64,000 bases of DNA. It comes from Acetobacterium woodii DSM 1030. Lineage in GTDB: Bacteria; Bacillota; Clostridia; Eubacteriales; Eubacteriaceae. Position numbers and translations under genes: made by a program. Shown here one piece after another: positions 1 through 64,000 of this stretch (positions are counted from its first letter, which is position 1; every line of letters starts with the position of its first letter). The stretch lies in the NCBI RefSeq assembly GCF_000247605.1, contig NC_016894.1, positions 3,647,732-3,711,731 of the forward strand, given 5' to 3'. A model generated the notes under the pieces. It was not told the DNA's origin, searched no databases, and saw only the letters and a list, made by a program, of their open reading frames with translations.

Positions 1-140
1 TTTTATTGTTTGTACATACAAATATAGCATGTCTTTATATTTTTGTCAATTTACTTTTAGAGCTGCTCGGTTCCATTTTCGAATTATTAAAACACCACCA
101 ATCAACCTCTTTATCCTATCCAAAACGACTATTTACTTAA

Positions 141-869
141 TTAAACTAAAATCTGTCCTAAGAAATTTTGCAGCCGTTCATCTTTAGGGTGGTCAAAGAT
201 TTCTTCCGGCGGCCCTTCTTCGGCTATTTGGCCTTCATTAATAAAAATAACCCGATCGGCAACTTCTTTGGCAAATCCCATTTCATGCGTAACAATAATC
301 ATCGTTCGTCCTTCTTTAGCGAGATCGTTCATAACGCTCAATACTTCACCAACCAATTCTGGATCAAGTGCCGAAGTCGGTTCATCAAAAAGAATCACCT
401 TCGGTTCCATCGCCAGCGATCTGGCAATCGCTACCCGTTGTTGCTGTCCGCCTGAAAGCATCGCCGGATACTCCTCCGCTTTATCAACTAAATTTACTTT
501 TTCAAGTAGATCCATCGCCAAGATCTGCGCTTCTTTTTTATCCATTTTTTTAACTGTAATTGGTCCTTCCATGACATTTTGAATCACCGTCATGTGGGGA
601 AATAAGTTAAACCGCTGGAATACCATCCCTACTTTTTGTCTGACTTGATTAATTTCTTTTTCTAAAACCAATTTCCCATCGATATAAATTTCACCTTCGT
701 TTTTTTTCTCAAGAAAATTGATACACCGTAACAGCGTACTTTTACCCGATCCACTTGAGCCAATCAAACAAACCACTTCGCTTTCTTCGACGGTCAAATC
801 AATACCTCTCAAGACTTCGAGATCACCAAAATATTTATGTAAATTTTTAATTCTAATCATGTCCATCAT
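141..869 (-). CDS. Polar amino-acid ABC transporter ATP-binding protein (GlnQ/HisP type)
   Basis: This is the ATPase that energises uptake of a polar amino acid; it acts at the inner face of the membrane with the permease encoded just upstream. The 242-residue length is typical of the GlnQ/HisP family. Visible motifs are Walker [10 protein letters not shown] near residue 37, the signature LSGGQQQR, and Walker [14 protein letters not shown] followed by the switch histidine in IIVTHEMG. It is the last gene of a minus-strand operon: the permease stop codon TAA directly abuts the first ATG. The GAGAGG ribosome site is only 3 nt from that ATG, so the next ATG (866) or the one at 860 may be the true start. 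The substrate cannot be read from the sequence. Confidence 0.95.
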
Positions 870-1559
870 TTACCTCTCATTTACTTTCAATTTCAATTCG
901 ACAATACTCAATAGTTTTGTCAACCCCATGGTAATAATCAAGTAATAAACACCAGCGGTGAAATAGATCGGAAAGACATTAAATGTGGCCGCACTAAACT
1001 GACGCGCCAGGAGCATGGTTTCGGTAATGGTAATAACACTGGCTAGCGATGAATCTTTAACCGCAATGATAAATTGATTACCTAAAGCTGGCACCGATCG
1101 TTTAAATGCCTGAGGCAAAACAACTCGCTTCATGGCCTGCCATTTAGTCATTCCGAGTGATCGCGCGGCCTCTCTTTGACCGTAATCAATGGATTCAATA
1201 GAGCCTCTGAATATTTCACTGATATAAGCCCCATTATGCAAGGCTAATGCAATAATGGCTGAAGGAAAACTGTCGATCATAATCCCCAGGCTGGGCAGCC
1301 CAAAGAAAATAAAATATAATTGGAGTAACAAGGGTGTACCCCGAACAATCGTAATATAAAAATTCATTAATTTTTTTAAAAACTTATATTTAGTCAGTTT
1401 TAATACCGCGACGATTAAGCCAATAAGCATTCCCAAAACAATGGAAAAAAAAGCCAATTCCAGGGTTAATTCAACCCCGGGAATAAATTTAGGTGCAAAT
1501 TCGAAAACAGTTTTAAAAAATTCAATCAATCCGTTTCCAAAATTCATTATCACATTCAT
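870..1559 (-). CDS. Polar amino-acid ABC transporter permease (HisM/GlnP type)
   Basis: Membrane subunit of the amino-acid importer. It has several hydrophobic helices and the EAA-loop region typical of the family (AARSLGMTKWQAMKRVVLPQ, about residues 135-155), which contacts the ATPase. The start at 1559 is chosen because GGAGGG lies 5 nt upstream; an in-frame ATG at 1577 overlaps that ribosome site and has none of its own. The protein is 229 residues, normal for the family. It lies between the lipoprotein gene and the ATPase gene and is separated from the lipoprotein gene by two hairpins, so it is probably made in smaller amounts than the binding protein. Confidence 0.94.
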   Translation of the reverse strand: MNVIMNFGNGLIEFFKTVFEFAPKFIPGVELTLELAFFSIVLGMLIGLIVAVLKLTKYKFLKKLMNFYITIVRGTPLLLQLYFIFFGLPSLGIMIDSFPSAIIALALHNGAYISEIFRGSIESIDYGQREAARSLGMTKWQAMKRVVLPQAFKRSVPALGNQFIIAVKDSSLASVITITETMLLARQFSAATFNVFPIYFTAGVYYLIITMGLTKLLSIVELKLKVNER

Positions 1560-1598
1560 AAGATCCCTCCGATTCATTTACGTTAATAAATAAAATGA

Positions 1599-1637
1599 TG
1601 ACATCAGTATCGTCTCTGCGAGAAAATACTGATGTCA
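1599..1637 (-). terminator. Intercistronic hairpin, likely attenuator or mRNA stabiliser
   Basis: A perfect 12 bp inverted repeat (TGACATCAGTAT and its complement) with a 15 nt loop lies between the binding-protein and permease genes. On the minus strand it is followed by an imperfect T-rich stretch. It probably causes partial termination or protects the upstream mRNA, a common device for making more binding protein than permease. Confidence 0.6.
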
Positions 1638-1682
1638 CAGTTTTTTCAATATAATTTTTTAGAAATTTTTGTCAAAAACAAG

Positions 1683-1709
1683 TTCAGACAGCCATTTGGG
1701 CTGTCTGAA
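1683..1709 (-). terminator. Hairpin just downstream of the binding-protein gene
   Basis: A perfect 11 bp stem (TTCAGACAGCC) with a 5 nt loop begins about 10 nt after the lipoprotein stop codon. The run of T downstream on the minus strand is interrupted, which fits partial rather than complete termination. It acts in series with the hairpin at 1599-1637. Confidence 0.65.
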
Positions 1710-1718
1710 TAAAACATC

Positions 1719-2510
1719 CTATTTTTCGAGAATATTCATTCCAAACCAACGGTTACTGATTTCTGCATAAGTACCATCTTCAATGATTGCCGCCAAAGCA
1801 GCATTTACGGCCGCTAACAAATCAGTATCTTCCTGACGGATGGCAATAGCAATTTCTTCGGTATAAAGCAAATCGCCAACTGGTTCAATATCGACACCAT
1901 AATCAATTGGCGCCCGGGCACCAACTACCTTACTGGTTACCAAACCATCTGAACGGCCTTGAGCAACACTGTTAAAATTATCTACATCACTTTGAAATTG
2001 CAAAACTTCAGCGATATTATCCATTCCACTGATATACGCCTGGAAGGTGGTCCCAGTGACAACCCCTACTTTTCCATCAACCAAGTCCGAAATACTGTTT
2101 AATCCCGAACCCGTTTTTGCAAAAAACTGCGCGCCGTCATAATAATATGGATTTGTGAAACTTACTTCTTTGAGTCGTTCATCGGTAATCGCCATACTTC
2201 CGATAATCATATCAAATCGATTTCCGGTAAGCCCACCCACGATGCCATCCCAATCGACGGTAATCGGTTTGGCGGTCACGCCCATTTTTTCAGCAAGAGC
2301 ATTGGCGATATCAATATCAAACCCCGCTAAATTACCATCACTATCAATATAGTTAAATGGTGGATAGGCGCCCGTCATCGCATAAGTCATTTCCCCGCTG
2401 TCCATAATCTTCGCATAGGTTGTTTTATCGGTGGCAGCACTCGAACAGCCACTTAAAATACCCGCAATCACGATTCCCAAAACAACAACAATTAGATTTT
2501 TCTTTTTCAT
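1719..2510 (-). CDS. Amino-acid ABC transporter substrate-binding lipoprotein
   Basis: Extracytoplasmic solute-binding protein (SBP family 3) that delivers an amino acid to the permease. The signal peptide ends in the lipobox LSGC (residues 19-22), so Cys22 should be lipidated. Lobe 1 has the usual GAYPPFNY, LAGFDIDIANALAEKMGV and ITDERLKEVSFTNPYY motifs. Lobe 2 has GKVGVVTGTT and DGTYAEISNRWFG. Lobe order is classical (1 then 2), a useful contrast to the permuted proteins at 44.8-47.9 kb. AAGGAG precedes the ATG. It is the first gene of the transporter operon. A structured RNA with its own terminator lies about 130 nt upstream on the same strand. Confidence 0.95.
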   Translation of the reverse strand: MKKKNLIVVVLGIVIAGILSGCSSAATDKTTYAKIMDSGEMTYAMTGAYPPFNYIDSDGNLAGFDIDIANALAEKMGVTAKPITVDWDGIVGGLTGNRFDMIIGSMAITDERLKEVSFTNPYYYDGAQFFAKTGSGLNSISDLVDGKVGVVTGTTFQAYISGMDNIAEVLQFQSDVDNFNSVAQGRSDGLVTSKVVGARAPIDYGVDIEPVGDLLYTEEIAIAIRQEDTDLLAAVNAALAAIIEDGTYAEISNRWFGMNILEK

Positions 2511-2637
2511 TTCTTTCTCCTTACATGATAATATTTATTTACTACTTTAATCACACCTACCTAACTAAAATAAATTAAGTAAAAATGTAAAGGTTTAATT
2601 AATTTATACTTAAATGCTATGTCTTCCTAAAAAGTAT

Positions 2638-2681
2638 AAAAAAAGGCACTCTAACTCTGAAAATACAGAGTTAGAGTGCCT
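2638..2681 (-). terminator. Intrinsic terminator of the structured RNA
   Basis: A perfect 16 bp stem (AGGCACTCTAACTCTG) with a 6 nt loop is followed on the minus strand by a run of seven T, one of which closes the stem. This is among the strongest terminators in the window. Confidence 0.9.
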
Positions 2682-2904
2682 AAGTTTCGCTATAAAATAA
2701 CTCACATTATACCATCGGATACAATAAATTGTACGATAGTATAGTGTATGACCCAACGATCCTACACAAGCCCCAGTTCTATTAAAATGTTTTTCTATAT
2801 AGATTTCATTTATCAACTTCCAGAGTTTACTCATTTCCACATCAAATGACACGTAAATAAGCTCACAAGGAAAACTACTCAAAATATATACTTCACAACC
2901 TTAT
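2638..2904 (-). ncRNA. Structured RNA of about 265 nt with own promoter and terminator
   Basis: A near-consensus promoter (2911-2939) points into this stretch and a strong intrinsic terminator (2638-2681) ends it, giving a transcript of about 265 nt. Inside, on the minus strand, I see a hairpin GTGTA-G-GATC-GTTG-GGTC-A-TACAC (about 2746-2769), followed by a long imperfect hairpin at about 2703-2745 around ATTGTA/TACAAT. The only sizeable open frame runs straight through the terminator, so this is not a protein gene. Sequence blocks such as ACTGGGGCTTGTGTAGG look like a conserved RNA, and the raiA-motif class of Clostridia or a 6S-like RNA are families to test. No T-box motif is present. It could be an independent RNA or a leader of the amino-acid transporter operon downstream. 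Confidence 0.6.
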
Positions 2905-2910
2905 ATATAT

Positions 2911-2939
2911 ATTATAACAAATAAAGATACCTAAGTCAA
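2911..2939 (-). promoter_or_regulatory. Sigma-A promoter of the structured RNA
   Basis: On the minus strand TTGACT (2939-2934) is followed by a 17 nt spacer and a perfect TATAAT (2916-2911). Transcription should start near 2904. No open reading frame with a ribosome site follows closely, which supports a non-coding product. Confidence 0.85.
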
Positions 2940-2977
2940 CCTAAAATCACTATAATATTATATTAAGGTAACATCCT

Positions 2978-3853
2978 TTATTCTGTTGCTTGTAGTTTTT
3001 CTTTTCCAACCAACACAAAACAAATACCACCCACAATAATTAGTCCGATCCCGCCAATGATACCGGTCGGTAAAGGGCCAATAAAAGGACTGGGCGTTCC
3101 GCTGGTAAAAAAGACCGAAATGGCCGCAAAGCCATTAAGCGATCCATGAGCCATGGCTGCCGGCAAAAAACTGCCCGTGCGGATAGCCAGGAAAGAAAAA
3201 AAAGATCCAATAAACAAGCAAAAAACAATCATCGCTAAAATACCACCCCAAGGCGCACTGGGATAACCAAGACCATAATTATGCCCCATGGCAATGATTG
3301 GTGCATGCCAAATCCCCCAGATTATCCCGGAGATGATAATCGAAACACGGGCGCTGTACCGTTCCATCAGCTTCGGCAGCAGATAACCCCGCCAGCCGAT
3401 TTCTTCACCCGATGTGGTAATGATGTTGATCAATGGTGCCAGAAAAATTCCTAACACCAGTTGTGAAATAAAAATGGTGTAAATGGTGCCCCCAGCCATG
3501 GATATACCTTGGGCCTCATAAAGGGCCGCGATCTGCCCCATCGAGGGATCAAACTGGCTCGGGAAAATAAGAAAATAAACCATCGCCCCCAAAGCAATCA
3601 GTAGCGCCGGACCAAACCAGGCCATCAGATAAAAGCGGATATTGCCTTTAAAATGCGGTTTGAGTCCAAAATTTTTAAACCCTTCTTTGGTAATGAACCG
3701 GGTAATAATCACCGAAATAGCGGGTAAAAGCATCACTACCGAAAGGATGATGGTGGCATAGCTGTTTGACAATCCGCCATTTGCCATTAAGGCGAATTCC
3801 AAGGTCCAGGTCAATAAAAAAGTTAATCCTAAAAATATACCTAATCGTTTCAA
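2978..3853 (-). CDS. CPBP family intramembrane glutamic endopeptidase
   Basis: Predicted membrane protease of the CPBP (CAAX protease and bacteriocin-processing) family. It is 291 residues with about eight hydrophobic segments. The catalytic signature is complete: EEIGWRG with Glu150, Glu151 and Arg155, then His183 in WHAP and His236 in AMAHGS. In Gram-positive bacteria the family is linked to bacteriocin self-immunity, anti-sigma cleavage or peptide maturation, but the substrate here is unknown. The start is a TTG with AAGGAGC 7 nt upstream. It starts 2 nt after the stop of the XRE gene, so the two form an operon. Confidence 0.92.
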   Translation of the reverse strand: MKRLGIFLGLTFLLTWTLEFALMANGGLSNSYATIILSVVMLLPAISVIITRFITKEGFKNFGLKPHFKGNIRFYLMAWFGPALLIALGAMVYFLIFPSQFDPSMGQIAALYEAQGISMAGGTIYTIFISQLVLGIFLAPLINIITTSGEEIGWRGYLLPKLMERYSARVSIIISGIIWGIWHAPIIAMGHNYGLGYPSAPWGGILAMIVFCLFIGSFFSFLAIRTGSFLPAAMAHGSLNGFAAISVFFTSGTPSPFIGPLPTGIIGGIGLIIVGGICFVLVGKEKLQATE

Positions 3854-3855
3854 TT

Positions 3856-4977
3856 TTATGCTCCTTCATTTTTTAAATATTCATTCAATTGTTTAACCAG
3901 TTTTAAAAAGCGCGGATCTTCCTTAATAAAATCAAAAACAGGGTTAGCCAGCAATCCGTCAATCATGCTTTTTTTAATGATCGCCTCGCTTCGGACCGCC
4001 CCCACCCCTAGGTCAAAATCCTCGAACCAGGGCTCGATGGCATCAAAATAGTCGTCTCCATGAAGGGCAAAGGGGAAAAAATCAGAAATGCAGACATGGG
4101 TATAACTTGCCAAATAATCCAACGCCTTATCGGTGTTCTGGTTCATCGCATAAACCTGGGCAGCGGCATAATAAACCTGAACCATCGTATTCGGATGAAG
4201 CTCATCCAGATTGTAAAGTTTAGCCACCCCCAACGTTCTGATCAGAATGGCGTCCACCCGAACAAGATTTGCTGCATTTAGCATCAAATAGCTGGGTGCC
4301 ACTCCAACCAACATCAGCAAATGCTGAAACATGCTAATCTGCTGAACTTGCCTGGCTTTATCAGGATTACCGGCCATTTGATAGGCTTGCGCCAGCATCT
4401 CGGTGTTGGTCGATAAAGGCCGGACCGTTTCGCCCACTAAAGCTATCACTTGCTCTGGCTGATTCAACATCAGGTAGCTGATCCCTTCAATCGTCAATGC
4501 CTCCTGGGCAAGCACCAGGTCATCACTTTCGAAACGAATCCGCTGGCAAAGGGTGGCCGCATTTTTAAGAATCTCCTTGGCGGTATCCGGCTCGGCTGCC
4601 AACATATGATGGTTTACAAAGAGAATCGCCATTTGCAATAGCAGCGGAAAACAGGAATAGTACTTTTTGATAATGGTTTGACATTCATCGATCACTGCTA
4701 CAAAAGGTTTGCTTGCAAAATCAGCCGCCAAACGATGATAAAGTATTTTGATATCGTCATGTGTCAGTTGCGGCGAATACCCCATTAGATCGTCAATACT
4801 GATATTAAAAAAGGCGCTAAGCTGAGGTAAAAAAGTAATATCCGGATAGCTCTGGCCCGTTTCCCATTTGGAAACCGATGCTTTGGAAACCCCAATATAA
4901 GCAGCCAAATCTTCCTGAGTAATTCCTTTTTCGCGGCGTTTGGCGACAATAATTTTGCCAATATTAATTTCTTTCAT
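3856..4977 (-). CDS. XRE family regulator with C-terminal helical repeat region
   Basis: DNA-binding regulator of 373 residues. An N-terminal HTH_3 domain (about residues 8-62, ITQEDLAAYIGVSKASVSKW) is followed by a long alpha-helical region with TPR-like character, presumably for ligand or partner sensing. The start has a GGGAGGTGATGAA ribosome site. It is followed after 2 nt by the CPBP protease, which it probably controls. A 10 bp perfect palindrome upstream of its promoter (5034-5058) is a candidate operator. The same layout (HTH plus helical repeats) recurs in the gene at 30.9-31.9 kb. Confidence 0.9.
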   Translation of the reverse strand: MKEINIGKIIVAKRREKGITQEDLAAYIGVSKASVSKWETGQSYPDITFLPQLSAFFNISIDDLMGYSPQLTHDDIKILYHRLAADFASKPFVAVIDECQTIIKKYYSCFPLLLQMAILFVNHHMLAAEPDTAKEILKNAATLCQRIRFESDDLVLAQEALTIEGISYLMLNQPEQVIALVGETVRPLSTNTEMLAQAYQMAGNPDKARQVQQISMFQHLLMLVGVAPSYLMLNAANLVRVDAILIRTLGVAKLYNLDELHPNTMVQVYYAAAQVYAMNQNTDKALDYLASYTHVCISDFFPFALHGDDYFDAIEPWFEDFDLGVGAVRSEAIIKKSMIDGLLANPVFDFIKEDPRFLKLVKQLNEYLKNEGA

Positions 4978-4994
4978 TTCATCACCTCCCCCTC

Positions 4995-5023
4995 ATTATA
5001 GAACCTTTGCTGTCAAACTACAA
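4995..5023 (-). promoter_or_regulatory. Promoter of the XRE-CPBP operon
   Basis: On the minus strand TTGTAG (5023-5018), a 17 nt spacer and perfect TATAAT (5000-4995) precede the XRE start by about 15 nt. Confidence 0.7.
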
Positions 5024-5033
5024 TGGATTTACA

Positions 5034-5069
5034 GTTGATTTTAATTGATAAAATCAACCAGTAGGTGAT
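5034..5069. promoter_or_regulatory. Overlapping palindromes upstream of the XRE promoter
   Basis: A perfect palindrome with 10 bp arms GTTGATTTTA/TAAAATCAAC and a 5 bp centre spans 5034-5058. It overlaps an ATCAACC-AGTA-GGTGAT dyad (5053-5069) that resembles the operator-like dyad upstream of the ABC operon at 15861-15878. Confidence 0.5.
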
Positions 5070-5109
5070 CGCTAATGGATGCACATCAATAAAAATATCA
5101 ATTTTGTTA

Positions 5110-5161
5110 TTGACATATGTTCATAACAGCGTTATTATAGTTATAAACATATGTTAATAAC
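5110..5161 (+). promoter_or_regulatory. Promoter with two direct operator-like repeats
   Basis: TTGACA (5110-5115), a 17 nt spacer and TATTAT (5133-5138) form a good sigma-A promoter for the ferredoxin operon. Two copies of ACATATGTT(C/A)ATAAC lie at 5113-5127 and 5147-5161, 14 of 15 bases identical. The first overlaps the -35 box and the second lies just past the start point. Each contains the palindrome ACATATGT, so a repressor bound to both would block transcription. Confidence 0.7.
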
Positions 5162-5205
5162 AAATGAGACGTCTACCAATTAGGAAAAAGAAGGGGGGCG
5201 ATTTA

Positions 5206-5373
5206 ATGGCGGCAGTAGTTAATCAAAAAGAATGTATCGGTTGTGGTAAATGCGAAGATGTGTGTCCGGTTGAAGCGATAAAAGTAGTTAATGGCAAAGC
5301 AATTGTCAATGATGAATGTATCGATTGCGGGGCATGCGTTGATGAATGCCCGGTTGAAGCAATCAGTTTATAA
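5206..5373 (+). CDS. Small 2[4Fe-4S] ferredoxin
   Basis: Electron carrier of 55 residues with two classical CxxCxxCxxxCP cluster motifs (Cys10/13/16/20 and Cys38/41/44/48), enough for two [4Fe-4S] clusters. An in-frame ATG at 5164 exists, but the strong AAGGGGGGCG ribosome site lies just before 5206 and the family normally starts here, so 5206 is chosen. It is the first gene of a three-gene operon with two small MPGKDGTGPMG proteins. In anaerobes such proteins cluster with iron-sulfur and dinitrogenase-cofactor-like factors, but the redox partner cannot be read from the sequence. Confidence 0.93.
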
Positions 5374-5385
5374 AGGAGAATTAAT

Positions 5386-5586
5386 ATGCCCGGAAAAGAT
5401 GGAACCGGCCCCATGGGTAATGGGCCAATTGGTGGTGGCAACGGACGAAGAGGACAAGGGAATGAATTTGGAGCACCAGCATTTTGTGTTTGTCCGCAAT
5501 GCGGAGAAAAGGTACCGCATCAAGCTGGATTTCCCTGCACCTCGGTTAAATGTCCAAAATGTCAAGCTTTAATGATTCGAGAATAA
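5386..5586 (+). CDS. DUF5320-like N-terminus with zinc-ribbon tail
   Basis: Small protein of 66 residues. The first 11 residues, MPGKDGTGPMG, are the hallmark of a small anaerobe protein family (DUF5320-like) of unknown function. The C-terminal half carries a rubredoxin or zinc-ribbon-like set of cysteines, CPQC (about residue 37) and CPKC (about residue 57), that could hold one metal. It follows the ferredoxin gene by 12 nt with AAAGGAG upstream, so it is co-transcribed. The start is shared in sequence with the next gene, suggesting a duplication of the N-terminus attached to a different tail. Confidence 0.82.
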   Translation: MPGKDGTGPMGNGPIGGGNGRRGQGNEFGAPAFCVCPQCGEKVPHQAGFPCTSVKCPKCQALMIRE

Positions 5587-5616
5587 AAAATTAAAACAAT
5601 ATCAGGAGGAATAAAA

Positions 5617-5901
5617 ATGCCAGGAAAAGATGGAACAGGCCCCATGGGCAATGGCCCCGTCGGTAAAAGAAGCGGGTCAGGAAATGGCCGGGGCCGGGGC
5701 GGATGCAGAAACGGCAGCGGAAAAAATAACCGATTTGCCAATAATCGGACAAATGATCCCTATTGTTGGAAATGGGATAATAGCCGCCCGAATGATGCGT
5801 CAGTTTTAAAAAATCAGGCCGAATATTATGAAAAAAAATTAGAAACCATCAAGCAACAAATTTCAAATCTGGAAGTCGAACCTCAAATTACTGAAAATTA
5901 A
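5617..5901 (+). CDS. DUF5320 family protein
   Basis: Protein of 94 residues beginning with the same MPGKDGTGPMG block as its upstream neighbour. A Gly/Arg/Asn-rich middle (about residues 15-45) leads to a short C-terminal helix with coiled-coil character (KNQAEYYEKKLETIKQQISN, about 65-85). AGGAGG lies about 8 nt before the ATG. Function is unknown; related proteins sit beside iron-sulfur cofactor genes in anaerobes. It is the last gene of the ferredoxin operon and is followed directly by a strong terminator. Confidence 0.82.
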   Translation: MPGKDGTGPMGNGPVGKRSGSGNGRGRGGCRNGSGKNNRFANNRTNDPYCWKWDNSRPNDASVLKNQAEYYEKKLETIKQQISNLEVEPQITEN

Positions 5902-5902
5902 A

Positions 5903-5940
5903 AAAACAGCTGTGAATCTTGATTGATTCACAGCTGTTTT
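5903..5940. terminator. Bidirectional intrinsic terminator
   Basis: A perfect 16 bp stem (AAAACAGCTGTGAATC) with a 6 nt loop ends in a T run on both strands. It closes the ferredoxin operon on the plus strand and the DUF1980 operon arriving on the minus strand. Confidence 0.9.
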
Positions 5941-6023
5941 CTTATTATAAATCTCATGAGCTTAAACAATACATACCCTTTCGATTCGTTCATAATTGCT
6001 ATTTATTAATTTCATCCTTAATC

Positions 6024-6827
6024 TTAATAGTTTTTATAATAAATATATCCAACTTCAGGAGCTTCAGCTTTTGTTATGGTAACATCATTAAACATCGGTA
6101 CCAGATGATCATTATATTGATAGGCCGATATTGTCCCCGTAACCGTCACCCATTCTTCATCGGTCAACTCACTTCGCCTATTGCTTTCACACATAATACC
6201 ATAGCCAGCCAAATCTGCTGCACAACATACCATAAAATTTCTTCCTGCCAAAAACTGATCTTCTTTAAAATCGTCCTTTGAATATACTTGAGCTAAATAT
6301 TGATATCTTTTTCCAACAAAATTATCGAGATGAGCATATGTATCAAAAAACCAATCTGCAAAGACATCATCTTTAATGACAACGACGTCGCCAACTTTAT
6401 ATTGTTCATATTTTTCGGATGCATCTTCTTTCGAATCGGAATTCTCAGTTGATTCATTTTTAAAGACTGAAGTCATTGTTTTTTCTTCTACCTGCTGTTC
6501 ACTGGTTGCTCCTAAAAGATTACTTTCTCCCATGGACATATCCTTACTGATAACTCCAGCCGACGGAAATATAAGTGCCATTGCTATTGGAATTACAAAA
6601 ATTAGATAGTGCTTAATATTAACATTATGTCTTGCTTTTCCTATTTTTGAGATTAAGCTTAGCGCAAATAGAATCAGAATGATAATAGTAATCCATAATC
6701 CAATATAAAACCTTGGATGAACATAATAATTTATTTTCTTGCTAAGCATGGCGTAAATCAGCAAAAATGCAATGCTTATTAGAATAATAAATTGAATGCT
6801 TGCTTCTATATTTATTTTTCTTTTCAC
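6024..6827 (-). CDS. TIGR03943/DUF1980 membrane protein (YcgQ-like)
   Basis: Partner protein of UPF0718 permeases. Using the GTG at 6827, which has AAGGAGG 5 nt upstream, gives 267 residues; a longer frame to 6875 would overlap the upstream gene. Three hydrophobic helices at the N-terminus (about residues 8-95) precede a low-complexity Ser/Glu linker and a soluble C-terminal domain containing FADWFFDTY and the cysteine pair VCCAAD. In Bacillus the YcgQ/YcgR pair is the reference for this family. The neighbours (permease fused to a G3E GTPase, and a second G3E GTPase) point to transition-metal homeostasis. The gene follows the fusion gene by about 10 nt. Confidence 0.85.
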   Translation of the reverse strand: MKRKINIEASIQFIILISIAFLLIYAMLSKKINYYVHPRFYIGLWITIIILILFALSLISKIGKARHNVNIKHYLIFVIPIAMALIFPSAGVISKDMSMGESNLLGATSEQQVEEKTMTSVFKNESTENSDSKEDASEKYEQYKVGDVVVIKDDVFADWFFDTYAHLDNFVGKRYQYLAQVYSKDDFKEDQFLAGRNFMVCCAADLAGYGIMCESNRRSELTDEEWVTVTGTISAYQYNDHLVPMFNDVTITKAEAPEVGYIYYKNY

Positions 6828-6837
6828 ATATGCCTCC

Positions 6838-8415
6838 TTACCAAAAATATGCCAAGACGCTAAATACAATGGCACCTTCTATGATTACCATACCTGCAAG
6901 GAAGATCAAAAAACCCTTTTTTAAAACTTCTGAAAACATAACCATATTTTTTAAATCCAGCATCGGCCCCATAACAATAAATGCCAAAATCGGGATTGTT
7001 GAAAAATTATTAGCAAAACTTTTTCCGATAAATGCATTTGAAGTAGAACATGTTGACATAAGCATTGCCGCAATAACCATAACCACAAATTGAAATAGTA
7101 TATTATTACCAATAAAGTTTATTATTGTTTGCGGTAAAATTGTCTGTAAAACTGCCGAAATCAAAGCGCCAATAATGACATATTCTGATACCCTAAAAAA
7201 TTCTACTTTCGCTCCAGCAAAAAAAGCCTCAATTTTCCCTTTTGTACCTTCATACTTCAGCTCAAGAATATCTTTGCCAATCTTTTGAAGGTATCGGGTT
7301 TCTTTAACAACATCACACGTATCCAGATGAATCAATTTCAATATAATCCCTGCCATAATTCCAATTACAACACCGGTAATCACTCGTATCACAGCCAGAT
7401 AAGCTTGCCCTGGAAATGCGTAAAGCATTGAGATAAAAACAATCGGGCTAACTGCTGATGAAGCAAGCCAGAAGGTAATTATTTGTGGTAAAGGGGTGTT
7501 TTTTTTTAGTAATCCTGATATAATCGGAACCATCCCACAATCACATATGGGCAAAAAAAATCCTGCTCCGGCCGCAATTAAAAAAGAGCTCCAGCTTCTT
7601 TTGGATATCTGCTTGATGATCCAATTTGTTGAAGCAAATATCTGGATTCCCGCCGATATAAATGACCCTAATAATATAAACGGCAAAGCCTGCATAAGAA
7701 TACTTAAAAATATGGTCGCAATGGGTTGAATATAACGATAGTCATTAAAATCACCGAATATCAAGATCACTGAAAGACATAAAAACATAAAAATGAAGAT
7801 ATTTAACTTAATCAGTGCGTTTAATGGTCTATTTCTCTGAGTTTCGGATTTAAAAAAATATTCATTCAATATTTTGTCTGTATCCAATTCTTTAGCAAAA
7901 ACCGTTTTAGTTCTGGGATTAATATTTTTTACATCACGTGTCATTTCTTTCAGAATTTCAGGATTGATTGCCTCCGATCTGTTAAAAATCACCACATTAC
8001 TATTTAAAATATGAGGCTGCAGAACAGATATCATATTACTTAACTGATTTCTAAACGTTCCGGCTTCACTTACAAAAAAAACATTTCTGAATTTATAGTC
8101 TGATTGCAGTTTCAGCCCTAATATTTGGGAAATGTCCCAAGTTCCATTATATTCGACGATGACATAGTCCGGATGAAATTTAAAACTAATCTGCTTAAAC
8201 AAATCATCATTGAGCTCAGAGGGATTCTCTAGAATGACACTACTTATGTTCTTTTGCCCAAACAACGCTTCATCATATTCAGTAAATCCTTCTTCACAAA
8301 TAATTAACACGATTGAATTCAATTTTTCCACTTCGGCGTTGTCCAATATTTTTTTTATTAATGTGGTCTTTCCACTTTCTAAAAATCCTGTAATGATGTC
8401 TACATAAATTGCCAC
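6838..8415 (-). CDS. G3E-like GTPase domain fused to UPF0718/ArsP-type permease
   Basis: Two-part protein of 525 residues. Residues 1 to about 185 resemble a G3E (CobW/P47K) GTPase, with a P-loop GFLESGKT at 10-17. The CxCC metal motif of that family is absent and the guanine-specificity region reads FNRSEA, so this domain is divergent. After a first hydrophobic helix (about 200-218), residues 230-525 form a UPF0718 permease (YcgR/YraQ/ArsP-like) with its CDCGMVPIISG motif. The GTG start at 8415 has AGAGG upstream. It sits between an intact G3E GTPase and the DUF1980 partner. Inferred role: nucleotide-gated metal permease. The fusion is unusual as far as I know. Confidence 0.85.
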   Translation of the reverse strand: MAIYVDIITGFLESGKTTLIKKILDNAEVEKLNSIVLIICEEGFTEYDEALFGQKNISSVILENPSELNDDLFKQISFKFHPDYVIVEYNGTWDISQILGLKLQSDYKFRNVFFVSEAGTFRNQLSNMISVLQPHILNSNVVIFNRSEAINPEILKEMTRDVKNINPRTKTVFAKELDTDKILNEYFFKSETQRNRPLNALIKLNIFIFMFLCLSVILIFGDFNDYRYIQPIATIFLSILMQALPFILLGSFISAGIQIFASTNWIIKQISKRSWSSFLIAAGAGFFLPICDCGMVPIISGLLKKNTPLPQIITFWLASSAVSPIVFISMLYAFPGQAYLAVIRVITGVVIGIMAGIILKLIHLDTCDVVKETRYLQKIGKDILELKYEGTKGKIEAFFAGAKVEFFRVSEYVIIGALISAVLQTILPQTIINFIGNNILFQFVVMVIAAMLMSTCSTSNAFIGKSFANNFSTIPILAFIVMGPMLDLKNMVMFSEVLKKGFLIFLAGMVIIEGAIVFSVLAYFW

Positions 8416-8424
8416 ATCGACCTC

Positions 8425-9357
8425 TTATAAACCGAATAATTCAGAAAGTTGCACTTCGTCGATCTGTTCGCCAATAACACAAATCCGGCCTGTACACTCC
8501 GGATTTATTTCTTTTATTATGACTTCATTGGGAACGTAATCAAATTGAATCCATTGTTTTTTTTCTACCCTTATTATCCCTTTTGCCCGTAGAACATGAC
8601 CTTTCATATTCGCTAATTGCTTTAATATCGCTTCAACCTTGTTGCACTCAAATATTTTTGCTGTTTCTCGTCCCCAAACATGAAACACTTCGTCGGCATG
8701 ATGATGTTTTCCATGAATATGTTCTGTTTGGTTCATCAAAGAATTAACACTTTCGGCATTATTCGTTGACTCTCCTATTTGCCTGATCTTTTTTCCATCT
8801 AATTCTTTCCAATCAGTACTGATAATTTGTGCGGTTGGATTAATTTTTCTGATATCATTTATAATCGTATCCAGAACCTCTTCTTTAACGTTCTGACTTC
8901 TACTTAAAATAATTGTTTTGCTGTTCATTAGTTGATTTGTATAAAACTCCGTAAAATTCTTTACATAAACTTTATACTTCACAGCATCCACTACTGTCAT
9001 GCATATATTTAATTCAACAGAACCTTCCTTTAAAAATCTTTTGCATCCATTGATGACATCAGAAAGCTTGCCAACTCCAGAAGGTTCAATAATAATTCGA
9101 TCGACATTATCAAATGCTAATATTTCCTTTAATGCCGAACTAAAATCTCCGGCAATTGTACAGCATATACACCCTGAATTCATTTCTTTTATTTCAATTT
9201 CATAATCTTTCAGGATTGCCCCGTCGATTCCTATTTCCCCAAATTCATTTTCTATAAGCACCACTTTTTCTCCAATAAACGCCTCTTCCAACAGTTTCTT
9301 GATCAGCGTCGTTTTTCCTGCTCCCAGAAATCCTGATATAATATCTATCTTCGTCAT
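8425..9357 (-). CDS. G3E family GTPase (CobW/P47K, COG0523)
   Basis: Predicted metallochaperone GTPase of 310 residues. It has the P-loop GFLGAGKT (residues 9-16), the metal-binding CxCC as CICC (63-66), a His-rich segment EHIHGKHHHADEVFH (about 212-226) and a C-terminal CobW_C domain ending near 309. Members deliver or traffic zinc, cobalt or nickel under metal limitation. It is the first gene of a three-gene minus-strand operon with the permease fusion and DUF1980 protein. GGGAGG precedes the ATG. A -10 box (TATAAT, 9418-9423) lies about 60 nt upstream with no clear -35. No Zur box was recognised with confidence. Confidence 0.92.
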   Translation of the reverse strand: MTKIDIISGFLGAGKTTLIKKLLEEAFIGEKVVLIENEFGEIGIDGAILKDYEIEIKEMNSGCICCTIAGDFSSALKEILAFDNVDRIIIEPSGVGKLSDVINGCKRFLKEGSVELNICMTVVDAVKYKVYVKNFTEFYTNQLMNSKTIILSRSQNVKEEVLDTIINDIRKINPTAQIISTDWKELDGKKIRQIGESTNNAESVNSLMNQTEHIHGKHHHADEVFHVWGRETAKIFECNKVEAILKQLANMKGHVLRAKGIIRVEKKQWIQFDYVPNEVIIKEINPECTGRICVIGEQIDEVQLSELFGL

Positions 9358-9583
9358 TTTCGCCTCCCTAAGAAGTCTTGCTCACTATATTTAAATAAAA
9401 ACCTCTTATTTTAGGTGATTATAACTGAACTGACTTAATTAAAGCAGCAGTCTTCCAATTGCAAATATAAATTATTTGTTTAATTCGTCACAGTATGGTT
9501 AAATTACAAAATATCTGACCTCATTAAATATAAAACATGTTATACTATTCATCACTATTATTGTATCAAAGGAGGAAAATAAA

Positions 9584-10306
9584 ATGTTAAAAGAATTTGG
9601 TGAGTTGTTAGGTTGGCTTTTAATCATTTCGTTTGGATGTACCCTGTTAAATTATTTGATAAAATTGATTAACAAGAAATGGGGGAAAAAGATTTCGGCC
9701 CATGATTTTGGCAAAAAAACAATGAAATTACTGATGACCGTTTTTGTTCGCAATCACAAATATTTTGGACTGTTAACGGCACTCTTGTTAATTTCCCATT
9801 TTGCCATTCAATTTAGTCAATTTGGAATAAATCTTACCGGCGCGCTGGCCGCGACCCTGATTATTACCCAGGTCGCTTTAGGTTTTTATGCCAATCGTAC
9901 GCATAAACCGCGTAAAGGAGCCTGGTTTGTCAGCCATCGCTTGATTGCTATTTTGATTGTACTGGGTATTGCTTTTCATGTATTAGCACCTTATACGCTC
10001 AATAATGCCTTGCTTAACAACACCTCCACTCCGGTACAATCAACCGAAACAACTACTAATACTAACACAACTACTGCAACCAGTTTTACCAAGGACGAAC
10101 TGGCCAAGTATGATGGTAAAAATGGCAATGCCGCTTACGTTGCTTATAAAAACGTCGTTTATGATGTCACAAATGTTAGACAATGGGTAAATGGCCAACA
10201 TAACGGTCATCGTGCCGGTACCGATTTAACCCAGGAACTTTCCGCTTCGCCCCATGGTGAGACGGTTCTCAAGAATCTTCCCGTTGTTGGCGAATATGTG
10301 AATTAA
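9584..10306 (+). CDS. Four-helix membrane cytochrome b-like protein with C-terminal cytochrome b5 domain
   Basis: Protein of 240 residues. Four membrane helices (about 8-28, 58-78, 84-102, 117-137) carry or border histidines at 58, 72, 118 and 132, spaced as expected for b-heme ligands. A Thr/Asn-rich linker (145-167) leads to a cytochrome b5-like domain (168-240) with FTKDELAKYDGKNG, YDVTNV, and putative heme ligands in QHNGHRAG and SPHGE. The usual HPGG is replaced by HNGH, as in bacterial b5 proteins. It likely moves electrons across or onto the membrane; donor and acceptor are unknown. AAAGGAGG precedes the ATG and the gene stands alone with its own terminator. Confidence 0.85.
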   Translation: MLKEFGELLGWLLIISFGCTLLNYLIKLINKKWGKKISAHDFGKKTMKLLMTVFVRNHKYFGLLTALLLISHFAIQFSQFGINLTGALAATLIITQVALGFYANRTHKPRKGAWFVSHRLIAILIVLGIAFHVLAPYTLNNALLNNTSTPVQSTETTTNTNTTTATSFTKDELAKYDGKNGNAAYVAYKNVVYDVTNVRQWVNGQHNGHRAGTDLTQELSASPHGETVLKNLPVVGEYVN

Positions 10307-10342
10307 TACCGCGAATAAAAACGTGAAGAAATACGCTCTAAT

Positions 10343-10394
10343 AAAAAACCGTCATCCCGACAGCCTCATTGGCGAATGGGATCGCGGTTTTTTT
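10343..10394 (+). terminator. Terminator of the cytochrome b5-like gene
   Basis: Stem AAAAAACCG..ATCCC / GGGAT..CGGTTTTTT with one internal 2 nt mismatch and a 19 nt loop, ending in seven T on the plus strand. Confidence 0.8.
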
Positions 10395-10456
10395 AACCTT
10401 AACAACGGGTCGCCCCAATTCCTGTCACATTTTTCCGGAATCTTGCTTAATTCCCG

Positions 10457-13048
10457 CTAAACCCTTCTGGTTTCTTGCTTCAATTTGTTCACTGCGGCAA
10501 CCCGGTTATTGACCTCCAGTTTCCCATAGATATTATTAATATGGGTTTTAACTGTAGCCAATGAAACACATAGCTTTTCGGCTATCTGTAAATTGCTGCT
10601 GCCTTCTGCCAGTTCATCCAACACTTCTTTTTCCCGTTCGGTTAAAGCGTCGGTCCGTTTTTTAGCTTCCATTTTTTCTGACATACCTTTTTGAGGATCG
10701 GCTGACAAAACTCGGCTGATAAAATCAAATGATGCTGCCGGCAATTCTTTTTTTAATTCTATCTTAAATTCATTAAAAACCCGGACCACCGATTTTCGTT
10801 CAAACCAGAACGGATTAGCAATACAATTTTCAACAGCATAGGTGATGGCTTCAATTAAAAGATTCAAAATAACGCGTTTATCACTATTCGTTTCTACCAA
10901 TAACCGCATTTTCAAGAGATCTCCTTCCACAATTTTCAGCTTATTCTGCATTTTTCGGGCATTGGCAATAAGGTTTTCAACGAGTTGTAAAGCCTGATCT
11001 CTGTTTCCCAGTTCAAACAAAATACTCATGTACAGCAGTTCACAATCCATATTATCGACAAAATCATCGGAAGTTTCATAAATCCTAACAAAATTCTCGG
11101 CTAATTCATGGTGTTGACCTCGGTAAATGGGATAACGTAATAAACGGGCCGAAATATAACTGTTTTTATAACTCTCCTGATCCATGACTGCCAGCAGAAT
11201 ACTTTCCGTTTTATCATTTTCCCCGGTGATGTAGTAGTATTCGGCAAGGGTATACTGATAGGCCCAGAAGATGCTATTTGATTCCGCGTTGATGTTCTTT
11301 TTAGTTTTTTCCAACATTTCAGAGGCCTTTTCCAGCGCAAGTTGGCGGATATAAACACCGGCAATCCCAATGTAATAGGAGCAACTCAGCGTGTTTACCT
11401 GGGATACCATTTTTTCTACTTCTTTATACAACTCCAGACAGCGATTCAACTCACCTAAATCTTCATAGATCTGCGCTTTTTCAGTCAGCACAAAAAAACC
11501 GATATAAATATTACCGGTTTTTTCATAAACCGCTTCCGCTACCTCCAGATAGTCAATCGCCTGGTAAAACTGGCCGTTGGCATAAAGAAAATAAGCTTCC
11601 TTGATCAACAAAAAAGCGATCGTAATCGGATTAAGCGGTAGCTTTTTAATTTCTTCCAACGACAAAATTTCAGATGTTCGAAAATCCCATTCATTACTAA
11701 AAAACATGTTCGATTTCTGAAAAGCTTCAAAAGATTTTTCAGTTTTAAGGTTTGTCTTAATAAACGAATAAATTTCCGCACAGGCGCGCTCATCCAGACT
11801 GGCATAATAATAGAAAAAATACTGATAGGCAAAATCTGGATTTTTGGCAATTTCTACCATCGGCACCTTCATCAGATAAGAAAAGGTCAAGGTCGTTTGC
11901 GGCATCTTTAAGATTAGCTTCATAATTTTTTCATAAGCTTTGATTTCGAAGAGATGATAAAGACACTCCTCCTGATCCCCCAACCGATCATAAATCGTGG
12001 CGGCTAATAAATGATATTCACTTTTTATGGCTTGATCCTGTTTTTCAAATAAACTTTTCAGATATTGAGCCATGATCGCATGATACCGATAAATCCCCGC
12101 TTCATCATCAATATTAATGACAAAAAGGTTTTTTTGAAGGATCGCCTCCATCATTGGAATAAAAGGCGTTTGCGGCAGGTATTGTTGACAAATTTCGCCA
12201 TTGAAATAACGAAGAATCGCCGTTTTAATCAGAAAATTTTGCTCATCATCGGTTAAATAACCAAATATCTCCTTCGAAATATACTCATTTAAAAGCCGAT
12301 CTGACAGTTTCATGCTCTCAATTGAGGATTGATTGCCATATTTTTTAGAAATCGCCAGTAACTGAAGGCCGCCAATCCAGCCTTCAGATCGTTGTATCAT
12401 TGAATAAATTTCGGTTTCATCTTTATTGAGGTTTAGCGTTTCCTCCAAAAACTCCCGGCTTTCTGCTTCGGTCAAACGGATGGCATCTTCTTCAATCAGC
12501 AGCAAGCGGTTTTCAATGGCCAGCTGACCAAGATATAGTGTCGGCATTTCCCGGGTCAAGAGGACCAGATGGAGCTGTCTCGGCATATTTTTGATAAAAT
12601 AATCAATGGTTGAAATCAGAAAATCATCCGCAACAATCTGAAAATCATCCAGCACTAAGACAATTTCTTCTTCCGCTTTTAAATGATTTAAAAAATACCG
12701 GATCATCTGAAAAAGAATCTCCTTTTGCATATTATTGTCAAAAATATTCTGCAAAGAAGTTTGCTCATCCAACAATTCGCTAAGGGCATCAATGAGGTAC
12801 TTCCAAAAGACAAAAGCTTGGTTAGCATGTTCATCCAGGGTAATCCATTTAAAATTTTTGATTCCCTGCTCAATGGCAAAACTCGATAACAAGGTTGTTT
12901 TTCCGCAGCCAGCTCCGGCCTTAACAATAACTACCTGATAATCTTCAAGATTTTCCAATTGCCTGAAAAGCTGCGCTCTAATAATATAATGCTTTCTTGG
13001 TACCGGCATTTTATGTTTGACTGAAATAAACGGCTGATTATAATCCAA
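10457..13048 (-). CDS. MalT-like LuxR family ATP-dependent regulator (LAL type)
   Basis: Large transcription activator of 863 residues. An N-terminal STAND-type NTPase has the P-loop AGAGCGKT (44-51) and Walker B region VLVLDDF. A long helical repeat middle (about 350-780) precedes a C-terminal LuxR HTH (about 798-855, LTEREKEVLDELAEG and ATVKTHINNIYGKL). MalT-like proteins integrate a small inducer and ATP before binding DNA. The start is a TTG with GGAGGTGA upstream. The gene lies immediately downstream of, and on the same strand as, an ABC-2 exporter operon, so control of that exporter is likely. A second member of the family is at 48.8-51.4 kb. Confidence 0.93.
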   Translation of the reverse strand: MDYNQPFISVKHKMPVPRKHYIIRAQLFRQLENLEDYQVVIVKAGAGCGKTTLLSSFAIEQGIKNFKWITLDEHANQAFVFWKYLIDALSELLDEQTSLQNIFDNNMQKEILFQMIRYFLNHLKAEEEIVLVLDDFQIVADDFLISTIDYFIKNMPRQLHLVLLTREMPTLYLGQLAIENRLLLIEEDAIRLTEAESREFLEETLNLNKDETEIYSMIQRSEGWIGGLQLLAISKKYGNQSSIESMKLSDRLLNEYISKEIFGYLTDDEQNFLIKTAILRYFNGEICQQYLPQTPFIPMMEAILQKNLFVINIDDEAGIYRYHAIMAQYLKSLFEKQDQAIKSEYHLLAATIYDRLGDQEECLYHLFEIKAYEKIMKLILKMPQTTLTFSYLMKVPMVEIAKNPDFAYQYFFYYYASLDERACAEIYSFIKTNLKTEKSFEAFQKSNMFFSNEWDFRTSEILSLEEIKKLPLNPITIAFLLIKEAYFLYANGQFYQAIDYLEVAEAVYEKTGNIYIGFFVLTEKAQIYEDLGELNRCLELYKEVEKMVSQVNTLSCSYYIGIAGVYIRQLALEKASEMLEKTKKNINAESNSIFWAYQYTLAEYYYITGENDKTESILLAVMDQESYKNSYISARLLRYPIYRGQHHELAENFVRIYETSDDFVDNMDCELLYMSILFELGNRDQALQLVENLIANARKMQNKLKIVEGDLLKMRLLVETNSDKRVILNLLIEAITYAVENCIANPFWFERKSVVRVFNEFKIELKKELPAASFDFISRVLSADPQKGMSEKMEAKKRTDALTEREKEVLDELAEGSSNLQIAEKLCVSLATVKTHINNIYGKLEVNNRVAAVNKLKQETRRV

Positions 13049-13105
13049 CGCTTCTCACCTCCATGATGCCATTTTACTTTTTATCGTTTCGTCCGTCAAG
13101 CTTCC

Positions 13106-14098
13106 TCAACTTTTATAAACATAGTCATTTTGCGTCTTAACAATGGCAATCGCCAGAAAAACCAGCGCTAAAGCCACCACATAAATCAATTGAATTTGGG
13201 TACTTGGCGTGAGATTCCCCGTTTCCAGGGCATTAATAAAATTGATAAAATCTTTTTGCGGCAAAATATGCAATAATTTGTCAAAAAGGGTTGCCTCTTT
13301 TGACAGTGAATAAAAAGAACCGGCCAGTACCGAGGTTAAGACAATGATTGCTGACCCCAGCATATTAGCGGTATCGGCAACCGCGAAAAAGGCATTTAAA
13401 AACAACGCAAAGGCCGTCGAAAGCAGTGCCAGTATCGCAATAAGTCCGGCATAAACCGGCAATGAAAAACCAATCTCGATCCCCATCAAAGCGACGACGG
13501 TAATAATCAGAAAACTGGGTATGGCAATAATCATGAAAATGAAAATCGCCTGACCAAAGATATATTGGCTAAACGGAAGCGGTGATATGGAAATCCGTTT
13601 GATCATATGTTTTTCTTTATCTTCGGCATATAATCGCGCATAAAGGATTCCCTGCATCAGCAAAAACATCATCATGAAACCGAGAATATTGGTCCCGGTA
13701 TGTCGTACCTGACGATTATCGGGCCTAAAGCCTTCGGGATTACTCAGGGCTGCTTCAATCATGGTTTTGAATTCGGTATTTTTGATGGTGGTTATTTGAT
13801 ACTCACCATCACGATTAATTGCGACAATGGCATCATAACGATTTTGCACCAATTCTGATTGCTTCGGCGCGATTTCCATCTCCGTCACATTAAAATAAGG
13901 ACTTGTCTCAAATGACGTATACACCGCTGGCAATACCTGCTGATCTGGTATCACCAATGCAATATTTCCCTTGGTTTCAATCTGGGTGGACAACAAAATC
14001 GCCGTCGCAATCGCCGCGATCAGCAAAATCAATGAGATCAGCAAATACATTTTTTCTTCCCAAAGTCTATTCCAATTATTTTTAAATACCGCTAACAT
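13106..14098 (-). CDS. ABC-2 type exporter permease
   Basis: Membrane subunit of 330 residues with the ABC-2 layout: one N-terminal helix (about 15-37), a large extracytoplasmic domain (about 40-145), then five helices. It overlaps the previous permease gene by 7 nt and is preceded by GAGG 7 nt before the ATG at 14098; an in-frame TTG six bases earlier is less well placed. With its partner permease and the ATPase it forms a heterodimeric exporter of the drug or lipid type. The substrate is unknown. Confidence 0.9.
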   Translation of the reverse strand: MLAVFKNNWNRLWEEKMYLLISLILLIAAIATAILLSTQIETKGNIALVIPDQQVLPAVYTSFETSPYFNVTEMEIAPKQSELVQNRYDAIVAINRDGEYQITTIKNTEFKTMIEAALSNPEGFRPDNRQVRHTGTNILGFMMMFLLMQGILYARLYAEDKEKHMIKRISISPLPFSQYIFGQAIFIFMIIAIPSFLIITVVALMGIEIGFSLPVYAGLIAILALLSTAFALFLNAFFAVADTANMLGSAIIVLTSVLAGSFYSLSKEATLFDKLLHILPQKDFINFINALETGNLTPSTQIQLIYVVALALVFLAIAIVKTQNDYVYKS

Positions 14099-14847
14099 AT
14101 GCAATCCTCTTTTCTGAATGTTTTAGCACAAATAATAAAAACCATAATGGTCGCCAGCATCAACCCCAGCACAGTTGGATAAAATAGTGCCAAGTTGTGA
14201 TCATAGATCATCGAAAAACTCGTGTTTACCAGCCATTTAGCCGGTGACAAATAGCTAAGTTTGCGAATCACTGCGCCATAACCATCCAACGAAAAAAATA
14301 TTCCGCCAAGAATGGCAAAGATATTGATAACAATACTGAGAATTTGATTGGCCATCGCTTCGGTTTTAAATATACAACAGCACATCACCCCCAGGCCAAC
14401 CGAAAAAAGCTCCGTCAAAACTAACAGCACCAGCAGCTGCGGAATCGCCGCCACATGGATATTAAAAAGCGAAAAAGCCAGCAGCACAACCACCAATTGA
14501 CAAAGCAGACAAAATAAAAATGACGACAGAATTTTGGCTAGATAGATAAGCCGTTCACTTCCCGGAGCGTAGATAATGCGCATGTTGGGTTTACGGATCG
14601 TCACTTCCATAAAAGCATTAGCCGAGGTCATCCCACTGGATAATACGGTGTAGATCATCAGAGTAATGCCATAATAATCAAAGGAACTGATCTCCCCACC
14701 GTAGCTGTCTTTTTGCAACAACCCCAGAACGACAATCATTAAAAACGGAAAAACGGCATTGTAAAAAAGCCACATCGGGTTTTTAAAGAGATTTTTTAAA
14801 TCTTCTTTACTGATTAAATAGAGATTTCTAATATTGATCGCTGTCAT
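14092..14847 (-). CDS. ABC-2 type exporter permease
   Basis: Second permease of the same exporter, 251 residues with about six helices and no large soluble loop. It follows the ATPase gene by 13 nt and overlaps the next permease gene by 7 nt, so translation is probably coupled. The helix pattern resembles DrrB-like ABC-2 permeases. Confidence 0.9.
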   Translation of the reverse strand: MTAINIRNLYLISKEDLKNLFKNPMWLFYNAVFPFLMIVVLGLLQKDSYGGEISSFDYYGITLMIYTVLSSGMTSANAFMEVTIRKPNMRIIYAPGSERLIYLAKILSSFLFCLLCQLVVVLLAFSLFNIHVAAIPQLLVLLVLTELFSVGLGVMCCCIFKTEAMANQILSIVINIFAILGGIFFSLDGYGAVIRKLSYLSPAKWLVNTSFSMIYDHNLALFYPTVLGLMLATIMVFIICAKTFRKEDCIC

Positions 14848-14860
14848 TTTTTTACCCTTC

Positions 14861-15799
14861 CTAATCTCTTAAACTTTTTCCGGTTAACCGCAGAAAAACA
14901 TTTTCCAGACTGGCTGTCCGGCAAAATAAATTAAGTATTTTTGATTTGCTGGTGATCACCAAAGCAATGATTTTATCGAGATTTTCAATATTTTTCAAGG
15001 TCGTGATGGTCAAGATCTGAGCTTGTTTCTCAACTTTTTTAATACCTTCAATTTTATAAAATTCATCAACATTCAAATGATCATCTTCTTCAATTTCCAT
15101 GATAAACTGTCGTTCGTCAAAAATATCTTCCTTCAGACTTTCCTTAGTTCCCTCAGCAATGATGGTGCCACTATCCATGATCAGAATCCGGGTGGAAATT
15201 TCTTCGACCTCCTCCATATAATGAGTGGTATAAAGAATCGTCATCCCATGTTGACTCAACTTTTTAATCGAACTGAGGATATGATTTCGGGATTGCGGAT
15301 CAATTCCCACCGTTGGTTCATCCATAATTAACAGCTCCGGTTCGTGGGCGATGGCGCAAGCAATATTTAAGCGCCGTTTCATTCCGCCGGAAAAGGTTTT
15401 AGCTTTATCCTTGCTTCGTTCCAAAAGGCCGACAAATTCCAACGCTTTATTGACCTTTTCGTCTAACTCATTCCCTTTTAAGCCGTAAAGCGAGGCAAAA
15501 AAACGGACGTTCTGTTGGGCACTAAGATCCTCATAAATAGCCAGATCCTGCGGAACCACGCCGAGATTTCGCTTAAATGCATTCAGGCATGTTTTAATGT
15601 TTTTGCCGCGGTAATACATTTCGCCGCCGTCATAACCCAAAATGCCACAAAGCACATTGATGGTGGTGCTTTTTCCGGCTCCATTAGGTCCCAATAAACA
15701 AAGAATCTCGCCTTTTTCAACCTCAAAAGAAATTTCTTTGACGACCGCTTTTTCATCAAAACTTTTTTTTAATTGATTCACTGATACCATTGTGTTCAT
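14861..15799 (-). CDS. ABC-2 exporter ATP-binding protein
   Basis: ATPase of 312 residues, DrrA/CcmA-like. Walker A GPNGAGKST (37-45), signature FSGGMKRR, Walker B LLIMDEPTVGID and the H-loop TTHYMEEVEE are all present. A C-terminal extension of about 85 residues is typical of exporters of drugs or membrane components. It is the first gene of the ATPase-permease-permease operon. A dyad ATCAACC-AAAA-GGTTGAT lies about 60 nt upstream (15861-15878). A closely similar ATPase is at 29.7-30.5 kb, suggesting paralogous exporters. Confidence 0.93.
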   Translation of the reverse strand: MNTMVSVNQLKKSFDEKAVVKEISFEVEKGEILCLLGPNGAGKSTTINVLCGILGYDGGEMYYRGKNIKTCLNAFKRNLGVVPQDLAIYEDLSAQQNVRFFASLYGLKGNELDEKVNKALEFVGLLERSKDKAKTFSGGMKRRLNIACAIAHEPELLIMDEPTVGIDPQSRNHILSSIKKLSQHGMTILYTTHYMEEVEEISTRILIMDSGTIIAEGTKESLKEDIFDERQFIMEIEEDDHLNVDEFYKIEGIKKVEKQAQILTITTLKNIENLDKIIALVITSKSKILNLFCRTASLENVFLRLTGKSLRD

Positions 15800-15860
15800 T
15801 TGTTTTTTCCTTTCCTGTCATGTTCTGGTCTTTATTTTAGCTCACCACCAAAAAAATAAA

Positions 15861-15891
15861 ATCAACCAAAAGGTTGATCCTTGAGGTTGAT
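15861..15891. promoter_or_regulatory. Operator-like dyad upstream of the ABC-2 operon
   Basis: A perfect palindrome ATCAACC-AAAA-GGTTGAT (15861-15878) is followed by a third half-site GGTTGAT (15885-15891). The same half-site occurs upstream of the XRE-CPBP operon at 5053. No protein is known to bind it; control by one of the local regulators is inference. Confidence 0.5.
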
Positions 15892-16085
15892 TTCTCGGGT
15901 TGAGACCGTTATTATTGTTCAATGAAGTTTTATTCGTGATGAAATATATATTCGTAACCAATTAACAAAATTATATTTAATCAATCTTTGCCAAATGTTC
16001 GGGCCGATAACATAAAAAATCCCAGATTAATGCAAGTCTATCTTACTGTCCTGCCAAAATATCCCCGGCGCTAAAAGGCAGTCTC

Positions 16086-17480
16086 TTATTTTTTTCGTTT
16101 TTCCTGTTCCTGCTTGTTGACCAGGTCCTGAGACCGGTGCATCATATCTTTCGTTTTATCCTGAACCTGTTTCTTGACCGGGCCCAACCTCAGGAAGGGA
16201 ACAAACAAGTGCATCAATCTGGTGCTAAATTTTGATTGCGGGAAATCCATCATGCCATGTTTTTTATAATAACGATAATCGGCTTGAAAAATGAGACGTA
16301 AATCGCCCCACATCTCATCTCTAAAGATCTTGGCAGCACCAACGCCAAGAAATGTTTTGGGTTTCTTTACCTTAATGGTCGCATACCGCATCAACTTTTC
16401 GGAAAAGTTCGAAATCGCCTGATCCAAATCTGTTGAAGTTGTTAATTCATCCGTAATAATATCAACCAGATTCGCCTGGTCCGTTTCCGCTTGGGCCGCT
16501 AAAATCTGTCTTAGGTTTTGTTCATAACTTAGTGGTCCGGAGATCAGATAGCCAATCTGCTTTCCCGGTAACCCTGGTTGATGGGTTTTATAAAAACGCC
16601 GATCCAGAAAATTCTTCCATCGCGCCGAAAAGTAACGGTCCTTCATTGTCAGGGCAAACACAACAATGTCTGCCTTTTTTAGTTTTTCTTCATAAGTCGT
16701 TCGCACATCGTCTTTTCCATCATAGGTGCATTCGTTATCCATCCCGCATTTCATACAACCCAGACATCCACCGGCAATCTTGATCGTCGTCAGATCAACC
16801 ACTTCAGGTGTCTTTGTAAAACTTGACCGAAAGCGCTCCAGCATGTTTTTTAGATTATCCGACATACTTCCCGAATCCGTTACAATCACCAGCGAAAGCT
16901 TCCCGAGCTCCGTTAGCTTTTGCGGTGTGGCCGGTTGATAGTTTAGCACTGGTTGGGAAAGTTTTGGGAATACTCTGGTAGTAACTACCTGCTTTTGGCA
17001 AGCATCGACGATGTTTTCCATAAAAACCCTAAGATTCTGCCGTTCCGATGGAACCATAAGATCTTGCATTTCGGCCGAAAAGGATTCAACAAAATTCATT
17101 CGCAAATCTTCACTGATCCCCCGAATATAATTATGAGCGGTATGATCATAAAAATGAATCGAGGTCGAAAGTGAAGCTGCATATTTCCCACTAAAAACTG
17201 CCTCTTGATTCCGTTCAAAAATCAACTCGATGAATCGTTTGTAATTAGCATGAACGAGCATAAAATAGAGTGGAAATGCCCATAAAACTACCTCACATTC
17301 CCTTACTTCATTCATCAGCGCATCAAATTTCCCATCATCTTTTTCCAATCGATGGATCGCTTGAGCAATATTCCTGATCTGAAATCGATGCTCGGGAAAA
17401 ACAATTTCAAGATGTTTAATATAAGTCATCGTTACGCTATTATCGCCCTTGGGACTGCCGTTTAGCACCAGAATATTCAT
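16086..17480 (-). CDS. Tandem flavodoxin-fold NAD(P)H-dependent FMN reductase-like protein
   Basis: Protein of 464 residues with two flavodoxin-like domains in one chain. The first (about 1-180) begins ILVLNGSPKGDNS, the usual FMN phosphate loop. The second (about 193-400) has VTDSGSMSDN and a cysteine cluster GGCLGCMKCGMDNEC (about 245-260), as in iron-sulfur flavoprotein-like reductases. The last 60 residues are basic. Likely a redox enzyme using FMN, possibly for quinone or xenobiotic reduction. It overlaps the PadR gene by 4 nt (ATGA), so the regulator and enzyme are translationally coupled. Fusion of two such domains is less common than single ones. Confidence 0.85.
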   Translation of the reverse strand: MNILVLNGSPKGDNSVTMTYIKHLEIVFPEHRFQIRNIAQAIHRLEKDDGKFDALMNEVRECEVVLWAFPLYFMLVHANYKRFIELIFERNQEAVFSGKYAASLSTSIHFYDHTAHNYIRGISEDLRMNFVESFSAEMQDLMVPSERQNLRVFMENIVDACQKQVVTTRVFPKLSQPVLNYQPATPQKLTELGKLSLVIVTDSGSMSDNLKNMLERFRSSFTKTPEVVDLTTIKIAGGCLGCMKCGMDNECTYDGKDDVRTTYEEKLKKADIVVFALTMKDRYFSARWKNFLDRRFYKTHQPGLPGKQIGYLISGPLSYEQNLRQILAAQAETDQANLVDIITDELTTSTDLDQAISNFSEKLMRYATIKVKKPKTFLGVGAAKIFRDEMWGDLRLIFQADYRYYKKHGMMDFPQSKFSTRLMHLFVPFLRLGPVKKQVQDKTKDMMHRSQDLVNKQEQEKRKK

Positions 17481-18022
17481 CTTAGTTCCTCCAATTTTTT
17501 AATGGTATCATTCGCCCATAAAATACACATTTCATAATAATAATAACCAAAGGATGCGGTCATTTCCCAATAAACGCTGTTTTGATTACCTTCATCTTTT
17601 TTTCTAAAGTGTTCAAGCGTTTCTTTAATTTTTTCCAGCGCATATTCACAACACCGCCTAAACTGCTTCATCATCTCAACATTTGATGCCGTATCGATTG
17701 CCCCCGAAAAAAACAGTTTAACTAAAAAAGGATCTCTGATTCGAATATCTTCTTCAATGCTGTTACGCATCAACCACCGATTTAATTCTTCTTTGCCACT
17801 ATCGGCCAAGGAGAAAATTTTCTTGTTCGGCTTATCCATCTGGATTACAATTTCAGATGTGATCCAGCCTTTTTTTTCCATGACGTTCAGTTCCCGATAG
17901 ATCTGGCTGGTCTGGGCCTGCCAGAAAAAATTCAAAGAACCTTTAAACATCTTATCTAAATCATAACCGGTTGTTGGACCATAACTAAGTAGTCCCAAAA
18001 TCCCATGTTTTAATGACATCAT
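17477..18022 (-). CDS. PadR family transcriptional regulator
   Basis: Regulator of 181 residues with an N-terminal winged helix (about 5-80; LGLLSYGPTTGYDL, SQIYRELNVMEKKG) and a Vir-like C-terminal helical dimerisation domain. PadR proteins usually repress neighbouring detoxification genes. It is the first gene of an operon with the tandem flavodoxin protein and is divergent from a MerR gene. Its promoter TTGAGT-17-CATAAT (18078-18050) contains an ACTTG/CAAGT dyad in the spacer, a likely autoregulatory site. GAGG lies close to two successive ATG codons, so the start could be three bases later. Confidence 0.9.
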   Translation of the reverse strand: MMSLKHGILGLLSYGPTTGYDLDKMFKGSLNFFWQAQTSQIYRELNVMEKKGWITSEIVIQMDKPNKKIFSLADSGKEELNRWLMRNSIEEDIRIRDPFLVKLFFSGAIDTASNVEMMKQFRRCCEYALEKIKETLEHFRKKDEGNQNSVYWEMTASFGYYYYEMCILWANDTIKKLEELR

Positions 18023-18049
18023 CTTACCTCGCTTATATTCTATGTGTTT

Positions 18050-18080
18050 ATTATGACACTTGTTGAATATAAACTCAAGT
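18050..18080 (-). promoter_or_regulatory. PadR promoter with dyad in the spacer
   Basis: On the minus strand TTGAGT (18078-18073), a 17 nt spacer and CATAAT (18055-18050) form a promoter. Half-sites ACTTG (18058-18062) and CAAGT (18076-18080) flank the spacer and would place a repressor over the polymerase site. Confidence 0.6.
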
Positions 18081-18183
18081 AAAATTAAAGTCTTTCACTT
18101 GTTTTTCGCCATTTCTCATCACCCCGTCTATCAGAACCTTTACTATCATGTTATAATGCCAATAAAAAAAAGAGAGGTAGCCA

Positions 18184-19026
18184 TTGAATAACGATAAATT
18201 ATTAAGCATTGGAGAAGTCGTAAAAATATGTAAAGTGTCACATAAAACGTTACGCTATTATGATCAATTGGGTCTGTTAAAACCGGCCTTAGTCAATCAG
18301 GATAATCATTATCGTTTTTATAAAAAAGCACAGATTACCCGCTTAACAACGATTAAACAATTGCAGGATTTGGGTATCTCACTTGAAGATATCAACACTT
18401 TTTATCATCAGGATACACCCGAAAATATTTTTGACAGTTTAAATAATCTCTTGGCAACACAGGAAACACATCTTAAAAACGAAATCACTTTGCTTTCTGA
18501 CAAGCTTAAAAAAGTCCAAATGATGAAATCTCATTATGCAGAAATCACCGCTGATTTAAGCGGTAACACCCCTGAAACGATGATAATAAAAAAGCTACCC
18601 GCTCGAACGATCATCTATGAAGAATACCACGGCGACTATCGATCATCAATTTTCAGAGATACGTATAAAATGATTTTAGACCGTATCCAGGAACAAGGCC
18701 TGGATTTTAGTGATCTCTGTTCGCCACCGCTGGCAATCAAAACGAGTTTCGAAAATTCACAGCAGGTTAATTTAAAAATCGGTTATGCCATCAAATCACC
18801 GTCAGGATTTGATGATTTTCATAAAATAACATTATCTGCCGGATATTACGCCGGTATTCTTCATAAAGGAAATTACCACTCACTTCAGCAACTAACTTTT
18901 AATGGATTATTCAACGAAGTTAGCAATCAAAGCACCCGGCTTGAAATTTATTATCTTAGTGAAGTAACTACTGACCTGATGGACCTTTTTTTAACCGAAG
19001 TTCAAATTTTTATAAATAGTATTTGA
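18184..19026 (+). CDS. MerR family regulator with GyrI-like effector domain
   Basis: Regulator of 280 residues of the BmrR/TipA type. The MerR HTH covers about residues 5-75 (SIGEVVKICKVSHKTLRYYD), followed by a coiled-coil (75-115) and a GyrI-like ligand-binding domain (about 125-278). Such proteins activate multidrug-transport genes on binding hydrophobic compounds. The start is a TTG with AGAGAGG 6 nt upstream. A perfect TATAAT lies at 18152-18157, without a good -35 box, as is common for MerR-activated promoters. It is divergent from the PadR operon. Confidence 0.92.
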   Translation: MNNDKLLSIGEVVKICKVSHKTLRYYDQLGLLKPALVNQDNHYRFYKKAQITRLTTIKQLQDLGISLEDINTFYHQDTPENIFDSLNNLLATQETHLKNEITLLSDKLKKVQMMKSHYAEITADLSGNTPETMIIKKLPARTIIYEEYHGDYRSSIFRDTYKMILDRIQEQGLDFSDLCSPPLAIKTSFENSQQVNLKIGYAIKSPSGFDDFHKITLSAGYYAGILHKGNYHSLQQLTFNGLFNEVSNQSTRLEIYYLSEVTTDLMDLFLTEVQIFINSI

Positions 19027-19053
19027 CTATCTCCCTAGGGCAGACTTTATGAT

Positions 19054-19250
19054 TAACTAAATAAAGTAGGTAATCGCGAAATTAAAAAATATCGAACAAT
19101 GGTTGCTTTGGGTGCAGTTTCCACAAACAATTTTGTAACGTGTCGGCGAACCGTTCATCGAACTGTCCGCTGTACCGTGTAGAAATTGTTTCGTGCGAAA
19201 CTGGGCCTAAAGCTCACGGCATTTTCGCAATTACCTAACTAAATAAAGTA
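19054..19250. repeat. MITE-like foldback element, family 2, full copy
   Basis: A non-coding element of 167 bp (19069-19235) is flanked by a perfect 15 bp direct repeat TAACTAAATAAAGTA (19054-19068 and 19236-19250), a textbook target duplication. Its ends are inverted repeats (GGTAATCGCGAAAT and ATTTTCGCAATTACC). Internally the left half (GGGTGCAGTTTCCACAAAC) is partly complementary to the right half, so the whole element folds back. It lies between the MerR gene and the creatininase gene, ending 4 nt before the latter's ribosome site. A shortened relative is at 48163-48265. Confidence 0.85.
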
Positions 19251-19269
19251 TGTGAAGGAGAACACGACA

Positions 19270-20088
19270 ATGGCATATTCTATTTTTAAAGACACCCTGG
19301 TGGATATGGCTTTTCCCGAAATTGAAGCCGCAATCAAACAAAACGCTTGTGTATTACTACCAGTATCGGTTGTTGAAGAACACGGTCCCCACCTCTGCAC
19401 CGGAACCGATATTTATTTAACGCAATCTTTATCTCAGCAGATCAAACAAAAGTTAGTAGCAAAAAATCATCCGGTCGTGATTGCCCCACCATTTTATTGG
19501 GGCGTAAATAGTATTACCGATGGCTTTGTTGGTTCTTTTTCAATTAAACCCGAAACAATGACATTGATGCTCTTAGAGATTTTGGAAAATCTTAACAAAT
19601 GGGGTTTTAAAAAGATATTTTTATTAAATTTCCACGGCGATTTTATCCATATTAAAACAATTGTTGAGATTGTTGCTCATGCGAATAAAATGAATATCGA
19701 AGCCTATTTTTTACTTGATAAAAATTTACTTTCGCAAATGCATTTTAATCAAGATCTTTCTTATTTAGTAAGTATCGAATTAGATCCCCGTAAAGTCAAC
19801 CTTGAAACCACGGTTATTGATATCCATGCCGGAGCCACCGAAACCAGTTGGATGGCACTCTCATACAATAAATTGGTAGATACTGAAAAAGCAAAAACTT
19901 TAAAACCAACCAACCTGACTCGCAGTGATTTAAAAGAATGGCTTAAAGGTGGCGAAGTTGCAAAAAGTGTTACCCCTTTAGGTTATTGCGGCAATCCTTC
20001 AAATATTGACCTAAAAAAAATAAAAACACTAACCGCTGTACTTAGCGAAAAATATGCATGTGAAATAATCAATGTTTGCACGCTTTAA
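19270..20088 (+). CDS. Creatininase family amidohydrolase
   Basis: Metal-dependent amidohydrolase of 272 residues in the creatininase superfamily (which includes FAPy deformylase and MftE). The metal-site motifs are visible: EEHGPHLCTGTD (His and Asp ligands), NFHGD and DIHAGATETS. The GAAGGAG ribosome site (19254-19260) fits a start at 19270; a GTG at 19252 would overlap it. The true substrate cannot be told; creatinine itself is unlikely without neighbouring catabolic genes. A foldback element has inserted just upstream, so the original promoter was probably displaced or replaced. Confidence 0.88.
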   Translation: MAYSIFKDTLVDMAFPEIEAAIKQNACVLLPVSVVEEHGPHLCTGTDIYLTQSLSQQIKQKLVAKNHPVVIAPPFYWGVNSITDGFVGSFSIKPETMTLMLLEILENLNKWGFKKIFLLNFHGDFIHIKTIVEIVAHANKMNIEAYFLLDKNLLSQMHFNQDLSYLVSIELDPRKVNLETTVIDIHAGATETSWMALSYNKLVDTEKAKTLKPTNLTRSDLKEWLKGGEVAKSVTPLGYCGNPSNIDLKKIKTLTAVLSEKYACEIINVCTL

Positions 20089-20137
20089 AAAAGCCATTGG
20101 ATAATTATTTTTAATTCTTAAAAATCATCATTTTTTC

Positions 20138-20166
20138 TTGTTTAATTATATAATATTTGGTATAAT
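20138..20166 (+). promoter_or_regulatory. Promoter of the LOG-like gene
   Basis: TTGTTT (20138-20143), 17 nt spacer and perfect TATAAT (20161-20166). Transcription would start near 20173, so the RNA begins about 12 nt before the hairpin at 20185. Confidence 0.75.
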
Positions 20167-20184
20167 AAAAAGTCATAATAGATT

Positions 20185-20226
20185 AAATTTAATGGATGCA
20201 TCACTCCTGATGCATCCATTAAATTT
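20185..20226 (+). promoter_or_regulatory. Perfect 19 bp hairpin in the 5' leader of the LOG-like gene
   Basis: A 19 bp perfect stem (AAATTTAATGGATGCATCA) with the 4 nt loop CTCC ends 11 nt before the ribosome site. There is only a weak T run after it, so it is either a 5' mRNA-stabilising structure, an attenuator, or a weak terminator for the creatininase gene. Confidence 0.6.
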
Positions 20227-20250
20227 TATATGATCCAGAGAGGAGAAACG

Positions 20251-20847
20251 ATGAAACGAATATGTGTATACTCCGGTTCTAATTTAGGTATTCGTCCGGA
20301 ATACAAAGAAATAACGAAACAATTAGGCACCGTCCTGGTTCAGAATAATATCGAATTAGTTTATGGCGGTTCACAAACTGGTTTAATGGGCGAAATTGCC
20401 AATGAAATGCTTCAGCAAAATGGTAAAGTCACTGGGGTTACCCCTAAAGGGCTTTTCCCTAAAGAGGTTATTAATGATCACCTAACGCAATTGATTGAAG
20501 TCAAAAACATGCATGAGCGCAAACAAACCATGGCCGATTTATCCGACGGCTTCATCGCCATTCCCGGCGGCATTGGTACCTTTGAAGAATTATTTGAAAC
20601 CTACAGTTGGGCACAGCTCGGAATTCACCAGAAACCAATTGGGATTCTTAATATCTCTCATTTTTTTGATTCATTTATTGCCTTAATGCAAAACATTGTC
20701 ACCGAAGGATTTATGAATCCTTCCAACACTCAACTTGTTTTGGTATCGTCCGATCCCGCTGAGCTGATCGAAAAAATGATTTGCTATTCGCCCCCTGTTT
20801 TAGGAAACAAATGGTCTCAACTAGACGCCATCTTAAAAAAATCCTGA
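20251..20847 (+). CDS. LOG family protein (TIGR00730, cytokinin riboside 5'-monophosphate phosphoribohydrolase-like)
   Basis: Rossmann-fold nucleotide hydrolase of 198 residues. The two family signatures are present: MHERKQTMADLSDG and PGGIGTFEELFE, which form the active site that cleaves the N-glycosidic bond of a nucleoside monophosphate. In bacteria the natural substrate is often AMP-like nucleotides. AGAGGAG at 20238-20244 fits the ATG at 20251; an ATG at 20230 overlaps that site and is discounted. It has its own promoter, a remarkable 5' hairpin, and a terminator whose stem contains the stop codon. Confidence 0.93.
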   Translation: MKRICVYSGSNLGIRPEYKEITKQLGTVLVQNNIELVYGGSQTGLMGEIANEMLQQNGKVTGVTPKGLFPKEVINDHLTQLIEVKNMHERKQTMADLSDGFIAIPGGIGTFEELFETYSWAQLGIHQKPIGILNISHFFDSFIALMQNIVTEGFMNPSNTQLVLVSSDPAELIEKMICYSPPVLGNKWSQLDAILKKS

Positions 20848-20870
20848 CGCTTCAGTCAGGATTCTTTTTT
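20840..20870. terminator. Bidirectional terminator
   Basis: Stem AATCCTGAC / GTCAGGATT with loop GCTTCA followed by seven T on the plus strand. The LOG-like stop codon lies inside the left arm. The MFS gene from the other strand ends here too. Confidence 0.85.
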
Positions 20871-22099
20871 TATTTTTTGGGTATTGCCAATTCCGGTACT
20901 TGACCCGTAACACTCCGATCGATTTTTTTGTAGACTTTGAAATAAACCCATATAGCATTCATCAACAACAAAGCACCGGTAATAAAAAATACATAGTGAA
21001 TACCAAACCAGGCAGTGATCTGTCCACCCAGAACTGAACCACCAAATACACCCAGATAACCGGCCGACATACTTAAACCAAACATTCTACCAATAAAGCG
21101 ATCTGGCGTGATTTTTTTGATCAATACATTGACACTGGGGATCAAGCCCCCTGCTGCCAAGCCAAGAATAAATCGCAACGCAATTAATTCCCAGGGAGTC
21201 CGCACTAAAGCTTGCGGAATAAAAACAAGACCTGCCACCACAAGTGCGCCCAACATCACCTTCTCTGCTCCAATTTTATCGGAAAGCTTTCCTAATTTGG
21301 GGGCCGCAATAATATTTGCCAACCCCGATGCTGAAAATGCCACCCCAGCTAATAGCGCCACATGGCTGGTATCCGGCGATAACTGAGCGATATAAAGGGT
21401 AATGATTGGTTCCGCCGAATAAAGCGATAAGGTTAAAGTAAAAAAAGATACAAATAGAGTTATTGTCAAACTTTTATTAGGGAGACTGCTCCACACTTCT
21501 TTAATCCCAAGCGTCTTTTTTTCTTCCCGGACAAAAGATTCTTTTATAAACAAGGCCGTTGTGATGAACGCGATCAATATCAATGCCCCCGTAATAAAAA
21601 AGACATTTTGAAATCCCAGACTTTCGCCAATATACCCACCAATCATTGGTCCCAGTAAAGAACCGGCAACATTCGCCGTTGACAGGGTTCCCAAAGCCCA
21701 GCCGGCATGGACATCGTCGGTCTGGGTGGCAATGAGGGTCGTACAGGCTGTACTATAACCCGTTATTACCCCTAATAATAAACGTAATCCAATTAATACA
21801 TAAACATTTGTTGCAAAACCAATACTGAATATCACCACTGCCATCCCCAGACTAGCCCGCAAAAGCATCGGTTTACGACCATATTTATCGGCAGCATGTC
21901 CCCATATCGGGGAAAAAATGGCGGCGATAATAAAGGTAATCCCAAAAGCAATCCCTGAAAATTGAGCAATCAATGCCGGATCGTCAACCCCCAATTCATT
22001 AATATAAAGCGGCAGTACCGGAGCAATCTGACTCATCCCGACCCCGGTTACAAACATGCCAAACCAGCAGACGATTAAATTTCTTTTCCAAACAGGCAT
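20870..22099 (-). CDS. MFS multidrug efflux transporter, 12-helix type
   Basis: Major facilitator of 409 residues with 12 predicted helices. Motif A is seen as GHAADKYGRKPM in the loop between helices 2 and 3, and GKLSDKIGAEK at the matching place in the second half. It resembles Bmr/TetA-type drug exporters, driven by proton antiport. Convergent with the LOG-like gene. An AraC-type regulator lies just upstream on the same strand with 94 nt between, so it may govern this exporter. The specific drug cannot be inferred. Confidence 0.9.
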   Translation of the reverse strand: MPVWKRNLIVCWFGMFVTGVGMSQIAPVLPLYINELGVDDPALIAQFSGIAFGITFIIAAIFSPIWGHAADKYGRKPMLLRASLGMAVVIFSIGFATNVYVLIGLRLLLGVITGYSTACTTLIATQTDDVHAGWALGTLSTANVAGSLLGPMIGGYIGESLGFQNVFFITGALILIAFITTALFIKESFVREEKKTLGIKEVWSSLPNKSLTITLFVSFFTLTLSLYSAEPIITLYIAQLSPDTSHVALLAGVAFSASGLANIIAAPKLGKLSDKIGAEKVMLGALVVAGLVFIPQALVRTPWELIALRFILGLAAGGLIPSVNVLIKKITPDRFIGRMFGLSMSAGYLGVFGGSVLGGQITAWFGIHYVFFITGALLLMNAIWVYFKVYKKIDRSVTGQVPELAIPKK

Positions 22100-22193
22100 C
22101 CTAAAGCCTTCTTTCCGTGTTATTCTAGTAATTGTTATTAATAATTAACAACCTAATGATAACACGTCAATTGGCTTTATACCATGCATGATC

Positions 22194-23024
22194 CTAAACA
22201 TCATGGACATTCTTGCTGTAAAAATCGGTTGGACTGATGCCCTCGTTTTTTTTGAATACGCGACTGAAATAAAATTCATCCGTGAAGCCAAGCACTTCCG
22301 CCACTTCTTTTACTTTTTTATTTCCTTCACTCATCAACTCCTTGGCTTTATCGATCTTGACCTTATTAAAAAAAGCAATTACCGAATAACCTGTGGTTTC
22401 TTTAAAAGTTCGCGACAAATAAGTGGCTGATAATTCTACCATTTTTGATAATTCAGTCAAGGTTAATTTTTTTTCAATGTTCTGATGCATGTAGGTTATG
22501 ATTTTCTCGATTTTTAAACTAGTGGCCTGATTCTGATGATGTTTGCGATTATTTTGGATAATCGCGATTAACAGTTGTTGTAACAACGTTTTGGTGATAA
22601 ACTCGTATCCCGGCGGTTTGGAAAACCAGGACTCTACTAATTTATTAAACAAATCCTGGATCAGGTAATCGTCTTTCACATCTCGACCGGTACTCAGTTG
22701 CAGTCGGTCTTCATCATTTTTAATTTTCCAATGTCCATTTCCCACTGTCACTTCTGCAAAACTAAAATGCACCGATCGGAAACACATTCTATTTTCTTTA
22801 TCTGATCGGAAAGAATGGGGTATATCCGGACAAATATAGAAAAGCATACCTTCTTTCAGTGGATATTTTTTCTCCCCAATTGTTATTTTCCCTTTTCCAC
22901 CGGTAATTAAAATAAGTTCATGATGCGCAATGGTACGGGATATTTTCAAAGGAAACGTTGTCTCATCATTAACATTTCGGCCATTACAATAGTGAATGTG
23001 AAAAAAGAGCGTGTTTAATTTCAT
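22194..23024 (-). CDS. AraC family transcriptional regulator
   Basis: Regulator of 276 residues with an N-terminal cupin-like arm (about 15-130; HELILITGGKG, PDIPHSFRSD) and a C-terminal double HTH (about 180-276; LTLTELSKMVELSATYLSRT, KVKEVAEVLGFTDEFYFSRV). This layout is typical of AraC/XylS regulators that sense a small ligand. GAGGAGG lies 6 nt before the ATG at 23024; an upstream in-frame ATG at 23066 lacks a ribosome site. It sits between two MFS exporter genes on the same strand. Confidence 0.92.
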   Translation of the reverse strand: MKLNTLFFHIHYCNGRNVNDETTFPLKISRTIAHHELILITGGKGKITIGEKKYPLKEGMLFYICPDIPHSFRSDKENRMCFRSVHFSFAEVTVGNGHWKIKNDEDRLQLSTGRDVKDDYLIQDLFNKLVESWFSKPPGYEFITKTLLQQLLIAIIQNNRKHHQNQATSLKIEKIITYMHQNIEKKLTLTELSKMVELSATYLSRTFKETTGYSVIAFFNKVKIDKAKELMSEGNKKVKEVAEVLGFTDEFYFSRVFKKNEGISPTDFYSKNVHDV

Positions 23025-23156
23025 ACTTTCCTCCTCTTCAATTGTTATCTTGTCACCATCATACAAGACCCGGCTTAATCCTTAACAAAAATAACAACTA
23101 TCCCGAATAACAAGCCTTTTTTTAGCATGCCCCAGCACAAAATATTTGATCTTTAT

Positions 23157-24605
23157 TTAAGCCCCTTTTATCTGACTTTCTTTTAGTACCGCACCCCCTT
23201 TATTTTTTCCTCGCACCAGCGATAAAAGCAATGCCACCAGGGCACAAGCCGCTGATACCATGCAAACAACCACCATTGCTTGGCTAAATGCCGCCTGTTG
23301 CAGGGCCGCCCCAACGAGTCCTTTGGTCGCAAAAATAGTAGTCGCATGATTGATCGTGTAAGACATCAAGGCCGCTGATGTTGCCTCACCCAGAACCATC
23401 CCAATATTACGCATGGTCCCCAGCGTAGCTCCGGCAACCCCGCGACTAAAAGCCGGTACGCTGCCCATTACCGCACTATTATTGGGCGTATGAAACATTC
23501 CGGCGCCCATCCCGGTAACGGCAAAAACAATCAACAACAATACCGTTGGCGTGTTCGCATGAAACGTGCTAAAAGCAATCACTGCCAAGCCCAAAATTCC
23601 CATCCCGGTGCAACTGATAAAACGGCTGTCAAACTTGTCCGAAATCGCCCCGCTGATCGGTGCCATAATCATCATTGCCAACGACATTGGCAACATCATC
23701 AGACCCGAAACGGATACTGACAACATCCGTTGTTGCTGCAGGTAATAAGGGGAAATAAAAACCAACATAAATTCACACATATAAAAAAAGACGGCGGCAA
23801 AATTAGCCGTGGTAAAAATTCTATTCTTAAAAAGATTTAAATCCAGAATAGGATGGTCACATTTCATTTCATAAAAAATAAAAGCGACCAGCGCGGCAAT
23901 CCCGACAATCAGTGATGCCGCAACCAAAATCGGATTAACGGTTGTTTTACTGAGCATATCAAGCGGCAACAAAATCAGTACCAACGCCAGCATAATCAGA
24001 ACACTGCCAATCGGATCAAATTTTGCACCTGCTTTTGATCCGTCTTTTTGAATATTTCGCATTGCCAAAATCGTTCCCAGGATACCAATGGGAATATTGA
24101 TAAAAAAGATACTGTTCCAACCAAACCAGTCGGTCATAAACCCGCCAATAACAGGCCCGGCGCAGGTGGCAACAGCAACAGCGATGGCTGTTGTACTTAA
24201 TGCTTTTCCGCGATTCTCCGGTGCTACGGCATTACTGACAATAGCACTGCCGGTTGCCATCATCATCGAACCGGATAATGCCTGAATAACCCGAAAAATA
24301 ATTAAGACGACAATATCTGGTGCCAAACCACAAAGCAGAGAGCTAAGTGTAAAACCAATAAAACCCAAAACATAAATTTTTTTAAGTCCATAAAGATCAG
24401 ACACGCGACCAAAGGTCAACTGGGTTGCGCAAAGAGTTAGCAAATAAGCAACAACGACCCACTGTACCACCGATATGGTCGTCTGAAACCCTGACTGAAT
24501 TAAAGGCAAGGCAACATTAGTCGCATTGATATCAAAACAGGTCATAAATGTCCCCAACGCTACCGTCGCTACTGTTAAACGACTGTTTTTTTGAATAATT
24601 TTCAT
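23157..24605 (-). CDS. MFS transporter, DHA2 (EmrB/QacA) 14-helix type
   Basis: Drug/proton antiporter of 482 residues with 14 predicted helices. The DHA2 start pattern (MTCFDINATNVALPLIQ) and motif A (GRVSDLYGLKKIY) are visible, as is the antiporter motif C region AVATCAGPVIGGFMTDW. It is divergent from a TetR gene, with two ATGAG/CTCAT palindromes between them, so TetR repression released by a drug is the likely control. The substrate is unknown. Confidence 0.92.
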   Translation of the reverse strand: MKIIQKNSRLTVATVALGTFMTCFDINATNVALPLIQSGFQTTISVVQWVVVAYLLTLCATQLTFGRVSDLYGLKKIYVLGFIGFTLSSLLCGLAPDIVVLIIFRVIQALSGSMMMATGSAIVSNAVAPENRGKALSTTAIAVAVATCAGPVIGGFMTDWFGWNSIFFINIPIGILGTILAMRNIQKDGSKAGAKFDPIGSVLIMLALVLILLPLDMLSKTTVNPILVAASLIVGIAALVAFIFYEMKCDHPILDLNLFKNRIFTTANFAAVFFYMCEFMLVFISPYYLQQQRMLSVSVSGLMMLPMSLAMMIMAPISGAISDKFDSRFISCTGMGILGLAVIAFSTFHANTPTVLLLIVFAVTGMGAGMFHTPNNSAVMGSVPAFSRGVAGATLGTMRNIGMVLGEATSAALMSYTINHATTIFATKGLVGAALQQAAFSQAMVVVCMVSAACALVALLLSLVRGKNKGGAVLKESQIKGA

Positions 24606-24625
24606 GTTTTTCCTTCTTTCTTCTC

Positions 24626-24647
24626 AATATGAGTAATTGCTCATATT
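24626..24647. promoter_or_regulatory. Palindromic operator near the MFS start
   Basis: Perfect palindrome AATATGAG-TAATTG-CTCATATT, 21 nt upstream of the MFS start codon. It shares the ATGAG/CTCAT core with the second site at 24681-24696 and is a likely binding site of the divergent TetR regulator. Confidence 0.75.
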
Positions 24648-24680
24648 ATAGTCGTCTTTATTTTGTTTGTCAATGATAAT

Positions 24681-24730
24681 ATGAGTTTTTACTCATTTTA
24701 TTTGACAAAAACTTCATTTTGCTTTAAAAT
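24681..24730 (+). promoter_or_regulatory. tetR-type promoter with second operator
   Basis: Palindrome ATGAGT-TTTT-ACTCAT (24681-24696) sits just before TTGACA (24702-24707), a 17 nt spacer and TAAAAT (24725-24730). The promoter drives the TetR gene and the operator would serve both divergent genes. Confidence 0.8.
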
Positions 24731-24750
24731 AAACTCAAGGAGTTGATGAC

Positions 24751-25365
24751 ATGGCTGAAAATAAACCGGTGCGTAAACCACAACAAAAAAGAAGTATCGA
24801 AACCAAAGAAAAAATTCTTAGTGCTGCCTATGCGCTTTTTTGCGAAAAAGGTTATTTCAGTACTACGACCAATGAAATTGCCAAGGTTGCCAAAGTTTCG
24901 ATTGGCAGTCTTTATGCTTATTACAAAGATAAAGACACCATCCTGCTGGATATCTTAGAACGATATAACCAATCTTTCCTCAAAGTTCATCAAGACTTAT
25001 CCGCCGAAATCGAGCTTTATAAAAACGATCCTAAAAAATGGCTTCGTCTTTTGATCGAAAACTTAATTGAAGTGCATCAAACCTCAAAAGCCCTGAATCG
25101 CGAAATGGAAATTCTTTGTTTCACCATGCCCCAAGTTGCGGCAGCTGTGGCAAAGCAACGAGAAAAAACATGGCAAACCACGCTCGACAGTTTTCATTCA
25201 TCCAGTCAATACATCACTGCCAAAGACCCCGAAGCCGCCGCGATCATTGCTTTTAATTTAATCAGTTCAATTGTTGATCAAATTGTCTTTTTCAAAAATG
25301 AAATTGATGAAGAACGTATTTTGCAGACCGGCATTGATACGGTTTATCACCTATTAATGTGCTAA
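24751..25365 (+). CDS. TetR/AcrR family regulator
   Basis: Repressor of 204 residues. The N-terminal HTH (about 18-65) contains TTNEIAKVAKVSIGSLYAYY; the C-terminal helical ligand domain follows. AAGGAG precedes the ATG. It is divergent from the DHA2 exporter with two matching palindromes between, so it most likely represses the exporter and itself. A bidirectional terminator follows. Confidence 0.93.
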   Translation: MAENKPVRKPQQKRSIETKEKILSAAYALFCEKGYFSTTTNEIAKVAKVSIGSLYAYYKDKDTILLDILERYNQSFLKVHQDLSAEIELYKNDPKKWLRLLIENLIEVHQTSKALNREMEILCFTMPQVAAAVAKQREKTWQTTLDSFHSSSQYITAKDPEAAAIIAFNLISSIVDQIVFFKNEIDEERILQTGIDTVYHLLMC

Positions 25366-25386
25366 CGATCAGGAGCAACGTTAAAA

Positions 25387-25426
25387 AAACGCAATGAATG
25401 ATTTTAACATCACCTTCATTGCGTTT
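25387..25426. terminator. Bidirectional terminator between TetR and response regulator genes
   Basis: Perfect 12 bp stem AAACGCAATGAA / TTCATTGCGTTT with a 16 nt loop and T/A runs on both sides. Confidence 0.8.
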
Positions 25427-25454
25427 CTTTATTCGTATCTTTTTGATTAACCGC

Positions 25455-26084
25455 TTATCTTCTGCCGGTCAAATAATAAATGGCCATTTGGGTCCGATGC
25501 GAAAGATTGCCTTTATCCAAAATGACACTGATATAATTTTTAACGGTACCTTCGCTTAAAAAAAGTTTTTCCGCGATTTCTTTATTGGATAAGCCTTCGG
25601 CCACTGCTTCGATGATCCCGAGCTCTCTGGCCGTAAACAAACTACGATCAAAATCACTGCTGCATTTCGTTTCCGGCTCGGTAAACTTATCGAGCACCTG
25701 GCTATCCAGAAAATGAACACCATGATAAACCGATTTAATACTCTGCTTTAATTGTTCCGGCGTATGATTTTTTATCAGATATCCGTCAGCACCATTTTTC
25801 ATCGCTTTTTCCACCAGTTCCCGGTCATCAAAGGTGGTTAGAATCAACACTTTCCCCAAGCCGCAGTCAACAATTTCTTTGGTCGCTTCAATCCCGTCCA
25901 TTTCCGGCATCTGGATATCCATCAAAAAAACATCGGGTTTTTCCTGCCGTGCGAATGCCAGCGCTTCACGACCGTTTTTAGCACAGCCGATTACCTCGAA
26001 TTCTTCATCAACACTCAAAATAATACCCATACCATCTCTGACAAAATCTGAATCATCGGCAATAATCACTTTTATTTTATCCAT
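25455..26084 (-). CDS. NarL/FixJ-type response regulator
   Basis: Response regulator of 209 residues. The receiver domain (1-118) shows the acidic pair DDSD, the phospho-acceptor Asp in FLMDIQMPEMDG and the conserved Thr/Lys region LTTFDD...LIKN. The LuxR-type HTH (about 145-205) has LGIIEAVAEGLSNKEIAEKL and GTVKNYISVIL. It follows the kinase gene by 14 nt and completes a five-gene unit with an ABC-2 exporter, like LiaRS or DesKR-type systems that respond to membrane stress. Confidence 0.93.
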   Translation of the reverse strand: MDKIKVIIADDSDFVRDGMGIILSVDEEFEVIGCAKNGREALAFARQEKPDVFLMDIQMPEMDGIEATKEIVDCGLGKVLILTTFDDRELVEKAMKNGADGYLIKNHTPEQLKQSIKSVYHGVHFLDSQVLDKFTEPETKCSSDFDRSLFTARELGIIEAVAEGLSNKEIAEKLFLSEGTVKNYISVILDKGNLSHRTQMAIYYLTGRR

Positions 26085-26098
26085 CCTGATTTCCTCTC

Positions 26099-27232
26099 CT
26101 AAAGCGATGTAAGCGGGAAAATCATATTAATATGAAACCCGTTTTGACCGTCTATGTCAATCAATCCATTTACTTTGGCGGTCCGGTTTTTCATGCCCTG
26201 AAGCCCCATTCCAAGCGTAATTTTTTCGCAGCTTAAGCCATTATTATCGATGCTGCAGCGAATTACTTTGTTCATCACAACAATTTCAATCGTCAGTTTA
26301 GAACATTGGGCATATTTTAAGGCGTTAGAAATGGCTTCAATTGAATTATCCAAAATGACTTCCCAGATTGGCTCGGGGATTGCTTTATCTTCTCCTTGCA
26401 GATTGATGGTAGCCTGAATGCCATATTTGGCCCGGCATTCTTCACACAAACCATGTAGCTGTAATAATGTCGCTTGCTTGCGATCGGGTTTTTCTTTGCG
26501 TAAAATGAAGCGAATTTCATCCATGCTTTCCCTTAGCGCATTAATTACGGTCTGAATGATTCGACTGCTTTCTTGAGGTTTTTTATTCATTAACACTTTG
26601 CTGGCTTCCAATTGATAAATCGAACCATTAATGCTGTGTCCCAGTTTATCATGTAAAGCCTGATAGATCCTGGCCCGTTCTTCGAGCATCTGATTTTTAT
26701 AATGGAGACTGTTTTGAGCCAGTTTCTTTTTAAACAAAATATCCCGGTCCGAAATCGAATCCTTCAGTCTAAATTCTTCCCTCTCATAATTTTCAACTTT
26801 TTCTTTATAATCTTTGATCATTACATGATTTTGGAAATAAATCACACTGATAAAAATACTAATGATCAGATAGCTTGCTAAATCGGGTGGGTTAAAAAAA
26901 CTCCCGCCAAAGGCGATTCCGCCCACAACGATTGGTAATTTAAAATATGCTACAAGATCCAATGCCACGACCGGAATTAAATAAAAACCTTCCCCGCTTT
27001 GGGTAAATAAAATCAAAATGGCTAAGGCCGTTTCTCCCATTAAATATCCAATCCGGCCACGGTCTCCAAGTTCATAAAGTATTGATACAATCAGAAACAA
27101 TCCCAACCAAAAACACTCTAAACTCATCGCTTGGAGGGATTTTTCGCTGCTAATCATAAAATATGCTAACATGATCGTCAAGAAGATAAATTTTACGATT
27201 GAGAAATAGTTTTCTTTAATATTTTTATGCAT
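26099..27232 (-). CDS. Sensor histidine kinase, HisKA_3 family
   Basis: Membrane kinase of 377 residues. About five closely spaced helices fill residues 10-140 with hardly any extracellular loop, a layout typical of intramembrane-sensing kinases. The dimerisation helix holds the phospho-acceptor His in ALHDKLGHSING (about 197-208). The ATP-binding domain has an N-box NSIEAISNALKYAQ and a G-box GMGLQGMKNR. It pairs with the response regulator downstream and lies after the exporter genes, so it probably senses what the exporter handles. Confidence 0.92.
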   Translation of the reverse strand: MHKNIKENYFSIVKFIFLTIMLAYFMISSEKSLQAMSLECFWLGLFLIVSILYELGDRGRIGYLMGETALAILILFTQSGEGFYLIPVVALDLVAYFKLPIVVGGIAFGGSFFNPPDLASYLIISIFISVIYFQNHVMIKDYKEKVENYEREEFRLKDSISDRDILFKKKLAQNSLHYKNQMLEERARIYQALHDKLGHSINGSIYQLEASKVLMNKKPQESSRIIQTVINALRESMDEIRFILRKEKPDRKQATLLQLHGLCEECRAKYGIQATINLQGEDKAIPEPIWEVILDNSIEAISNALKYAQCSKLTIEIVVMNKVIRCSIDNNGLSCEKITLGMGLQGMKNRTAKVNGLIDIDGQNGFHINMIFPLTSL

Positions 27233-27307
27233 CGATCCAATTTCCCATCTCCAATTTAGTGTTATCGATATTCTATCATATTTCTAATTGCCATTATAGC
27301 CTAATTA

Positions 27308-28567
27308 TTAATTCTCCTTTTTGGCAATCAATATACCAATCGATGCACTTGCCATTAGCACAAATAAGCAACACGCAACAATCAACGTATACATTAGATA
27401 AACCCCACGCGCTCCGGTCATTAGCATTTCGGAGGCCAGAATCACCCAACGTTGGGGGATCAGCAGCGATGCTTTTAACCACCACTGAGCCGCATTCGAA
27501 ATAGGAAAATATAGTCCGGCCATAATATTTGATACAATCCAGATCCCAAAAACAGCGTAGGTTGCATTCATCGTATTACTTACCATGGTTCCAATAACCA
27601 CCGATAATGTGCTGATGCATAAACCCAAGCCAAAAACCAGAAACAAATAGCTGCTAAACGGAATCCCAAAATCAGTATTAACCAATATCGGAATAACCAT
27701 CGCCAAAATAGCCGTCTGAATAGCAACCGTCAAGACGATCATCGACATTTTGGCCAAAATATAGTTAAGCATACTGGCCTTTGACAAAAATATCCGGTTG
27801 TAGACCTTATTATTTCGTTCTTTTACTATTATATCTGCAATAAAAATTCCACAAAATAAAAAACCAATTGTTAACGCCGCAATAGAATAACCAATTCGGG
27901 TACTTTGCCGATTTTGCAAACTGGTTAAAGTGATGTTATTTCTAACTTCAACACTTTCAATTTGCTTACTCAGTTTGCCCACTTTCAGTTCACTCAACAG
28001 GGTATCCAGTGCTGATTTATCATAATCGGTTGATGCTGCCGCTTGCATCATAAAATTGAGATAGGTATTAACCTGACTATTGAGCAAGTCATTGCGGCCA
28101 TCATTGGTGATTTCCATTATTGACAAATCTCCCGTTCCGCCGGATAATAGCTTGGTTTCAAAATCTTCGGGAATATAAACCACCGCACCGATATTACTTT
28201 TTCCCGCACTGTCAATACTTTCGGCTCTGGCCGACTGCCGATCAACGCCTTCCCGGTTATAACGAAAAACTCGAAAGATGCCTGATCCCGCCAGTTCCTG
28301 GGCAATATAATCGGATAGTGTGGTATTGCTATTATCATAAATCTTGACCAACAGTTTCGTGTTTTCAATACTGGTAATATTTTGGGCCCGATCTTCAATA
28401 TTTTGAACCATATAAGAGCTATCATCTTTCATCGATACCGTATCACCCAATTGCAGCGAAAGCAGACCTGCCGACAGGATCGGCAGCAGAATTACCAGGC
28501 TTAGATACCCCTTATTTCTAAACAACAGTTTTAAATTTGCTTTGACCATCATAAAAAAGCCCTTCAT
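27308..28567 (-). CDS. ABC-2 exporter permease with large external domain
   Basis: Permease of 419 residues: an N-terminal helix (about 20-38), an extracytoplasmic domain of about 190 residues, and six helices in the C-terminal half. It resembles YhgE/NatB-type ABC-2 permeases. GGAGG lies 6 nt before the ATG; the gene begins 1 nt past the stop of the previous permease. It is third in the ATPase-permease-permease-kinase-regulator cluster. Confidence 0.9.
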   Translation of the reverse strand: MKGFFMMVKANLKLLFRNKGYLSLVILLPILSAGLLSLQLGDTVSMKDDSSYMVQNIEDRAQNITSIENTKLLVKIYDNSNTTLSDYIAQELAGSGIFRVFRYNREGVDRQSARAESIDSAGKSNIGAVVYIPEDFETKLLSGGTGDLSIMEITNDGRNDLLNSQVNTYLNFMMQAAASTDYDKSALDTLLSELKVGKLSKQIESVEVRNNITLTSLQNRQSTRIGYSIAALTIGFLFCGIFIADIIVKERNNKVYNRIFLSKASMLNYILAKMSMIVLTVAIQTAILAMVIPILVNTDFGIPFSSYLFLVFGLGLCISTLSVVIGTMVSNTMNATYAVFGIWIVSNIMAGLYFPISNAAQWWLKASLLIPQRWVILASEMLMTGARGVYLMYTLIVACCLFVLMASASIGILIAKKEN

Positions 28568-28568
28568 A

Positions 28569-29681
28569 TCATTCCTCCACTTTGCGGTTTATTAAAATAC
28601 TGCCTAATATTCCAAAAACCAAAATCAAGGCAATCAGATAGAACAGGCAGATTCCGGTATAATCACTATATCCTTTTGTCGAAAACTCCACCAAGGTTCG
28701 GTTTACATAATAAATAGGCGACGCTTTCATCAACATGATCGGAAAGTCTTCGTACATATAAGGATCAAAGGAACCGCCAAAAAATCCCAGCATCCAAGTC
28801 AATGAAAAACCTACCACTATACTGATCACTACTTTGCTGAATAATTGATAAAGAAAAATCCCGATTGCCGCGGCCGCCATGGTTGAAAGCAATATGATTG
28901 CTGCTGAAACGGGAATTTGTCCCCAATGAACATTAAATAACAAGGCCGATATTATCCAGACCAGACCCATTTCAATAAAGGTCACCAGAAAACAAGGCAC
29001 AAATTTTGCCAGATAAAGTTGTCTTTTGGTCATTTGTGACACCCGCATTCGTTGCGGTATCGCGTTTTTTCGCTCACTGGAAATCACTGCAGCCAGCGGC
29101 ATCATGCCGCAAAAGCTCCAAAAAATAATGTAGATAATGCCATAATAATCAGTTGATGTTGGCGTCGGTTCGACCGCCAATACTTCGCGAGAAACCATTT
29201 GGCGATCCGATTGTAACGTTTTAATCGCACTTTTACCTTGGGCGAGCTGGGCTTTTACCAAGACGGCATTGGCATCGACCTGATAAAAAAAACTGTCAAA
29301 AATACTTTCTGACACCAATGCTTCGGCCTGCTTATCACTTGACTGATACAACGTATACTTATTATCCTGAATATCGATAAAAACTGTTACCGTGCCCGTT
29401 TTAATCAGCTTTTCAATATCACCTTCCGGGTATTCGATAAGGGTTACATCGTTCTCGGCGCTTACTTCTTTCAGTTCCGGTAAAAACGCCAAATAAGCGC
29501 TATCGGTCGTGATCCGGTACCCCACCGTAAAGGGATCAATCTCCCGGGCTGACGCCATCATATCTTTAAAGGCCGTCGACAATAACGCAATCACAATTAA
29601 CGGCATAACAACCATCAACAGCAAAAAAGCCTTGCTGCGAAACATCAATTTCATGTTGTTTTTAATCAATATCAGCGGCAT
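28569..29681 (-). CDS. ABC-2 exporter permease
   Basis: Permease of 370 residues with the same topology as its downstream neighbour: one helix (about 15-33), an external domain (about 40-180) and about six C-terminal helices. The start at 29681 is 1 nt beyond the ATPase stop codon and has GAGGGAGAGA upstream; an earlier in-frame start would overlap the ATPase gene. It forms a heterodimer with the next permease. Confidence 0.9.
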   Translation of the reverse strand: MPLILIKNNMKLMFRSKAFLLLMVVMPLIVIALLSTAFKDMMASAREIDPFTVGYRITTDSAYLAFLPELKEVSAENDVTLIEYPEGDIEKLIKTGTVTVFIDIQDNKYTLYQSSDKQAEALVSESIFDSFFYQVDANAVLVKAQLAQGKSAIKTLQSDRQMVSREVLAVEPTPTSTDYYGIIYIIFWSFCGMMPLAAVISSERKNAIPQRMRVSQMTKRQLYLAKFVPCFLVTFIEMGLVWIISALLFNVHWGQIPVSAAIILLSTMAAAAIGIFLYQLFSKVVISIVVGFSLTWMLGFFGGSFDPYMYEDFPIMLMKASPIYYVNRTLVEFSTKGYSDYTGICLFYLIALILVFGILGSILINRKVEE

Positions 29682-29682
29682 C

Positions 29683-30456
29683 TCAGATCTCTCCCTCGGC
29701 AAAGTCGCGCAATTTCTTACCCGTTAAAGTCAAGAAAACTTCTTCCAGGCTCATCGTTGAATCTTCTGCTGCTGTCACTAACTCGGTTAATTCTTTTTTG
29801 GTGCCGATGGCTATGATTTTGCCATTATCCATAATCGCAATGCGGCTGCAAATCGCTTCGATTTCTTCCATATAATGGCTGGTATAAATGATGGTGGACC
29901 CTTGGTCATTGGCATATTTTATTTTTTCCAGAATAAAATTTCGGGATTGGGGATCAATCCCCACCGTCGGTTCATCAAATATCAGAAGCTCAGGATGATG
30001 ACCAATCGCACAGGCAATGTTTAATCGGCGTTTCATCCCACCCGAAAAGTTTTTGGTGAACACATTGCGTTTATCATTTAAACCAACAAATTCTAAAGAG
30101 TTCGTTATTGCTTTTTTGAGTTCTTTTCCTTTTATTCCATAAAGCGAAGTGAACAGCTCCACATTTTCCCAGGCTTTCAAATTACCATGAATCGCCAATT
30201 CCTGCGGAATATAACCAAGTCTCGCTTTGGCTTCTTTCATGTCGGTTTGGGTATCTTTGCCAAACAGCCTGATTTTACCAGTTGTTGGTTTTACTAGCGA
30301 GCAGATCATATTCATCGTGGTGCTCTTGCCGGCTCCGTTTGGCCCCAGCAAGCCAAAAATTTCACCCTGCCGAATTTCCAGCGAAACATGATCCACCACC
30401 GCTTTGCCATCGTATTTTTTAGTCAACCCTTCCAGTTTTACAATTGCCTCTTTCAT
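29683..30456 (-). CDS. ABC-2 exporter ATP-binding protein
   Basis: ATPase of 257 residues. Walker A GPNGAGKST, signature FSGGMKRR, Walker B LLIFDEPTVGID and the H-loop TSHYMEEIE are present. AAAGGA precedes the ATG at 30456; an upstream start at 30492 has no ribosome site. It closely resembles the ATPase at 14.9-15.8 kb (same signature and AIHGNLKA/AIYEDLSA region), but lacks the longer C-terminal extension. It leads the exporter and two-component cluster. Confidence 0.92.
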   Translation of the reverse strand: MKEAIVKLEGLTKKYDGKAVVDHVSLEIRQGEIFGLLGPNGAGKSTTMNMICSLVKPTTGKIRLFGKDTQTDMKEAKARLGYIPQELAIHGNLKAWENVELFTSLYGIKGKELKKAITNSLEFVGLNDKRNVFTKNFSGGMKRRLNIACAIGHHPELLIFDEPTVGIDPQSRNFILEKIKYANDQGSTIIYTSHYMEEIEAICSRIAIMDNGKIIAIGTKKELTELVTAAEDSTMSLEEVFLTLTGKKLRDFAEGEI

Positions 30457-30576
30457 TGGTGTTCCTTTCTGTATTACACTTGTTTTATTCACATCTGCTT
30501 ATTTTATCAATCATTGATATCTTAAGTACTAAGATATCATTTTAGCCGGTTTTCACCCAGTGCAAAAAGCAATAAA

Positions 30577-30800
30577 AGGTTATGACTTTCGTCATAACCT
30601 GAGTTTGTCGATGAAATACCGTACCGACCAATTGTTAATCTGTTGCATGCGCGCAATTCGTACAGTTACAATCAAAAATTTAGCTAAAGATAACCTTTTC
30701 GCCGTAACTGTTCGCCTTGAGGCACGCACCATGATCGAACAATTGTCGGTACTACGTTATCATTTTTGACAATCTGAAATTATACCTTTCATCATAACCT
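30577..30800 (-). repeat. Terminator-inserted foldback element, family 1, copy A
   Basis: A non-coding element of 176 bp (30601-30776) lies between two copies of a 24 bp hairpin (30577-30600 and 30777-30800, 19 of 24 identical). The left copy is a perfect 10 bp stem with GAAA loop and T run on the minus strand, so it is the terminator of the upstream XRE gene. The element's own halves pair over about 50 bp (GTACCGACCAATTGTT with AACAATTGTCGGTAC, and ACAGTTAC with GTAACTGT). It is about 90% identical to copy B at 51.5 kb. The stretch 30457-30860 holds nothing else I recognise. Confidence 0.85.
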
Positions 30801-30860
30801 TAAACTTTTATCAGAAATCTCCCCCATACCAGCCATCAGTGCTTGGGTGATAAACACGTA

Positions 30861-31901
30861 TTAACGATCTAATGTTTTAAGAATCGTTTTAAAGCGCGGT
30901 TCCCCTTTAAGGAAGGCACTTTTATCATCATTTTCCAACCCTCTTTTTAGCATCGATTTTACCATGTCGTAATCAGATGATTGAGGTTCTTTAAATTTAA
31001 TATGGGTGTACAAATCCGATTTTCTAAAATCTGAAATCGTTTCTATTTTCGCAACCATTTGTTCTAAAATTTCGAGACTTTTCTCTACTTCTCGACGTTC
31101 AATTGCAAGAAACAGTTCTGCTGTGCTTTCACTATATGCCCCTAAATCAAATAATCGAACGACTTCTTTTCCTAAATCAACATATTTTTTTGTTTTATTA
31201 AACGCCTCTTCCTGAACTAATAATCGGATAATCAGTTGGATAATACTCACTAACTCATTAGCGTTTTTTAATAACATCTGCTCATAGATTTGATAAGCTT
31301 CTTCGTTTTTACCCTGATCTTTAAAAAGTGTCGCTTGCATAAACTGTTTATCATAACCGGCTGGTGGAATACGGTCAATCAATTGTTGTGCTTTTTCAAA
31401 TTCTTGCTTTTTTATATATTTTGACCCTAATAATGTCGTCGCCATGGCTGCAATTTCTGGTTTCTCACTGGTGGCTATTAATTCATACCAGAGCAAAATC
31501 TGCGCCTCATATCCCTCGTGATTTTCCACATCCTGAGTAAGAAAGCAATCTAAAATACTTGTAATCGAAAGAATGAGTCGCTCACAAGTAGCATGTTCCT
31601 TAATCAGCTCGGCACCTTGTTCATAGGCCTTTTGATACCCCTCTGTTTGAGCCATCTTTGCTATTTTGTCGACCAATAGGTCAATTTCTTTATCCGTTAA
31701 TGCTTCATTGAAAGACAATAATGTATCGACATTAATTTTCAAAACACGGGCGAGTGGTGATAACAACGTAATATCTGGATATGAAATGCCATTCTCCCAT
31801 TTGTTTACCGCTGGTGCTGACACCCCCAGACAAATTGCAAGCTGTTCCTGCGTAAGATTTGCTTCTTTTCGATATTTTCGTATTACTTTGTTGATGTTCA
31901 T
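30861..31901 (-). CDS. XRE family regulator with helical repeat region
   Basis: Regulator of 346 residues: HTH_3 at about 6-60 (LTQEQLAICLGVSAPAVNKW) and a TPR-like helical C-terminus (about 80-330; EEAYQIYEQMLLKNANELVS). The layout matches the XRE protein at 3.9-5.0 kb. GGAG precedes the ATG. Its promoter (31948-31976) contains a strong dyad, suggesting autoregulation. An ABC exporter lies just upstream on the same strand. Its terminator has been split by a foldback element. Confidence 0.9.
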   Translation of the reverse strand: MNINKVIRKYRKEANLTQEQLAICLGVSAPAVNKWENGISYPDITLLSPLARVLKINVDTLLSFNEALTDKEIDLLVDKIAKMAQTEGYQKAYEQGAELIKEHATCERLILSITSILDCFLTQDVENHEGYEAQILLWYELIATSEKPEIAAMATTLLGSKYIKKQEFEKAQQLIDRIPPAGYDKQFMQATLFKDQGKNEEAYQIYEQMLLKNANELVSIIQLIIRLLVQEEAFNKTKKYVDLGKEVVRLFDLGAYSESTAELFLAIERREVEKSLEILEQMVAKIETISDFRKSDLYTHIKFKEPQSSDYDMVKSMLKRGLENDDKSAFLKGEPRFKTILKTLDR

Positions 31902-31983
31902 GCGTCACTTCTCCAATCTGAAACTGCACTTGATTCTTGTTAACCCTAGCATAGCAAAAATTCTAGGGTCTCACAAGTGACGC
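31902..31983 (-). promoter_or_regulatory. XRE promoter with nested inverted repeats
   Basis: On the minus strand TTGTGA (31976-31971), a 17 nt spacer and TATGCT (31953-31948) form the promoter. ACCCTAG/CTAGGGT (31943-31949 and 31963-31969) covers the -10 region and spacer. An outer perfect 9 bp repeat GCGTCACTT/AAGTGACGC (31902-31910 and 31975-31983) brackets the whole region. Confidence 0.6.
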
Positions 31984-32085
31984 GTTGTCATGATTCGTTT
32001 TGCATAATTAACCAGCAGTTATGTTTTTGTCAGGCGGTTGTCTTCACTATAATGAAAGAAGTAGCATTAAATACTCCATATCGTT

Positions 32086-32862
32086 TTAGTCTCCGTAATT
32101 ATACTCATCTTGATTTTCAAACGTAAAATAAGCGATTGTAATCATTACAACAACGGCAATGGTGAATCCCATACTGGCAATCATCCAACTTTCAGTATTT
32201 TCGGGTTTTGAAAGGGTCTCCATCATAATCCCCGGAGAAATTAGACTGATCTCATCAATGACTTTTTTCGAAAGCTTCAGCGCATTTCCGATTCCCTCAA
32301 CAATCATTACAAAAAAACGTGGCATCAAGATTAAACCACTCGCCATACTCCAGATCATCGCCGCTTTTGAAGAACGTGCCAAAACCGAAATCATTACGCC
32401 CATTGCGGCGAATACCATAATATATCCCCATAACGGAAGCAGATATTTAAGCACTGTTAAAGCCATATTCACGTCACTTAACGTCGCTATAATCACGGTG
32501 ATTGGAATAAGATAAATAAACGATAATAATAAAGAATTGACTACGATCGTGATCAGTTTGGCACGAAACACCTGACCTTTAGTGACGCCAGAACACAAGA
32601 TGCAGTCCAAAACATTATGTTCCCGATCCGCCGCGACCAAATCAAAATATACCGACATTACTGCCCATGCGCCAAAAATGATTTGTGGTAAAAATATCGC
32701 CATAAATTCAACATGGTTGTGTTCTACCAACTCAACGTAGCCATTGGAAGTAAAAAAGAAAAATACGGCGATGGCCGCCAGTGCGATCCAAATAACAAAC
32801 GTCCTTAAACTCAAGGTGCGTTTGAGATCACGGCAAGTTAAGACAAAAATAATATGATTCAT
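32086..32862 (-). CDS. ABC transporter permease (NosY-like)
   Basis: Membrane protein of 258 residues with six helices and the VSVYFDLVAADREHNVLD type loop of ABC-2 permeases that resemble NosY. It overlaps the ATPase stop codon (TAATG) and has AAGGAGG upstream, so translation is coupled. Transported substrate unknown. Confidence 0.88.
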   Translation of the reverse strand: MNHIIFVLTCRDLKRTLSLRTFVIWIALAAIAVFFFFTSNGYVELVEHNHVEFMAIFLPQIIFGAWAVMSVYFDLVAADREHNVLDCILCSGVTKGQVFRAKLITIVVNSLLLSFIYLIPITVIIATLSDVNMALTVLKYLLPLWGYIMVFAAMGVMISVLARSSKAAMIWSMASGLILMPRFFVMIVEGIGNALKLSKKVIDEISLISPGIMMETLSKPENTESWMIASMGFTIAVVVMITIAYFTFENQDEYNYGD

Positions 32863-33722
32863 TACTGTCCCTCCTTTTCGCCCATACGCAACTGTTGATG
32901 TATGACATTTTTGACTTTGGAGAGCGAGACTTCAAATATATCAACAGCATTAAATGTGAGCATTTTTATCAATTCGGCTACCCCATTTTGATCTGTTTTT
33001 ACGTGAACAATCATGCGATCATCACTGGCACTCAACTCAAATTGCGCTGTCAAACGCTCTAACAATGCCTCTTCAATGGGACTTGTTTTCACGATATAAC
33101 TGCTTTCCAGCTCCTGATTATAGATCAGCTTACCGCTTTCCATAATCACAACATTAGTACAAACTATATCCATATCCTGCAGAATATGTGAAGATATCAC
33201 CATGCTTTTGCCGTTGTTACGAATTTCTTTTAGCAGTTTGCCCATCTCATAAGTAGCGCCCGGATCTAACCCTGCCGTTGGTTCATCCAAAATATATAAG
33301 TCCGGATCGCCAATCATAGCAATCACCATTTGCAATTTCTTTTGTTGCCCTGGTGAAAGATGCTTGACCTTTTTGGCGGTATCCAATTCCAACTTCTTGC
33401 AAAGTTTTAAGCCTTCGACATTTTCTTTTTTTCTCAATGCCGAAAAAAATGAAACCGTACCGGCAACAGTTTGGCGGTCATCAAATCGACAGCTTTGGGG
33501 CATATAACCAATATATGGCGTTTCCGTATGTAGTGAAATATTGCCTTCCGTTGGTTTCATCAACCCCGTGATCAAACGTAGTAAGGTGGTCTTTCCCGCC
33601 CCGTTTTGACCAACCAAACCGTATACTGAACCTTTTTCAATCACAAAATTGATATTCTTGAGAACTTCCGTTTTACCAAAATCCTTTTTTATCTGCTCCA
33701 AACATAAAACATCAATCGCCAA
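32862..33722 (-). CDS. ABC transporter ATP-binding protein (NosF-like)
   Basis: ATPase of 287 residues. Walker A GQNGAGKTT, signature LSPGQQKK (variant of LSGGQ), Walker B LYILDEPTAGLDP and H-loop SSHIL are visible. The signature variant LSPGQ is typical of NosF-like ATPases. The start is taken as the TTG at 33722, which has AAAGGAGG 7 nt upstream; a longer frame to 33743 would include that ribosome site. A two-gene operon with the permease. Confidence 0.9.
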   Translation of the reverse strand: MAIDVLCLEQIKKDFGKTEVLKNINFVIEKGSVYGLVGQNGAGKTTLLRLITGLMKPTEGNISLHTETPYIGYMPQSCRFDDRQTVAGTVSFFSALRKKENVEGLKLCKKLELDTAKKVKHLSPGQQKKLQMVIAMIGDPDLYILDEPTAGLDPGATYEMGKLLKEIRNNGKSMVISSHILQDMDIVCTNVVIMESGKLIYNQELESSYIVKTSPIEEALLERLTAQFELSASDDRMIVHVKTDQNGVAELIKMLTFNAVDIFEVSLSKVKNVIHQQLRMGEKEGQ

Positions 33723-33862
33723 TGTCTTTCCTCCTTTTACCAAACAAATATTAGCTTCTTAAAAGGTAGTCGTCAGTCAAACAAAAATCATTCTTTTTTT
33801 AAGTGTTTACTTTTAAATCGATTTTACCTCGCCCTTTCAGGCCATTCATCCTCTCCGCAACT

Positions 33863-33901
33863 AAAAAAAGATCAGGTTACAATTTTCATCATAACCTGAT
33901 C
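33863..33901 (-). terminator. Terminator of the acetyltransferase operon
   Basis: Perfect 10 bp stem GATCAGGTTA / TAACCTGATC with a 12 nt loop and seven T on the minus strand. The stop codon of the acetyltransferase lies in the loop. The stem resembles the hairpin flanking the foldback element at 30.6 kb. Confidence 0.9.
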
Positions 33902-34551
33902 CACTGATCGGGGTGGCTCATCGCATTCTGGAATTTTTCCAGAAATAAACCCACATGATAGCCATCGGCCACGGCGTGATGGACGGTGATCGAAAAAGGC
34001 ATCATTTTGCGGCCACTTTTCTCAAAAAACTTACCCGCCTGAAGAATCGGAAAATAATACTCACGCTTACTATAGGGTATTGGTGAATAGCTGGTAAACT
34101 GGGTCCATGGCACCATCCCAACCATAAAGTTATTTGGCGGCGGCAGCTCTGGTTTGGCTAAAATCCCATGATTCCCTGCATATTGAGCCTGATCATCGAG
34201 ATAGTTTTGATAAAAAGTCTCGAAGTCCGGTGCATATTCTGTCCACAGATTGGACATGGTTTTATCGTCATCGTGAAAACAGGCATAAGAGGGATGTAAA
34301 ACCTCATAATAGCCCAATTGGTCCTCAATTTTTGCAATTCGGAATTCCGGTTGTTCGCTTATCAATTTTGATGACAGATAAAGATAAGCCGGAAAAAACT
34401 TCCTCCCGGAATTTTTAAGCTGGACATACGTCTCGGTAATATCCACCTCCACACACAGGTTAAACCCAGTGGGCAACATTTCGGTAAAATAATAAAAGTA
34501 TTGTCTTCGATCCCAGGTTTCAAAATCGATGGGATGCCATTGCGTTTTCAT
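33889..34551 (-). CDS. Chloramphenicol acetyltransferase-like protein (CatA type)
   Basis: Acyltransferase of 220 residues, the usual length for type A CAT (213-220). The catalytic motif HHAVADGYHVG is present near residue 190, with the first His as the general base, and the N-terminal HPIDFETWDRRQYF block is family-typical. Enzymes with this fold transfer acetyl from acetyl-CoA to chloramphenicol, but many chromosomal relatives have other or weak activity. It follows DUF2087 by 2 nt in a three-gene operon headed by an XRE regulator. Confidence 0.9.
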   Translation of the reverse strand: MKTQWHPIDFETWDRRQYFYYFTEMLPTGFNLCVEVDITETYVQLKNSGRKFFPAYLYLSSKLISEQPEFRIAKIEDQLGYYEVLHPSYACFHDDDKTMSNLWTEYAPDFETFYQNYLDDQAQYAGNHGILAKPELPPPNNFMVGMVPWTQFTSYSPIPYSKREYYFPILQAGKFFEKSGRKMMPFSITVHHAVADGYHVGLFLEKFQNAMSHPDQWIRL

Positions 34552-34553
34552 TT

Positions 34554-34847
34554 TTAACTCCTTGTCTCAGCCAAACTAAACTCCGTTTTTGTTTTCCAGT
34601 AACGGGAGCCATCTTGCTCTCGGCTCAATAAGCCATCATCGATAAGCTCGCGTCGCAATAAAAAATAATCGCCGAAGGTATGCCATTGACTACAAATTTC
34701 ATTGACCTCACGTTCGCTGTAATTGCGATCTGACTCGAACTTTTCAGCCAGATATACCAGTAAGGCATGACGCTTCTGGCTATTTTCGGATAATTGTGTA
34801 ATTCTTCCTGATTCGTCAAGAAATTGATTCATATTAAGTTTCTCCAT
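34554..34847 (-). CDS. DUF2087 domain protein
   Basis: Small protein of 97 residues covered by a DUF2087 domain (KRHALLVYLAEKFESDRNYS and FGDYFLLRRELIDDGLL), a wedge found alone or attached to regulators and believed to bind nucleic acid. The start at 34847 is chosen for GGAG 6 nt upstream; an earlier ATG at 34859 abuts the preceding stop codon. It lies between the XRE regulator and the acetyltransferase. Confidence 0.85.
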   Translation of the reverse strand: MEKLNMNQFLDESGRITQLSENSQKRHALLVYLAEKFESDRNYSEREVNEICSQWHTFGDYFLLRRELIDDGLLSREQDGSRYWKTKTEFSLAETRS

Positions 34848-34859
34848 TTTTATCTCCAT

Positions 34860-35462
34860 TTAAAAAATCCATAACCCATGCTGACTACAATAATAATATA
34901 AGCGACTGCTATTTTTTTTTATCAGATTTCCGCCACCGTTTTTAGGTAAATGCACTGCCGCATATTGTTCCGGATACAGTTTAATAAACAAGCTTCTATC
35001 ACTCGTCACATACGCTACAAAAGAAAGAAAATGGGTTTTGTTCATCTCATGATCAAAGGTAATGTAGTATTCTCCTTCATCATCTACCACTGTCGCGATG
35101 TGTTTTTCATCCGCCGGTTTAGCCACTAACGGCGTTAGTTTGCGTCCGCAACAGGAAATATCCGCATCTCCGAGACTACTGATCACATTTCCGCAATCCG
35201 GACAAACATAAAACTTGATCCGTTTCAAATTTCCGGTTTCCAGATCATTCGATTCTAAGTTTCCCAGCAGTATTTTTTCAATATTCACTTCATACAGCTG
35301 CGAAAGCTCGCCAAGCAGCGACACATCCGGACAACCCAAACCACGCTCCCATTTAGAGATTGTTTTATCACTGATATGCATCTGATCGGCAATCTGTTTT
35401 TGAGTCATGCCTTTTTCTTTTCGCAACGCTTTTAGTAGAGTGCCTACTCGACTACAATCCAT
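34860..35462 (-). CDS. XRE regulator with desulforedoxin-like metal site
   Basis: Protein of 200 residues. HTH_3 at about 8-62 (MTQKQIADQMHISDKTISKW), then a CxxC...CC segment (YVCPDCGNVISSLGDADISC, about 84-103) that looks like a desulforedoxin or Dfx N-terminal iron site, then a domain of unknown type ending in YYYCSQHGLWIF. A redox- or metal-sensing regulator is a fair inference. AAGGAGG precedes the ATG. It heads an operon with DUF2087 and the CAT-like enzyme. Confidence 0.88.
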   Translation of the reverse strand: MDCSRVGTLLKALRKEKGMTQKQIADQMHISDKTISKWERGLGCPDVSLLGELSQLYEVNIEKILLGNLESNDLETGNLKRIKFYVCPDCGNVISSLGDADISCCGRKLTPLVAKPADEKHIATVVDDEGEYYITFDHEMNKTHFLSFVAYVTSDRSLFIKLYPEQYAAVHLPKNGGGNLIKKNSSRLYYYCSQHGLWIF

Positions 35463-35483
35463 TTGCTTCCCTCCTTGTTCTTT

Positions 35484-35512
35484 ATCTTAACCATTTGTCA
35501 AAAACTTTTCAA
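35484..35512 (-). promoter_or_regulatory. Promoter of the XRE-DUF2087-acetyltransferase operon
   Basis: On the minus strand TTGAAA (35512-35507), a 17 nt spacer and TAAGAT (35489-35484), leaving a very short leader before AAGGAGG. Confidence 0.65.
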
Positions 35513-35579
35513 TCTACGCTTCGTCGAGTTTACGCCCTAATAAAAAGATTTCCTTTTTTATCGTATTTTTCAATGCTAA

Positions 35580-35638
35580 TTTTCGATATAACGAAAACGG
35601 TTGTATTTATTTGTGATAGTTTTCGTTATATCGAAAAC
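35580..35638. promoter_or_regulatory. Paired 19 bp dyads, perfect inverted repeat
   Basis: TTTTCGATATAACGAAAAC (35580-35598) is repeated exactly in inverse orientation at 35619-35637, 20 bp apart. Each arm is itself a dyad TTTTCG-N6-CGAAAA, so this looks like two operators rather than just a hairpin. It lies about 70 nt upstream of the XRE promoter. The rest of 35463-35887 holds only the terminator at 35777. Confidence 0.65.
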
Positions 35639-35776
35639 TATTCCATTTCAATAACATCCGGCTATCAAAAAATTGCAACCGTAATGACAATAATCAGGGC
35701 TCCGAAAACCCTCACTGATCAAATTTAATCTCAGTTTTCACGCTCCAAACATTAGCTTTCGGCGGTGCTCAAACAC

Positions 35777-35812
35777 AAAAAGCTCTCAATCTTTATGATT
35801 GACAGCTTTTTT
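35777..35812 (-). terminator. Terminator of the UPF0316 gene
   Basis: Stem AAAAAGCT..CAATC / GATTG..AGCTTTTTT with one internal mismatch pair and loop TTTAT; T run on both strands. Confidence 0.75.
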
Positions 35813-35887
35813 ATGACCAGCATTTTTCGTTATTCTTCTTATCCAGCCAAACCACAATTAGCCTTATTTAGATAGTTTAAATCGTCC

Positions 35888-36526
35888 TCACTGATCCCGG
35901 TTCCAGTTCTTTTTTAATGCTTCAGCTTCACATTTTAATTCCTCAAAAGTTTTTACAATGACATTTTTAGATGGATTTATCTCTAATTTTTTATTTTCCT
36001 GCCGATTTCTTGCCCGTCTACTCATCATTTCAGTTAAATATCCACCCCGAAACATTTTGGGTTCAAAAGACATCACAAAGGCATTGGGTTCATATTGATT
36101 AATAAGCTGCAATAAGTATTTTTCTTTTTTTCTTTTGGTTAGAATATCCAAATTAATGCGTTTTCCATCTTTACCTTCACCATAATAAACAGTCACGCCA
36201 AAGCCATCATCTCTTAGCAATTCAATTAACTTATCATTATATTTTTCAATGTTAACTTGGATGCTCGAAAAACCAATGGCCAATTTTTTTTCAATCGATA
36301 TCCCGACAATTAATCCCACCGCAAAACCAATGGCATAGACAATCATTTCAGCAATACTCTGCTCACCCGATAACACAATTGACAAAGCAAAAATAGAGAT
36401 CAGCGCCTCTAAAAAGCCAAATAATGCTGTCAATATTTTCAAGTTTTTGACCATACAAATTGTCCGTAACGTCAACATTGGTACGTATAGTAGCTGAACA
36501 ATTACGATTAATAATAATTTTGTCAT
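35888..36526 (-). CDS. UPF0316/DUF2179 membrane protein
   Basis: Protein of 212 residues with three N-terminal helices (about 3-95; LISIFALSIVLSG, VYAIGFAVGLIVGISIE) and a soluble DUF2179 domain (about 110-175; GFGVTVYYGEGKDG and RINLDILTKRKK), then a basic tail. Function is unknown; DUF2179 resembles small-ligand or nucleotide-binding PII-like folds. AGGAGG lies 5 nt before the ATG at 36526, preferred over an upstream frame. It stands alone. Confidence 0.88.
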   Translation of the reverse strand: MTKLLLIVIVQLLYVPMLTLRTICMVKNLKILTALFGFLEALISIFALSIVLSGEQSIAEMIVYAIGFAVGLIVGISIEKKLAIGFSSIQVNIEKYNDKLIELLRDDGFGVTVYYGEGKDGKRINLDILTKRKKEKYLLQLINQYEPNAFVMSFEPKMFRGGYLTEMMSRRARNRQENKKLEINPSKNVIVKTFEELKCEAEALKKNWNRDQ

Positions 36527-36616
36527 TTGACCTCCTATTTCACGCCACCGATAGCTTTTTTTCTCCAAACCGGACCAACATCGTTAAGCTATTTAATGCG
36601 TAAATGTTTAGCAACT

Positions 36617-36640
36617 AAAAAAGCCGCTATCACGGCTTTT
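36617..36640 (-). terminator. Terminator of the PPDK-like gene
   Basis: Stem AAAAGCCG / CGGCTTTT with loop CTATCA and six T on the minus strand, about 190 nt past the stop codon. Between here and the gene there is only an imperfect TTTTCCGATAAT/ATTATCGAAAA repeat (36648-36697) that recalls the dyads at 35580. Confidence 0.7.
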
Positions 36641-36830
36641 AATGTCGTTTTCCGATAATTTTCAGTTCAAACGGAAACTTTAATTCATTATCGAAAATCA
36701 AAAAACATTCACACAAACTTTAATCCTTGCGTTAAGTATAAAAGAGAATTTTGGTAATGTCAAATGACCTGATTTCAAATTCAGTTTGTTTACAGTTTCT
36801 GATCGCTCGTAAATTTAATCCTTGAGCACC

Positions 36831-39800
36831 TCAAATTGTTCCAATCTCATAATTTCCCTTATAAATATTTCCTAACCCGCCGTCAATGGATATGGGGTCT
36901 CCGGATTTAAAACGATAGCCATTGATGGTACATTCTTTGGTGGAATCGTTGACTTCCAACCCTTTGCATTTAACAATACAGACCTTACCAACGCTGGCGG
37001 CGGCTACTGCGGCATGGGATGTCACCCCGCCTTTGGCCGTAATCAGCCCATCACAAACAAAAATCAAGGGAATATCATCGGGTACCGTATCCGGTCGCAC
37101 CAGAATAATTTTAACTCCTGGATAATTGCGTTTTAATCCTTCCATATCAGCCATATCAAAGGCCAACAGCCCTGACAACACTTCGCTGCTCATGCCAATC
37201 CCATGTCCCACCAACTCCATTTCATTAGGTGTCGGCAAAAAACTGGAAAAAGAAGACTGTTTTTTGAGATTCTGGTTTCTGGTTTGAAGAATATATAAAT
37301 CCTCCGGGTTATCCGATTCAAAGGTAAATTCTATTTCCTGATGAACAAAGCCGTATTCTTCAATAAGTCGTCCGGCATAATGAATGAGCGCCTTATAAAT
37401 TTTCGGAAACCCCGACTCCAGCGACAAACTACTATCCCGATAATCACGTTTGCGCTGAGATTCGCTAATCGGCAAGGTATTCACCAATCCCGAAACCACA
37501 TCTTCGCCTTGACTACAAAGGGCAAAATCCCCATAGAGATTAATCCCGGCACAGCCATTAAAGGGACTGCTGGTAAAAACTACCCCGGTACCGGAGCGAT
37601 CTGAGCGGTTCCCCAAAACCATTTTTTGAACGACTACCGCAGTCCCCCAATCTTCGGCGATTTGAAGATGTTCTCGATAATAAACCGCACTTTTAGAAAA
37701 CCATGAGTCCAAAACTGAACGAATTGCCTGTTTTAATTGTTGAAACGGATCACTTTCAATTTCGATATTATAGTCCTGTAAGACCATTTTATAACGATAC
37801 GCAATCTTTTTCATTTGTTCCGGTGCAAAATTAATTTTCAGTTTTACGTGCCATTGTTGTTTATATTCCAGCATGACCCGGTCAAAAACGTCGCGGTCAA
37901 TGCCATAAGCCATTCCCCAACTTTGCAGAAAGCGTCGATAACAATCCCAGGCGGTCCAGCCATACCCCTCGCGTTTGCTATAGGCTTCGGCAATTTGATC
38001 ATTCATGCCGACATTTAAAAATGTTTTCATCGCTCCCGGAAGCGAAATCGATGAACCGGAACGAATCGAAAAAAACAAGGGATTTTCCGCTTTTCCAAAA
38101 CATTGACCCGTTATTGCTTCAATCACCGTTATATTTTTTTTAATCATCTGATCCATATCATGCATCATATCCGGATGACCTTCAATCGTTTCTTTGTGCC
38201 GGAATACCTCGGTGGTAATCACAAATCCCGGGGGCACATGAAATCCAAAGGCGATCAGTTTTTTCAAAAAATATGCCTTAGCCCCGAGAAAAACCGGGTT
38301 ATCGATTTCGGCCGTATTTTCGGTCAATAAGCTAAATGTAATATCCGGATCATAGGTCATCATGCTTTCAATAAAAGCACTGGAGTAATTTTTCATCATG
38401 CTTCTAAGTCCACTGATCGTATCGGTTATAAAATTATCCAGATCCTGAACCAAAAACGCCGTGGACAAATTATCCCGCAAAAATTTTTCCGATTCAATAT
38501 GATAAAATTTACGATCACTGGCCATTGTCACCTGTTTTGAAGCAAGAATCTGGGGAATAATGACTCGCATCGGGATCTCAAAAAGGTCAAAAAAGTATTC
38601 CCGGATAATTTGCTTAATATCATTCGCCATAAATTGAAAAATATTGATATACTGATGAATCGAAAAACTGGGCGAAGCCAACCCGAATTTAAGCATCTCC
38701 AGATGGGAGTTCAAACCCTGATTGTAAATCCCATCCAACTCCAGACCGTCTTTAAACAAAAGTAGAATTTGATGAATCTGCCGAAAAGTTTTAGCGGTGA
38801 TATATTCGGCATTAAAGGGCTGCGTAATCTGGGTCATCAGCTTGGCTGCGGTTCTTTCGAGCCGGTACATCAAACCCAACGCATCAAATTTAGGTTCCAC
38901 ATATTCGCCATACATAGACGGAATATCTGCCGCAATGTGCCGCTTATAATAAATGTTTTCCGAAGCTTTGCTGATACTGGGATCAAGAATAATCTGCTTT
39001 AAATGATTCATATGCTGATAAAGCTGACGAATCGAAGCTTCCTGATCATTCGCTTTCAGATTTTTTTTCAATTCTGTTAAATCTCCGGTAAGGTTAATAC
39101 TATAACCATTAAGCATGGCCAGCACATCGTCAAATTCAAAGGAATATTTTTCCAGCAATAACAAATAAACCTTAAAAATCAACAACACCCGTTTAGCATC
39201 GATGTTTTCCTCTGACCTAAAAGCATCTAAGCTGTCCCGAATCACCTCGATGTCCAGATGCATCAATTCCGCTAGTGAGCATTGCAATTCATGACATAGT
39301 TGTACCAAGGTTTGATGCGGTTTAATAAACCATTTGCTTTCTTTATCAAGATCATGATAGATTTCCTGAGGAATGATATCCTTGAGCGGTTCTTTATTGC
39401 CATCATACCAGTAGGTAATGATTTTCCGGGTCAGATCAATATGAGTATTGTTGCTTTCGATATGGATCTGTTTACGCATAAAATGAATCAGCCGATCTTT
39501 TCGCCGAGATGCTTCATCAATGGCAGTGGTTGCATCCCGCAATTCACCTTCGGCCCCAATTTCTCTAAAATACACCGGAAAAATCCGGGCCAACTGCTTG
39601 ATTTCCCGGTAAACCGGAGCAATATCACAATTTAGCAGCTTAGTAATATCCCGTTGAAAAAGATCGGTATCGGAAATAAAGATGCCGCCCAGTTTGAGGT
39701 TGACAATCAGTGCCGCCAACAGCTCCCGCATCGCGCGGGGATCTGCTTCAATTAACTCCAACCACACCCGAATATTTTTTACATGATTGGAATCGATAAG

Positions 39801-40916
39801 AATCTGCCAATCGGTATTGAGACTCATTTTTCCGGGATAATTAAAGCCCAGTTTAATCAGCTCTTTCGTAAAGTAATCAATATTAGCGGTATCCCCGGTG
39901 GCAATCAGTTCTTTGCCCAGAGTCAGCAGGCAATCTAATACCGTGTCTCCATGTTCACGATTAAGCTCCTTAAATTCGGCCATAATCGTGTTGATAAATT
40001 CAATAATATCTTCGGAATCCAATTCATCAAAAATATTTCGCAGGTTCCGATTGATATCATAAATCAGATGGTCATTCAAAGTTATCATCCCGGGCAAATG
40101 GAGCAGATAATATAAATAATAGATGGTTTCCAGATGCGTCGGAAATTTTTCTGAAAAACTGCGAAAATGATCGGCAATATCGTTATAATAACTTTGCTGT
40201 TTCAGGTCCGGCCAAGAAAGCGCCTGTTTTCTTTGCGCCCTAAGCCCCTCAAAATAAGAATGACCAATCTCCCGGATATCTTCCGCCTTCAGATGCGGAA
40301 ATAATTTTTGCCGGGAATCAAACCATTCATCCGCCAATGAAGTTTTATCCCAATAATCAATACACTGATCCAGCAACTTGGCAATCATTTCTTCTACCGT
40401 TGTCGTAAACTCCGGATATGTTACCACCTGATTAAAATAAATTTTAAAAAGACCGGAGTTTTTTATATACAGCAGTTCATGTAAAACCATATCCTCTTTT
40501 AAGAGCTCGAGACATTGAGAAATAATTGCGATGGGAACGTTTTCAAGTTTTGCCAAACGATCAATAAACCGAATCAATACCTGACTGAGCAAGGCCCGCT
40601 GACTGTCTTTTAGTTTAGAATGTAAAACCGACCGAATGATATCAACCAGTACTGAAAACGCCTGTTCCGATTCTTTGAGCGAATGGTACAGCCAGATATC
40701 ACCAAGACAAATGGTTTGTAGCGACTCAATGACGTATCGATTATTACGATACTTATGATTGAGTTCAATTAAAAATTCCTGGGTTCGTTTATGAATCCCC
40801 CAATAAGATTTTGATAATTCTGCGAACCACTGCTGCCTTTCCGGAATTGCAATGCTGGTTTCCCGGGTCTGATTAAGATTGGCTTCTAAAGCCTTGGAAG
40901 AAAACACGTTAGCCAT
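36831..40916 (-). CDS. Giant PPDK-like protein: helical N-terminus, ATP-grasp and phosphohistidine domains, no PEP barrel
   Basis: Protein of 1361 residues. Residues 1 to about 860 are helix-rich and match nothing I recognise. About 870-1220 is a PPDK/PEP synthase-type ATP-binding domain (FSIRSGSSISLPGAMKTFLN, VVVQKMVLGNRS). About 1255-1361 is a swivelling phosphohistidine domain with the catalytic His in GGVTSHAAVAAASVGK. The C-terminal PEP/pyruvate TIM barrel of PPDK is missing, so it cannot simply make PEP. The order recalls glucan-water dikinases and rifampin phosphotransferases, where the phosphate goes to another acceptor. GGGGG lies upstream of the ATG. It follows the CheW-like gene by 180 nt. 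Confidence 0.88.
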   Translation of the reverse strand: MANVFSSKALEANLNQTRETSIAIPERQQWFAELSKSYWGIHKRTQEFLIELNHKYRNNRYVIESLQTICLGDIWLYHSLKESEQAFSVLVDIIRSVLHSKLKDSQRALLSQVLIRFIDRLAKLENVPIAIISQCLELLKEDMVLHELLYIKNSGLFKIYFNQVVTYPEFTTTVEEMIAKLLDQCIDYWDKTSLADEWFDSRQKLFPHLKAEDIREIGHSYFEGLRAQRKQALSWPDLKQQSYYNDIADHFRSFSEKFPTHLETIYYLYYLLHLPGMITLNDHLIYDINRNLRNIFDELDSEDIIEFINTIMAEFKELNREHGDTVLDCLLTLGKELIATGDTANIDYFTKELIKLGFNYPGKMSLNTDWQILIDSNHVKNIRVWLELIEADPRAMRELLAALIVNLKLGGIFISDTDLFQRDITKLLNCDIAPVYREIKQLARIFPVYFREIGAEGELRDATTAIDEASRRKDRLIHFMRKQIHIESNNTHIDLTRKIITYWYDGNKEPLKDIIPQEIYHDLDKESKWFIKPHQTLVQLCHELQCSLAELMHLDIEVIRDSLDAFRSEENIDAKRVLLIFKVYLLLLEKYSFEFDDVLAMLNGYSINLTGDLTELKKNLKANDQEASIRQLYQHMNHLKQIILDPSISKASENIYYKRHIAADIPSMYGEYVEPKFDALGLMYRLERTAAKLMTQITQPFNAEYITAKTFRQIHQILLLFKDGLELDGIYNQGLNSHLEMLKFGLASPSFSIHQYINIFQFMANDIKQIIREYFFDLFEIPMRVIIPQILASKQVTMASDRKFYHIESEKFLRDNLSTAFLVQDLDNFITDTISGLRSMMKNYSSAFIESMMTYDPDITFSLLTENTAEIDNPVFLGAKAYFLKKLIAFGFHVPPGFVITTEVFRHKETIEGHPDMMHDMDQMIKKNITVIEAITGQCFGKAENPLFFSIRSGSSISLPGAMKTFLNVGMNDQIAEAYSKREGYGWTAWDCYRRFLQSWGMAYGIDRDVFDRVMLEYKQQWHVKLKINFAPEQMKKIAYRYKMVLQDYNIEIESDPFQQLKQAIRSVLDSWFSKSAVYYREHLQIAEDWGTAVVVQKMVLGNRSDRSGTGVVFTSSPFNGCAGINLYGDFALCSQGEDVVSGLVNTLPISESQRKRDYRDSSLSLESGFPKIYKALIHYAGRLIEEYGFVHQEIEFTFESDNPEDLYILQTRNQNLKKQSSFSSFLPTPNEMELVGHGIGMSSEVLSGLLAFDMADMEGLKRNYPGVKIILVRPDTVPDDIPLIFVCDGLITAKGGVTSHAAVAAASVGKVCIVKCKGLEVNDSTKECTINGYRFKSGDPISIDGGLGNIYKGNYEIGTI

Positions 40917-41095
40917 ATAATGATCCCCCTGATTTCAATCGATTTGGGCAAATGTTGGCTTTACCTTTTGATCAGTATACCATAATCGTCTGCCAAAATG
41001 AACCGAGATTTGTATCTTCATTTAATGTGCTAAAAAAAGTCCCTTCGTTTTTTCGCTGCTGGATACTAACCGGGCGACCCGCTTTTACATAAATT

Positions 41096-43651
41096 TTATT
41101 CAATTCTTTCAATCAGGGGTAAAACGACTGCCAAATCATCTTCAAGATGCTGCTCAAACAATTTTTCCAACAAAACCTGCGGGTCTATTTCCAGAATAGT
41201 TCGGTTAGAATCCCCGGTTAAGCAGATGATTCCGCTGATAGCAGCGGAAATTTCCACTGGCTGAATATCCTTTAAATTAATTTCTAAAATACTCCCCAAA
41301 CTTTCGACTTGAATAGCAATCATTTCCTCTTCCGATAATTGCAGCATTAGTAGATTGGAAACGACCTGATTCACGCGATGATCATCAAAAAGCGCCAAAA
41401 TATCAACAACCGCATAATATTGATTATTAAACTCCGTCACTCCACGAATAATCGGGCTCGTCTCGGGAACCGAAATCATTTTGTTTCCTTCCAGAGCCTC
41501 AATCACATATGATTGCTCCAATCCATAAATCTGACCATTGATCGCAAAGGTTGCCAGTTTTTTTTGGTCATATTTCATTGAAAGTGAAATATCAGATTGT
41601 TCTATTTCATAAGTCTCCTTTTTTTTCGATCGAACTTCCTGATAATCTGCTATTTTTTCAAACATCAAAGCAATTACAGCGTTGTCATAACCATCCGTTC
41701 TTTTGTATTCCCGATAACCGGATGAACAGGCATAACCAACCGAATAATAACTATTTTTATAAACCAGTACTTCTGACTGTGCTTTGCCATTCGCTATTGC
41801 AAACAATTTATCTGACAGATTAAGGGCTTTCCCAACCGTAATCGCTTCGTTTGTTGAAGCAATCACTCTTTTCTTGCGATCGGTAAAAACAGCAAATGCT
41901 TCCCGTTCGGTATTAAGCGATTCCTTTAGCATCGTTTCAAATTGAGCCGCACTATCAAAAACAATCCCAATCCCGCCAACTGTTTGATTATTATTTATAT
42001 CAATAATTGAAGCCCCATATATATATGTCTGTTGATTGTCATATAGCTCCGTTTTTTCAAAGGGCGAAACAAAGTATTTTTCCCGACTTGTGTTCGCTAA
42101 AATATCGGTTATATATGGTTGTGACAACTGTTTGCCAATATCTTCCAGCCGCTCCGGATTGGAAACCGCAATAATGACACCGGTTTTATCAAAAACAAAT
42201 AAATTGCTGTAAACCGTATATAGCGCATTAATACCGCTTAAAATATCCGTCAATCTTTGTTGATCATCAACGCTTAATTCAGTCTTTGACAAAATCCCGC
42301 GAATAGTCGAATCCAAAGCCCACCACCGGCAGTCGTTCGCTCGTTCATATAAATTGCGGTCCATAATCTCAACGTTGAGGGCGGCCAGAAAGCTGGTATT
42401 ATCGAGACTGGTTGCGATCACTGTCTGAAACAGATTTGCCACAGAACTCTGGAATATATTTGTCCCCATTCGTCCTAAGGCTCTCAAAATCGGTGTCAAT
42501 CGAGCATGTTCAACATCAACACGGCTGTCAGCTTTACCCATAATCTGTCCATTATAAACAATCCGCTTGAGGGCGTGATTGATCGTCTGAATTTCATTGA
42601 CAATTTCATTTAGTTCTTGCGAGAAAGAATCGGCTTGTTGCATAAGTTCCACAGCGATGGTCGAATCCAAGTTGGCAAGATTTGTATTCTCGCCAAAAGC
42701 TAGCTTAAGCGGTAACATGACGTGACCGCGCCACCCCAGCCCAAAATAATTTTGGTAGCCTTTTGTCATCACCGTTTTTGCTATATACCTTGAACCGCAA
42801 TAATAGACGATCTGATTTTGCCCGGATTCGACCGCTTCGATCGCAATCCCTATTGGCACGTGGTTTTTATTACTGCTGGCAATTACGTTATTTTTATCAT
42901 CAATAATTGTAATGATCGCCGCCTCATCATCGTCGGTCAGTTTTTCAAGAATTTGACTCATTTCATCTTCAAACCGAAAACATAAACAAATCAGTCCAAT
43001 TACCCGGGAACTTCCCTCGCTATAGATGCGACTGGAAAAAACATGCGATTTTTTATTTCCGTATTGCAGTTTCGACTGTTCATAATATTCAAGGTAACTT
43101 TGTTCTCCGTTCATACTTCTGATCAGGTTTTGATCTTTGATCTTTTTGCCTAAGATTTTATTTTTTTCATCAAGATTTGCCAATACCTGATATTGTGTAT
43201 CCAAAACAATAATATCTTCATAAACAGAATATTTTGCCACATATTCATGCATCCGACTTAATATTGTCCTAAGGTCACTTTCGCTGCGCTCTTCATTTTC
43301 GACAAAACGGCAAATCTCGCTATCGGTGGCTAAAAATCCGATATCAGCGGTTCGTTCAAAAAGATTTCGAATTAAAATATCAATCGCAACCTGAGTTTTG
43401 GAAACAATTTTCTGCTCCATTTTTTTTAATTTTTCAAGGATCAGCGCCTCAATCAGCTCCTGTTTTAAAGCCACCACACTTTTTTGAATTTTGATCATAT
43501 TCGGAAGAACTTGCAATGATTGCCGCGGACAATTGATTTCGGTCAACAGTTTAATCTCATTCCATTGCTCATCCATTTTCGAAATACTTTCATTACATTC
43601 CTGAACATCCGACATGTAGGTAAGAAAATCACTTTGTTTATAGGTCATCAT
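41096..43651 (-). CDS. Soluble double-Cache protein with C-terminal CheW domain
   Basis: Protein of 851 residues without membrane helices. Two Cache-like sensor modules can be seen, each introduced by a related helix (NLFERTADIGFLATDSEICR near 112; DRNLYERANDCRWWALDSTI near 430) and each with an LVFDK/IIVLD-type sheet. Residues about 705-845 are a CheW domain (KLATFAINGQIYGLEQSYVI, PIIRGVTEFNNQYYAVVDIL). CheW couples receptors to CheA, so this may be a cytoplasmic receptor or adaptor for chemotaxis or a related pathway. Two consecutive ATG codons lie 13 nt after AGGAGG, a rather long spacing. It lies between the ABC ATPase gene and the PPDK-like gene. Confidence 0.87.
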   Translation of the reverse strand: MMTYKQSDFLTYMSDVQECNESISKMDEQWNEIKLLTEINCPRQSLQVLPNMIKIQKSVVALKQELIEALILEKLKKMEQKIVSKTQVAIDILIRNLFERTADIGFLATDSEICRFVENEERSESDLRTILSRMHEYVAKYSVYEDIIVLDTQYQVLANLDEKNKILGKKIKDQNLIRSMNGEQSYLEYYEQSKLQYGNKKSHVFSSRIYSEGSSRVIGLICLCFRFEDEMSQILEKLTDDDEAAIITIIDDKNNVIASSNKNHVPIGIAIEAVESGQNQIVYYCGSRYIAKTVMTKGYQNYFGLGWRGHVMLPLKLAFGENTNLANLDSTIAVELMQQADSFSQELNEIVNEIQTINHALKRIVYNGQIMGKADSRVDVEHARLTPILRALGRMGTNIFQSSVANLFQTVIATSLDNTSFLAALNVEIMDRNLYERANDCRWWALDSTIRGILSKTELSVDDQQRLTDILSGINALYTVYSNLFVFDKTGVIIAVSNPERLEDIGKQLSQPYITDILANTSREKYFVSPFEKTELYDNQQTYIYGASIIDINNNQTVGGIGIVFDSAAQFETMLKESLNTEREAFAVFTDRKKRVIASTNEAITVGKALNLSDKLFAIANGKAQSEVLVYKNSYYSVGYACSSGYREYKRTDGYDNAVIALMFEKIADYQEVRSKKKETYEIEQSDISLSMKYDQKKLATFAINGQIYGLEQSYVIEALEGNKMISVPETSPIIRGVTEFNNQYYAVVDILALFDDHRVNQVVSNLLMLQLSEEEMIAIQVESLGSILEINLKDIQPVEISAAISGIICLTGDSNRTILEIDPQVLLEKLFEQHLEDDLAVVLPLIERIE

Positions 43652-43734
43652 TATTATCTTATTTCCTCCTATAACGGTTACTGGTTGATAACCAATACTA
43701 CCACGAACAGCATTATTCGATCCACTCTTTTTGA

Positions 43735-44814
43735 TTAAATGACGATTTTTATGTAATTTTTCCCATCCTTATTTTCGATTGCTAAACTTTTTGCATAAGC
43801 ATGAATGATCGCCAGCGATATCTGGTTTTCTTCCGCTTTTTCGAGCTCATAAGTTTCGCCTTCAAAACTTACCTGAATCGTAACTTCACCGCTCAAGTCC
43901 GAATACTCAATCAGCAACGAAACCGTCGCCTTAGGAAAAGCGCGAAGCAAGATCGCTAACACCAGTTCTTCACAAACTAACTGAACATTCATAATCTGAC
44001 GCTCAGTAAACATCTGTTTTTTGAGGAAATCCTCAATTTTGGCATTAAATTCGTATAAGTCAAACCCTTTGCCATCAGCAATATATTCAAAGGACGAAAT
44101 TTTTCTGATAAATGCCCGCGTCCTGGGTTTTTGCGGGTGATCAAAAATTTCTGTCGGGGTGCCATCTTCGTAGATTCCCTTTTCATCCATATAAAACACC
44201 CGACTGGAGACATCTCGGGCAAATTTCATTTCATGCGTGACAATCATCATCGTCATTCCCGTTGCCGCCAGTTTGCGAATCACCCCCAAGACCTCGCTGA
44301 CCATGGTCGGATCGAGTGCCGAAGTCGGTTCATCAAATAACACGATTTCCGGTTTCATTGCCAGTGTTCTGGCAATCGCCGCCCGTTGTTTCTGCCCCCC
44401 CGACAACTCGTCAGGAAAAGCCAGCGCTTTAGCACGAAGCCCCACCATTTCAAGATATTGCAACCCTTCGTCATAGGCCTGTTGGCGGGGAACTTTCAGC
44501 AAATTGACCGGTCCCAGCATCAAGTTTTCAATGATCATGAGGTGAGAAAATAAATTAAATGACTGGAAAACCATTCCCATTTTCTGACGCAGTCCCGAGA
44601 CATCAGCATTTTTAGCCGAAATGTTTTGTCCATCAATCACGATCTCGCCTTTTGTTGGCGTTTCAAGCAGGTTGATACAACGCAAAAAAGTTGATTTGCC
44701 GCAACCTGAAGGCCCTATGATCGAAATTACTTCGCCTTCTTTTATCTCGGTGCTGATATTTTCCAACACGCTTAGCTCCCCGAATTGCTTATATAAGCCG
44801 TTAATTGCGATCAT
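43735..44814 (-). CDS. Amino-acid ABC ATPase with RsbW-like C-terminal domain
   Basis: Protein of 359 residues. The first 245 are a GlnQ-type ATPase: Walker A GPSGCGKST, signature LSGGQKQR, Walker [15 protein letters not shown]-loop VTHEM. The last 110 resemble a histidine-kinase-like ATPase of the RsbW/SpoIIAB type: an N-box-like NVQLVCEELVLAILLRAF and a terminal strand pattern DGKNYIKIVI. The N-box Asn is replaced by Ala and no clear G-box is seen, so this tail is probably not an active kinase but a binding module. ATGA overlap with the permease fusion shows tight coupling. Inferred role: linking transporter activity to a partner-switching or two-domain signal. Confidence 0.88.
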   Translation of the reverse strand: MIAINGLYKQFGELSVLENISTEIKEGEVISIIGPSGCGKSTFLRCINLLETPTKGEIVIDGQNISAKNADVSGLRQKMGMVFQSFNLFSHLMIIENLMLGPVNLLKVPRQQAYDEGLQYLEMVGLRAKALAFPDELSGGQKQRAAIARTLAMKPEIVLFDEPTSALDPTMVSEVLGVIRKLAATGMTMMIVTHEMKFARDVSSRVFYMDEKGIYEDGTPTEIFDHPQKPRTRAFIRKISSFEYIADGKGFDLYEFNAKIEDFLKKQMFTERQIMNVQLVCEELVLAILLRAFPKATVSLLIEYSDLSGEVTIQVSFEGETYELEKAEENQISLAIIHAYAKSLAIENKDGKNYIKIVI

Positions 44815-47102
44815 TTCAGCACCTCCATCACACTATTTTCAGAATCAGTAATCCCTTTGACTACCCGTTTGCGACGTTTGGGATCAACCTGAACTTCGAC
44901 TTTTCCCAGTACAAAAATAAACAGATAAGTAATCACAAAATAGATAAAGGCTGTCACAAACAACGGAAAAAAGGCATCAAAGGTACGACTTCTGATGATA
45001 TCGGTCATTTTGGTTAAATCCTGAATGGCAATGTAGCCAACCACCGAGGTCATTTTTACCATACTGATAAATTCACCTTTAAAAATCGGCAGAATATGCC
45101 GGAGCGCCTGGGGCAAGGTGACCTTAAAAAAGCTGGATATCTTGGTAAACCCCAACGCATAAGCGGCTTCCAGTTGTCCTTTGTCGGTCGCATCGATGGC
45201 CGTCCTAAAAATCTCTGCCGAATAGGCCGCAAAGTTAATTGAAAAACCCACCACTGCAATAAGGATCGGATCAATATCCACCGCAGCAAAGATAATATAA
45301 TATAGAATCATCAGGTTTAAAACAATCGGAACCCCTTGAATCAGCCGAATATAAACAATAGCAAAGCCAGATACGATTTTAAACCGGGACTTTCGCATAG
45401 CGCAGATCAAAGCCCCTAAGATGCTGCCAAATAAAAGCGAGAGCAACGAAATGACAATCGTTGTCCAAAGTCCTTCTAAAACCAGCTTATACCGATCTTC
45501 AACAATAAAGGTTTTGTTAAAGCTCTCTTGTAATGAAGCAAAAAAGCCGCCAATAGCCGAAGTCTTCGCAGCTGTACTGCCGGTATAAGCTTTGTTTTGA
45601 ACAATCGCGACGGCACTATCTGCTTCTATCGGCGTCAGGAACCTGATTGACTCGGCTCTTTCGGGTGTGTAGGCCAAATAAAAGGCCAGATCAATCTTAC
45701 CTGAAGTAATACTGGGAATAATCGCCGAAAAATCCATCGCTTTAACGTCTAAATTCATCCCCAGTTGTGAAGCGAGTATTCTGGCCAGATCTACTTCCAG
45801 TCCGACCAATTCATTATCTTTATAATAGGAATAGGGATAGTCATCCCCCAAAACCCCAGCCACAAGCGTGCCATTTCCGCCCGTCAGTGTTACCGGGGTC
45901 AAAACCTTTGCGGTCTCATCGCTGCCCATCCATTTTTCAGTTAAGGCCGTCAATGAACCATCGGCAATCATACGCTTCACTACCACATCGAGTTTATCAC
46001 CCAGTTCGGTATTTGTTTTGCTCACTCCAATCGAAGCTGAATTATCGGCATAAGGAGGTAACGCAATCAAATCCGGATTTTGTTCAACAATCTCCGCCAC
46101 CTTGGACTGACTGGTCAGAAAGGCATCAATTTTATTTGATTTCAAAGCTTCCAGCATTGCTGAAGAATCGTTATATTCATATTCATCAGCACTATAAAGC
46201 GGCCGAAAGTTATCGATATAGACCATGCCGGTAATGAAACCGACCCGTTTTCCGTTGAGCTCATCGTTCGATGTAATCGTACCTGCGGTCGTTTCGGCAT
46301 TTCCGGCATACATCGTTTTTCGGATCATCACACTATTGTGAAGTACCACATAAGCATCACTATAAAGCACTTCCTGTCCCCGTTCATCGGTTTTAAAAAA
46401 GTCCGAGATGATGATATCCCCTTTACCGCTTTGCAAGGCTGGAATCATTGCCGAATAATCCATCGTGATAATTTCATAATCAATGTTGGCATAATTGGCA
46501 AACCGCTTTATAAACTCAATATCATAACCAGTCAATACGCCATTTTCATAATAATTCATCGGTTCGGTCATGCCATTGGTAATAATCGTCAGTTTTTTTT
46601 CCGGATTTTGTGGTTTCGGGATATCCGGCATCACTCCGCCGATGTTATCAATCCAGCGGGTAACCATTTCGTCGGCTGTACCATCGGCATGAAGTTGCTT
46701 AATAAAAGCATTGATCTGATCGTTCAGATCAGTACTATTTAGCCTCACCACCGTAGCGATTTCAATATTCCCTAGTTGATCAGGTAATTTAACCAAATCC
46801 GGGTTACTCAGGAGAATTCGGTCAACTCCGGAGCTGTCATAAATAGCCGCTGTCGCCTTGCCGCTTTTGAGAGCCGCCACGCCGTCAATAAACTGGGTGA
46901 AATAAGAAATTTCGGCTTTAGGCATATACTCTTTAGCCACTTCTTCCGGCGGCGTTCCTTCAGGAACACCGATAATATAACCAGCCTGATTTAAATCGCT
47001 GGCGCTGCTGATTTTTGCTTCGTCCGCAGCTGAACAACCACCAATCAAAAACATCACCGCAATCGCTAATAGTAGTGTTAAAATTCGTTTTTTATTTAGC
47101 AT
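44811..47102 (-). CDS. Lipoprotein with lobe-permuted tandem substrate-binding domains fused to ABC permease
   Basis: Protein of 763 residues. After a lipobox (IGGC, Cys23) the SBP family 3 half-domains run lobe 2 (about 35-152), lobe 1 (about 167-262; NGMTEPMNYYENGVLTGYDI), lobe 2 (about 275-400; GKRVGFITG, DGSLTALTEKWMG), lobe 1 (about 408-505; DDYPYSYYKDNELVGLEVDL). A HisM-type permease follows (about 540-745; EAAYALGFTKISSFFKVTLPQ is the ATPase contact). A normal SBP reads lobe 1 then lobe 2. GGAGG lies 6 nt before the ATG, which overlaps the previous gene by 11 nt. Probably a receptor-like importer for amino-acid or peptide ligands, partnered by the ATPase downstream. Confidence 0.88.
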   Translation of the reverse strand: MLNKKRILTLLLAIAVMFLIGGCSAADEAKISSASDLNQAGYIIGVPEGTPPEEVAKEYMPKAEISYFTQFIDGVAALKSGKATAAIYDSSGVDRILLSNPDLVKLPDQLGNIEIATVVRLNSTDLNDQINAFIKQLHADGTADEMVTRWIDNIGGVMPDIPKPQNPEKKLTIITNGMTEPMNYYENGVLTGYDIEFIKRFANYANIDYEIITMDYSAMIPALQSGKGDIIISDFFKTDERGQEVLYSDAYVVLHNSVMIRKTMYAGNAETTAGTITSNDELNGKRVGFITGMVYIDNFRPLYSADEYEYNDSSAMLEALKSNKIDAFLTSQSKVAEIVEQNPDLIALPPYADNSASIGVSKTNTELGDKLDVVVKRMIADGSLTALTEKWMGSDETAKVLTPVTLTGGNGTLVAGVLGDDYPYSYYKDNELVGLEVDLARILASQLGMNLDVKAMDFSAIIPSITSGKIDLAFYLAYTPERAESIRFLTPIEADSAVAIVQNKAYTGSTAAKTSAIGGFFASLQESFNKTFIVEDRYKLVLEGLWTTIVISLLSLLFGSILGALICAMRKSRFKIVSGFAIVYIRLIQGVPIVLNLMILYYIIFAAVDIDPILIAVVGFSINFAAYSAEIFRTAIDATDKGQLEAAYALGFTKISSFFKVTLPQALRHILPIFKGEFISMVKMTSVVGYIAIQDLTKMTDIIRSRTFDAFFPLFVTAFIYFVITYLFIFVLGKVEVQVDPKRRKRVVKGITDSENSVMEVLK

Positions 47103-47919
47103 TGTCAGCCTCCTCCAGGCGGTCTTTTTTCACCACAAATACCTGTGGATTAGGAAAATAGCCTTTTGTAAATTCGACCCGCTGAGCTCTTTCGGGCGTA
47201 TTATACATAGCGGCGATCACATCACTTTTACCGGACTGAAGACTGTCTATCATGGCTGCAAAATCCATATCCTGATATTCAGTTCGCATGCCCAGTTCAA
47301 AAGCGATTCGGTCCATCAATTCCACATTCATGCCGGTGATTTTGCCGTCTTTCACAAAACAACGCGGTTCGGTCAACGCTGTTACGGCAACATTCAATAC
47401 TGGGCCGCTGGTATTTTTAGGAACATCGATGATTTCATAATCCTCACCCGTTTCTGGAAACCAGTGGGCGATGATTTCGTCCATGGTGCCATCACTTAAA
47501 AAGCGGTTTAGAACGGTATTGATTTTTTGATTCAACTCGGTGTTTTCTTTATTCAGAGCCATCGCCGTTACCTCCTCGGTTAAGGGGTCCGGTAAAATGA
47601 CAACTTGATCATTATTCTTCAGATAGTTTTTTGCCGATGCATAATCCATAATGGCATAGTCAACTTTTCCCGCCATCAATGCCGCCGACTCATCCACATA
47701 ATCATTGAAACGGCTGATTTTCGCATCGGGATATTTTTCCGGGGCCATAATCTCACTGACTGTGCCAATCATCGTTCCGATCTTCGCCGTTTCAACCGAT
47801 GGCAACGTCGTTGCCGTCTGGCTGCATCCGGTCAGTGCTACTAAAATAAGTGCCATGGTACTTACAATCGCTTTTTTCATGAATGGCTTCCAACTCTTGT
47901 CATATAATTTTCCGTTCAT
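47092..47919 (-). CDS. Lobe-permuted substrate-binding lipoprotein
   Basis: Protein of 275 residues from the ATG at 47919, which has GGAGAG upstream; an in-frame ATG at 47967 would overlap the peptide gene. The signal ends in a lipobox ALTGC. The mature part reads lobe 2 first (about 40-150; IGTMIGTVSEIMAP, DGTMDEIIAHWFPE) then lobe 1 (about 165-265; TEPRCFVKDGKITGMNVELM, TPERAQRVEFTKGYF). This is the reverse of the classical order seen at 1.7-2.5 kb. It lies between the double-glycine peptide and the fused importer, so binding of that peptide or a related amino acid is an attractive inference. Confidence 0.86.
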   Translation of the reverse strand: MNGKLYDKSWKPFMKKAIVSTMALILVALTGCSQTATTLPSVETAKIGTMIGTVSEIMAPEKYPDAKISRFNDYVDESAALMAGKVDYAIMDYASAKNYLKNNDQVVILPDPLTEEVTAMALNKENTELNQKINTVLNRFLSDGTMDEIIAHWFPETGEDYEIIDVPKNTSGPVLNVAVTALTEPRCFVKDGKITGMNVELMDRIAFELGMRTEYQDMDFAAMIDSLQSGKSDVIAAMYNTPERAQRVEFTKGYFPNPQVFVVKKDRLEEADNAK

Positions 47920-47957
47920 TTCTCTCCGCTCTTCCACAGTTTTATTGCGATTTTCCT

Positions 47958-48146
47958 TCATAAACAATTGGTAGTCATGTCACTACCATACTGGCAGTCT
48001 CCACATGGTGGCTCTGTCATATTTTTATAGGGACACTCCTGCTGACAAATCGACCCAATAAGTAAACTTCGCTCCATACCACCGGTTATCTTTTCTAAAT
48101 CTTCATCCGCCAGTCCAACTACTTTTGTTGCTAATTTGTCGTTCAT
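47958..48146 (-). CDS. Double-glycine leader peptide, Cys-rich (putative RiPP or signal peptide precursor)
   Basis: Precursor-like peptide of 62 residues. The leader KVVGLADEDLEKITGG (about 8-23) has the pattern (L/A)DEDLEK..GG cleaved by C39-peptidase exporters. The predicted 39-residue core has five cysteines (SICQQEC, EPPCGDCQYG, TTNCL). An excellent ribosome site AGAAGGAGA precedes the ATG. It heads the cluster of permuted binding proteins and importer. No C39 exporter, LanM or radical SAM enzyme is in the window. It could be a bacteriocin, a quorum signal, or a modified peptide; the neighbouring importer favours a sensed signal. Confidence 0.78.
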   Translation of the reverse strand: MNDKLATKVVGLADEDLEKITGGMERSLLIGSICQQECPYKNMTEPPCGDCQYGSDMTTNCL

Positions 48147-48162
48147 TTTTTCTCCTTCTTTA

Positions 48163-48265
48163 GTTTAGCTTTTAGGCAATTACGAAATCGTTTGTGGAAA
48201 CTGCGCCTAAAGCAACTGTTGCTCGATGTTTTTTAATTTTGCAATTGCTTATGGTTTAGCTTTAG
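48163..48265 (-). repeat. MITE-like foldback element, family 2, shortened copy
   Basis: A shortened copy (about 48175-48252), in reverse orientation, of the element at 19.1 kb. It keeps one half of that element plus both ends, and is flanked by GTTTAGCTTT (48163-48172 and 48254-48263). About 70 positions align with the other copy; I count 12 differences and all are transitions. It sits in the leader of the peptide operon, just upstream of its ribosome site. Confidence 0.75.
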
Positions 48266-48768
48266 TTTTTTTGAGATTATTTTATCATTTAATCAATCAT
48301 AAATAAATCACCGTTATCAATTTTTCCCGAATTTACTACCATTAGATTTTATTTCAAGTACCTGCTCACAACAAAACCAAAGCCAGGTACGTGTCGTTAC
48401 CTGGCGTCTCCATCGACTTTTAAAAATTAAATTAGAACCTTCATTTTTAGTTAATAATGATTAACATCGCCATTCATATAGGTTACCGTCTGACAATCAT
48501 CTTTAAATCATCACCGTTATAACGCTGCTAATATGATCTTTATCCCCGGATACGTTTTATTTGAGATCTATTCTTTCGATCAATCTCAAAAATCTTTATG
48601 AATGATTAATTTTATCATTTATATTGAAAATAAAAAATCACCCGAGGGTGATTTTTTAACAATAAAATTTTATTTTGTAACATCGATTAAGTATTTTTGA
48701 TAACCTTGTCCAACCGTTAGTTTATCCTTTATTGCAACCACCAAATTAATACGCAACTAAATTATTAC
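48266..48768. other. Non-coding stretch with hairpins between divergent operons
   Basis: No credible gene. A perfect 8 bp hairpin GCCAGGTA / TACCTGGC with 8 nt loop lies at 48382-48405. A strong terminator-like stem AAAAAATCACCC / GGGTGATTTTTT with a 2 nt centre lies at 48632-48657, which can work in both directions. Their presence suggests a short RNA or long leader here, but no promoter was found with confidence. No riboswitch class was recognised. Confidence 0.5.
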
Positions 48769-48797
48769 TTGATTCTCGCGATTGAGATTGATATAAT
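48769..48797 (+). promoter_or_regulatory. Promoter of the second MalT-like gene
   Basis: TTGATT (48769-48774), 17 nt spacer and perfect TATAAT (48792-48797). Transcription should start near 48804, leaving a short leader before GAAAGGG and the GTG start. Confidence 0.8.
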
Positions 48798-48826
48798 ACT
48801 CAAAAATTACAGAAAGGGTTTTTATC

Positions 48827-51394
48827 GTGGGGATTAACTTTTTAAATGATAAATTCAGGTGTCCGCCACTACCTGATATCTGCGTATCTCGGCGAGAACT
48901 TTTCAAGCATTACAATAAAGCCGCTAAAACCCGTCTAGCAGCGGTTTGCGCCCCTGCCGGCTACGGCAAAACAGTCTCTGTATTGCTCTGGGCTAAAATG
49001 ACAAAACAAAAAGTTGTTTGGATTGGACTGGATAAATATGATAATGCTCTTGCTTCATTTTATAATCTTTTTTGCACCGGCATTATTTCAACCCAGCCTG
49101 ACAATTATCATATGCAAAATGTGCTGTTAAGCAATACTTTCAACGCCACCCCCGTCGACCATACCATCAACCTGCTATCAAAGTATGCTCACAGCGAAAA
49201 TTCCTATACCCTTATTCTTGATGATTTTCACACCATCACCAATCCTGAAATTATCGAAACGCTCCCCTATATTTTAACCCGATTGCCTTATTCCTTTACG
49301 ACTCTGATTCTCAGCCGCGGCCAAATTTTTGACAATTTAATTGACTTTATCAAAAAACGAAATGCTGAACTCATCACAACCGAACAGCTGGCCTTTTCCG
49401 CCACTGAAATCCAAAAATATTACCGTCACTTTGATTACCAACTGAATCAGGAACAAGCCCAGATGATCCTAAAAAAAACCGATGGTTGGGCCATTGGCAT
49501 TGTGGCCCTCTCAGTCTCTAATCCGCTTGAAAAAATTCTAACCAATGATCAGTTTATCAATGATTACATCACCTGTAATATCTGGAATAAATGGAGCCCT
49601 GAATTTCAGCAAACCATGCTTGTCACCGCTGTTCCCGATGAGTTGGATCCAGAGTTTTTTGGGTTCCTCACCGGTCAAACAAAACCAGCTGAGATTTTGG
49701 AACAGCTGATCCATCAAAATGCCTTTATTATTCGCACCCCCAAGAACACCTATCGCTATTATCACTTTTTTTTAGCTTTTTTACGAACGAAGCTTGCCGA
49801 ACATCCGCATATCGATGTTCGTTCTCTTAATCTCATGACGGCTGATCATTACTTTGAGCGACAGGATTTTTTTTCGGCTCTGGATTACTATATCCGTGCC
49901 GAACACCTTGATGGTATCAATCGATCTTTTTATCTGTTAAATACCCTCTTTATGGATTACAGTGTTGCCGAATGGCTCTATCAGTTTACTAATCTTGTCC
50001 AGGATCACCTGTCCGAAGACGTGATTCAAAACGATCCCCCCCTGCTGGTTGAATACGCCTGGGCGAATTTTCTAAACGGAAATGCCGAAGCCACCCTACG
50101 TTATATTGATCGAATCAATGCCTGCCTTACCGAAGCCGAACATTTAGCTACTATTCGTGAAAGCAACTTGCTTGGCAGTATCAGTATAATTCGCTTTGCC
50201 GATTTTCGCCAAGATATCTGGACTTACGCAATGGACTTTTCTAAGTTAGCTCACCTCTTGCCTGAAGACCATGCCGTTAAACTGTATTCTCCTTCAATCA
50301 CCCAGAATTTTCCCATCATGCATCGTTCCATCTTTGATTGCCTCGAAATTATCCCCGACCTGGATAATCGATTGCAGTTAATCAAAGATGCCTTTGGCCT
50401 GTTCTTTCCCCAGGACGTCGACCTTTTTTGCCTTTGCGTCAAGGCTGGTCTTTATTATGAACTCAACAACCTTGAAAGTGCCTATAAAACCATTGGATTG
50501 ACGCAAAAATTACTTAAAAAAGACACGCGCTTTGAAATGCAGTTCTGTGTATCAATGATCTTGTCTTTGATATTAAATGCGATGGATAAAAAATGTGCCT
50601 CCGAAAGTACGCGCAAAAATTTCAGTCTGCAAATTCAAACCACCAATGGCCAATACCTCTATCCTAATTTTAGCGCTATTGATATTAAACAACGGCTCTG
50701 GGATGCTGATCGCAACGCCGCTCAGCTTTGGCTTGAGGAATCATTTGTCACTATTGATCAACCGCTTCGTTTTTATAAAATATATCAATATTTTACTACC
50801 GCCCGGGCTTACATTGTTCTCTCAAAAAAGGCTGAGGCACAAAAGCTACTTAAGCAGCTTAAGAAACTGAGTGCCGATTACCACCGTCCTCTTGACCTCG
50901 CCGAAACCAATATCTTAAAAGCGATACTGGAATGGAGCACGGGATCGAAAAAAATGGCTCTCCAAACCCTTGAAGACGTTTTGATTGCACTTCAACCTTA
51001 CCGAGCGATTCGAATTATTGCTGAAGAAGGTGCTTCGGTCCTACCGATCCTAAAAAAACTTACCACAAAAACCAGTCAGCCAGATTATCAGGGCCCTCTG
51101 GAGCCGCATTATCTGAAACAGGTCTACTTGTGTGCCTATCAAGTTTCAAAAAAACATCTCGGTATTACCGCTCACCTCAATGAACAATCCGTTAAACTTT
51201 CAAAACAACAAAAATATATCCTGGCTTTGTTAGTCGAAGGATATAGTCCTGCCGAAATTGTGAATCTAACCGGGAGAACCATCAACACCGTCAAATCACA
51301 TATAAAGATACTCTATCTAAAACTTGATGTCCACAACGCCGCCGATGCCGTTTTAAAAGCCCAACAATTAGGGCTTCTCGAATCATTGATTTAG
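48827..51394 (+). CDS. MalT-like LuxR family ATP-dependent regulator (LAL type)
   Basis: Regulator of 855 residues. The NTPase P-loop APAGYGKT lies at 42-49, with YTLILDDFH as Walker B. A helical repeat region follows, and the C-terminal LuxR HTH covers about 792-850 (KLSKQQKYILALLVEGYSPA, TINTVKSHIKILYLKL). The start is a GTG with GAAAGGG upstream. It is divergent from the peptide/importer cluster and adjacent to the partner-switching operon, so it is a candidate activator of either. It shares layout with the protein at 10.5-13.0 kb but little recognisable sequence. Confidence 0.93.
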   Translation: MGINFLNDKFRCPPLPDICVSRRELFKHYNKAAKTRLAAVCAPAGYGKTVSVLLWAKMTKQKVVWIGLDKYDNALASFYNLFCTGIISTQPDNYHMQNVLLSNTFNATPVDHTINLLSKYAHSENSYTLILDDFHTITNPEIIETLPYILTRLPYSFTTLILSRGQIFDNLIDFIKKRNAELITTEQLAFSATEIQKYYRHFDYQLNQEQAQMILKKTDGWAIGIVALSVSNPLEKILTNDQFINDYITCNIWNKWSPEFQQTMLVTAVPDELDPEFFGFLTGQTKPAEILEQLIHQNAFIIRTPKNTYRYYHFFLAFLRTKLAEHPHIDVRSLNLMTADHYFERQDFFSALDYYIRAEHLDGINRSFYLLNTLFMDYSVAEWLYQFTNLVQDHLSEDVIQNDPPLLVEYAWANFLNGNAEATLRYIDRINACLTEAEHLATIRESNLLGSISIIRFADFRQDIWTYAMDFSKLAHLLPEDHAVKLYSPSITQNFPIMHRSIFDCLEIIPDLDNRLQLIKDAFGLFFPQDVDLFCLCVKAGLYYELNNLESAYKTIGLTQKLLKKDTRFEMQFCVSMILSLILNAMDKKCASESTRKNFSLQIQTTNGQYLYPNFSAIDIKQRLWDADRNAAQLWLEESFVTIDQPLRFYKIYQYFTTARAYIVLSKKAEAQKLLKQLKKLSADYHRPLDLAETNILKAILEWSTGSKKMALQTLEDVLIALQPYRAIRIIAEEGASVLPILKKLTTKTSQPDYQGPLEPHYLKQVYLCAYQVSKKHLGITAHLNEQSVKLSKQQKYILALLVEGYSPAEIVNLTGRTINTVKSHIKILYLKLDVHNAADAVLKAQQLGLLESLI

Positions 51395-51474
51395 AAAAAA
51401 CTTTTGTCCGAAAAACAATTTTTTCACCTTTAACAAAACCACTTATTTTAATAAGTCATCAGCAATTAAAAAAT

Positions 51475-51703
51475 CCTTATTCCAGTTAGGATAAGGATTG
51501 AGGTTGTCGATAAACGACCGTACCAACCAATTGTTAATCTGTTGTATGCACGCAATTCGTACAGTTGCAATCAAAGCTTTAGCTGAAGATAACCTTTTCG
51601 CGGCAACTGTTCGCCTTGAGGCACACAACATGATCGAACAATTGTCGGTACTACGTTATCTTTTTTGACAGTCTGAACCCTTATTCCGGTTAGGATAAGG
51701 ATT
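51475..51703 (-). repeat. Terminator-inserted foldback element, family 1, copy B
   Basis: The 179 bp element (51500-51678) is flanked by a 25 bp direct repeat (51475-51499 and 51679-51703, 24 of 25 identical). The right repeat contains the last codons and stop of the RsbW-like gene; the left repeat is followed on the minus strand by T6. So the element entered that gene's terminator hairpin and duplicated it. Two stem positions differ from copy A in a compensating way (ACAGTTGC/GCAACTGT versus ACAGTTAC/GTAACTGT, and TGTATGC versus TGCATGC with its partner). Nothing else is seen in 51395-51689. Confidence 0.88.
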
Positions 51704-52100
51704 TTTTGATTGTCAGAATATTTTTATTTTTTTCAAAGCGATAGTCCACCTCATCCATGCTCTTTTTAACCATCAACACCCCCAGGCCTCCGATTTCCCG
51801 TTCTTCTGCCGTCAAGGTGATATCCGGTTCCGGATTATCAAGCGGATTAAAGGGATTCCCCTGATCAATAAACTGAATCTCTACCAGCGGCGGATCGCCA
51901 TAGGAATCAAATTGAATAATAACATTACCATCATCCGGCGTATAAGCATAATGAGCAATGTTTACATAAATTTCCTCCACCGCAAGATCAATCTGAAATA
52001 TCATTTTCATACTGGCTCCCGCGGTCTCCAATTCGGTATCAATAAACTCCAGTACCTTAGGCAGGTTATCCGTCGAGGCGTTAACAGTCAATTTTTTCAT
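51690..52100 (-). CDS. RsbW/SpoIIAB-like anti-sigma factor kinase
   Basis: Serine kinase-type ATPase of 136 residues. The N-box VEEIYVNIAHYAY, the DQGNPFNPL segment and the G-box GGLGVLMVKKSMDEVDY are intact, so ATP binding is likely. Such proteins bind a sigma factor or other target and phosphorylate a STAS antagonist; the SpoIIE-type phosphatase in the same operon would reverse that. No STAS gene or sigma factor lies in the window. It is the last gene of the operon and its 3' end was duplicated by a foldback insertion. AAGGAG precedes the ATG. Confidence 0.9.
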   Translation of the reverse strand: MKKLTVNASTDNLPKVLEFIDTELETAGASMKMIFQIDLAVEEIYVNIAHYAYTPDDGNVIIQFDSYGDPPLVEIQFIDQGNPFNPLDNPEPDITLTAEEREIGGLGVLMVKKSMDEVDYRFEKNKNILTIKKSLS

Positions 52101-52101
52101 T

Positions 52102-52698
52102 TCACTGGTCTCCTTTACTGTTGGTCAACAAATCTATCGAGACACCCATCACATCAATCGTTTTAATCGAATGAAATCCAAGTCTCTCATAAAAGTTCTG
52201 ATTGTCTTTTATGTTGCTGTTTTCTAAATAAATGGGGCAGTCGCTGAACTTTCTCATATCATATTCCATCAGTGCCCGGCCTGCACCTTTAGCCACGGAA
52301 CCAAGCATAAATATATAATGATGCTCTTTATTATAATGATACCGCTCGGTAATTAAGGTTTCATTTTCCAGTCTGATCAGGCTACTAATCTGAATCTTCA
52401 GCAGAAATTTTAACACGGTTCCCAGCATGCCACTGGCAAGAATTGAACGTAAGCTAAAAAACGGCATTCCCTTTCGATTCCAAATCGAAGCTCCAACAAT
52501 TTTATTTTCATTCAAGGCGATATGAATTTCACCATTACGCTGATAATACTTAACCATCAATTTAATATATCGCCTTAGATCTTTCTCTTTATGAAAAATC
52601 GCATTGTATAATGGATCATCTTTAAATGCTTTACATAAGATATCCGCTGCTTCTTCAATATTATTTTTGTCCAGTTTACCGTCTTGTATTGTTATCAT
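52102..52698 (-). CDS. GNAT family N-acetyltransferase
   Basis: Acetyltransferase of 198 residues with GNAT features: an N-terminal helix pair, the sheet ALNENKIVGASIWN, an acetyl-CoA loop that is rather weak (LGSVAKGAGRALM) and a terminal NFYERLGFHSIK motif typical of the family. The gene overlaps its upstream neighbour by 4 nt (ATGA). Substrate unknown. Its place between a phosphatase and an anti-sigma kinase suggests a role tied to that signalling. Confidence 0.85.
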   Translation of the reverse strand: MITIQDGKLDKNNIEEAADILCKAFKDDPLYNAIFHKEKDLRRYIKLMVKYYQRNGEIHIALNENKIVGASIWNRKGMPFFSLRSILASGMLGTVLKFLLKIQISSLIRLENETLITERYHYNKEHHYIFMLGSVAKGAGRALMEYDMRKFSDCPIYLENSNIKDNQNFYERLGFHSIKTIDVMGVSIDLLTNSKGDQ

Positions 52699-53249
52699 AT
52701 AAGCCCCAAAAATATTTCACGATCAAGTTCTAAACAGGTGATATCATCTTTTATCCACATCGTTTTGCCGCCTAAAGATAATAATATCTGACGGCCTTTA
52801 ACACTGATAGCGAAGGCAAATATGTTCTCAATTACGTATCCTTCGATATTTTTTTGTTTCAAATATTCTCTGGCTGATTCAACCAGCAAACGGGATATTC
52901 CTTGACCCCGATAGTCGGGATCAATGACGTGATCAAACAAAAGAACACTATTACTCGCTTCTTTTGTCAGTGGTTTTATTTCTTCAGCATTAAGATTGTC
53001 GTCAATGTATTCTTGTTGCAGTAAAGCCCGTTGGTGAACAGCGGGCATCACGCTGAAAAAGCTGATAAATCCAACTAGTTTTTTTTCAGCATAAGCAGTA
53101 ATCACACCCTCCTTAAACTTTAAAAACCGTTTTTCCGCCATTCCCTTATTCGTAAGTATATCTTTCCCAAAAATCATGAGATCGAGAGCAAGAATAGATT
53201 TAAAATCTTCTATCGTTAATTCTTTCCCACTTTTGATAGTTATATTCAC
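52695..53249 (-). CDS. GNAT family N-acetyltransferase
   Basis: Acetyltransferase of 184 residues. The acetyl-CoA loop RGQGISRLLVESA and the preceding strand LLFDHVIDPDY are clear. The start is a GTG at 53249 with GAGGAG 5 nt upstream, 4 nt after the SpoIIE stop; a longer frame to 53315 would overlap that gene. Substrate unknown. It is in the same operon as the phosphatase, a second GNAT and the RsbW-like kinase. Confidence 0.87.
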   Translation of the reverse strand: MNITIKSGKELTIEDFKSILALDLMIFGKDILTNKGMAEKRFLKFKEGVITAYAEKKLVGFISFFSVMPAVHQRALLQQEYIDDNLNAEEIKPLTKEASNSVLLFDHVIDPDYRGQGISRLLVESAREYLKQKNIEGYVIENIFAFAISVKGRQILLSLGGKTMWIKDDITCLELDREIFLGLI

Positions 53250-53253
53250 ACTT

Positions 53254-54876
53254 CTACTCCTCAAACTTAAATCCGAGCATAGTAATATCATCAAACTGCG
53301 GTTCGGTATCTGCAAATTGATCGACGTCCGCTAATATATCGGCACATAATGATTTGATATCATGTTTTTCTTTTGACGCAACTAATGCCGTTAAACGATC
53401 CAGTCCATAAAATTCACTTTTGGTATTATTTGCTTCTGGAATACCATCAGTATAAAGATAAATGATGTCACCTTTTTCAATTTTCGACTCGTTCATTTTA
53501 TATTTGGCTGTTTCCATCCCGGCACAGACAAATCCTTTTTTCCCGGTAAGCAGTTCAACCGAGCCATCTTTTTTCCAGATAATCGCCGGGTCATGGCCAG
53601 CATCACACCATTGGAAGACACCGGTTTTGACATTGATAATGGCAATTAGTAAAGTCACAAACATCCCTTGTTCATTATTTCGACACAAATTGACATTTGC
53701 TTCAGTCATAACCTCGTCAACCGGCAATCGTCTCAGTACCAGATCTTTAACTGTTGCTTTGGCCATCGCCATAAATAACGCCGCCGGAACCCCTTTACCA
53801 GAGACATCTCCGATGGTAATACAGAAATGGTCGTCATCAACAAAGAAAAAGTCGTAAAAATCACCGCCCACATCTTTTGCTGCCCGCATCGATGCATAAA
53901 GCGTAAATTCATTTCTATCCGGGTATTCAAAATTCCGGGGTAACATCCCTTCTTGAATCAGAGTCGCAATTCGCAGCTCGGTTTCAATTCGCTCCCGCTC
54001 AGAGGTCACACTGGTAAGTTCGTTGATATAGCGGATGATATCGCTGGTCATTTTATTAAACGCCTCAGCCAGAATTTCAATTTCATCACCGGTTTTTACG
54101 TCAATATTCATAGCCACAATCTGACCCAAGTTTTCATCCAAGTTGGTGTTAACAAAATCCGTCGCGTTATCAACAATAACCTGCAGCGGATCAATAATCG
54201 ATCGGTTAAGGAAAAGTAAATAGGTGCTAATAAATAAAATAAAAATCAACGCTGCAATCGAAGAAACCAGCATAATATAAGTATTTAGGGTTTGATTAAT
54301 ATCCTGCATCGACATATCTGCCCCAACAACCAGCAGTGGCTGGCCTTGATCATCATAAATGACATCAAAGGCGGAAATTAAATAACCAAACTCGCTATCA
54401 TTTGTAATATAGGTTTTCGGCGCCTCGGGATTAGCAAAGAGATTATTTGCTGAATCGATATCTTTCTGGGGATAATAATCAGTGCCTAAAAAATTGCCCA
54501 ACACAAAATGTCCTTCATCTCCGGGTTTCGTCCCTTGTGCAAAAACGGTTAACCCATCCGCGGTGGGCACATAGGCGTACAGATATTTAAGGCCGTTTTG
54601 TTCCTGAATAATTTGAAATTGTTCAACCAGACGATCATAATCGGCGTCAGTTTGAAGCGTTTCTAAATACTGATTCACCTTATCATCCGGTACTAACGCC
54701 GCCGCTGTATGAACCAGTGATGAAATATTGTTATCATACCGTTTAAACATTTGATCACGGTAACTGAAATAGGAGATTAAGACGATAATCACACACAATA
54801 AAATTGCCAGAATCATGCTTGCCGATGCAAATTTTGTTTTTAGGCTAATTCTTCTAATACTTTTTGGTTCTTTCAT
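53254..54876 (-). CDS. SpoIIE-type PP2C phosphatase with extracellular sensor and HAMP
   Basis: Membrane phosphatase of 540 residues. Helix 1 (about 20-40) and helix 2 (about 200-222) bracket an external Cache-like sensor domain (YLYAYVPTADGLTVFAQG). HAMP and a short coiled-coil (about 225-300) lead to the PP2C domain (about 310-540) with AKDVGGDFYDFF, IGDVSGKGVPAALFMA, DAGHDP and DDITMLGF, all metal-site Asp residues present. It probably dephosphorylates a STAS protein, opposing the RsbW-like kinase. The start at 54876 has AAGGTGG 5 nt upstream. It lies 15 nt after the MATE fusion. Confidence 0.92.
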   Translation of the reverse strand: MKEPKSIRRISLKTKFASASMILAILLCVIIVLISYFSYRDQMFKRYDNNISSLVHTAAALVPDDKVNQYLETLQTDADYDRLVEQFQIIQEQNGLKYLYAYVPTADGLTVFAQGTKPGDEGHFVLGNFLGTDYYPQKDIDSANNLFANPEAPKTYITNDSEFGYLISAFDVIYDDQGQPLLVVGADMSMQDINQTLNTYIMLVSSIAALIFILFISTYLLFLNRSIIDPLQVIVDNATDFVNTNLDENLGQIVAMNIDVKTGDEIEILAEAFNKMTSDIIRYINELTSVTSERERIETELRIATLIQEGMLPRNFEYPDRNEFTLYASMRAAKDVGGDFYDFFFVDDDHFCITIGDVSGKGVPAALFMAMAKATVKDLVLRRLPVDEVMTEANVNLCRNNEQGMFVTLLIAIINVKTGVFQWCDAGHDPAIIWKKDGSVELLTGKKGFVCAGMETAKYKMNESKIEKGDIIYLYTDGIPEANNTKSEFYGLDRLTALVASKEKHDIKSLCADILADVDQFADTEPQFDDITMLGFKFEE

Positions 54877-54891
54877 AAATGCCACCTTGTT

Positions 54892-56685
54892 TTATAAAAT
54901 AATGAGCAGGTTGTTAAATACCAGGGTCCGATTATAAGCAAAGGATTTTGCTTTTTTTCGAACGATCGAAACGCCCAGATAATCAAGCGCTTCATCAGGT
55001 TTTTCCGATTCTTCAAAGGGATTGTACGTAGTACTGTCATCGCGAAGCCGAATATATATATCGCCATCAAATAAAGCGATTTTGATATGAATGAAATGTG
55101 GTTTCCCATCATTAAATCCAAAGTTAATAATATTAGCCGCTAGTTCTTCAATTGTCAAATTAATAAAATAAGCATTTTTAGTATCAATATCCTGCCGTTC
55201 ACAAAAGGCTTCAATTTCTACCACACAATTTTCCAGTTCTTTAATGTCTGAAGAAAGGGTCGTTTCATAGATATTATCTTTCGCGATCACAGGCTCTCTA
55301 AATAACAACACATTGCGATAACCACCCTGCTTTTTAAGCACGACCGCAGCCATAAACATCAGCAGCATCGTTACCGTTTCTGAGCCAACAATTGCCAACG
55401 CCGTTCCCATGACACCCCAAATTGGAATCAACCAGGCGGAGAACGCGATTAGCAGTAAAAATCCCCGCATAAAATAAATAACCCCTGCCAGCGTCGGCCG
55501 TTTAATGGTTTGATAAAAATGTGCCATCACACAATTGATACAGGTTTGAACGACCCCGAAAGCAAAAATCCGGATGGTCTGGACCACCACCATCGCATTC
55601 TCGGCTACTCCAAACATTGACGCAATCGGAGCGGCAAAAACAATTAAAATCAGCCCTGATCCGATGCTTAGCAGAACCGCCGTTTTTAATGATAAGTGCA
55701 TGGTATTATAAACCCCGGCGGTGTCTTTTTCTCCGGCAAAAGTTGCCACCAGCGGAGCCAATGCCAATGAAATGCCATCGAATATCGCATAAGCAAACAA
55801 TGAAACATTAAACAGAATATTATAAACCGCCAATCCGCTAACACCTACCGTTACACTTAACAAATTATTGATCACGACCAAGCTGATCCCCTGATAAATA
55901 AAAGCCGACCCGCTGCCAAATCCACCATGAAAAAGATGATACCCGTCCTTGAGACTAAGCGGGGCCCGGCAAAATTTGAGATGACTGTTTTTTTTGAAAA
56001 AATGAACACTATAGACTGCCACCGCCACAAATTGTCCGATGACCATCGCCAGTGCGCCTCCAAACACCCCCATATTCAGTCCAAAAATAAAAACCAGATC
56101 GAGGACAAGATTAACAACAACCGATAAGCTGATCCCTACTGTCGATAAAAAAGGGTCGGCATCACTGCGGATCAGCAGGGAAATAACCGGCGCTAAAATA
56201 AATATCGGTGCCGCTAAAATAACCGGTCGCAGATAATCAATCGCTGTGTCGAGTCCGGAACCACCGGTAGCCGCAATAATTTGTGGTAGAAACAACATTC
56301 CCAAGAGGGTACTTAACAAACCGATTACCAACGCAAAAAAAATCGCCTGGGTAAAGTAGGTTCTGGCCCCTTGTTTGTCCTCAGCCCCAATGGACTCGGA
56401 GACTTTCAGTGAACCACCGACTCCAAAAGCGTATCCAAATAAATTATACACCATATAGATTGGCATTGAAACCGCCAGCACCGAAAGTCCGGTTTCACCA
56501 AAAGCATTCCCCAAAATAATGGCATCCACAAAGGTACCCAAAACCACTCCGGCCGAAGCCAAAATACTGTTGATCGCAAATACTCGAAAGGCTTTATTCA
56601 CAAAATGTTGATTATTCATTGTACGCTGTCTTTTTGCCCCCTTTTTTTCTGTAATAAAAACTGGACTGCTTTTATTAACCTCCAC
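54892..56685 (-). CDS. MATE transporter fused to RsbW-like ATPase
   Basis: Protein of up to 597 residues. Twelve helices (about 30-455) form a MATE-type exporter (VLAVSMPIYMVYNLFGYAFG, FGVVQTCINCVMAHFYQ). The last 130 residues are an RsbW-like ATPase with an intact N-box NLTIEELAANIINFGF, RLRDDSTTYNPF and a G-box-like DYLGVSIVRKKA. The start is uncertain: GTG at 56685 contains the GGAGG, while ATG at 56619 has no good ribosome site. It heads the operon with SpoIIE phosphatase, two GNATs and a free RsbW-like kinase. Likely the ATPase domain lets the exporter take part in partner switching. Confidence 0.87.
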   Translation of the reverse strand: MEVNKSSPVFITEKKGAKRQRTMNNQHFVNKAFRVFAINSILASAGVVLGTFVDAIILGNAFGETGLSVLAVSMPIYMVYNLFGYAFGVGGSLKVSESIGAEDKQGARTYFTQAIFFALVIGLLSTLLGMLFLPQIIAATGGSGLDTAIDYLRPVILAAPIFILAPVISLLIRSDADPFLSTVGISLSVVVNLVLDLVFIFGLNMGVFGGALAMVIGQFVAVAVYSVHFFKKNSHLKFCRAPLSLKDGYHLFHGGFGSGSAFIYQGISLVVINNLLSVTVGVSGLAVYNILFNVSLFAYAIFDGISLALAPLVATFAGEKDTAGVYNTMHLSLKTAVLLSIGSGLILIVFAAPIASMFGVAENAMVVVQTIRIFAFGVVQTCINCVMAHFYQTIKRPTLAGVIYFMRGFLLLIAFSAWLIPIWGVMGTALAIVGSETVTMLLMFMAAVVLKKQGGYRNVLLFREPVIAKDNIYETTLSSDIKELENCVVEIEAFCERQDIDTKNAYFINLTIEELAANIINFGFNDGKPHFIHIKIALFDGDIYIRLRDDSTTYNPFEESEKPDEALDYLGVSIVRKKAKSFAYNRTLVFNNLLIIL

Positions 56686-56894
56686 TGATGCAGATAAAAT
56701 ACTATTGATTATAATGTTAATATCTAACTTTTTTTACAAAAATGATTAATTGAAGACAAAATTATCCCATTAAAAAAGAACTATGCGATTTTATTATAGC
56801 ATATATACAGCCTTCTTTGTCGAACATTTATTTAGTCCATCGCGGATATTTTTCGTCCCGCAATATAATGATATTTTTCAAAATTATTTACGTA

Positions 56895-56929
56895 AAAAGA
56901 AGCCTGAATTTATTTTCCAGACTTCTTTT
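56895..56929 (-). terminator. Terminator of the AraC/GyrI gene
   Basis: Stem AAAAGAAG.CTG / CAG.CTTCTTTT with a single mismatch and a 12 nt loop, followed by a T run on the minus strand. The remainder of 56686-56969 shows no gene. Confidence 0.7.
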
Positions 56930-56969
56930 CTCTAATTTTTCATTAAATTTGTTAAATTGATTCCTTAAG

Positions 56970-57872
56970 TCATCTACTCATCATCACCCACACTTCCATT
57001 TTTGTTGTTTCCAGATCATGACTGGCATAACGTTCTACCGCAAAAGGCATGATCTTTAATTGATGTCTGGGTAACCAGGTTTCAAATAAATATTTGTGTG
57101 CTTTATAAACTGCATCCATAACAAGATGCTCAAAGTCTTCTGCTTCAAAAGTACAAACAATATATTCACCTTCGGATAATTTCCAGGGAACATAACCATC
57201 TATTATCTTCTCGGAATCTGCCGCTGCCCCAGCAAAATAGTTATAGTATCCAGCTTTGGAACTACCATAGGTTACACCAATCTCATCACCGCCAGCCTTA
57301 ATCTCTGTTATTTCAGATTTTCGTTTATGAAACGTATCCCATAGGACAGCAAGACCATCAATACCGGTATTTCCGCCACCTGGCATTTCTTCAATCCGCT
57401 CCTCTATGCTGAGTCCTATAAAATGCTCTGGCTTAGCCAACTTTAAACGGCAAATTTCGATAACAATTCCCTCCGCAATAAGTGGCATATTTTCATCAAT
57501 TAGAGTATAATTAAAGAGCAACTGAGGTTTCACAAAATTGTTTAATCGCACTGGATTGCCACGGTATTCTTCTGGAGTAATTCCAAAAGCCTGCTTAAAA
57601 GCCCGAGTAAAACTCGTGTGGGATGAAAAACCATAATCCAGGGCAATATCCAAAATCCTCTTCTGGCTACTCATAAGCATTTCCGATGCCCCTGCGAGTC
57701 GTCTAAGCTTAATATATTCATTTACCGGTTTTTTCACCAATCGACTAAAAAGTCGTTGATAATAAAATGGTGACAGAGCAGCGATTTCAGCTAATGCTTC
57801 AATATTTAATTCTTCAGAGAGATGTTCCTCTATATAATCAACCGTTTTTTGTATTTGTTCCCAAGCGTGCAT
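56970..57872 (-). CDS. AraC family regulator with GyrI-like effector domain
   Basis: Regulator of 300 residues with an N-terminal AraC double HTH (about 8-105; LNIEALAEIAALSPFYYQRL, ILDIALDYGFSSHTSFTRAF) and a C-terminal GyrI-like ligand domain (about 125-298). This order (HTH first) is typical of the Rob/SoxS-GyrI group that responds to hydrophobic compounds. AAAGGAGG lies 8 nt before the ATG at 57872. It stands alone with its own terminator, upstream of the partner-switching operon. Confidence 0.92.
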   Translation of the reverse strand: MHAWEQIQKTVDYIEEHLSEELNIEALAEIAALSPFYYQRLFSRLVKKPVNEYIKLRRLAGASEMLMSSQKRILDIALDYGFSSHTSFTRAFKQAFGITPEEYRGNPVRLNNFVKPQLLFNYTLIDENMPLIAEGIVIEICRLKLAKPEHFIGLSIEERIEEMPGGGNTGIDGLAVLWDTFHKRKSEITEIKAGGDEIGVTYGSSKAGYYNYFAGAAADSEKIIDGYVPWKLSEGEYIVCTFEAEDFEHLVMDAVYKAHKYLFETWLPRHQLKIMPFAVERYASHDLETTKMEVWVMMSR

Positions 57873-58072
57873 CAAAAGCACCTCCTTTCATCGACAGAAT
57901 AACACGAAATCACCATCTTGGCTTGTCCGCTAATGCTCTTTTTTATAATCTTAACTTGTATGGAGTTTATCTTAAAGATGTTTTTTAATATCATGGGATA
58001 TAAAATTTCTTCAATATCATAATCCGTATAACTCTGATGTCTCGGATCCTCGACCCCGTTTAGTTCTTTCAC
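57872..58072 (-). pseudogene. Remnant of a transposase N-terminus
   Basis: A short frame reads ELNGVEDPRHQSYTDYDIEE followed by ILYPMILKNIFKINS, which resembles the start of H-repeat/ISAs1-like transposases (the DxR...Y..EEI...ILKN pattern). It opens with GTG, stops after 66 residues at the AraC start, and has no catalytic part. A decayed insertion sequence is the best reading. The rest of 57873-58234 contains only the TetR promoter. Confidence 0.45.
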
Positions 58073-58172
58073 CAGATTCAGTAAATAATGCTGTTGTATT
58101 TTTACCTTTCAGTTCTGGAGTATCTTAGCTGTAAGTCCAAACACAAATTTTTGACAACCTAATCAAATTTAT

Positions 58173-58215
58173 TTGACAAGCTTAAAATTTTGGCATAAAC
58201 TAATAGTATTAGTTT
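58173..58215 (+). promoter_or_regulatory. TetR promoter with overlapping operator
   Basis: TTGACA (58173-58178), 17 nt spacer and TAAACT (58196-58201). The perfect palindrome AAACTAAT-AGT-ATTAGTTT (58197-58215) covers the -10 box and start site, an ideal place for autorepression. Confidence 0.8.
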
Positions 58216-58234
58216 TAATAGGAGAGCGTTAGCA

Positions 58235-58804
58235 ATGGCAAGAAAAGGTTTAGATTCTAAAATCATTATCGCAACAGCTGCACAACTGGTAGAAGAAAAG
58301 GGCTACGCTAATTTTTCATTAAATGAACTTGCGGCTAATCTTGGTGTTAAAACAGCTTCGCTTTATAATCATATTGCAAATGTTCGTGAAGTTAATTCCA
58401 AAATTTCAATCCTCGCTGTAAACCGATTGCATCAAATTCTGGAAAATGCAATTTTGGAAAAAAATCGTGATCAGGCCCTAATGTCACTGGCGATAGCCTA
58501 TCGAAATTTTGCTAGAGACAATCCTGAATTATATAAAGCTGTCATTCGTTTATCTTCTTGCGAAGATGATCCATTAAAAGAATCTGGTGCGAAGGTTGTT
58601 GAACCAATTATCACCGTTCTTAAACGATACAATCTGAATGAACTGGACATGATTCATCTTTCCCGAGCCTTGCGAAGTTCACTTCATGGTTTCGCCGAAA
58701 TGGAAGAAGCCGGTTTTTTCCGTAAACCCGATGCAAATATTGACGATAGCTATAAAAAAATGATTGCAGGTTATATTCTGCTTTTAAATAGCTATCCGAT
58801 TTAA
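58235..58804 (+). CDS. TetR/AcrR family regulator (WHG-domain type)
   Basis: Regulator of 189 residues. The HTH (about 12-55) has FSLNELAANLGVKTASLYNH. The C-terminal part (ARDNPELYKAVIRL, ALRSSLHGFAEMEEAGFF) fits the TetR_C_WHG type. GGAGAG precedes the ATG. It is followed by a metallo-hydrolase and a MATE exporter, 30 and about 20 nt apart, so all three likely form one autorepressed operon. Confidence 0.92.
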   Translation: MARKGLDSKIIIATAAQLVEEKGYANFSLNELAANLGVKTASLYNHIANVREVNSKISILAVNRLHQILENAILEKNRDQALMSLAIAYRNFARDNPELYKAVIRLSSCEDDPLKESGAKVVEPIITVLKRYNLNELDMIHLSRALRSSLHGFAEMEEAGFFRKPDANIDDSYKKMIAGYILLLNSYPI

Positions 58805-58834
58805 AAATATTATTTTAGCTAAGGAGAATTAGCA

Positions 58835-59428
58835 ATGGGCAAATTATTTTATCAGGGACATGGCAGTTATCGGATTGTTTCAGATCGCGGCATCGTTATC
58901 TACGTTGACCCCTTCGCTGGCGAAGGTTACGATTTACCCGCCGACATTGTCCTGATTTCACATGAACATCCCGATCATAACCAATTATCACTGATTCAGC
59001 AAAAGGCCGGCTGTGTCGTGCTCCGACCGGAAACTATCCTGGTCGATGGTATTTATGGCAGTCAAACAATCCATGGTATTTCGGTCCAGGCAGTGCCTGC
59101 CTATAATATCGGCCATGATAAAAACAAATGTGTCGGTTATGTGGTTACCGTCGACGATATTAAGATCTATGCTTCCGGGGACACCTCAACAACGGACTAT
59201 ATGAAAGATGTCCTGTCCCACGAAAAAATCGATTATGCCTTCTTGCCAATCGATGGCTTTTATAACATGAATCCTGAAGAAGCCGCTCAATGTGCCAAAA
59301 TCATTGGTGCCACCCATACCATCCCTATTCATATGAAACCGGGCGCCTTGTTTGACCGGGAACTTGCCGAAACTTTTGTGGCCGATGGCCGCCTGATTTT
59401 AGAACCGAATGACGAAATAACACTGTAA
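58835..59428 (+). CDS. Metallo-beta-lactamase fold hydrolase (UPF0173-like)
   Basis: Zinc hydrolase of 197 residues. The HxHxDH motif is seen as SHEHPDHN (about 48-55), with GHD, ASGDTS and the late IPIHMKPG supplying further ligands. The family includes UlaG-like lactonases and UPF0173 proteins with broad or unknown substrates. AAGGAG precedes the ATG. It lies between the TetR regulator and a MATE exporter. Confidence 0.9.
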   Translation: MGKLFYQGHGSYRIVSDRGIVIYVDPFAGEGYDLPADIVLISHEHPDHNQLSLIQQKAGCVVLRPETILVDGIYGSQTIHGISVQAVPAYNIGHDKNKCVGYVVTVDDIKIYASGDTSTTDYMKDVLSHEKIDYAFLPIDGFYNMNPEEAAQCAKIIGATHTIPIHMKPGALFDRELAETFVADGRLILEPNDEITL

Positions 59429-59447
59429 ATCTTTTGGAGGTAGACCA

Positions 59448-60821
59448 ATTATTCATCTTATCAAAAATTCATCTTTTTATAAAAATGTAGCGACGATTGC
59501 CATTCCCATTACTTTTCAAAGTCTCATCACGATTGGCATCAATATGACTGATACCATGATGGTGGGCACCCTTGGAGAAGTGCCCCTATCGGGAGCTTCG
59601 CTAGCGAATCAGTTCATTATGATTTTTCAGATCTGTTGCATGGGAATTGGCATGGGCGCTTCTGTTCTTACTTCCCGTTTCTGGGGGATGCAAAATCCGG
59701 ATGCGCTAAAAAAAACCATTACCATTATGTTTCGCATCTGTCTGAGTTTTGCTTTGTGCTTTTCTCTGGCCACCTATTTTTTCCCAGAAGCAATTATCGG
59801 TATTTATTCAACTGATCCAGAAGTTATTCGGGAAGGTACACTTTATTTTAAATGGGCCATTCCCTGTTATCTTCTTTTGGGACTCTCACTGACCTCCACC
59901 ATTGTATTGCGAAGTGTTGGTCAAGTCCGTCTTCCCCTTATTTCATCGATTTGTGCGTTTTTCATCAACATCTTTTTTAATTATCTGTTCATCTTTGGCA
60001 ATTTCGGAGCCCCCCGAATGGCAATTGAGGGTTCTGCCCTCTCTACTTTAATTGCCCGAACGGTCGAATTTTCAATCATTTGCGGTTATTTATTTTTGAT
60101 TGATAAAAAAATCCGTTATCGACTCCAACACCTCTTTATGCATTGCCGGGATATTTTAGCAGAATACTTTAGGGTTGCCATTCCGGTTTTGATCAGCGAT
60201 GCTTTATTAGCACTCGGTAATAATACCGTCGTCATGGTCATTGGACGCCTTGGTGTCAGTTTTGTCTCGGCCAACGCCATTACCTTAGTGCTGCAACAAC
60301 TCAGCACCGTTTTTATTCAGGGAATTGCTAATGCCAGCGCGATCATCACCGGTCACACCTTGGGACGAGGTGATGAAGAGGCGGCTCAGCAGCAGGGATT
60401 TACCTTTTTATATATGGGCATTGCCGTTGGTATTATTGGCGCCGTTCTAATCTGGTTAATCAGTAAACCGATGATCAGTTTCTACAATCTAACCCTGGAA
60501 ACGCAACTGATCACCTATCAACTAACCTTTGCCATCGGTTTTATCGTCATTTTTCAGTCTGCCAACAGCATCCTGACCAAGGGAGTTCTCCGCGGCGGCG
60601 GCGACACTCGTTTTTTAATGCTCGCCGACATCATCTTTTTATGGGTGGTCTCGATTCCGCTTGGGGCATTGGCTGGTTTAGTCTGGCATTTACCGGCCTT
60701 TTGGATTTACACCTTGCTCAAAATTGATCAGGTTCTCAAATGTGTCTGGTGCGTTTATCGCTTAAAAAGCCGAAAATGGATTAAGAAAATCGTCGCCTGT
60801 CCGGTTAATCAAAATCAATAA
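59448..60821 (+). CDS. MATE family efflux transporter with apparent ATT start
   Basis: Exporter of 458 residues with 12 helices. GGAGG (59436-59440) is followed 7 nt later by ATT, then the normal MATE N-terminus IHLIKNSSFYKNVATIAIPI. No ATG, GTG or TTG exists in this frame between the upstream in-frame stop (59418) and the ATG at 59544. Starting at 59544 would cut helix 1 (MTDTMMVG is internal in the family) and has no ribosome site. So an ATT start, or a sequence change of ATG to ATT, is likely. Third gene of the TetR operon. Confidence 0.85.
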   Translation: MIHLIKNSSFYKNVATIAIPITFQSLITIGINMTDTMMVGTLGEVPLSGASLANQFIMIFQICCMGIGMGASVLTSRFWGMQNPDALKKTITIMFRICLSFALCFSLATYFFPEAIIGIYSTDPEVIREGTLYFKWAIPCYLLLGLSLTSTIVLRSVGQVRLPLISSICAFFINIFFNYLFIFGNFGAPRMAIEGSALSTLIARTVEFSIICGYLFLIDKKIRYRLQHLFMHCRDILAEYFRVAIPVLISDALLALGNNTVVMVIGRLGVSFVSANAITLVLQQLSTVFIQGIANASAIITGHTLGRGDEEAAQQQGFTFLYMGIAVGIIGAVLIWLISKPMISFYNLTLETQLITYQLTFAIGFIVIFQSANSILTKGVLRGGGDTRFLMLADIIFLWVVSIPLGALAGLVWHLPAFWIYTLLKIDQVLKCVWCVYRLKSRKWIKKIVACPVNQNQ

Positions 60822-60863
60822 GCCCAATATTTTAGGCCGAATCTGTTGCTTTCGGTATTTAAT

Positions 60864-63011
60864 TTATTTGTTGCGCTTTTCCGATTGAAGATATTTAATT
60901 AAATCATTCTCCGGTAATGGTTCACTAAAAAAATAACCTTGATAATAATCACATCTCAAATGGTGAAGGGCATTGCGTTGCGCTTCATTTTCAACGTATT
61001 CAGCGATGACTAAACAATGTAAAGATTCAGCTAAAAAAACGATTGATGAAATAATATTACCGCAATTGTTATTATTTAAAATCTCTTGCACCAACGAACC
61101 ATCAATTTTGATGGTATCAAAATCATATTCTTTGATATAAACTAAAGAGCTATGGCCCTTGCCGTAATCATCAAGGGCCAGTCGAAAACCGTGTTTTTTA
61201 ATTGACTTGATCCGCTCGATGATGTCCGGGTTGTTTGAAAGTGCCAATTGTTCTGTTATTTCAATTTCAAGGTTATTATGTCTGACATGATGATCTTTGG
61301 CAATCTGATCGAGCGTTTCAACTAAAAATTCATTCTCTAATTGCATTACCGAAATATTAATGGACATGATCAGGTTATCACAACCCAAAGCAGCCAAGTT
61401 TTCGAGTTCGCTGCAGGCTGTCTCAACGATCCAATAACCAAGTTTATCAATAATCTGCGACTCCTCCGCAAGGGCAATGACCAATGGCGGATAAATATAC
61501 CCATAATATTCATGCTGCCACCTTAATAAAGCTTCAACACCAGTAATGTTTCCAGCATAATCTACTTGCGGCTGATAAAATAAGGTTAGCTTATTATTTT
61601 GAAGATCCTCTTCCAGATCAGCGGCTAATAATCGCGCGATATTTCCAATCACATCATTCCGGCTTAACAGTGTCGAGCACTGCCCACTTTCTTCACATAG
61701 CCGATATGCCGTTATCAGTCGCTGTAAATTGTCTTTGCCTTGTTTATCCGAGACTATCCTCCCTAGTTTTACGAACGGAATGTACAATAGTGTCCCGAAT
61801 GTCAGATTAAACAACTGCAATATTGATCCTTTGATCGATCCCGTTGCAACATAGCCACTTAAAAAAATAGGGGTTGTCCATTCAACTAAATGGGTTGTAT
61901 AAGGCACAAGTCCAATCCAGATCAGCAGATATGAAAAAACAGTCAGGATGACCGGGACAAAGATGAAGGGGATAATATAAACCGGATTTAGGACAATCGG
62001 AATCCCGAAAATTATTAATTCATTAATGTTAAATAATACTGGAATCAGCGATATTTTCACCAGTTGCCGTTGACTTTTGTTTTTATCAACAATTAAAATT
62101 GCCATGATCAATGATAAAACAGCCCCACAGCCGCCCATCAAAACAAAAACATCAAAAAAAGTTTTAGTGAATATTTCGGTCGGTGCCTGGCCTAATTCAA
62201 GCATCAATTGATTGGTTGCAAGTGCCGGTATAAAGATACTTTGAGCTACCGGCTCAAGAATATTACTGCCATGCATACCCAAAAACCAGAAAATATGGAT
62301 AAGTGAAATAAATAAGATGCCACTCCAAAATGGAGATTGGATATTAGAAAATAAATCCGTAATCGATTCAGAAATGAAACTTTGGATATTTGCTATCCCA
62401 AAGAAGGTTATCAGTAGATAATTTAGAATTGCAAAAAAAGCAATGATTATAATCGCAGGAAAAAATGAATTGATCGCGAGGCTAAAGTCGCTATTTGCGC
62501 CATTGCTGAACGCTTTTATGTTCAAAAACTTCAATGAACTCAGCTTTAAAAAAAGCATCGAAGATATAATTGCAACGGTTATCGCCATAAAAAGACCAGT
62601 AACGCCAAAATTTGCAAGCTTAAATGTTTCGGTAGACATTCCTGAAATTGCAACAAATGAACATAATGAAACGATTGCCGCAATGAGTGGTGATACTCTA
62701 AAACTATTTCTTTCACCACTCTCGACTACATAGGAATAACTGATCGCGATAACAATCAGTAGTGAGAAAATATTAAAGGTTCCATCGCGAACATAAAGAA
62801 AGATACGCGCCCATTTGTTTCCCAATAAAGTTGCCATAAAATTTTGATAAGCCGGAATGGGCAAACTCAAAATAACCAACGCCATCGAGCCCACCAGCAC
62901 CACTGGCATCACAAAAACAAAACCCCGTCTGATTGATATCAATATTGGATTATTATTCATTTTTTCAGAAACTTTCAAAAAATAATCCGTGATTTTCGCG
63001 TTTTTTTTCAT
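60864..63011 (-). CDS. PTS EIIC-like membrane domain fused to EAL phosphodiesterase
   Basis: Protein of 715 residues. Residues about 20-420 form a lactose/cellobiose-type PTS EIIC with about ten helices (FWFLGMHGSNILEPVAQSIF is the substrate region). Residues about 465-712 are an EAL domain: EALLRW, ISVMQLEN, EIEITEQ, DDYGKGHSS, KIDGSLV, AEYVENEAQ and YYQGYFFSEPL. The catalytic Glu, Asp pair, Lys and Gln are kept, so c-di-GMP hydrolysis is plausible. No EIIA/EIIB is nearby, so the EIIC part probably works as a sugar sensor. The ATG at 63011 has GAAGAGA upstream; an earlier in-frame ATG at 63035 has none. Confidence 0.9.
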   Translation of the reverse strand: MKKNAKITDYFLKVSEKMNNNPILISIRRGFVFVMPVVLVGSMALVILSLPIPAYQNFMATLLGNKWARIFLYVRDGTFNIFSLLIVIAISYSYVVESGERNSFRVSPLIAAIVSLCSFVAISGMSTETFKLANFGVTGLFMAITVAIISSMLFLKLSSLKFLNIKAFSNGANSDFSLAINSFFPAIIIIAFFAILNYLLITFFGIANIQSFISESITDLFSNIQSPFWSGILFISLIHIFWFLGMHGSNILEPVAQSIFIPALATNQLMLELGQAPTEIFTKTFFDVFVLMGGCGAVLSLIMAILIVDKNKSQRQLVKISLIPVLFNINELIIFGIPIVLNPVYIIPFIFVPVILTVFSYLLIWIGLVPYTTHLVEWTTPIFLSGYVATGSIKGSILQLFNLTFGTLLYIPFVKLGRIVSDKQGKDNLQRLITAYRLCEESGQCSTLLSRNDVIGNIARLLAADLEEDLQNNKLTLFYQPQVDYAGNITGVEALLRWQHEYYGYIYPPLVIALAEESQIIDKLGYWIVETACSELENLAALGCDNLIMSINISVMQLENEFLVETLDQIAKDHHVRHNNLEIEITEQLALSNNPDIIERIKSIKKHGFRLALDDYGKGHSSLVYIKEYDFDTIKIDGSLVQEILNNNNCGNIISSIVFLAESLHCLVIAEYVENEAQRNALHHLRCDYYQGYFFSEPLPENDLIKYLQSEKRNK

Positions 63012-63121
63012 CGTTTTTTCTCTTCTCAAGCGCATTTAGAATAGAAAGTCATTTTATTTCATTATAACAGATTATATAATGCTTGAAAATAGCATAAAAG
63101 GCGTATTATTAAGAAGATCCC

Positions 63122-63186
63122 CTCAGACTGTCAAAAAAGATTACGTCGGGACGACAATGGTTCGATCATGTTGTGGGCCTCAAATT
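63122..63186 (+). repeat. Fragment of family 1 foldback element, copy C
   Basis: About 60 bp matching, in reverse orientation, the right end of copies A and B (CAGACTGTCAAAAAAGAT, GTTCGATCATGTTGTG). The left half and flanking hairpins are missing. Nothing else is recognised in 63012-63375 apart from the next gene's ribosome site. Confidence 0.7.
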
Positions 63187-63375
63187 GATAGTTTTAAACT
63201 ACTCTGTTTGTTGTTTCCTTCGACCCTTATAGTATCCGTTTTATAAATAAGTCCAACGACAAATTATTAATAGTCTTTTTACCTGAAAAGTGATAAAATA
63301 GAACCACTATCAATTCGTATTTAAATATCAGCTTTTAGGCTAAATCTATTTCTAAATTAAATGGAGGTTACCATC

Positions 63376-63807
63376 TTGCGAATTACACGAGACGAATTTC
63401 ATGGACTTACAAAATTAACAAAAAAAGATAAACCCGACGCTGACCCTAAAACCCCTGCTGAATCAGTTACCTCTTCAGAATCAGTGGCTCCTTCAGAACC
63501 GCCATTAAACCCTTCAACTGATCTGTCGAAACATAACCATAACAAAACAATGAAGTTGTCCGATTCTGAAATACGTAAACAATTAGCCATTCTCGCTGAA
63601 GAAACAATTAACCAATTATCCGACCCCAACAAATTATTGAAGGACGTTGAAGATATTTATCTTATTTTCCAGGGGCAGATGATGGTTATCAACAAGTGCC
63701 ATTTACTTTCTGTCAGTGAACAACAAGAACAAAACGCCAAAGTTTACGCCTGTTACTATAAAAAGAAATTCGAATTAAAAAAACTTGAATTCAAAAAGAA
63801 AAACTGA
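63376..63807 (+). CDS. Hypothetical protein with Ser/Pro-rich linker
   Basis: Protein of 143 residues that I do not recognise. Residues 1-20 are basic (RITRDEFHGLTKLTKK); about 22-55 are rich in Ser, Pro and Glu; 60-135 are predicted helical (SEIRKQLAILAEETINQLSD) and end in a Lys-rich tail. The start is taken as the TTG at 63376 because GGAGG lies 8 nt upstream; ATG at 63361 would include that site. No signal peptide. A terminator follows. Function unknown. Confidence 0.7.
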   Translation: MRITRDEFHGLTKLTKKDKPDADPKTPAESVTSSESVAPSEPPLNPSTDLSKHNHNKTMKLSDSEIRKQLAILAEETINQLSDPNKLLKDVEDIYLIFQGQMMVINKCHLLSVSEQQEQNAKVYACYYKKKFELKKLEFKKKN

Positions 63808-63852
63808 TTGCTCCCACCGATACTTTGTATCATTTAAGCTTTCTCAAACAAT

Positions 63853-63886
63853 AAAACCATGGCTTGCATTGGCACGCCATGGTTTT
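63853..63886 (+). terminator. Terminator after the hypothetical gene
   Basis: Perfect 11 bp stem AAAACCATGGC / GCCATGGTTTT with a 12 nt loop and T-rich tail. Beyond it (63887-64000) I see only a possible C-terminal end of a minus-strand frame reading RRVTKNVDAEDLV, too short to call. Confidence 0.85.
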
Positions 63887-64000
63887 ATTTTCTTTATTCA
63901 AATGCTTTTAAACTAAATCTTCGGCATCAACATTTTTTGTAACTCGTCTTAGCACCACGCTAATCAATAGTTGTTTCACCGATTAAATAACTAGTCATTG

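Follow-up and report, generated by a model that had tools for sequence, protein, structure and literature searches.

The peptide and regulator genes in this window (the whole 64,000-nucleotide stretch of Acetobacterium woodii DSM 1030 DNA that was analysed) probably encode a MalT-controlled, exported Cys-rich peptide system that acts as one unit and is linked to an amino-acid importer bearing a signalling-type tail (probability roughly 0.6). According to this proposal, the regulator, a double-glycine peptide and a distant NHLM exporter would form one functional unit, in which the regulator would activate the peptide and exporter promoters via a shared palindrome whose centre lies near -42. At the GG, the exporter would cleave off the leader and then secrete a core of ~39 residues, probably without enzymatic modification, whose most likely role would be that of an extracellular signal or competition factor. 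The peptide gene is proposed to stand first in an operon with the older genes for an amino-acid importer, so that peptide output and importer level would likely be raised together. The importer would serve to take up or sense an amino acid, and the degenerate RsbW-like tail of its ATPase would probably report to the neighbouring SpoIIE-phosphatase/RsbW switch. What the earlier note on this DNA had described as a single peptide-sensing cluster is an older importer operon plus a newer peptide cassette; the parts that it named are all present, at or near where it had placed them. The peptide and regulator genes are as follows:

47958 to 48146, minus strand: double-glycine peptide gene (62 aa; 23-aa leader, 39-aa core with 5 Cys)
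48827 to 51394, plus strand: MalT-like regulator (TPR_MalT, LuxR-type HTH)

The double-glycine, five-Cys peptide gene was confirmed near its original location, with GG at the end of the leader. The peptide shares 40% identity with a 69-aa peptide of A. paludosum, in which the fifth Cys of the window core has no counterpart. The DNA core motif has 1 match within the window and 0 in 100 shuffles, and the exact motif recurs in A. paludosum alone in a collection of 84,980 species (one genome each). Among 19 congeneric genomes, the peptide is found in two (A. woodii and A. paludosum), and the MalT-like regulator and the exporter are found in the same two. A search of 391 class genomes returned the window's genome and one weak match (E 6.3e-4) containing an internal stop, which was dropped. 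The window peptide has no match in NCBIfam at E 0.001, the NHLP and Nif11 leader families included, and the A. paludosum peptide matches the CTB family alone in NCBIfam, below its cut-off (18.1 of 32 bits). The leader transcript of the peptide gene gave a fold z of -1.95, a value not used as evidence.

The regulator scores above the Pfam cut-offs for both TPR_MalT (64 of 45 bits) and GerE (28.5 of 23.5 bits), and reaches 199.7 of 537 bits against the MalT equivalog. A MalT-like activator opposite the peptide gene had been claimed previously; the gene is present but lies outside the span then given for the cluster. The tie between the two genes is supported by their co-inheritance and by the divergent region that they have in common, which contains several further features:

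48609 to 48651, minus strand: promoter P1 toward the peptide gene (TCACCC-N3-G-GTGATTT, 17 bp, TGATAAAAT; palindrome at 48637-48652)
48279 to 48312, minus strand: promoter P2 (half-site GGTGATTT, 17 bp, TGATAAAAT)
48451 to 48495, minus strand: remnant of a zinc-ribbon-like peptide gene (last 14 codons and stop of a 105-aa gene)
48382 to 48405, minus strand: terminator-like hairpin resembling that behind the 105-aa peptide gene of A. paludosum
48780 to 48799, plus strand: 20-bp identity with A. paludosum that includes the -10 element of the regulator gene's likely promoter

The exporter promoter carries the palindrome of the peptide promoter at the same distance from its -10 element, and the spacing between palindrome and extended -10 is exactly 17 bp at three sites. 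Across the 19 genomes, the full site has three exact matches, all at these operons, and allowing 1-2 mismatches adds none. A site model built from the two peptide-side sites alone scores the exporter site at 23/28, while the next best of 247,664 43-mers reaches 19. Promoter geometry and co-occurrence suggest that the MalT-like protein may bind and activate the palindrome promoters. An ordinary terminator, or the site of another regulator, could also account for the palindrome, in which case peptide and exporter would not be one regulon. Indeed, a terminator scan lists the P1 palindrome (minus strand, 48658-48631), which can fold as a hairpin with a T tract. This explanation is nevertheless very improbable given the location of the palindrome between divergent genes, the fixed spacing, the restriction of exact sites to the peptide and exporter operons, and the A. 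paludosum version of the site, which is a continuous palindrome. A search of positions 36000-52500 of the window against Rfam gave no match.

The NHLM exporter lies ~230 kb from the peptide gene in A. woodii, with its promoter at about 3.9295 Mb and a STAS protein encoded nearby, and the two congeneric exporters share 76% identity. Its ABC subunits exceed the curated cut-offs of 853.3 bits (ABC1 with leader peptidase) and 709.4 bits (ABC2) in both A. woodii (917.8 and 728.3) and A. paludosum (939.1 and 721.6). The HlyD-like subunit is far under the cut-off of TIGR03794 in both species (42.5 and 52.2 of 156.2 bits), the proteins being 163 and 160 aa long and the model 421 positions. The earlier claim that the peptide is secreted gains support from this exporter, which adjoins the peptide gene in A. 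paludosum, would act in trans here, and has the promoter element in common with it. The A. woodii exporter has two GG peptides of its own beside it, and these may be its true cargo rather than the window peptide.

Exporter co-occurrence was also considered outside the genus, in 388 of the 391 class genomes. The exporter occurs in 3 of 10 genomes with the tail-importer vs 16 of 378 others (Fisher p 0.0096), and in 3 of 4 with relatives of the regulator vs 16 of 384 (p 0.0004), both tests being chosen post hoc and two of the regulator genomes coming from one genus. In the regulator regions that were fetched, neither an NHLM exporter nor a Cys-rich GG peptide was seen on the side of the regulator. 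Consequently, little weight is given to these statistics.

Two points against the one-unit proposal are that the system was seen in only two species and that the exporter stands apart from the peptide gene in A. woodii. In A. paludosum, the regulator, exporter and peptide genes are adjacent and lie ahead of the same importer; the adjacency of peptide and importer is therefore repeated in another species, where the gene context differs. The full gene order is not conserved, an outcome that the earlier note had named as refuting, although regulator, peptide, importer and ATPase recur together once, in A. paludosum. The whole cluster as one conserved unit was rejected, as only 1 of 13 congener importer loci has the regulator and an intact peptide gene; a peptide remnant is present in 1 of the 13. 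The remnant at 48451-48495 matches 35 of 45 bases (top of 1000 shuffles, 28) of the zinc-ribbon-like gene that is intact in A. paludosum. In a close relative of A. paludosum (G013), the regulator and exporter are lost and only a leaderless peptide remnant is kept. This remnant identifies the absence of the cassette as loss, ruling out the idea that the A. paludosum cassette is a clean insertion for which G013 preserves the empty site. These scars show that pieces of the cassette are being lost in both lineages.

The importer itself is older than the cassette, being present in 14 of the 19 genomes, usually beside SpoIIE-type phosphatase, RsbW-like and dikinase-like genes. In the window, it and its neighbours comprise:

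47092 to 47880, minus strand: lipoprotein binding protein with one permuted family-3 unit (C-half then N-half), part of the older importer
44811 to 47102, minus strand: permease with two permuted binding units fused to it, from the older importer
43735 to 44814, minus strand: importer ATPase with a degenerate RsbW-like tail (about residues 240-359)
41096 to 43651, minus strand: soluble dCache-CheW protein, a local addition outside the peptide system
36831 to 40916, minus strand: dikinase-like protein, which belongs with the older importer rather than the peptide cassette
51690 to 52100, minus strand: RsbW-like protein of the older block (present at 10 of the 13 importer loci in congeners)
53254 to 54885, minus strand: SpoIIE-type phosphatase that has a HAMP domain, also of the older block (again at 10 of the 13 loci)

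An overlap between the peptide and binding-protein genes had been reported. It holds only with a doubtful TTG start; the lipoprotein start at 47880 (MKKAIVST..., lipobox LTGC) leaves a gap of ~77 bp. In A. paludosum, the peptide gene is separated from the importer by an inverted repeat and a promoter-like site, which makes their co-transcription doubtful; read-through into the importer is a candidate link. The domains of the Cache-CheW and dikinase-like proteins are present as described, but their membership in a peptide cluster is unsupported. The former (851 aa, its 19-residue windows nowhere exceeding 1.6 in Kyte-Doolittle hydropathy) adjoins the importer in 0 of 13 congener loci, while the dikinase-like gene does so in 10 of 13, all 10 without peptide and regulator, and is located away from the importer in A. 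paludosum. The dikinase-like protein (1361 aa) has PPDK_N and PEP-utilizers as its only Pfam domains, Pfam finding no PEP/pyruvate-binding barrel, and scores 360.6 of 843.45 bits against the pyruvate phosphate dikinase equivalog.

The binding proteins are permuted, as first described, with the C-half of SBP_bac_3 matched before the N-half, and the number of binding units varies between congeners. The aligned units contain T-x-E-R (4 of 4) and Asp (3 of 4), the signature of a free amino-acid site, and most of their best relatives among solved structures are proteins that bind amino acids. Structure prediction gave no usable model for either the permuted binding protein (mean pLDDT 52.4 from 4 sequences) or the tailed ATPase (43.4 from 2 sequences). 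The N-box Asn and glycine box form the ATP-site motif of RsbW-type kinases. The Asn is kept in 2 of 12 aligned tails; the window tail has Ala, and the glycine box is replaced. As a single sequence, the window tail gave a weak HATPase_c_2 match below the Pfam cut-off (E 0.021; A. paludosum tail, 0.14), and tails of close relatives compared with RsbW-like neighbours gave no support (probability 1.7%, E 0.029). A diverse tail set did support the RsbW-like likeness (hhalign E 2.6e-5, probability 75%), upholding the earlier assignment where the single sequence and close relatives were insufficient.

These features bear on the suggestion that the binding lipoproteins capture the secreted core for re-import or sensing, with the signal passed to the RsbW-like tail and the MalT-like activator in an import-based quorum-sensing loop. 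The position of the peptide gene directly ahead of the importer in two species with different contexts fits such a loop, as does the signalling-type tail. Re-import of the whole 39-mer is unlikely, however, because the binding units keep the amino-acid signature, and the intact peptide is absent from 12 of the 14 importer-bearing genomes; the loop as a whole is accordingly unlikely.

It is possible, though doubtful, that the core serves as a bacteriocin or some other peptide used in competition, whose production the regulator controls, the importer being a mere neighbouring operon. Haft et al. 2010 (PMC2887384) describe NHLM exporters for bacteriocin-like products, and a single exporter common to several GG peptides, together with the patchy distribution and decay of the cassette, is consistent with such a role. 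Among the neighbour genes read, no modification enzyme was recognised, nor was an immunity gene recognised, and the retention of the peptide ahead of the same importer in two species also argues against this explanation.

The Cys spacing of the core (C-x3-C-x9-C-x2-C) resembles a zinc knuckle, raising the idea of a secreted metal binder. Other cassette peptides give zinc-ribbon-like matches, all under Pfam cut-offs, and Cys-pair peptides adjoin relatives of the exporter in other Clostridia. In A. paludosum, the importer is followed by a ZnuABC/Fur-like operon; that operon also lies behind the importer where the cassette is lost, and none was seen beside the A. woodii importer. We consider metal binding improbable.

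The preferred reading, a regulated and exported peptide joined to an amino-acid importer, can be taken further only tentatively. A secreted zinc-finger-like peptide, controlled by a MalT-type activator, might be coupled to an importer turned sensor, whose RsbW-like tail would hand binding events to the SpoIIE/RsbW switch, a rather speculative scheme. If true, importers with such a tail would make up a class of receptors, little noticed so far, that couple transporters to partner switching, and the peptide would be an input specific to this lineage. The tail-importer is an older module found across Clostridia, in several cases near SpoIIE-type phosphatases, and would tie nutrient uptake to partner switching. 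The analysis also offers a testable regulon in a model acetogen (one regulator, one palindrome, and peptide and exporter operons 230 kb apart) and corrects a one-pathway reading in which neighbouring functions only looked joined.

The nearest known export systems are the NHLM/NHLP systems (TIGR03794, TIGR03796, TIGR03797), as described by Haft et al. 2010 (PMC2887384). The similarity lies in the pair of ABC subunits, of which one has a leader peptidase, and the adjoining double-glycine precursors; in contrast, the precursors here do not reach the cut-off of any NHLP or Nif11 leader family, the HlyD-like subunit is short and below cut-off, and the regulator is of MalT type with its own palindrome. 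GrrP, the orphan binding protein of the GRRM peptide systems, likewise belongs to family 3 and is encoded next to a small peptide system. The binding protein here scores 65.2 of 190 bits against GrrP (TIGR04262) and has a permease and ATPase, and no radical SAM enzyme was recognised. The importer is closest to the GlnPQ type, which takes up polar amino acids and has fused binding domains, in that its family-3 domains are fused to the permease and its ATPase is GlnQ-like; it differs in its circularly permuted, variable number of units and in the RsbW-like tail. As in RsbW/SpoIIE partner switches, a SpoIIE-type phosphatase and an RsbW-like gene adjoin and the tail has a similar fold, whereas this tail mostly lacks ATP-site motifs and is fused to a transporter ATPase. 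Finally, the regulator resembles MalT and the large ATP-binding LuxR activators in its MalT-like ATPase and TPR regions and LuxR-type HTH, and the palindrome sits where the position rule for class II activator sites would place it; unlike those of MalT, its targets would be the peptide and its exporter rather than maltose genes.

The genes at 36831-48146 had been proposed in an earlier note to form one peptide-sensing cluster, and all of the named parts of that cluster are present in the window, which carries the following features:

36831-40916, dikinase-like protein
41096-43651, soluble dCache-CheW protein
47958-48146, minus strand, 62-aa double-glycine (GG), Cys-rich peptide
48609-48651, minus strand, promoter P1, directed toward the peptide
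48827-51394, plus strand, MalT-like regulator

Gene order was read at the importer loci of all 13 other importer-bearing congeners in a sample of 19 Acetobacterium genomes (the window's genome, one contig of 4,044,777 bases, counted among them). A SpoIIE-type phosphatase and an RsbW-like gene are among the upstream neighbours of the importer in 10 of the 13 loci, and a dikinase-like gene lies downstream of it in a different set of ten. Cache-CheW is found at none of the 13 importer loci, and a regulator with an intact peptide only in A. paludosum. Consequently, the proposed cluster is a composite, in which the phosphatase, RsbW-like gene, importer and dikinase-like gene make up an older block. 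In the window, the RsbW-like gene and the binding protein flank the regulator and peptide, and the importer ATPase and the dikinase-like gene flank a copy of Cache-CheW. Of the proposed gene order, the position of regulator and intact peptide before the importer recurs in A. paludosum. A second copy of the dCache-CheW protein (67% identical) is encoded at G000:C1:2510534-2513089 in the same genome. The dikinase-like protein has C-terminal ATP-grasp and phospho-His domains without a PEP/pyruvate barrel, and Pfam (E 0.001) assigns no family to its first ~870 residues.

The distribution of these genes across the 19 congeners points to a separate cassette of peptide, regulator and NHLM exporter. 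The importer binding-permease protein is found in 14 congeners, the full-length dikinase-like protein in 16, the phosphatase in 17 and the Cache-CheW protein in 18 (versus 0 of 42 other genomes searched for the dCache-CheW family). The MalT-like regulator is found in two (E 1e-40). Relatives of the exporter component ABC1 occur in 16 (E 1e-60), with a closely related form (76% identity) restricted to A. woodii and A. paludosum and the ABC1 of the remaining congeners at ≤42%. The peptide, regulator and close-exporter sets thus name the same two genomes. The peptide was found in 2 of 41 genomes, both Acetobacterium; the window peptide and the 69-aa A. paludosum peptide have in common a GG leader and the motif C-x2-E-C-P-Y-x6-P-C-x2-C. 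A search of the window for the peptide DNA motif gave one occurrence, against none in 100 shuffles, and A. paludosum was the sole exact match across 84,980 species (one genome each), a search from which the window's own record was possibly left out. An extra match in a profile search of 391 class genomes was weak, contained an internal stop and was dropped.

Furthermore, the cassette genes share a promoter element. The sequence TCACMC-N3-K-GTGATTT, followed after exactly 17 bp by TGNTAAWAT, lies upstream of the window peptide, the distant exporter and the A. paludosum cassette. With up to three mismatches, the 19 genomes contain 13 matches, of which three are exact (these sites), none has one or two mismatches and ten have three; the reversed pattern gave one match. 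Because this pattern came from the three sites themselves, a second was derived using only the two peptide-side sites. With this pattern the exporter site agrees at 23 of the 28 shared positions; the runner-up among 247,664 43-mers from four A. woodii stretches scores 19, and a score of 23 is attained in none of 574 segments of 215 bp. A half-site version is found upstream of the window peptide and of the A. paludosum exporter, and elsewhere in 1.68 Mb of overlapping loci only at P1. The palindrome centre, counted by hand, lies ~42 bp ahead of the expected start, the position of LuxR-type class II sites, and we infer that the MalT-like protein binds the palindrome.

The A. paludosum locus runs from a divergent regulator through a 105-aa GG-leader, zinc-ribbon-like peptide, a short HlyD-like protein, ABC1 and ABC2 to the peptide, followed by a binding-permease protein with one unit, the tailed ATPase and a ZnuABC/Fur-like operon. 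This operon is directly 3' of the importer in A. paludosum (L071:14081-17200) and in its close relative G013 (L137). In both A. paludosum and the window's genome, ABC1 and ABC2 score above curated cut-offs and the HlyD-like protein below. The corresponding A. woodii exporter lies at ~3,924.6-3,929.5 kb, ~230 kb away from the peptide (3,695.7 kb), with two more GG-leader Cys-rich peptides downstream, one homologous to the 105-aa peptide. These two may be its main cargo; the 62-aa peptide would also be exported by it. A STAS-domain gene near this exporter and its two peptides (L107:5980-6279, minus strand) is a possible partner of RsbW-like proteins and has no homologue among the other loci compared. 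In other Clostridia, Cys-pair peptides adjoin exporter relatives (L218:12989-13654, L215:10803-11159, L225:4804-5034, L224:17151-17414), most with a GG leader and several zinc-ribbon-like in appearance.

Scars of cassette loss are also visible. In the window, peptide and regulator are 680 bp apart, and this interval retains the 3' end of the 105-aa peptide gene known from A. paludosum, 14 codons plus the stop, with 35 of 45 bases matching (28 at best in 1000 shuffles). It also has a terminator-like hairpin resembling that of A. paludosum. These remains indicate that this locus formerly had the 105-aa peptide and that the exporter now works, if at all, in trans. At the G013 site, where the importer protein is 97% identical to that of A. 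paludosum, neither regulator nor exporter remains, and what is left of the peptide, ahead of the importer, lacks its leader. Their joint loss from a site that kept its importer further suggests that the three belong together.

The importer units consist of the C-half and then the N-half of family-3 binding proteins, with one unit in the A. paludosum protein and 1 + 2 in the window; congener binding-permease proteins are 544-997 aa long. T-x-E-R is present in all four aligned units and the Asp in three, and most of the closest solved chains belong to amino-acid binding proteins. Of 391 genomes of the class, 12 carry the RsbW-like tail, including two of Acetobacterium. Ten tail regions were examined, drawn from eight of the ten genomes outside the genus; they comprise six two-gene pairs, three single fused proteins and one fragment at a contig end:

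L193:7609-10359, fused importer-tail protein
L194:5562-8552, fused importer-tail protein
L197:5653-8385, fused importer-tail protein
L188, L189, L191, L192, L195 and L196, two-gene importer-tail pairs

Four of these ten regions (L188, L193, L194, L197) contain a BLAST relative of the phosphatase, and SpoIIE was confirmed by Pfam in the two tested, L194 and L197. Likeness of the tail to RsbW is weak with single sequences, absent when only close relatives are used, and gains support from a diverse set of tails (E 2.6e-5, probability 75%); the ATP-site Asn is present in 2 of 12 tails. Amino-acid-type importers with a degenerate RsbW-like ATPase end recur in distant Clostridia, several near SpoIIE-type phosphatases.

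Taken as a mechanism, the regulator would most likely, on a cue, turn on both the peptide and exporter operons, and the exporter would trim the peptide and secrete its core, which may serve as a signal, as a killing factor or as a metal binder. Levels of the importer, which is encoded downstream of the peptide, may go up together with it, a suggestion qualified by the inverted repeat and promoter-like site that intervene in A. paludosum. For the tail, a role in partner switching is probable, as a domain that binds or reports. Uptake of the intact core back into the cell, one of the options in the earlier note, is unlikely.

The cassette is not described in the titles and abstract openings of the papers found on NHLP bacteriocins and leader peptides, Acetobacterium bacteriocins, A. 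woodii peptide quorum sensing, importer-RsbW fusions or the Awo_c31-33 locus tags, nor in the portions consulted of PMC8407422 and PMC9930230; for double-glycine peptides of Acetobacterium no paper was found. The exporter families are described in PMC2887384. A second NHLM exporter locus in A. woodii (L108:2027-14100; G000:C1 ~468-480 kb) encodes three B12-binding radical SAM proteins, a Peripla_BP_6 binding protein and an HlyD-like protein. It is probably the bacteriocin cluster with radical SAM proteins that PMC6925170 reports from Acetobacterium, which is not the cassette described here.
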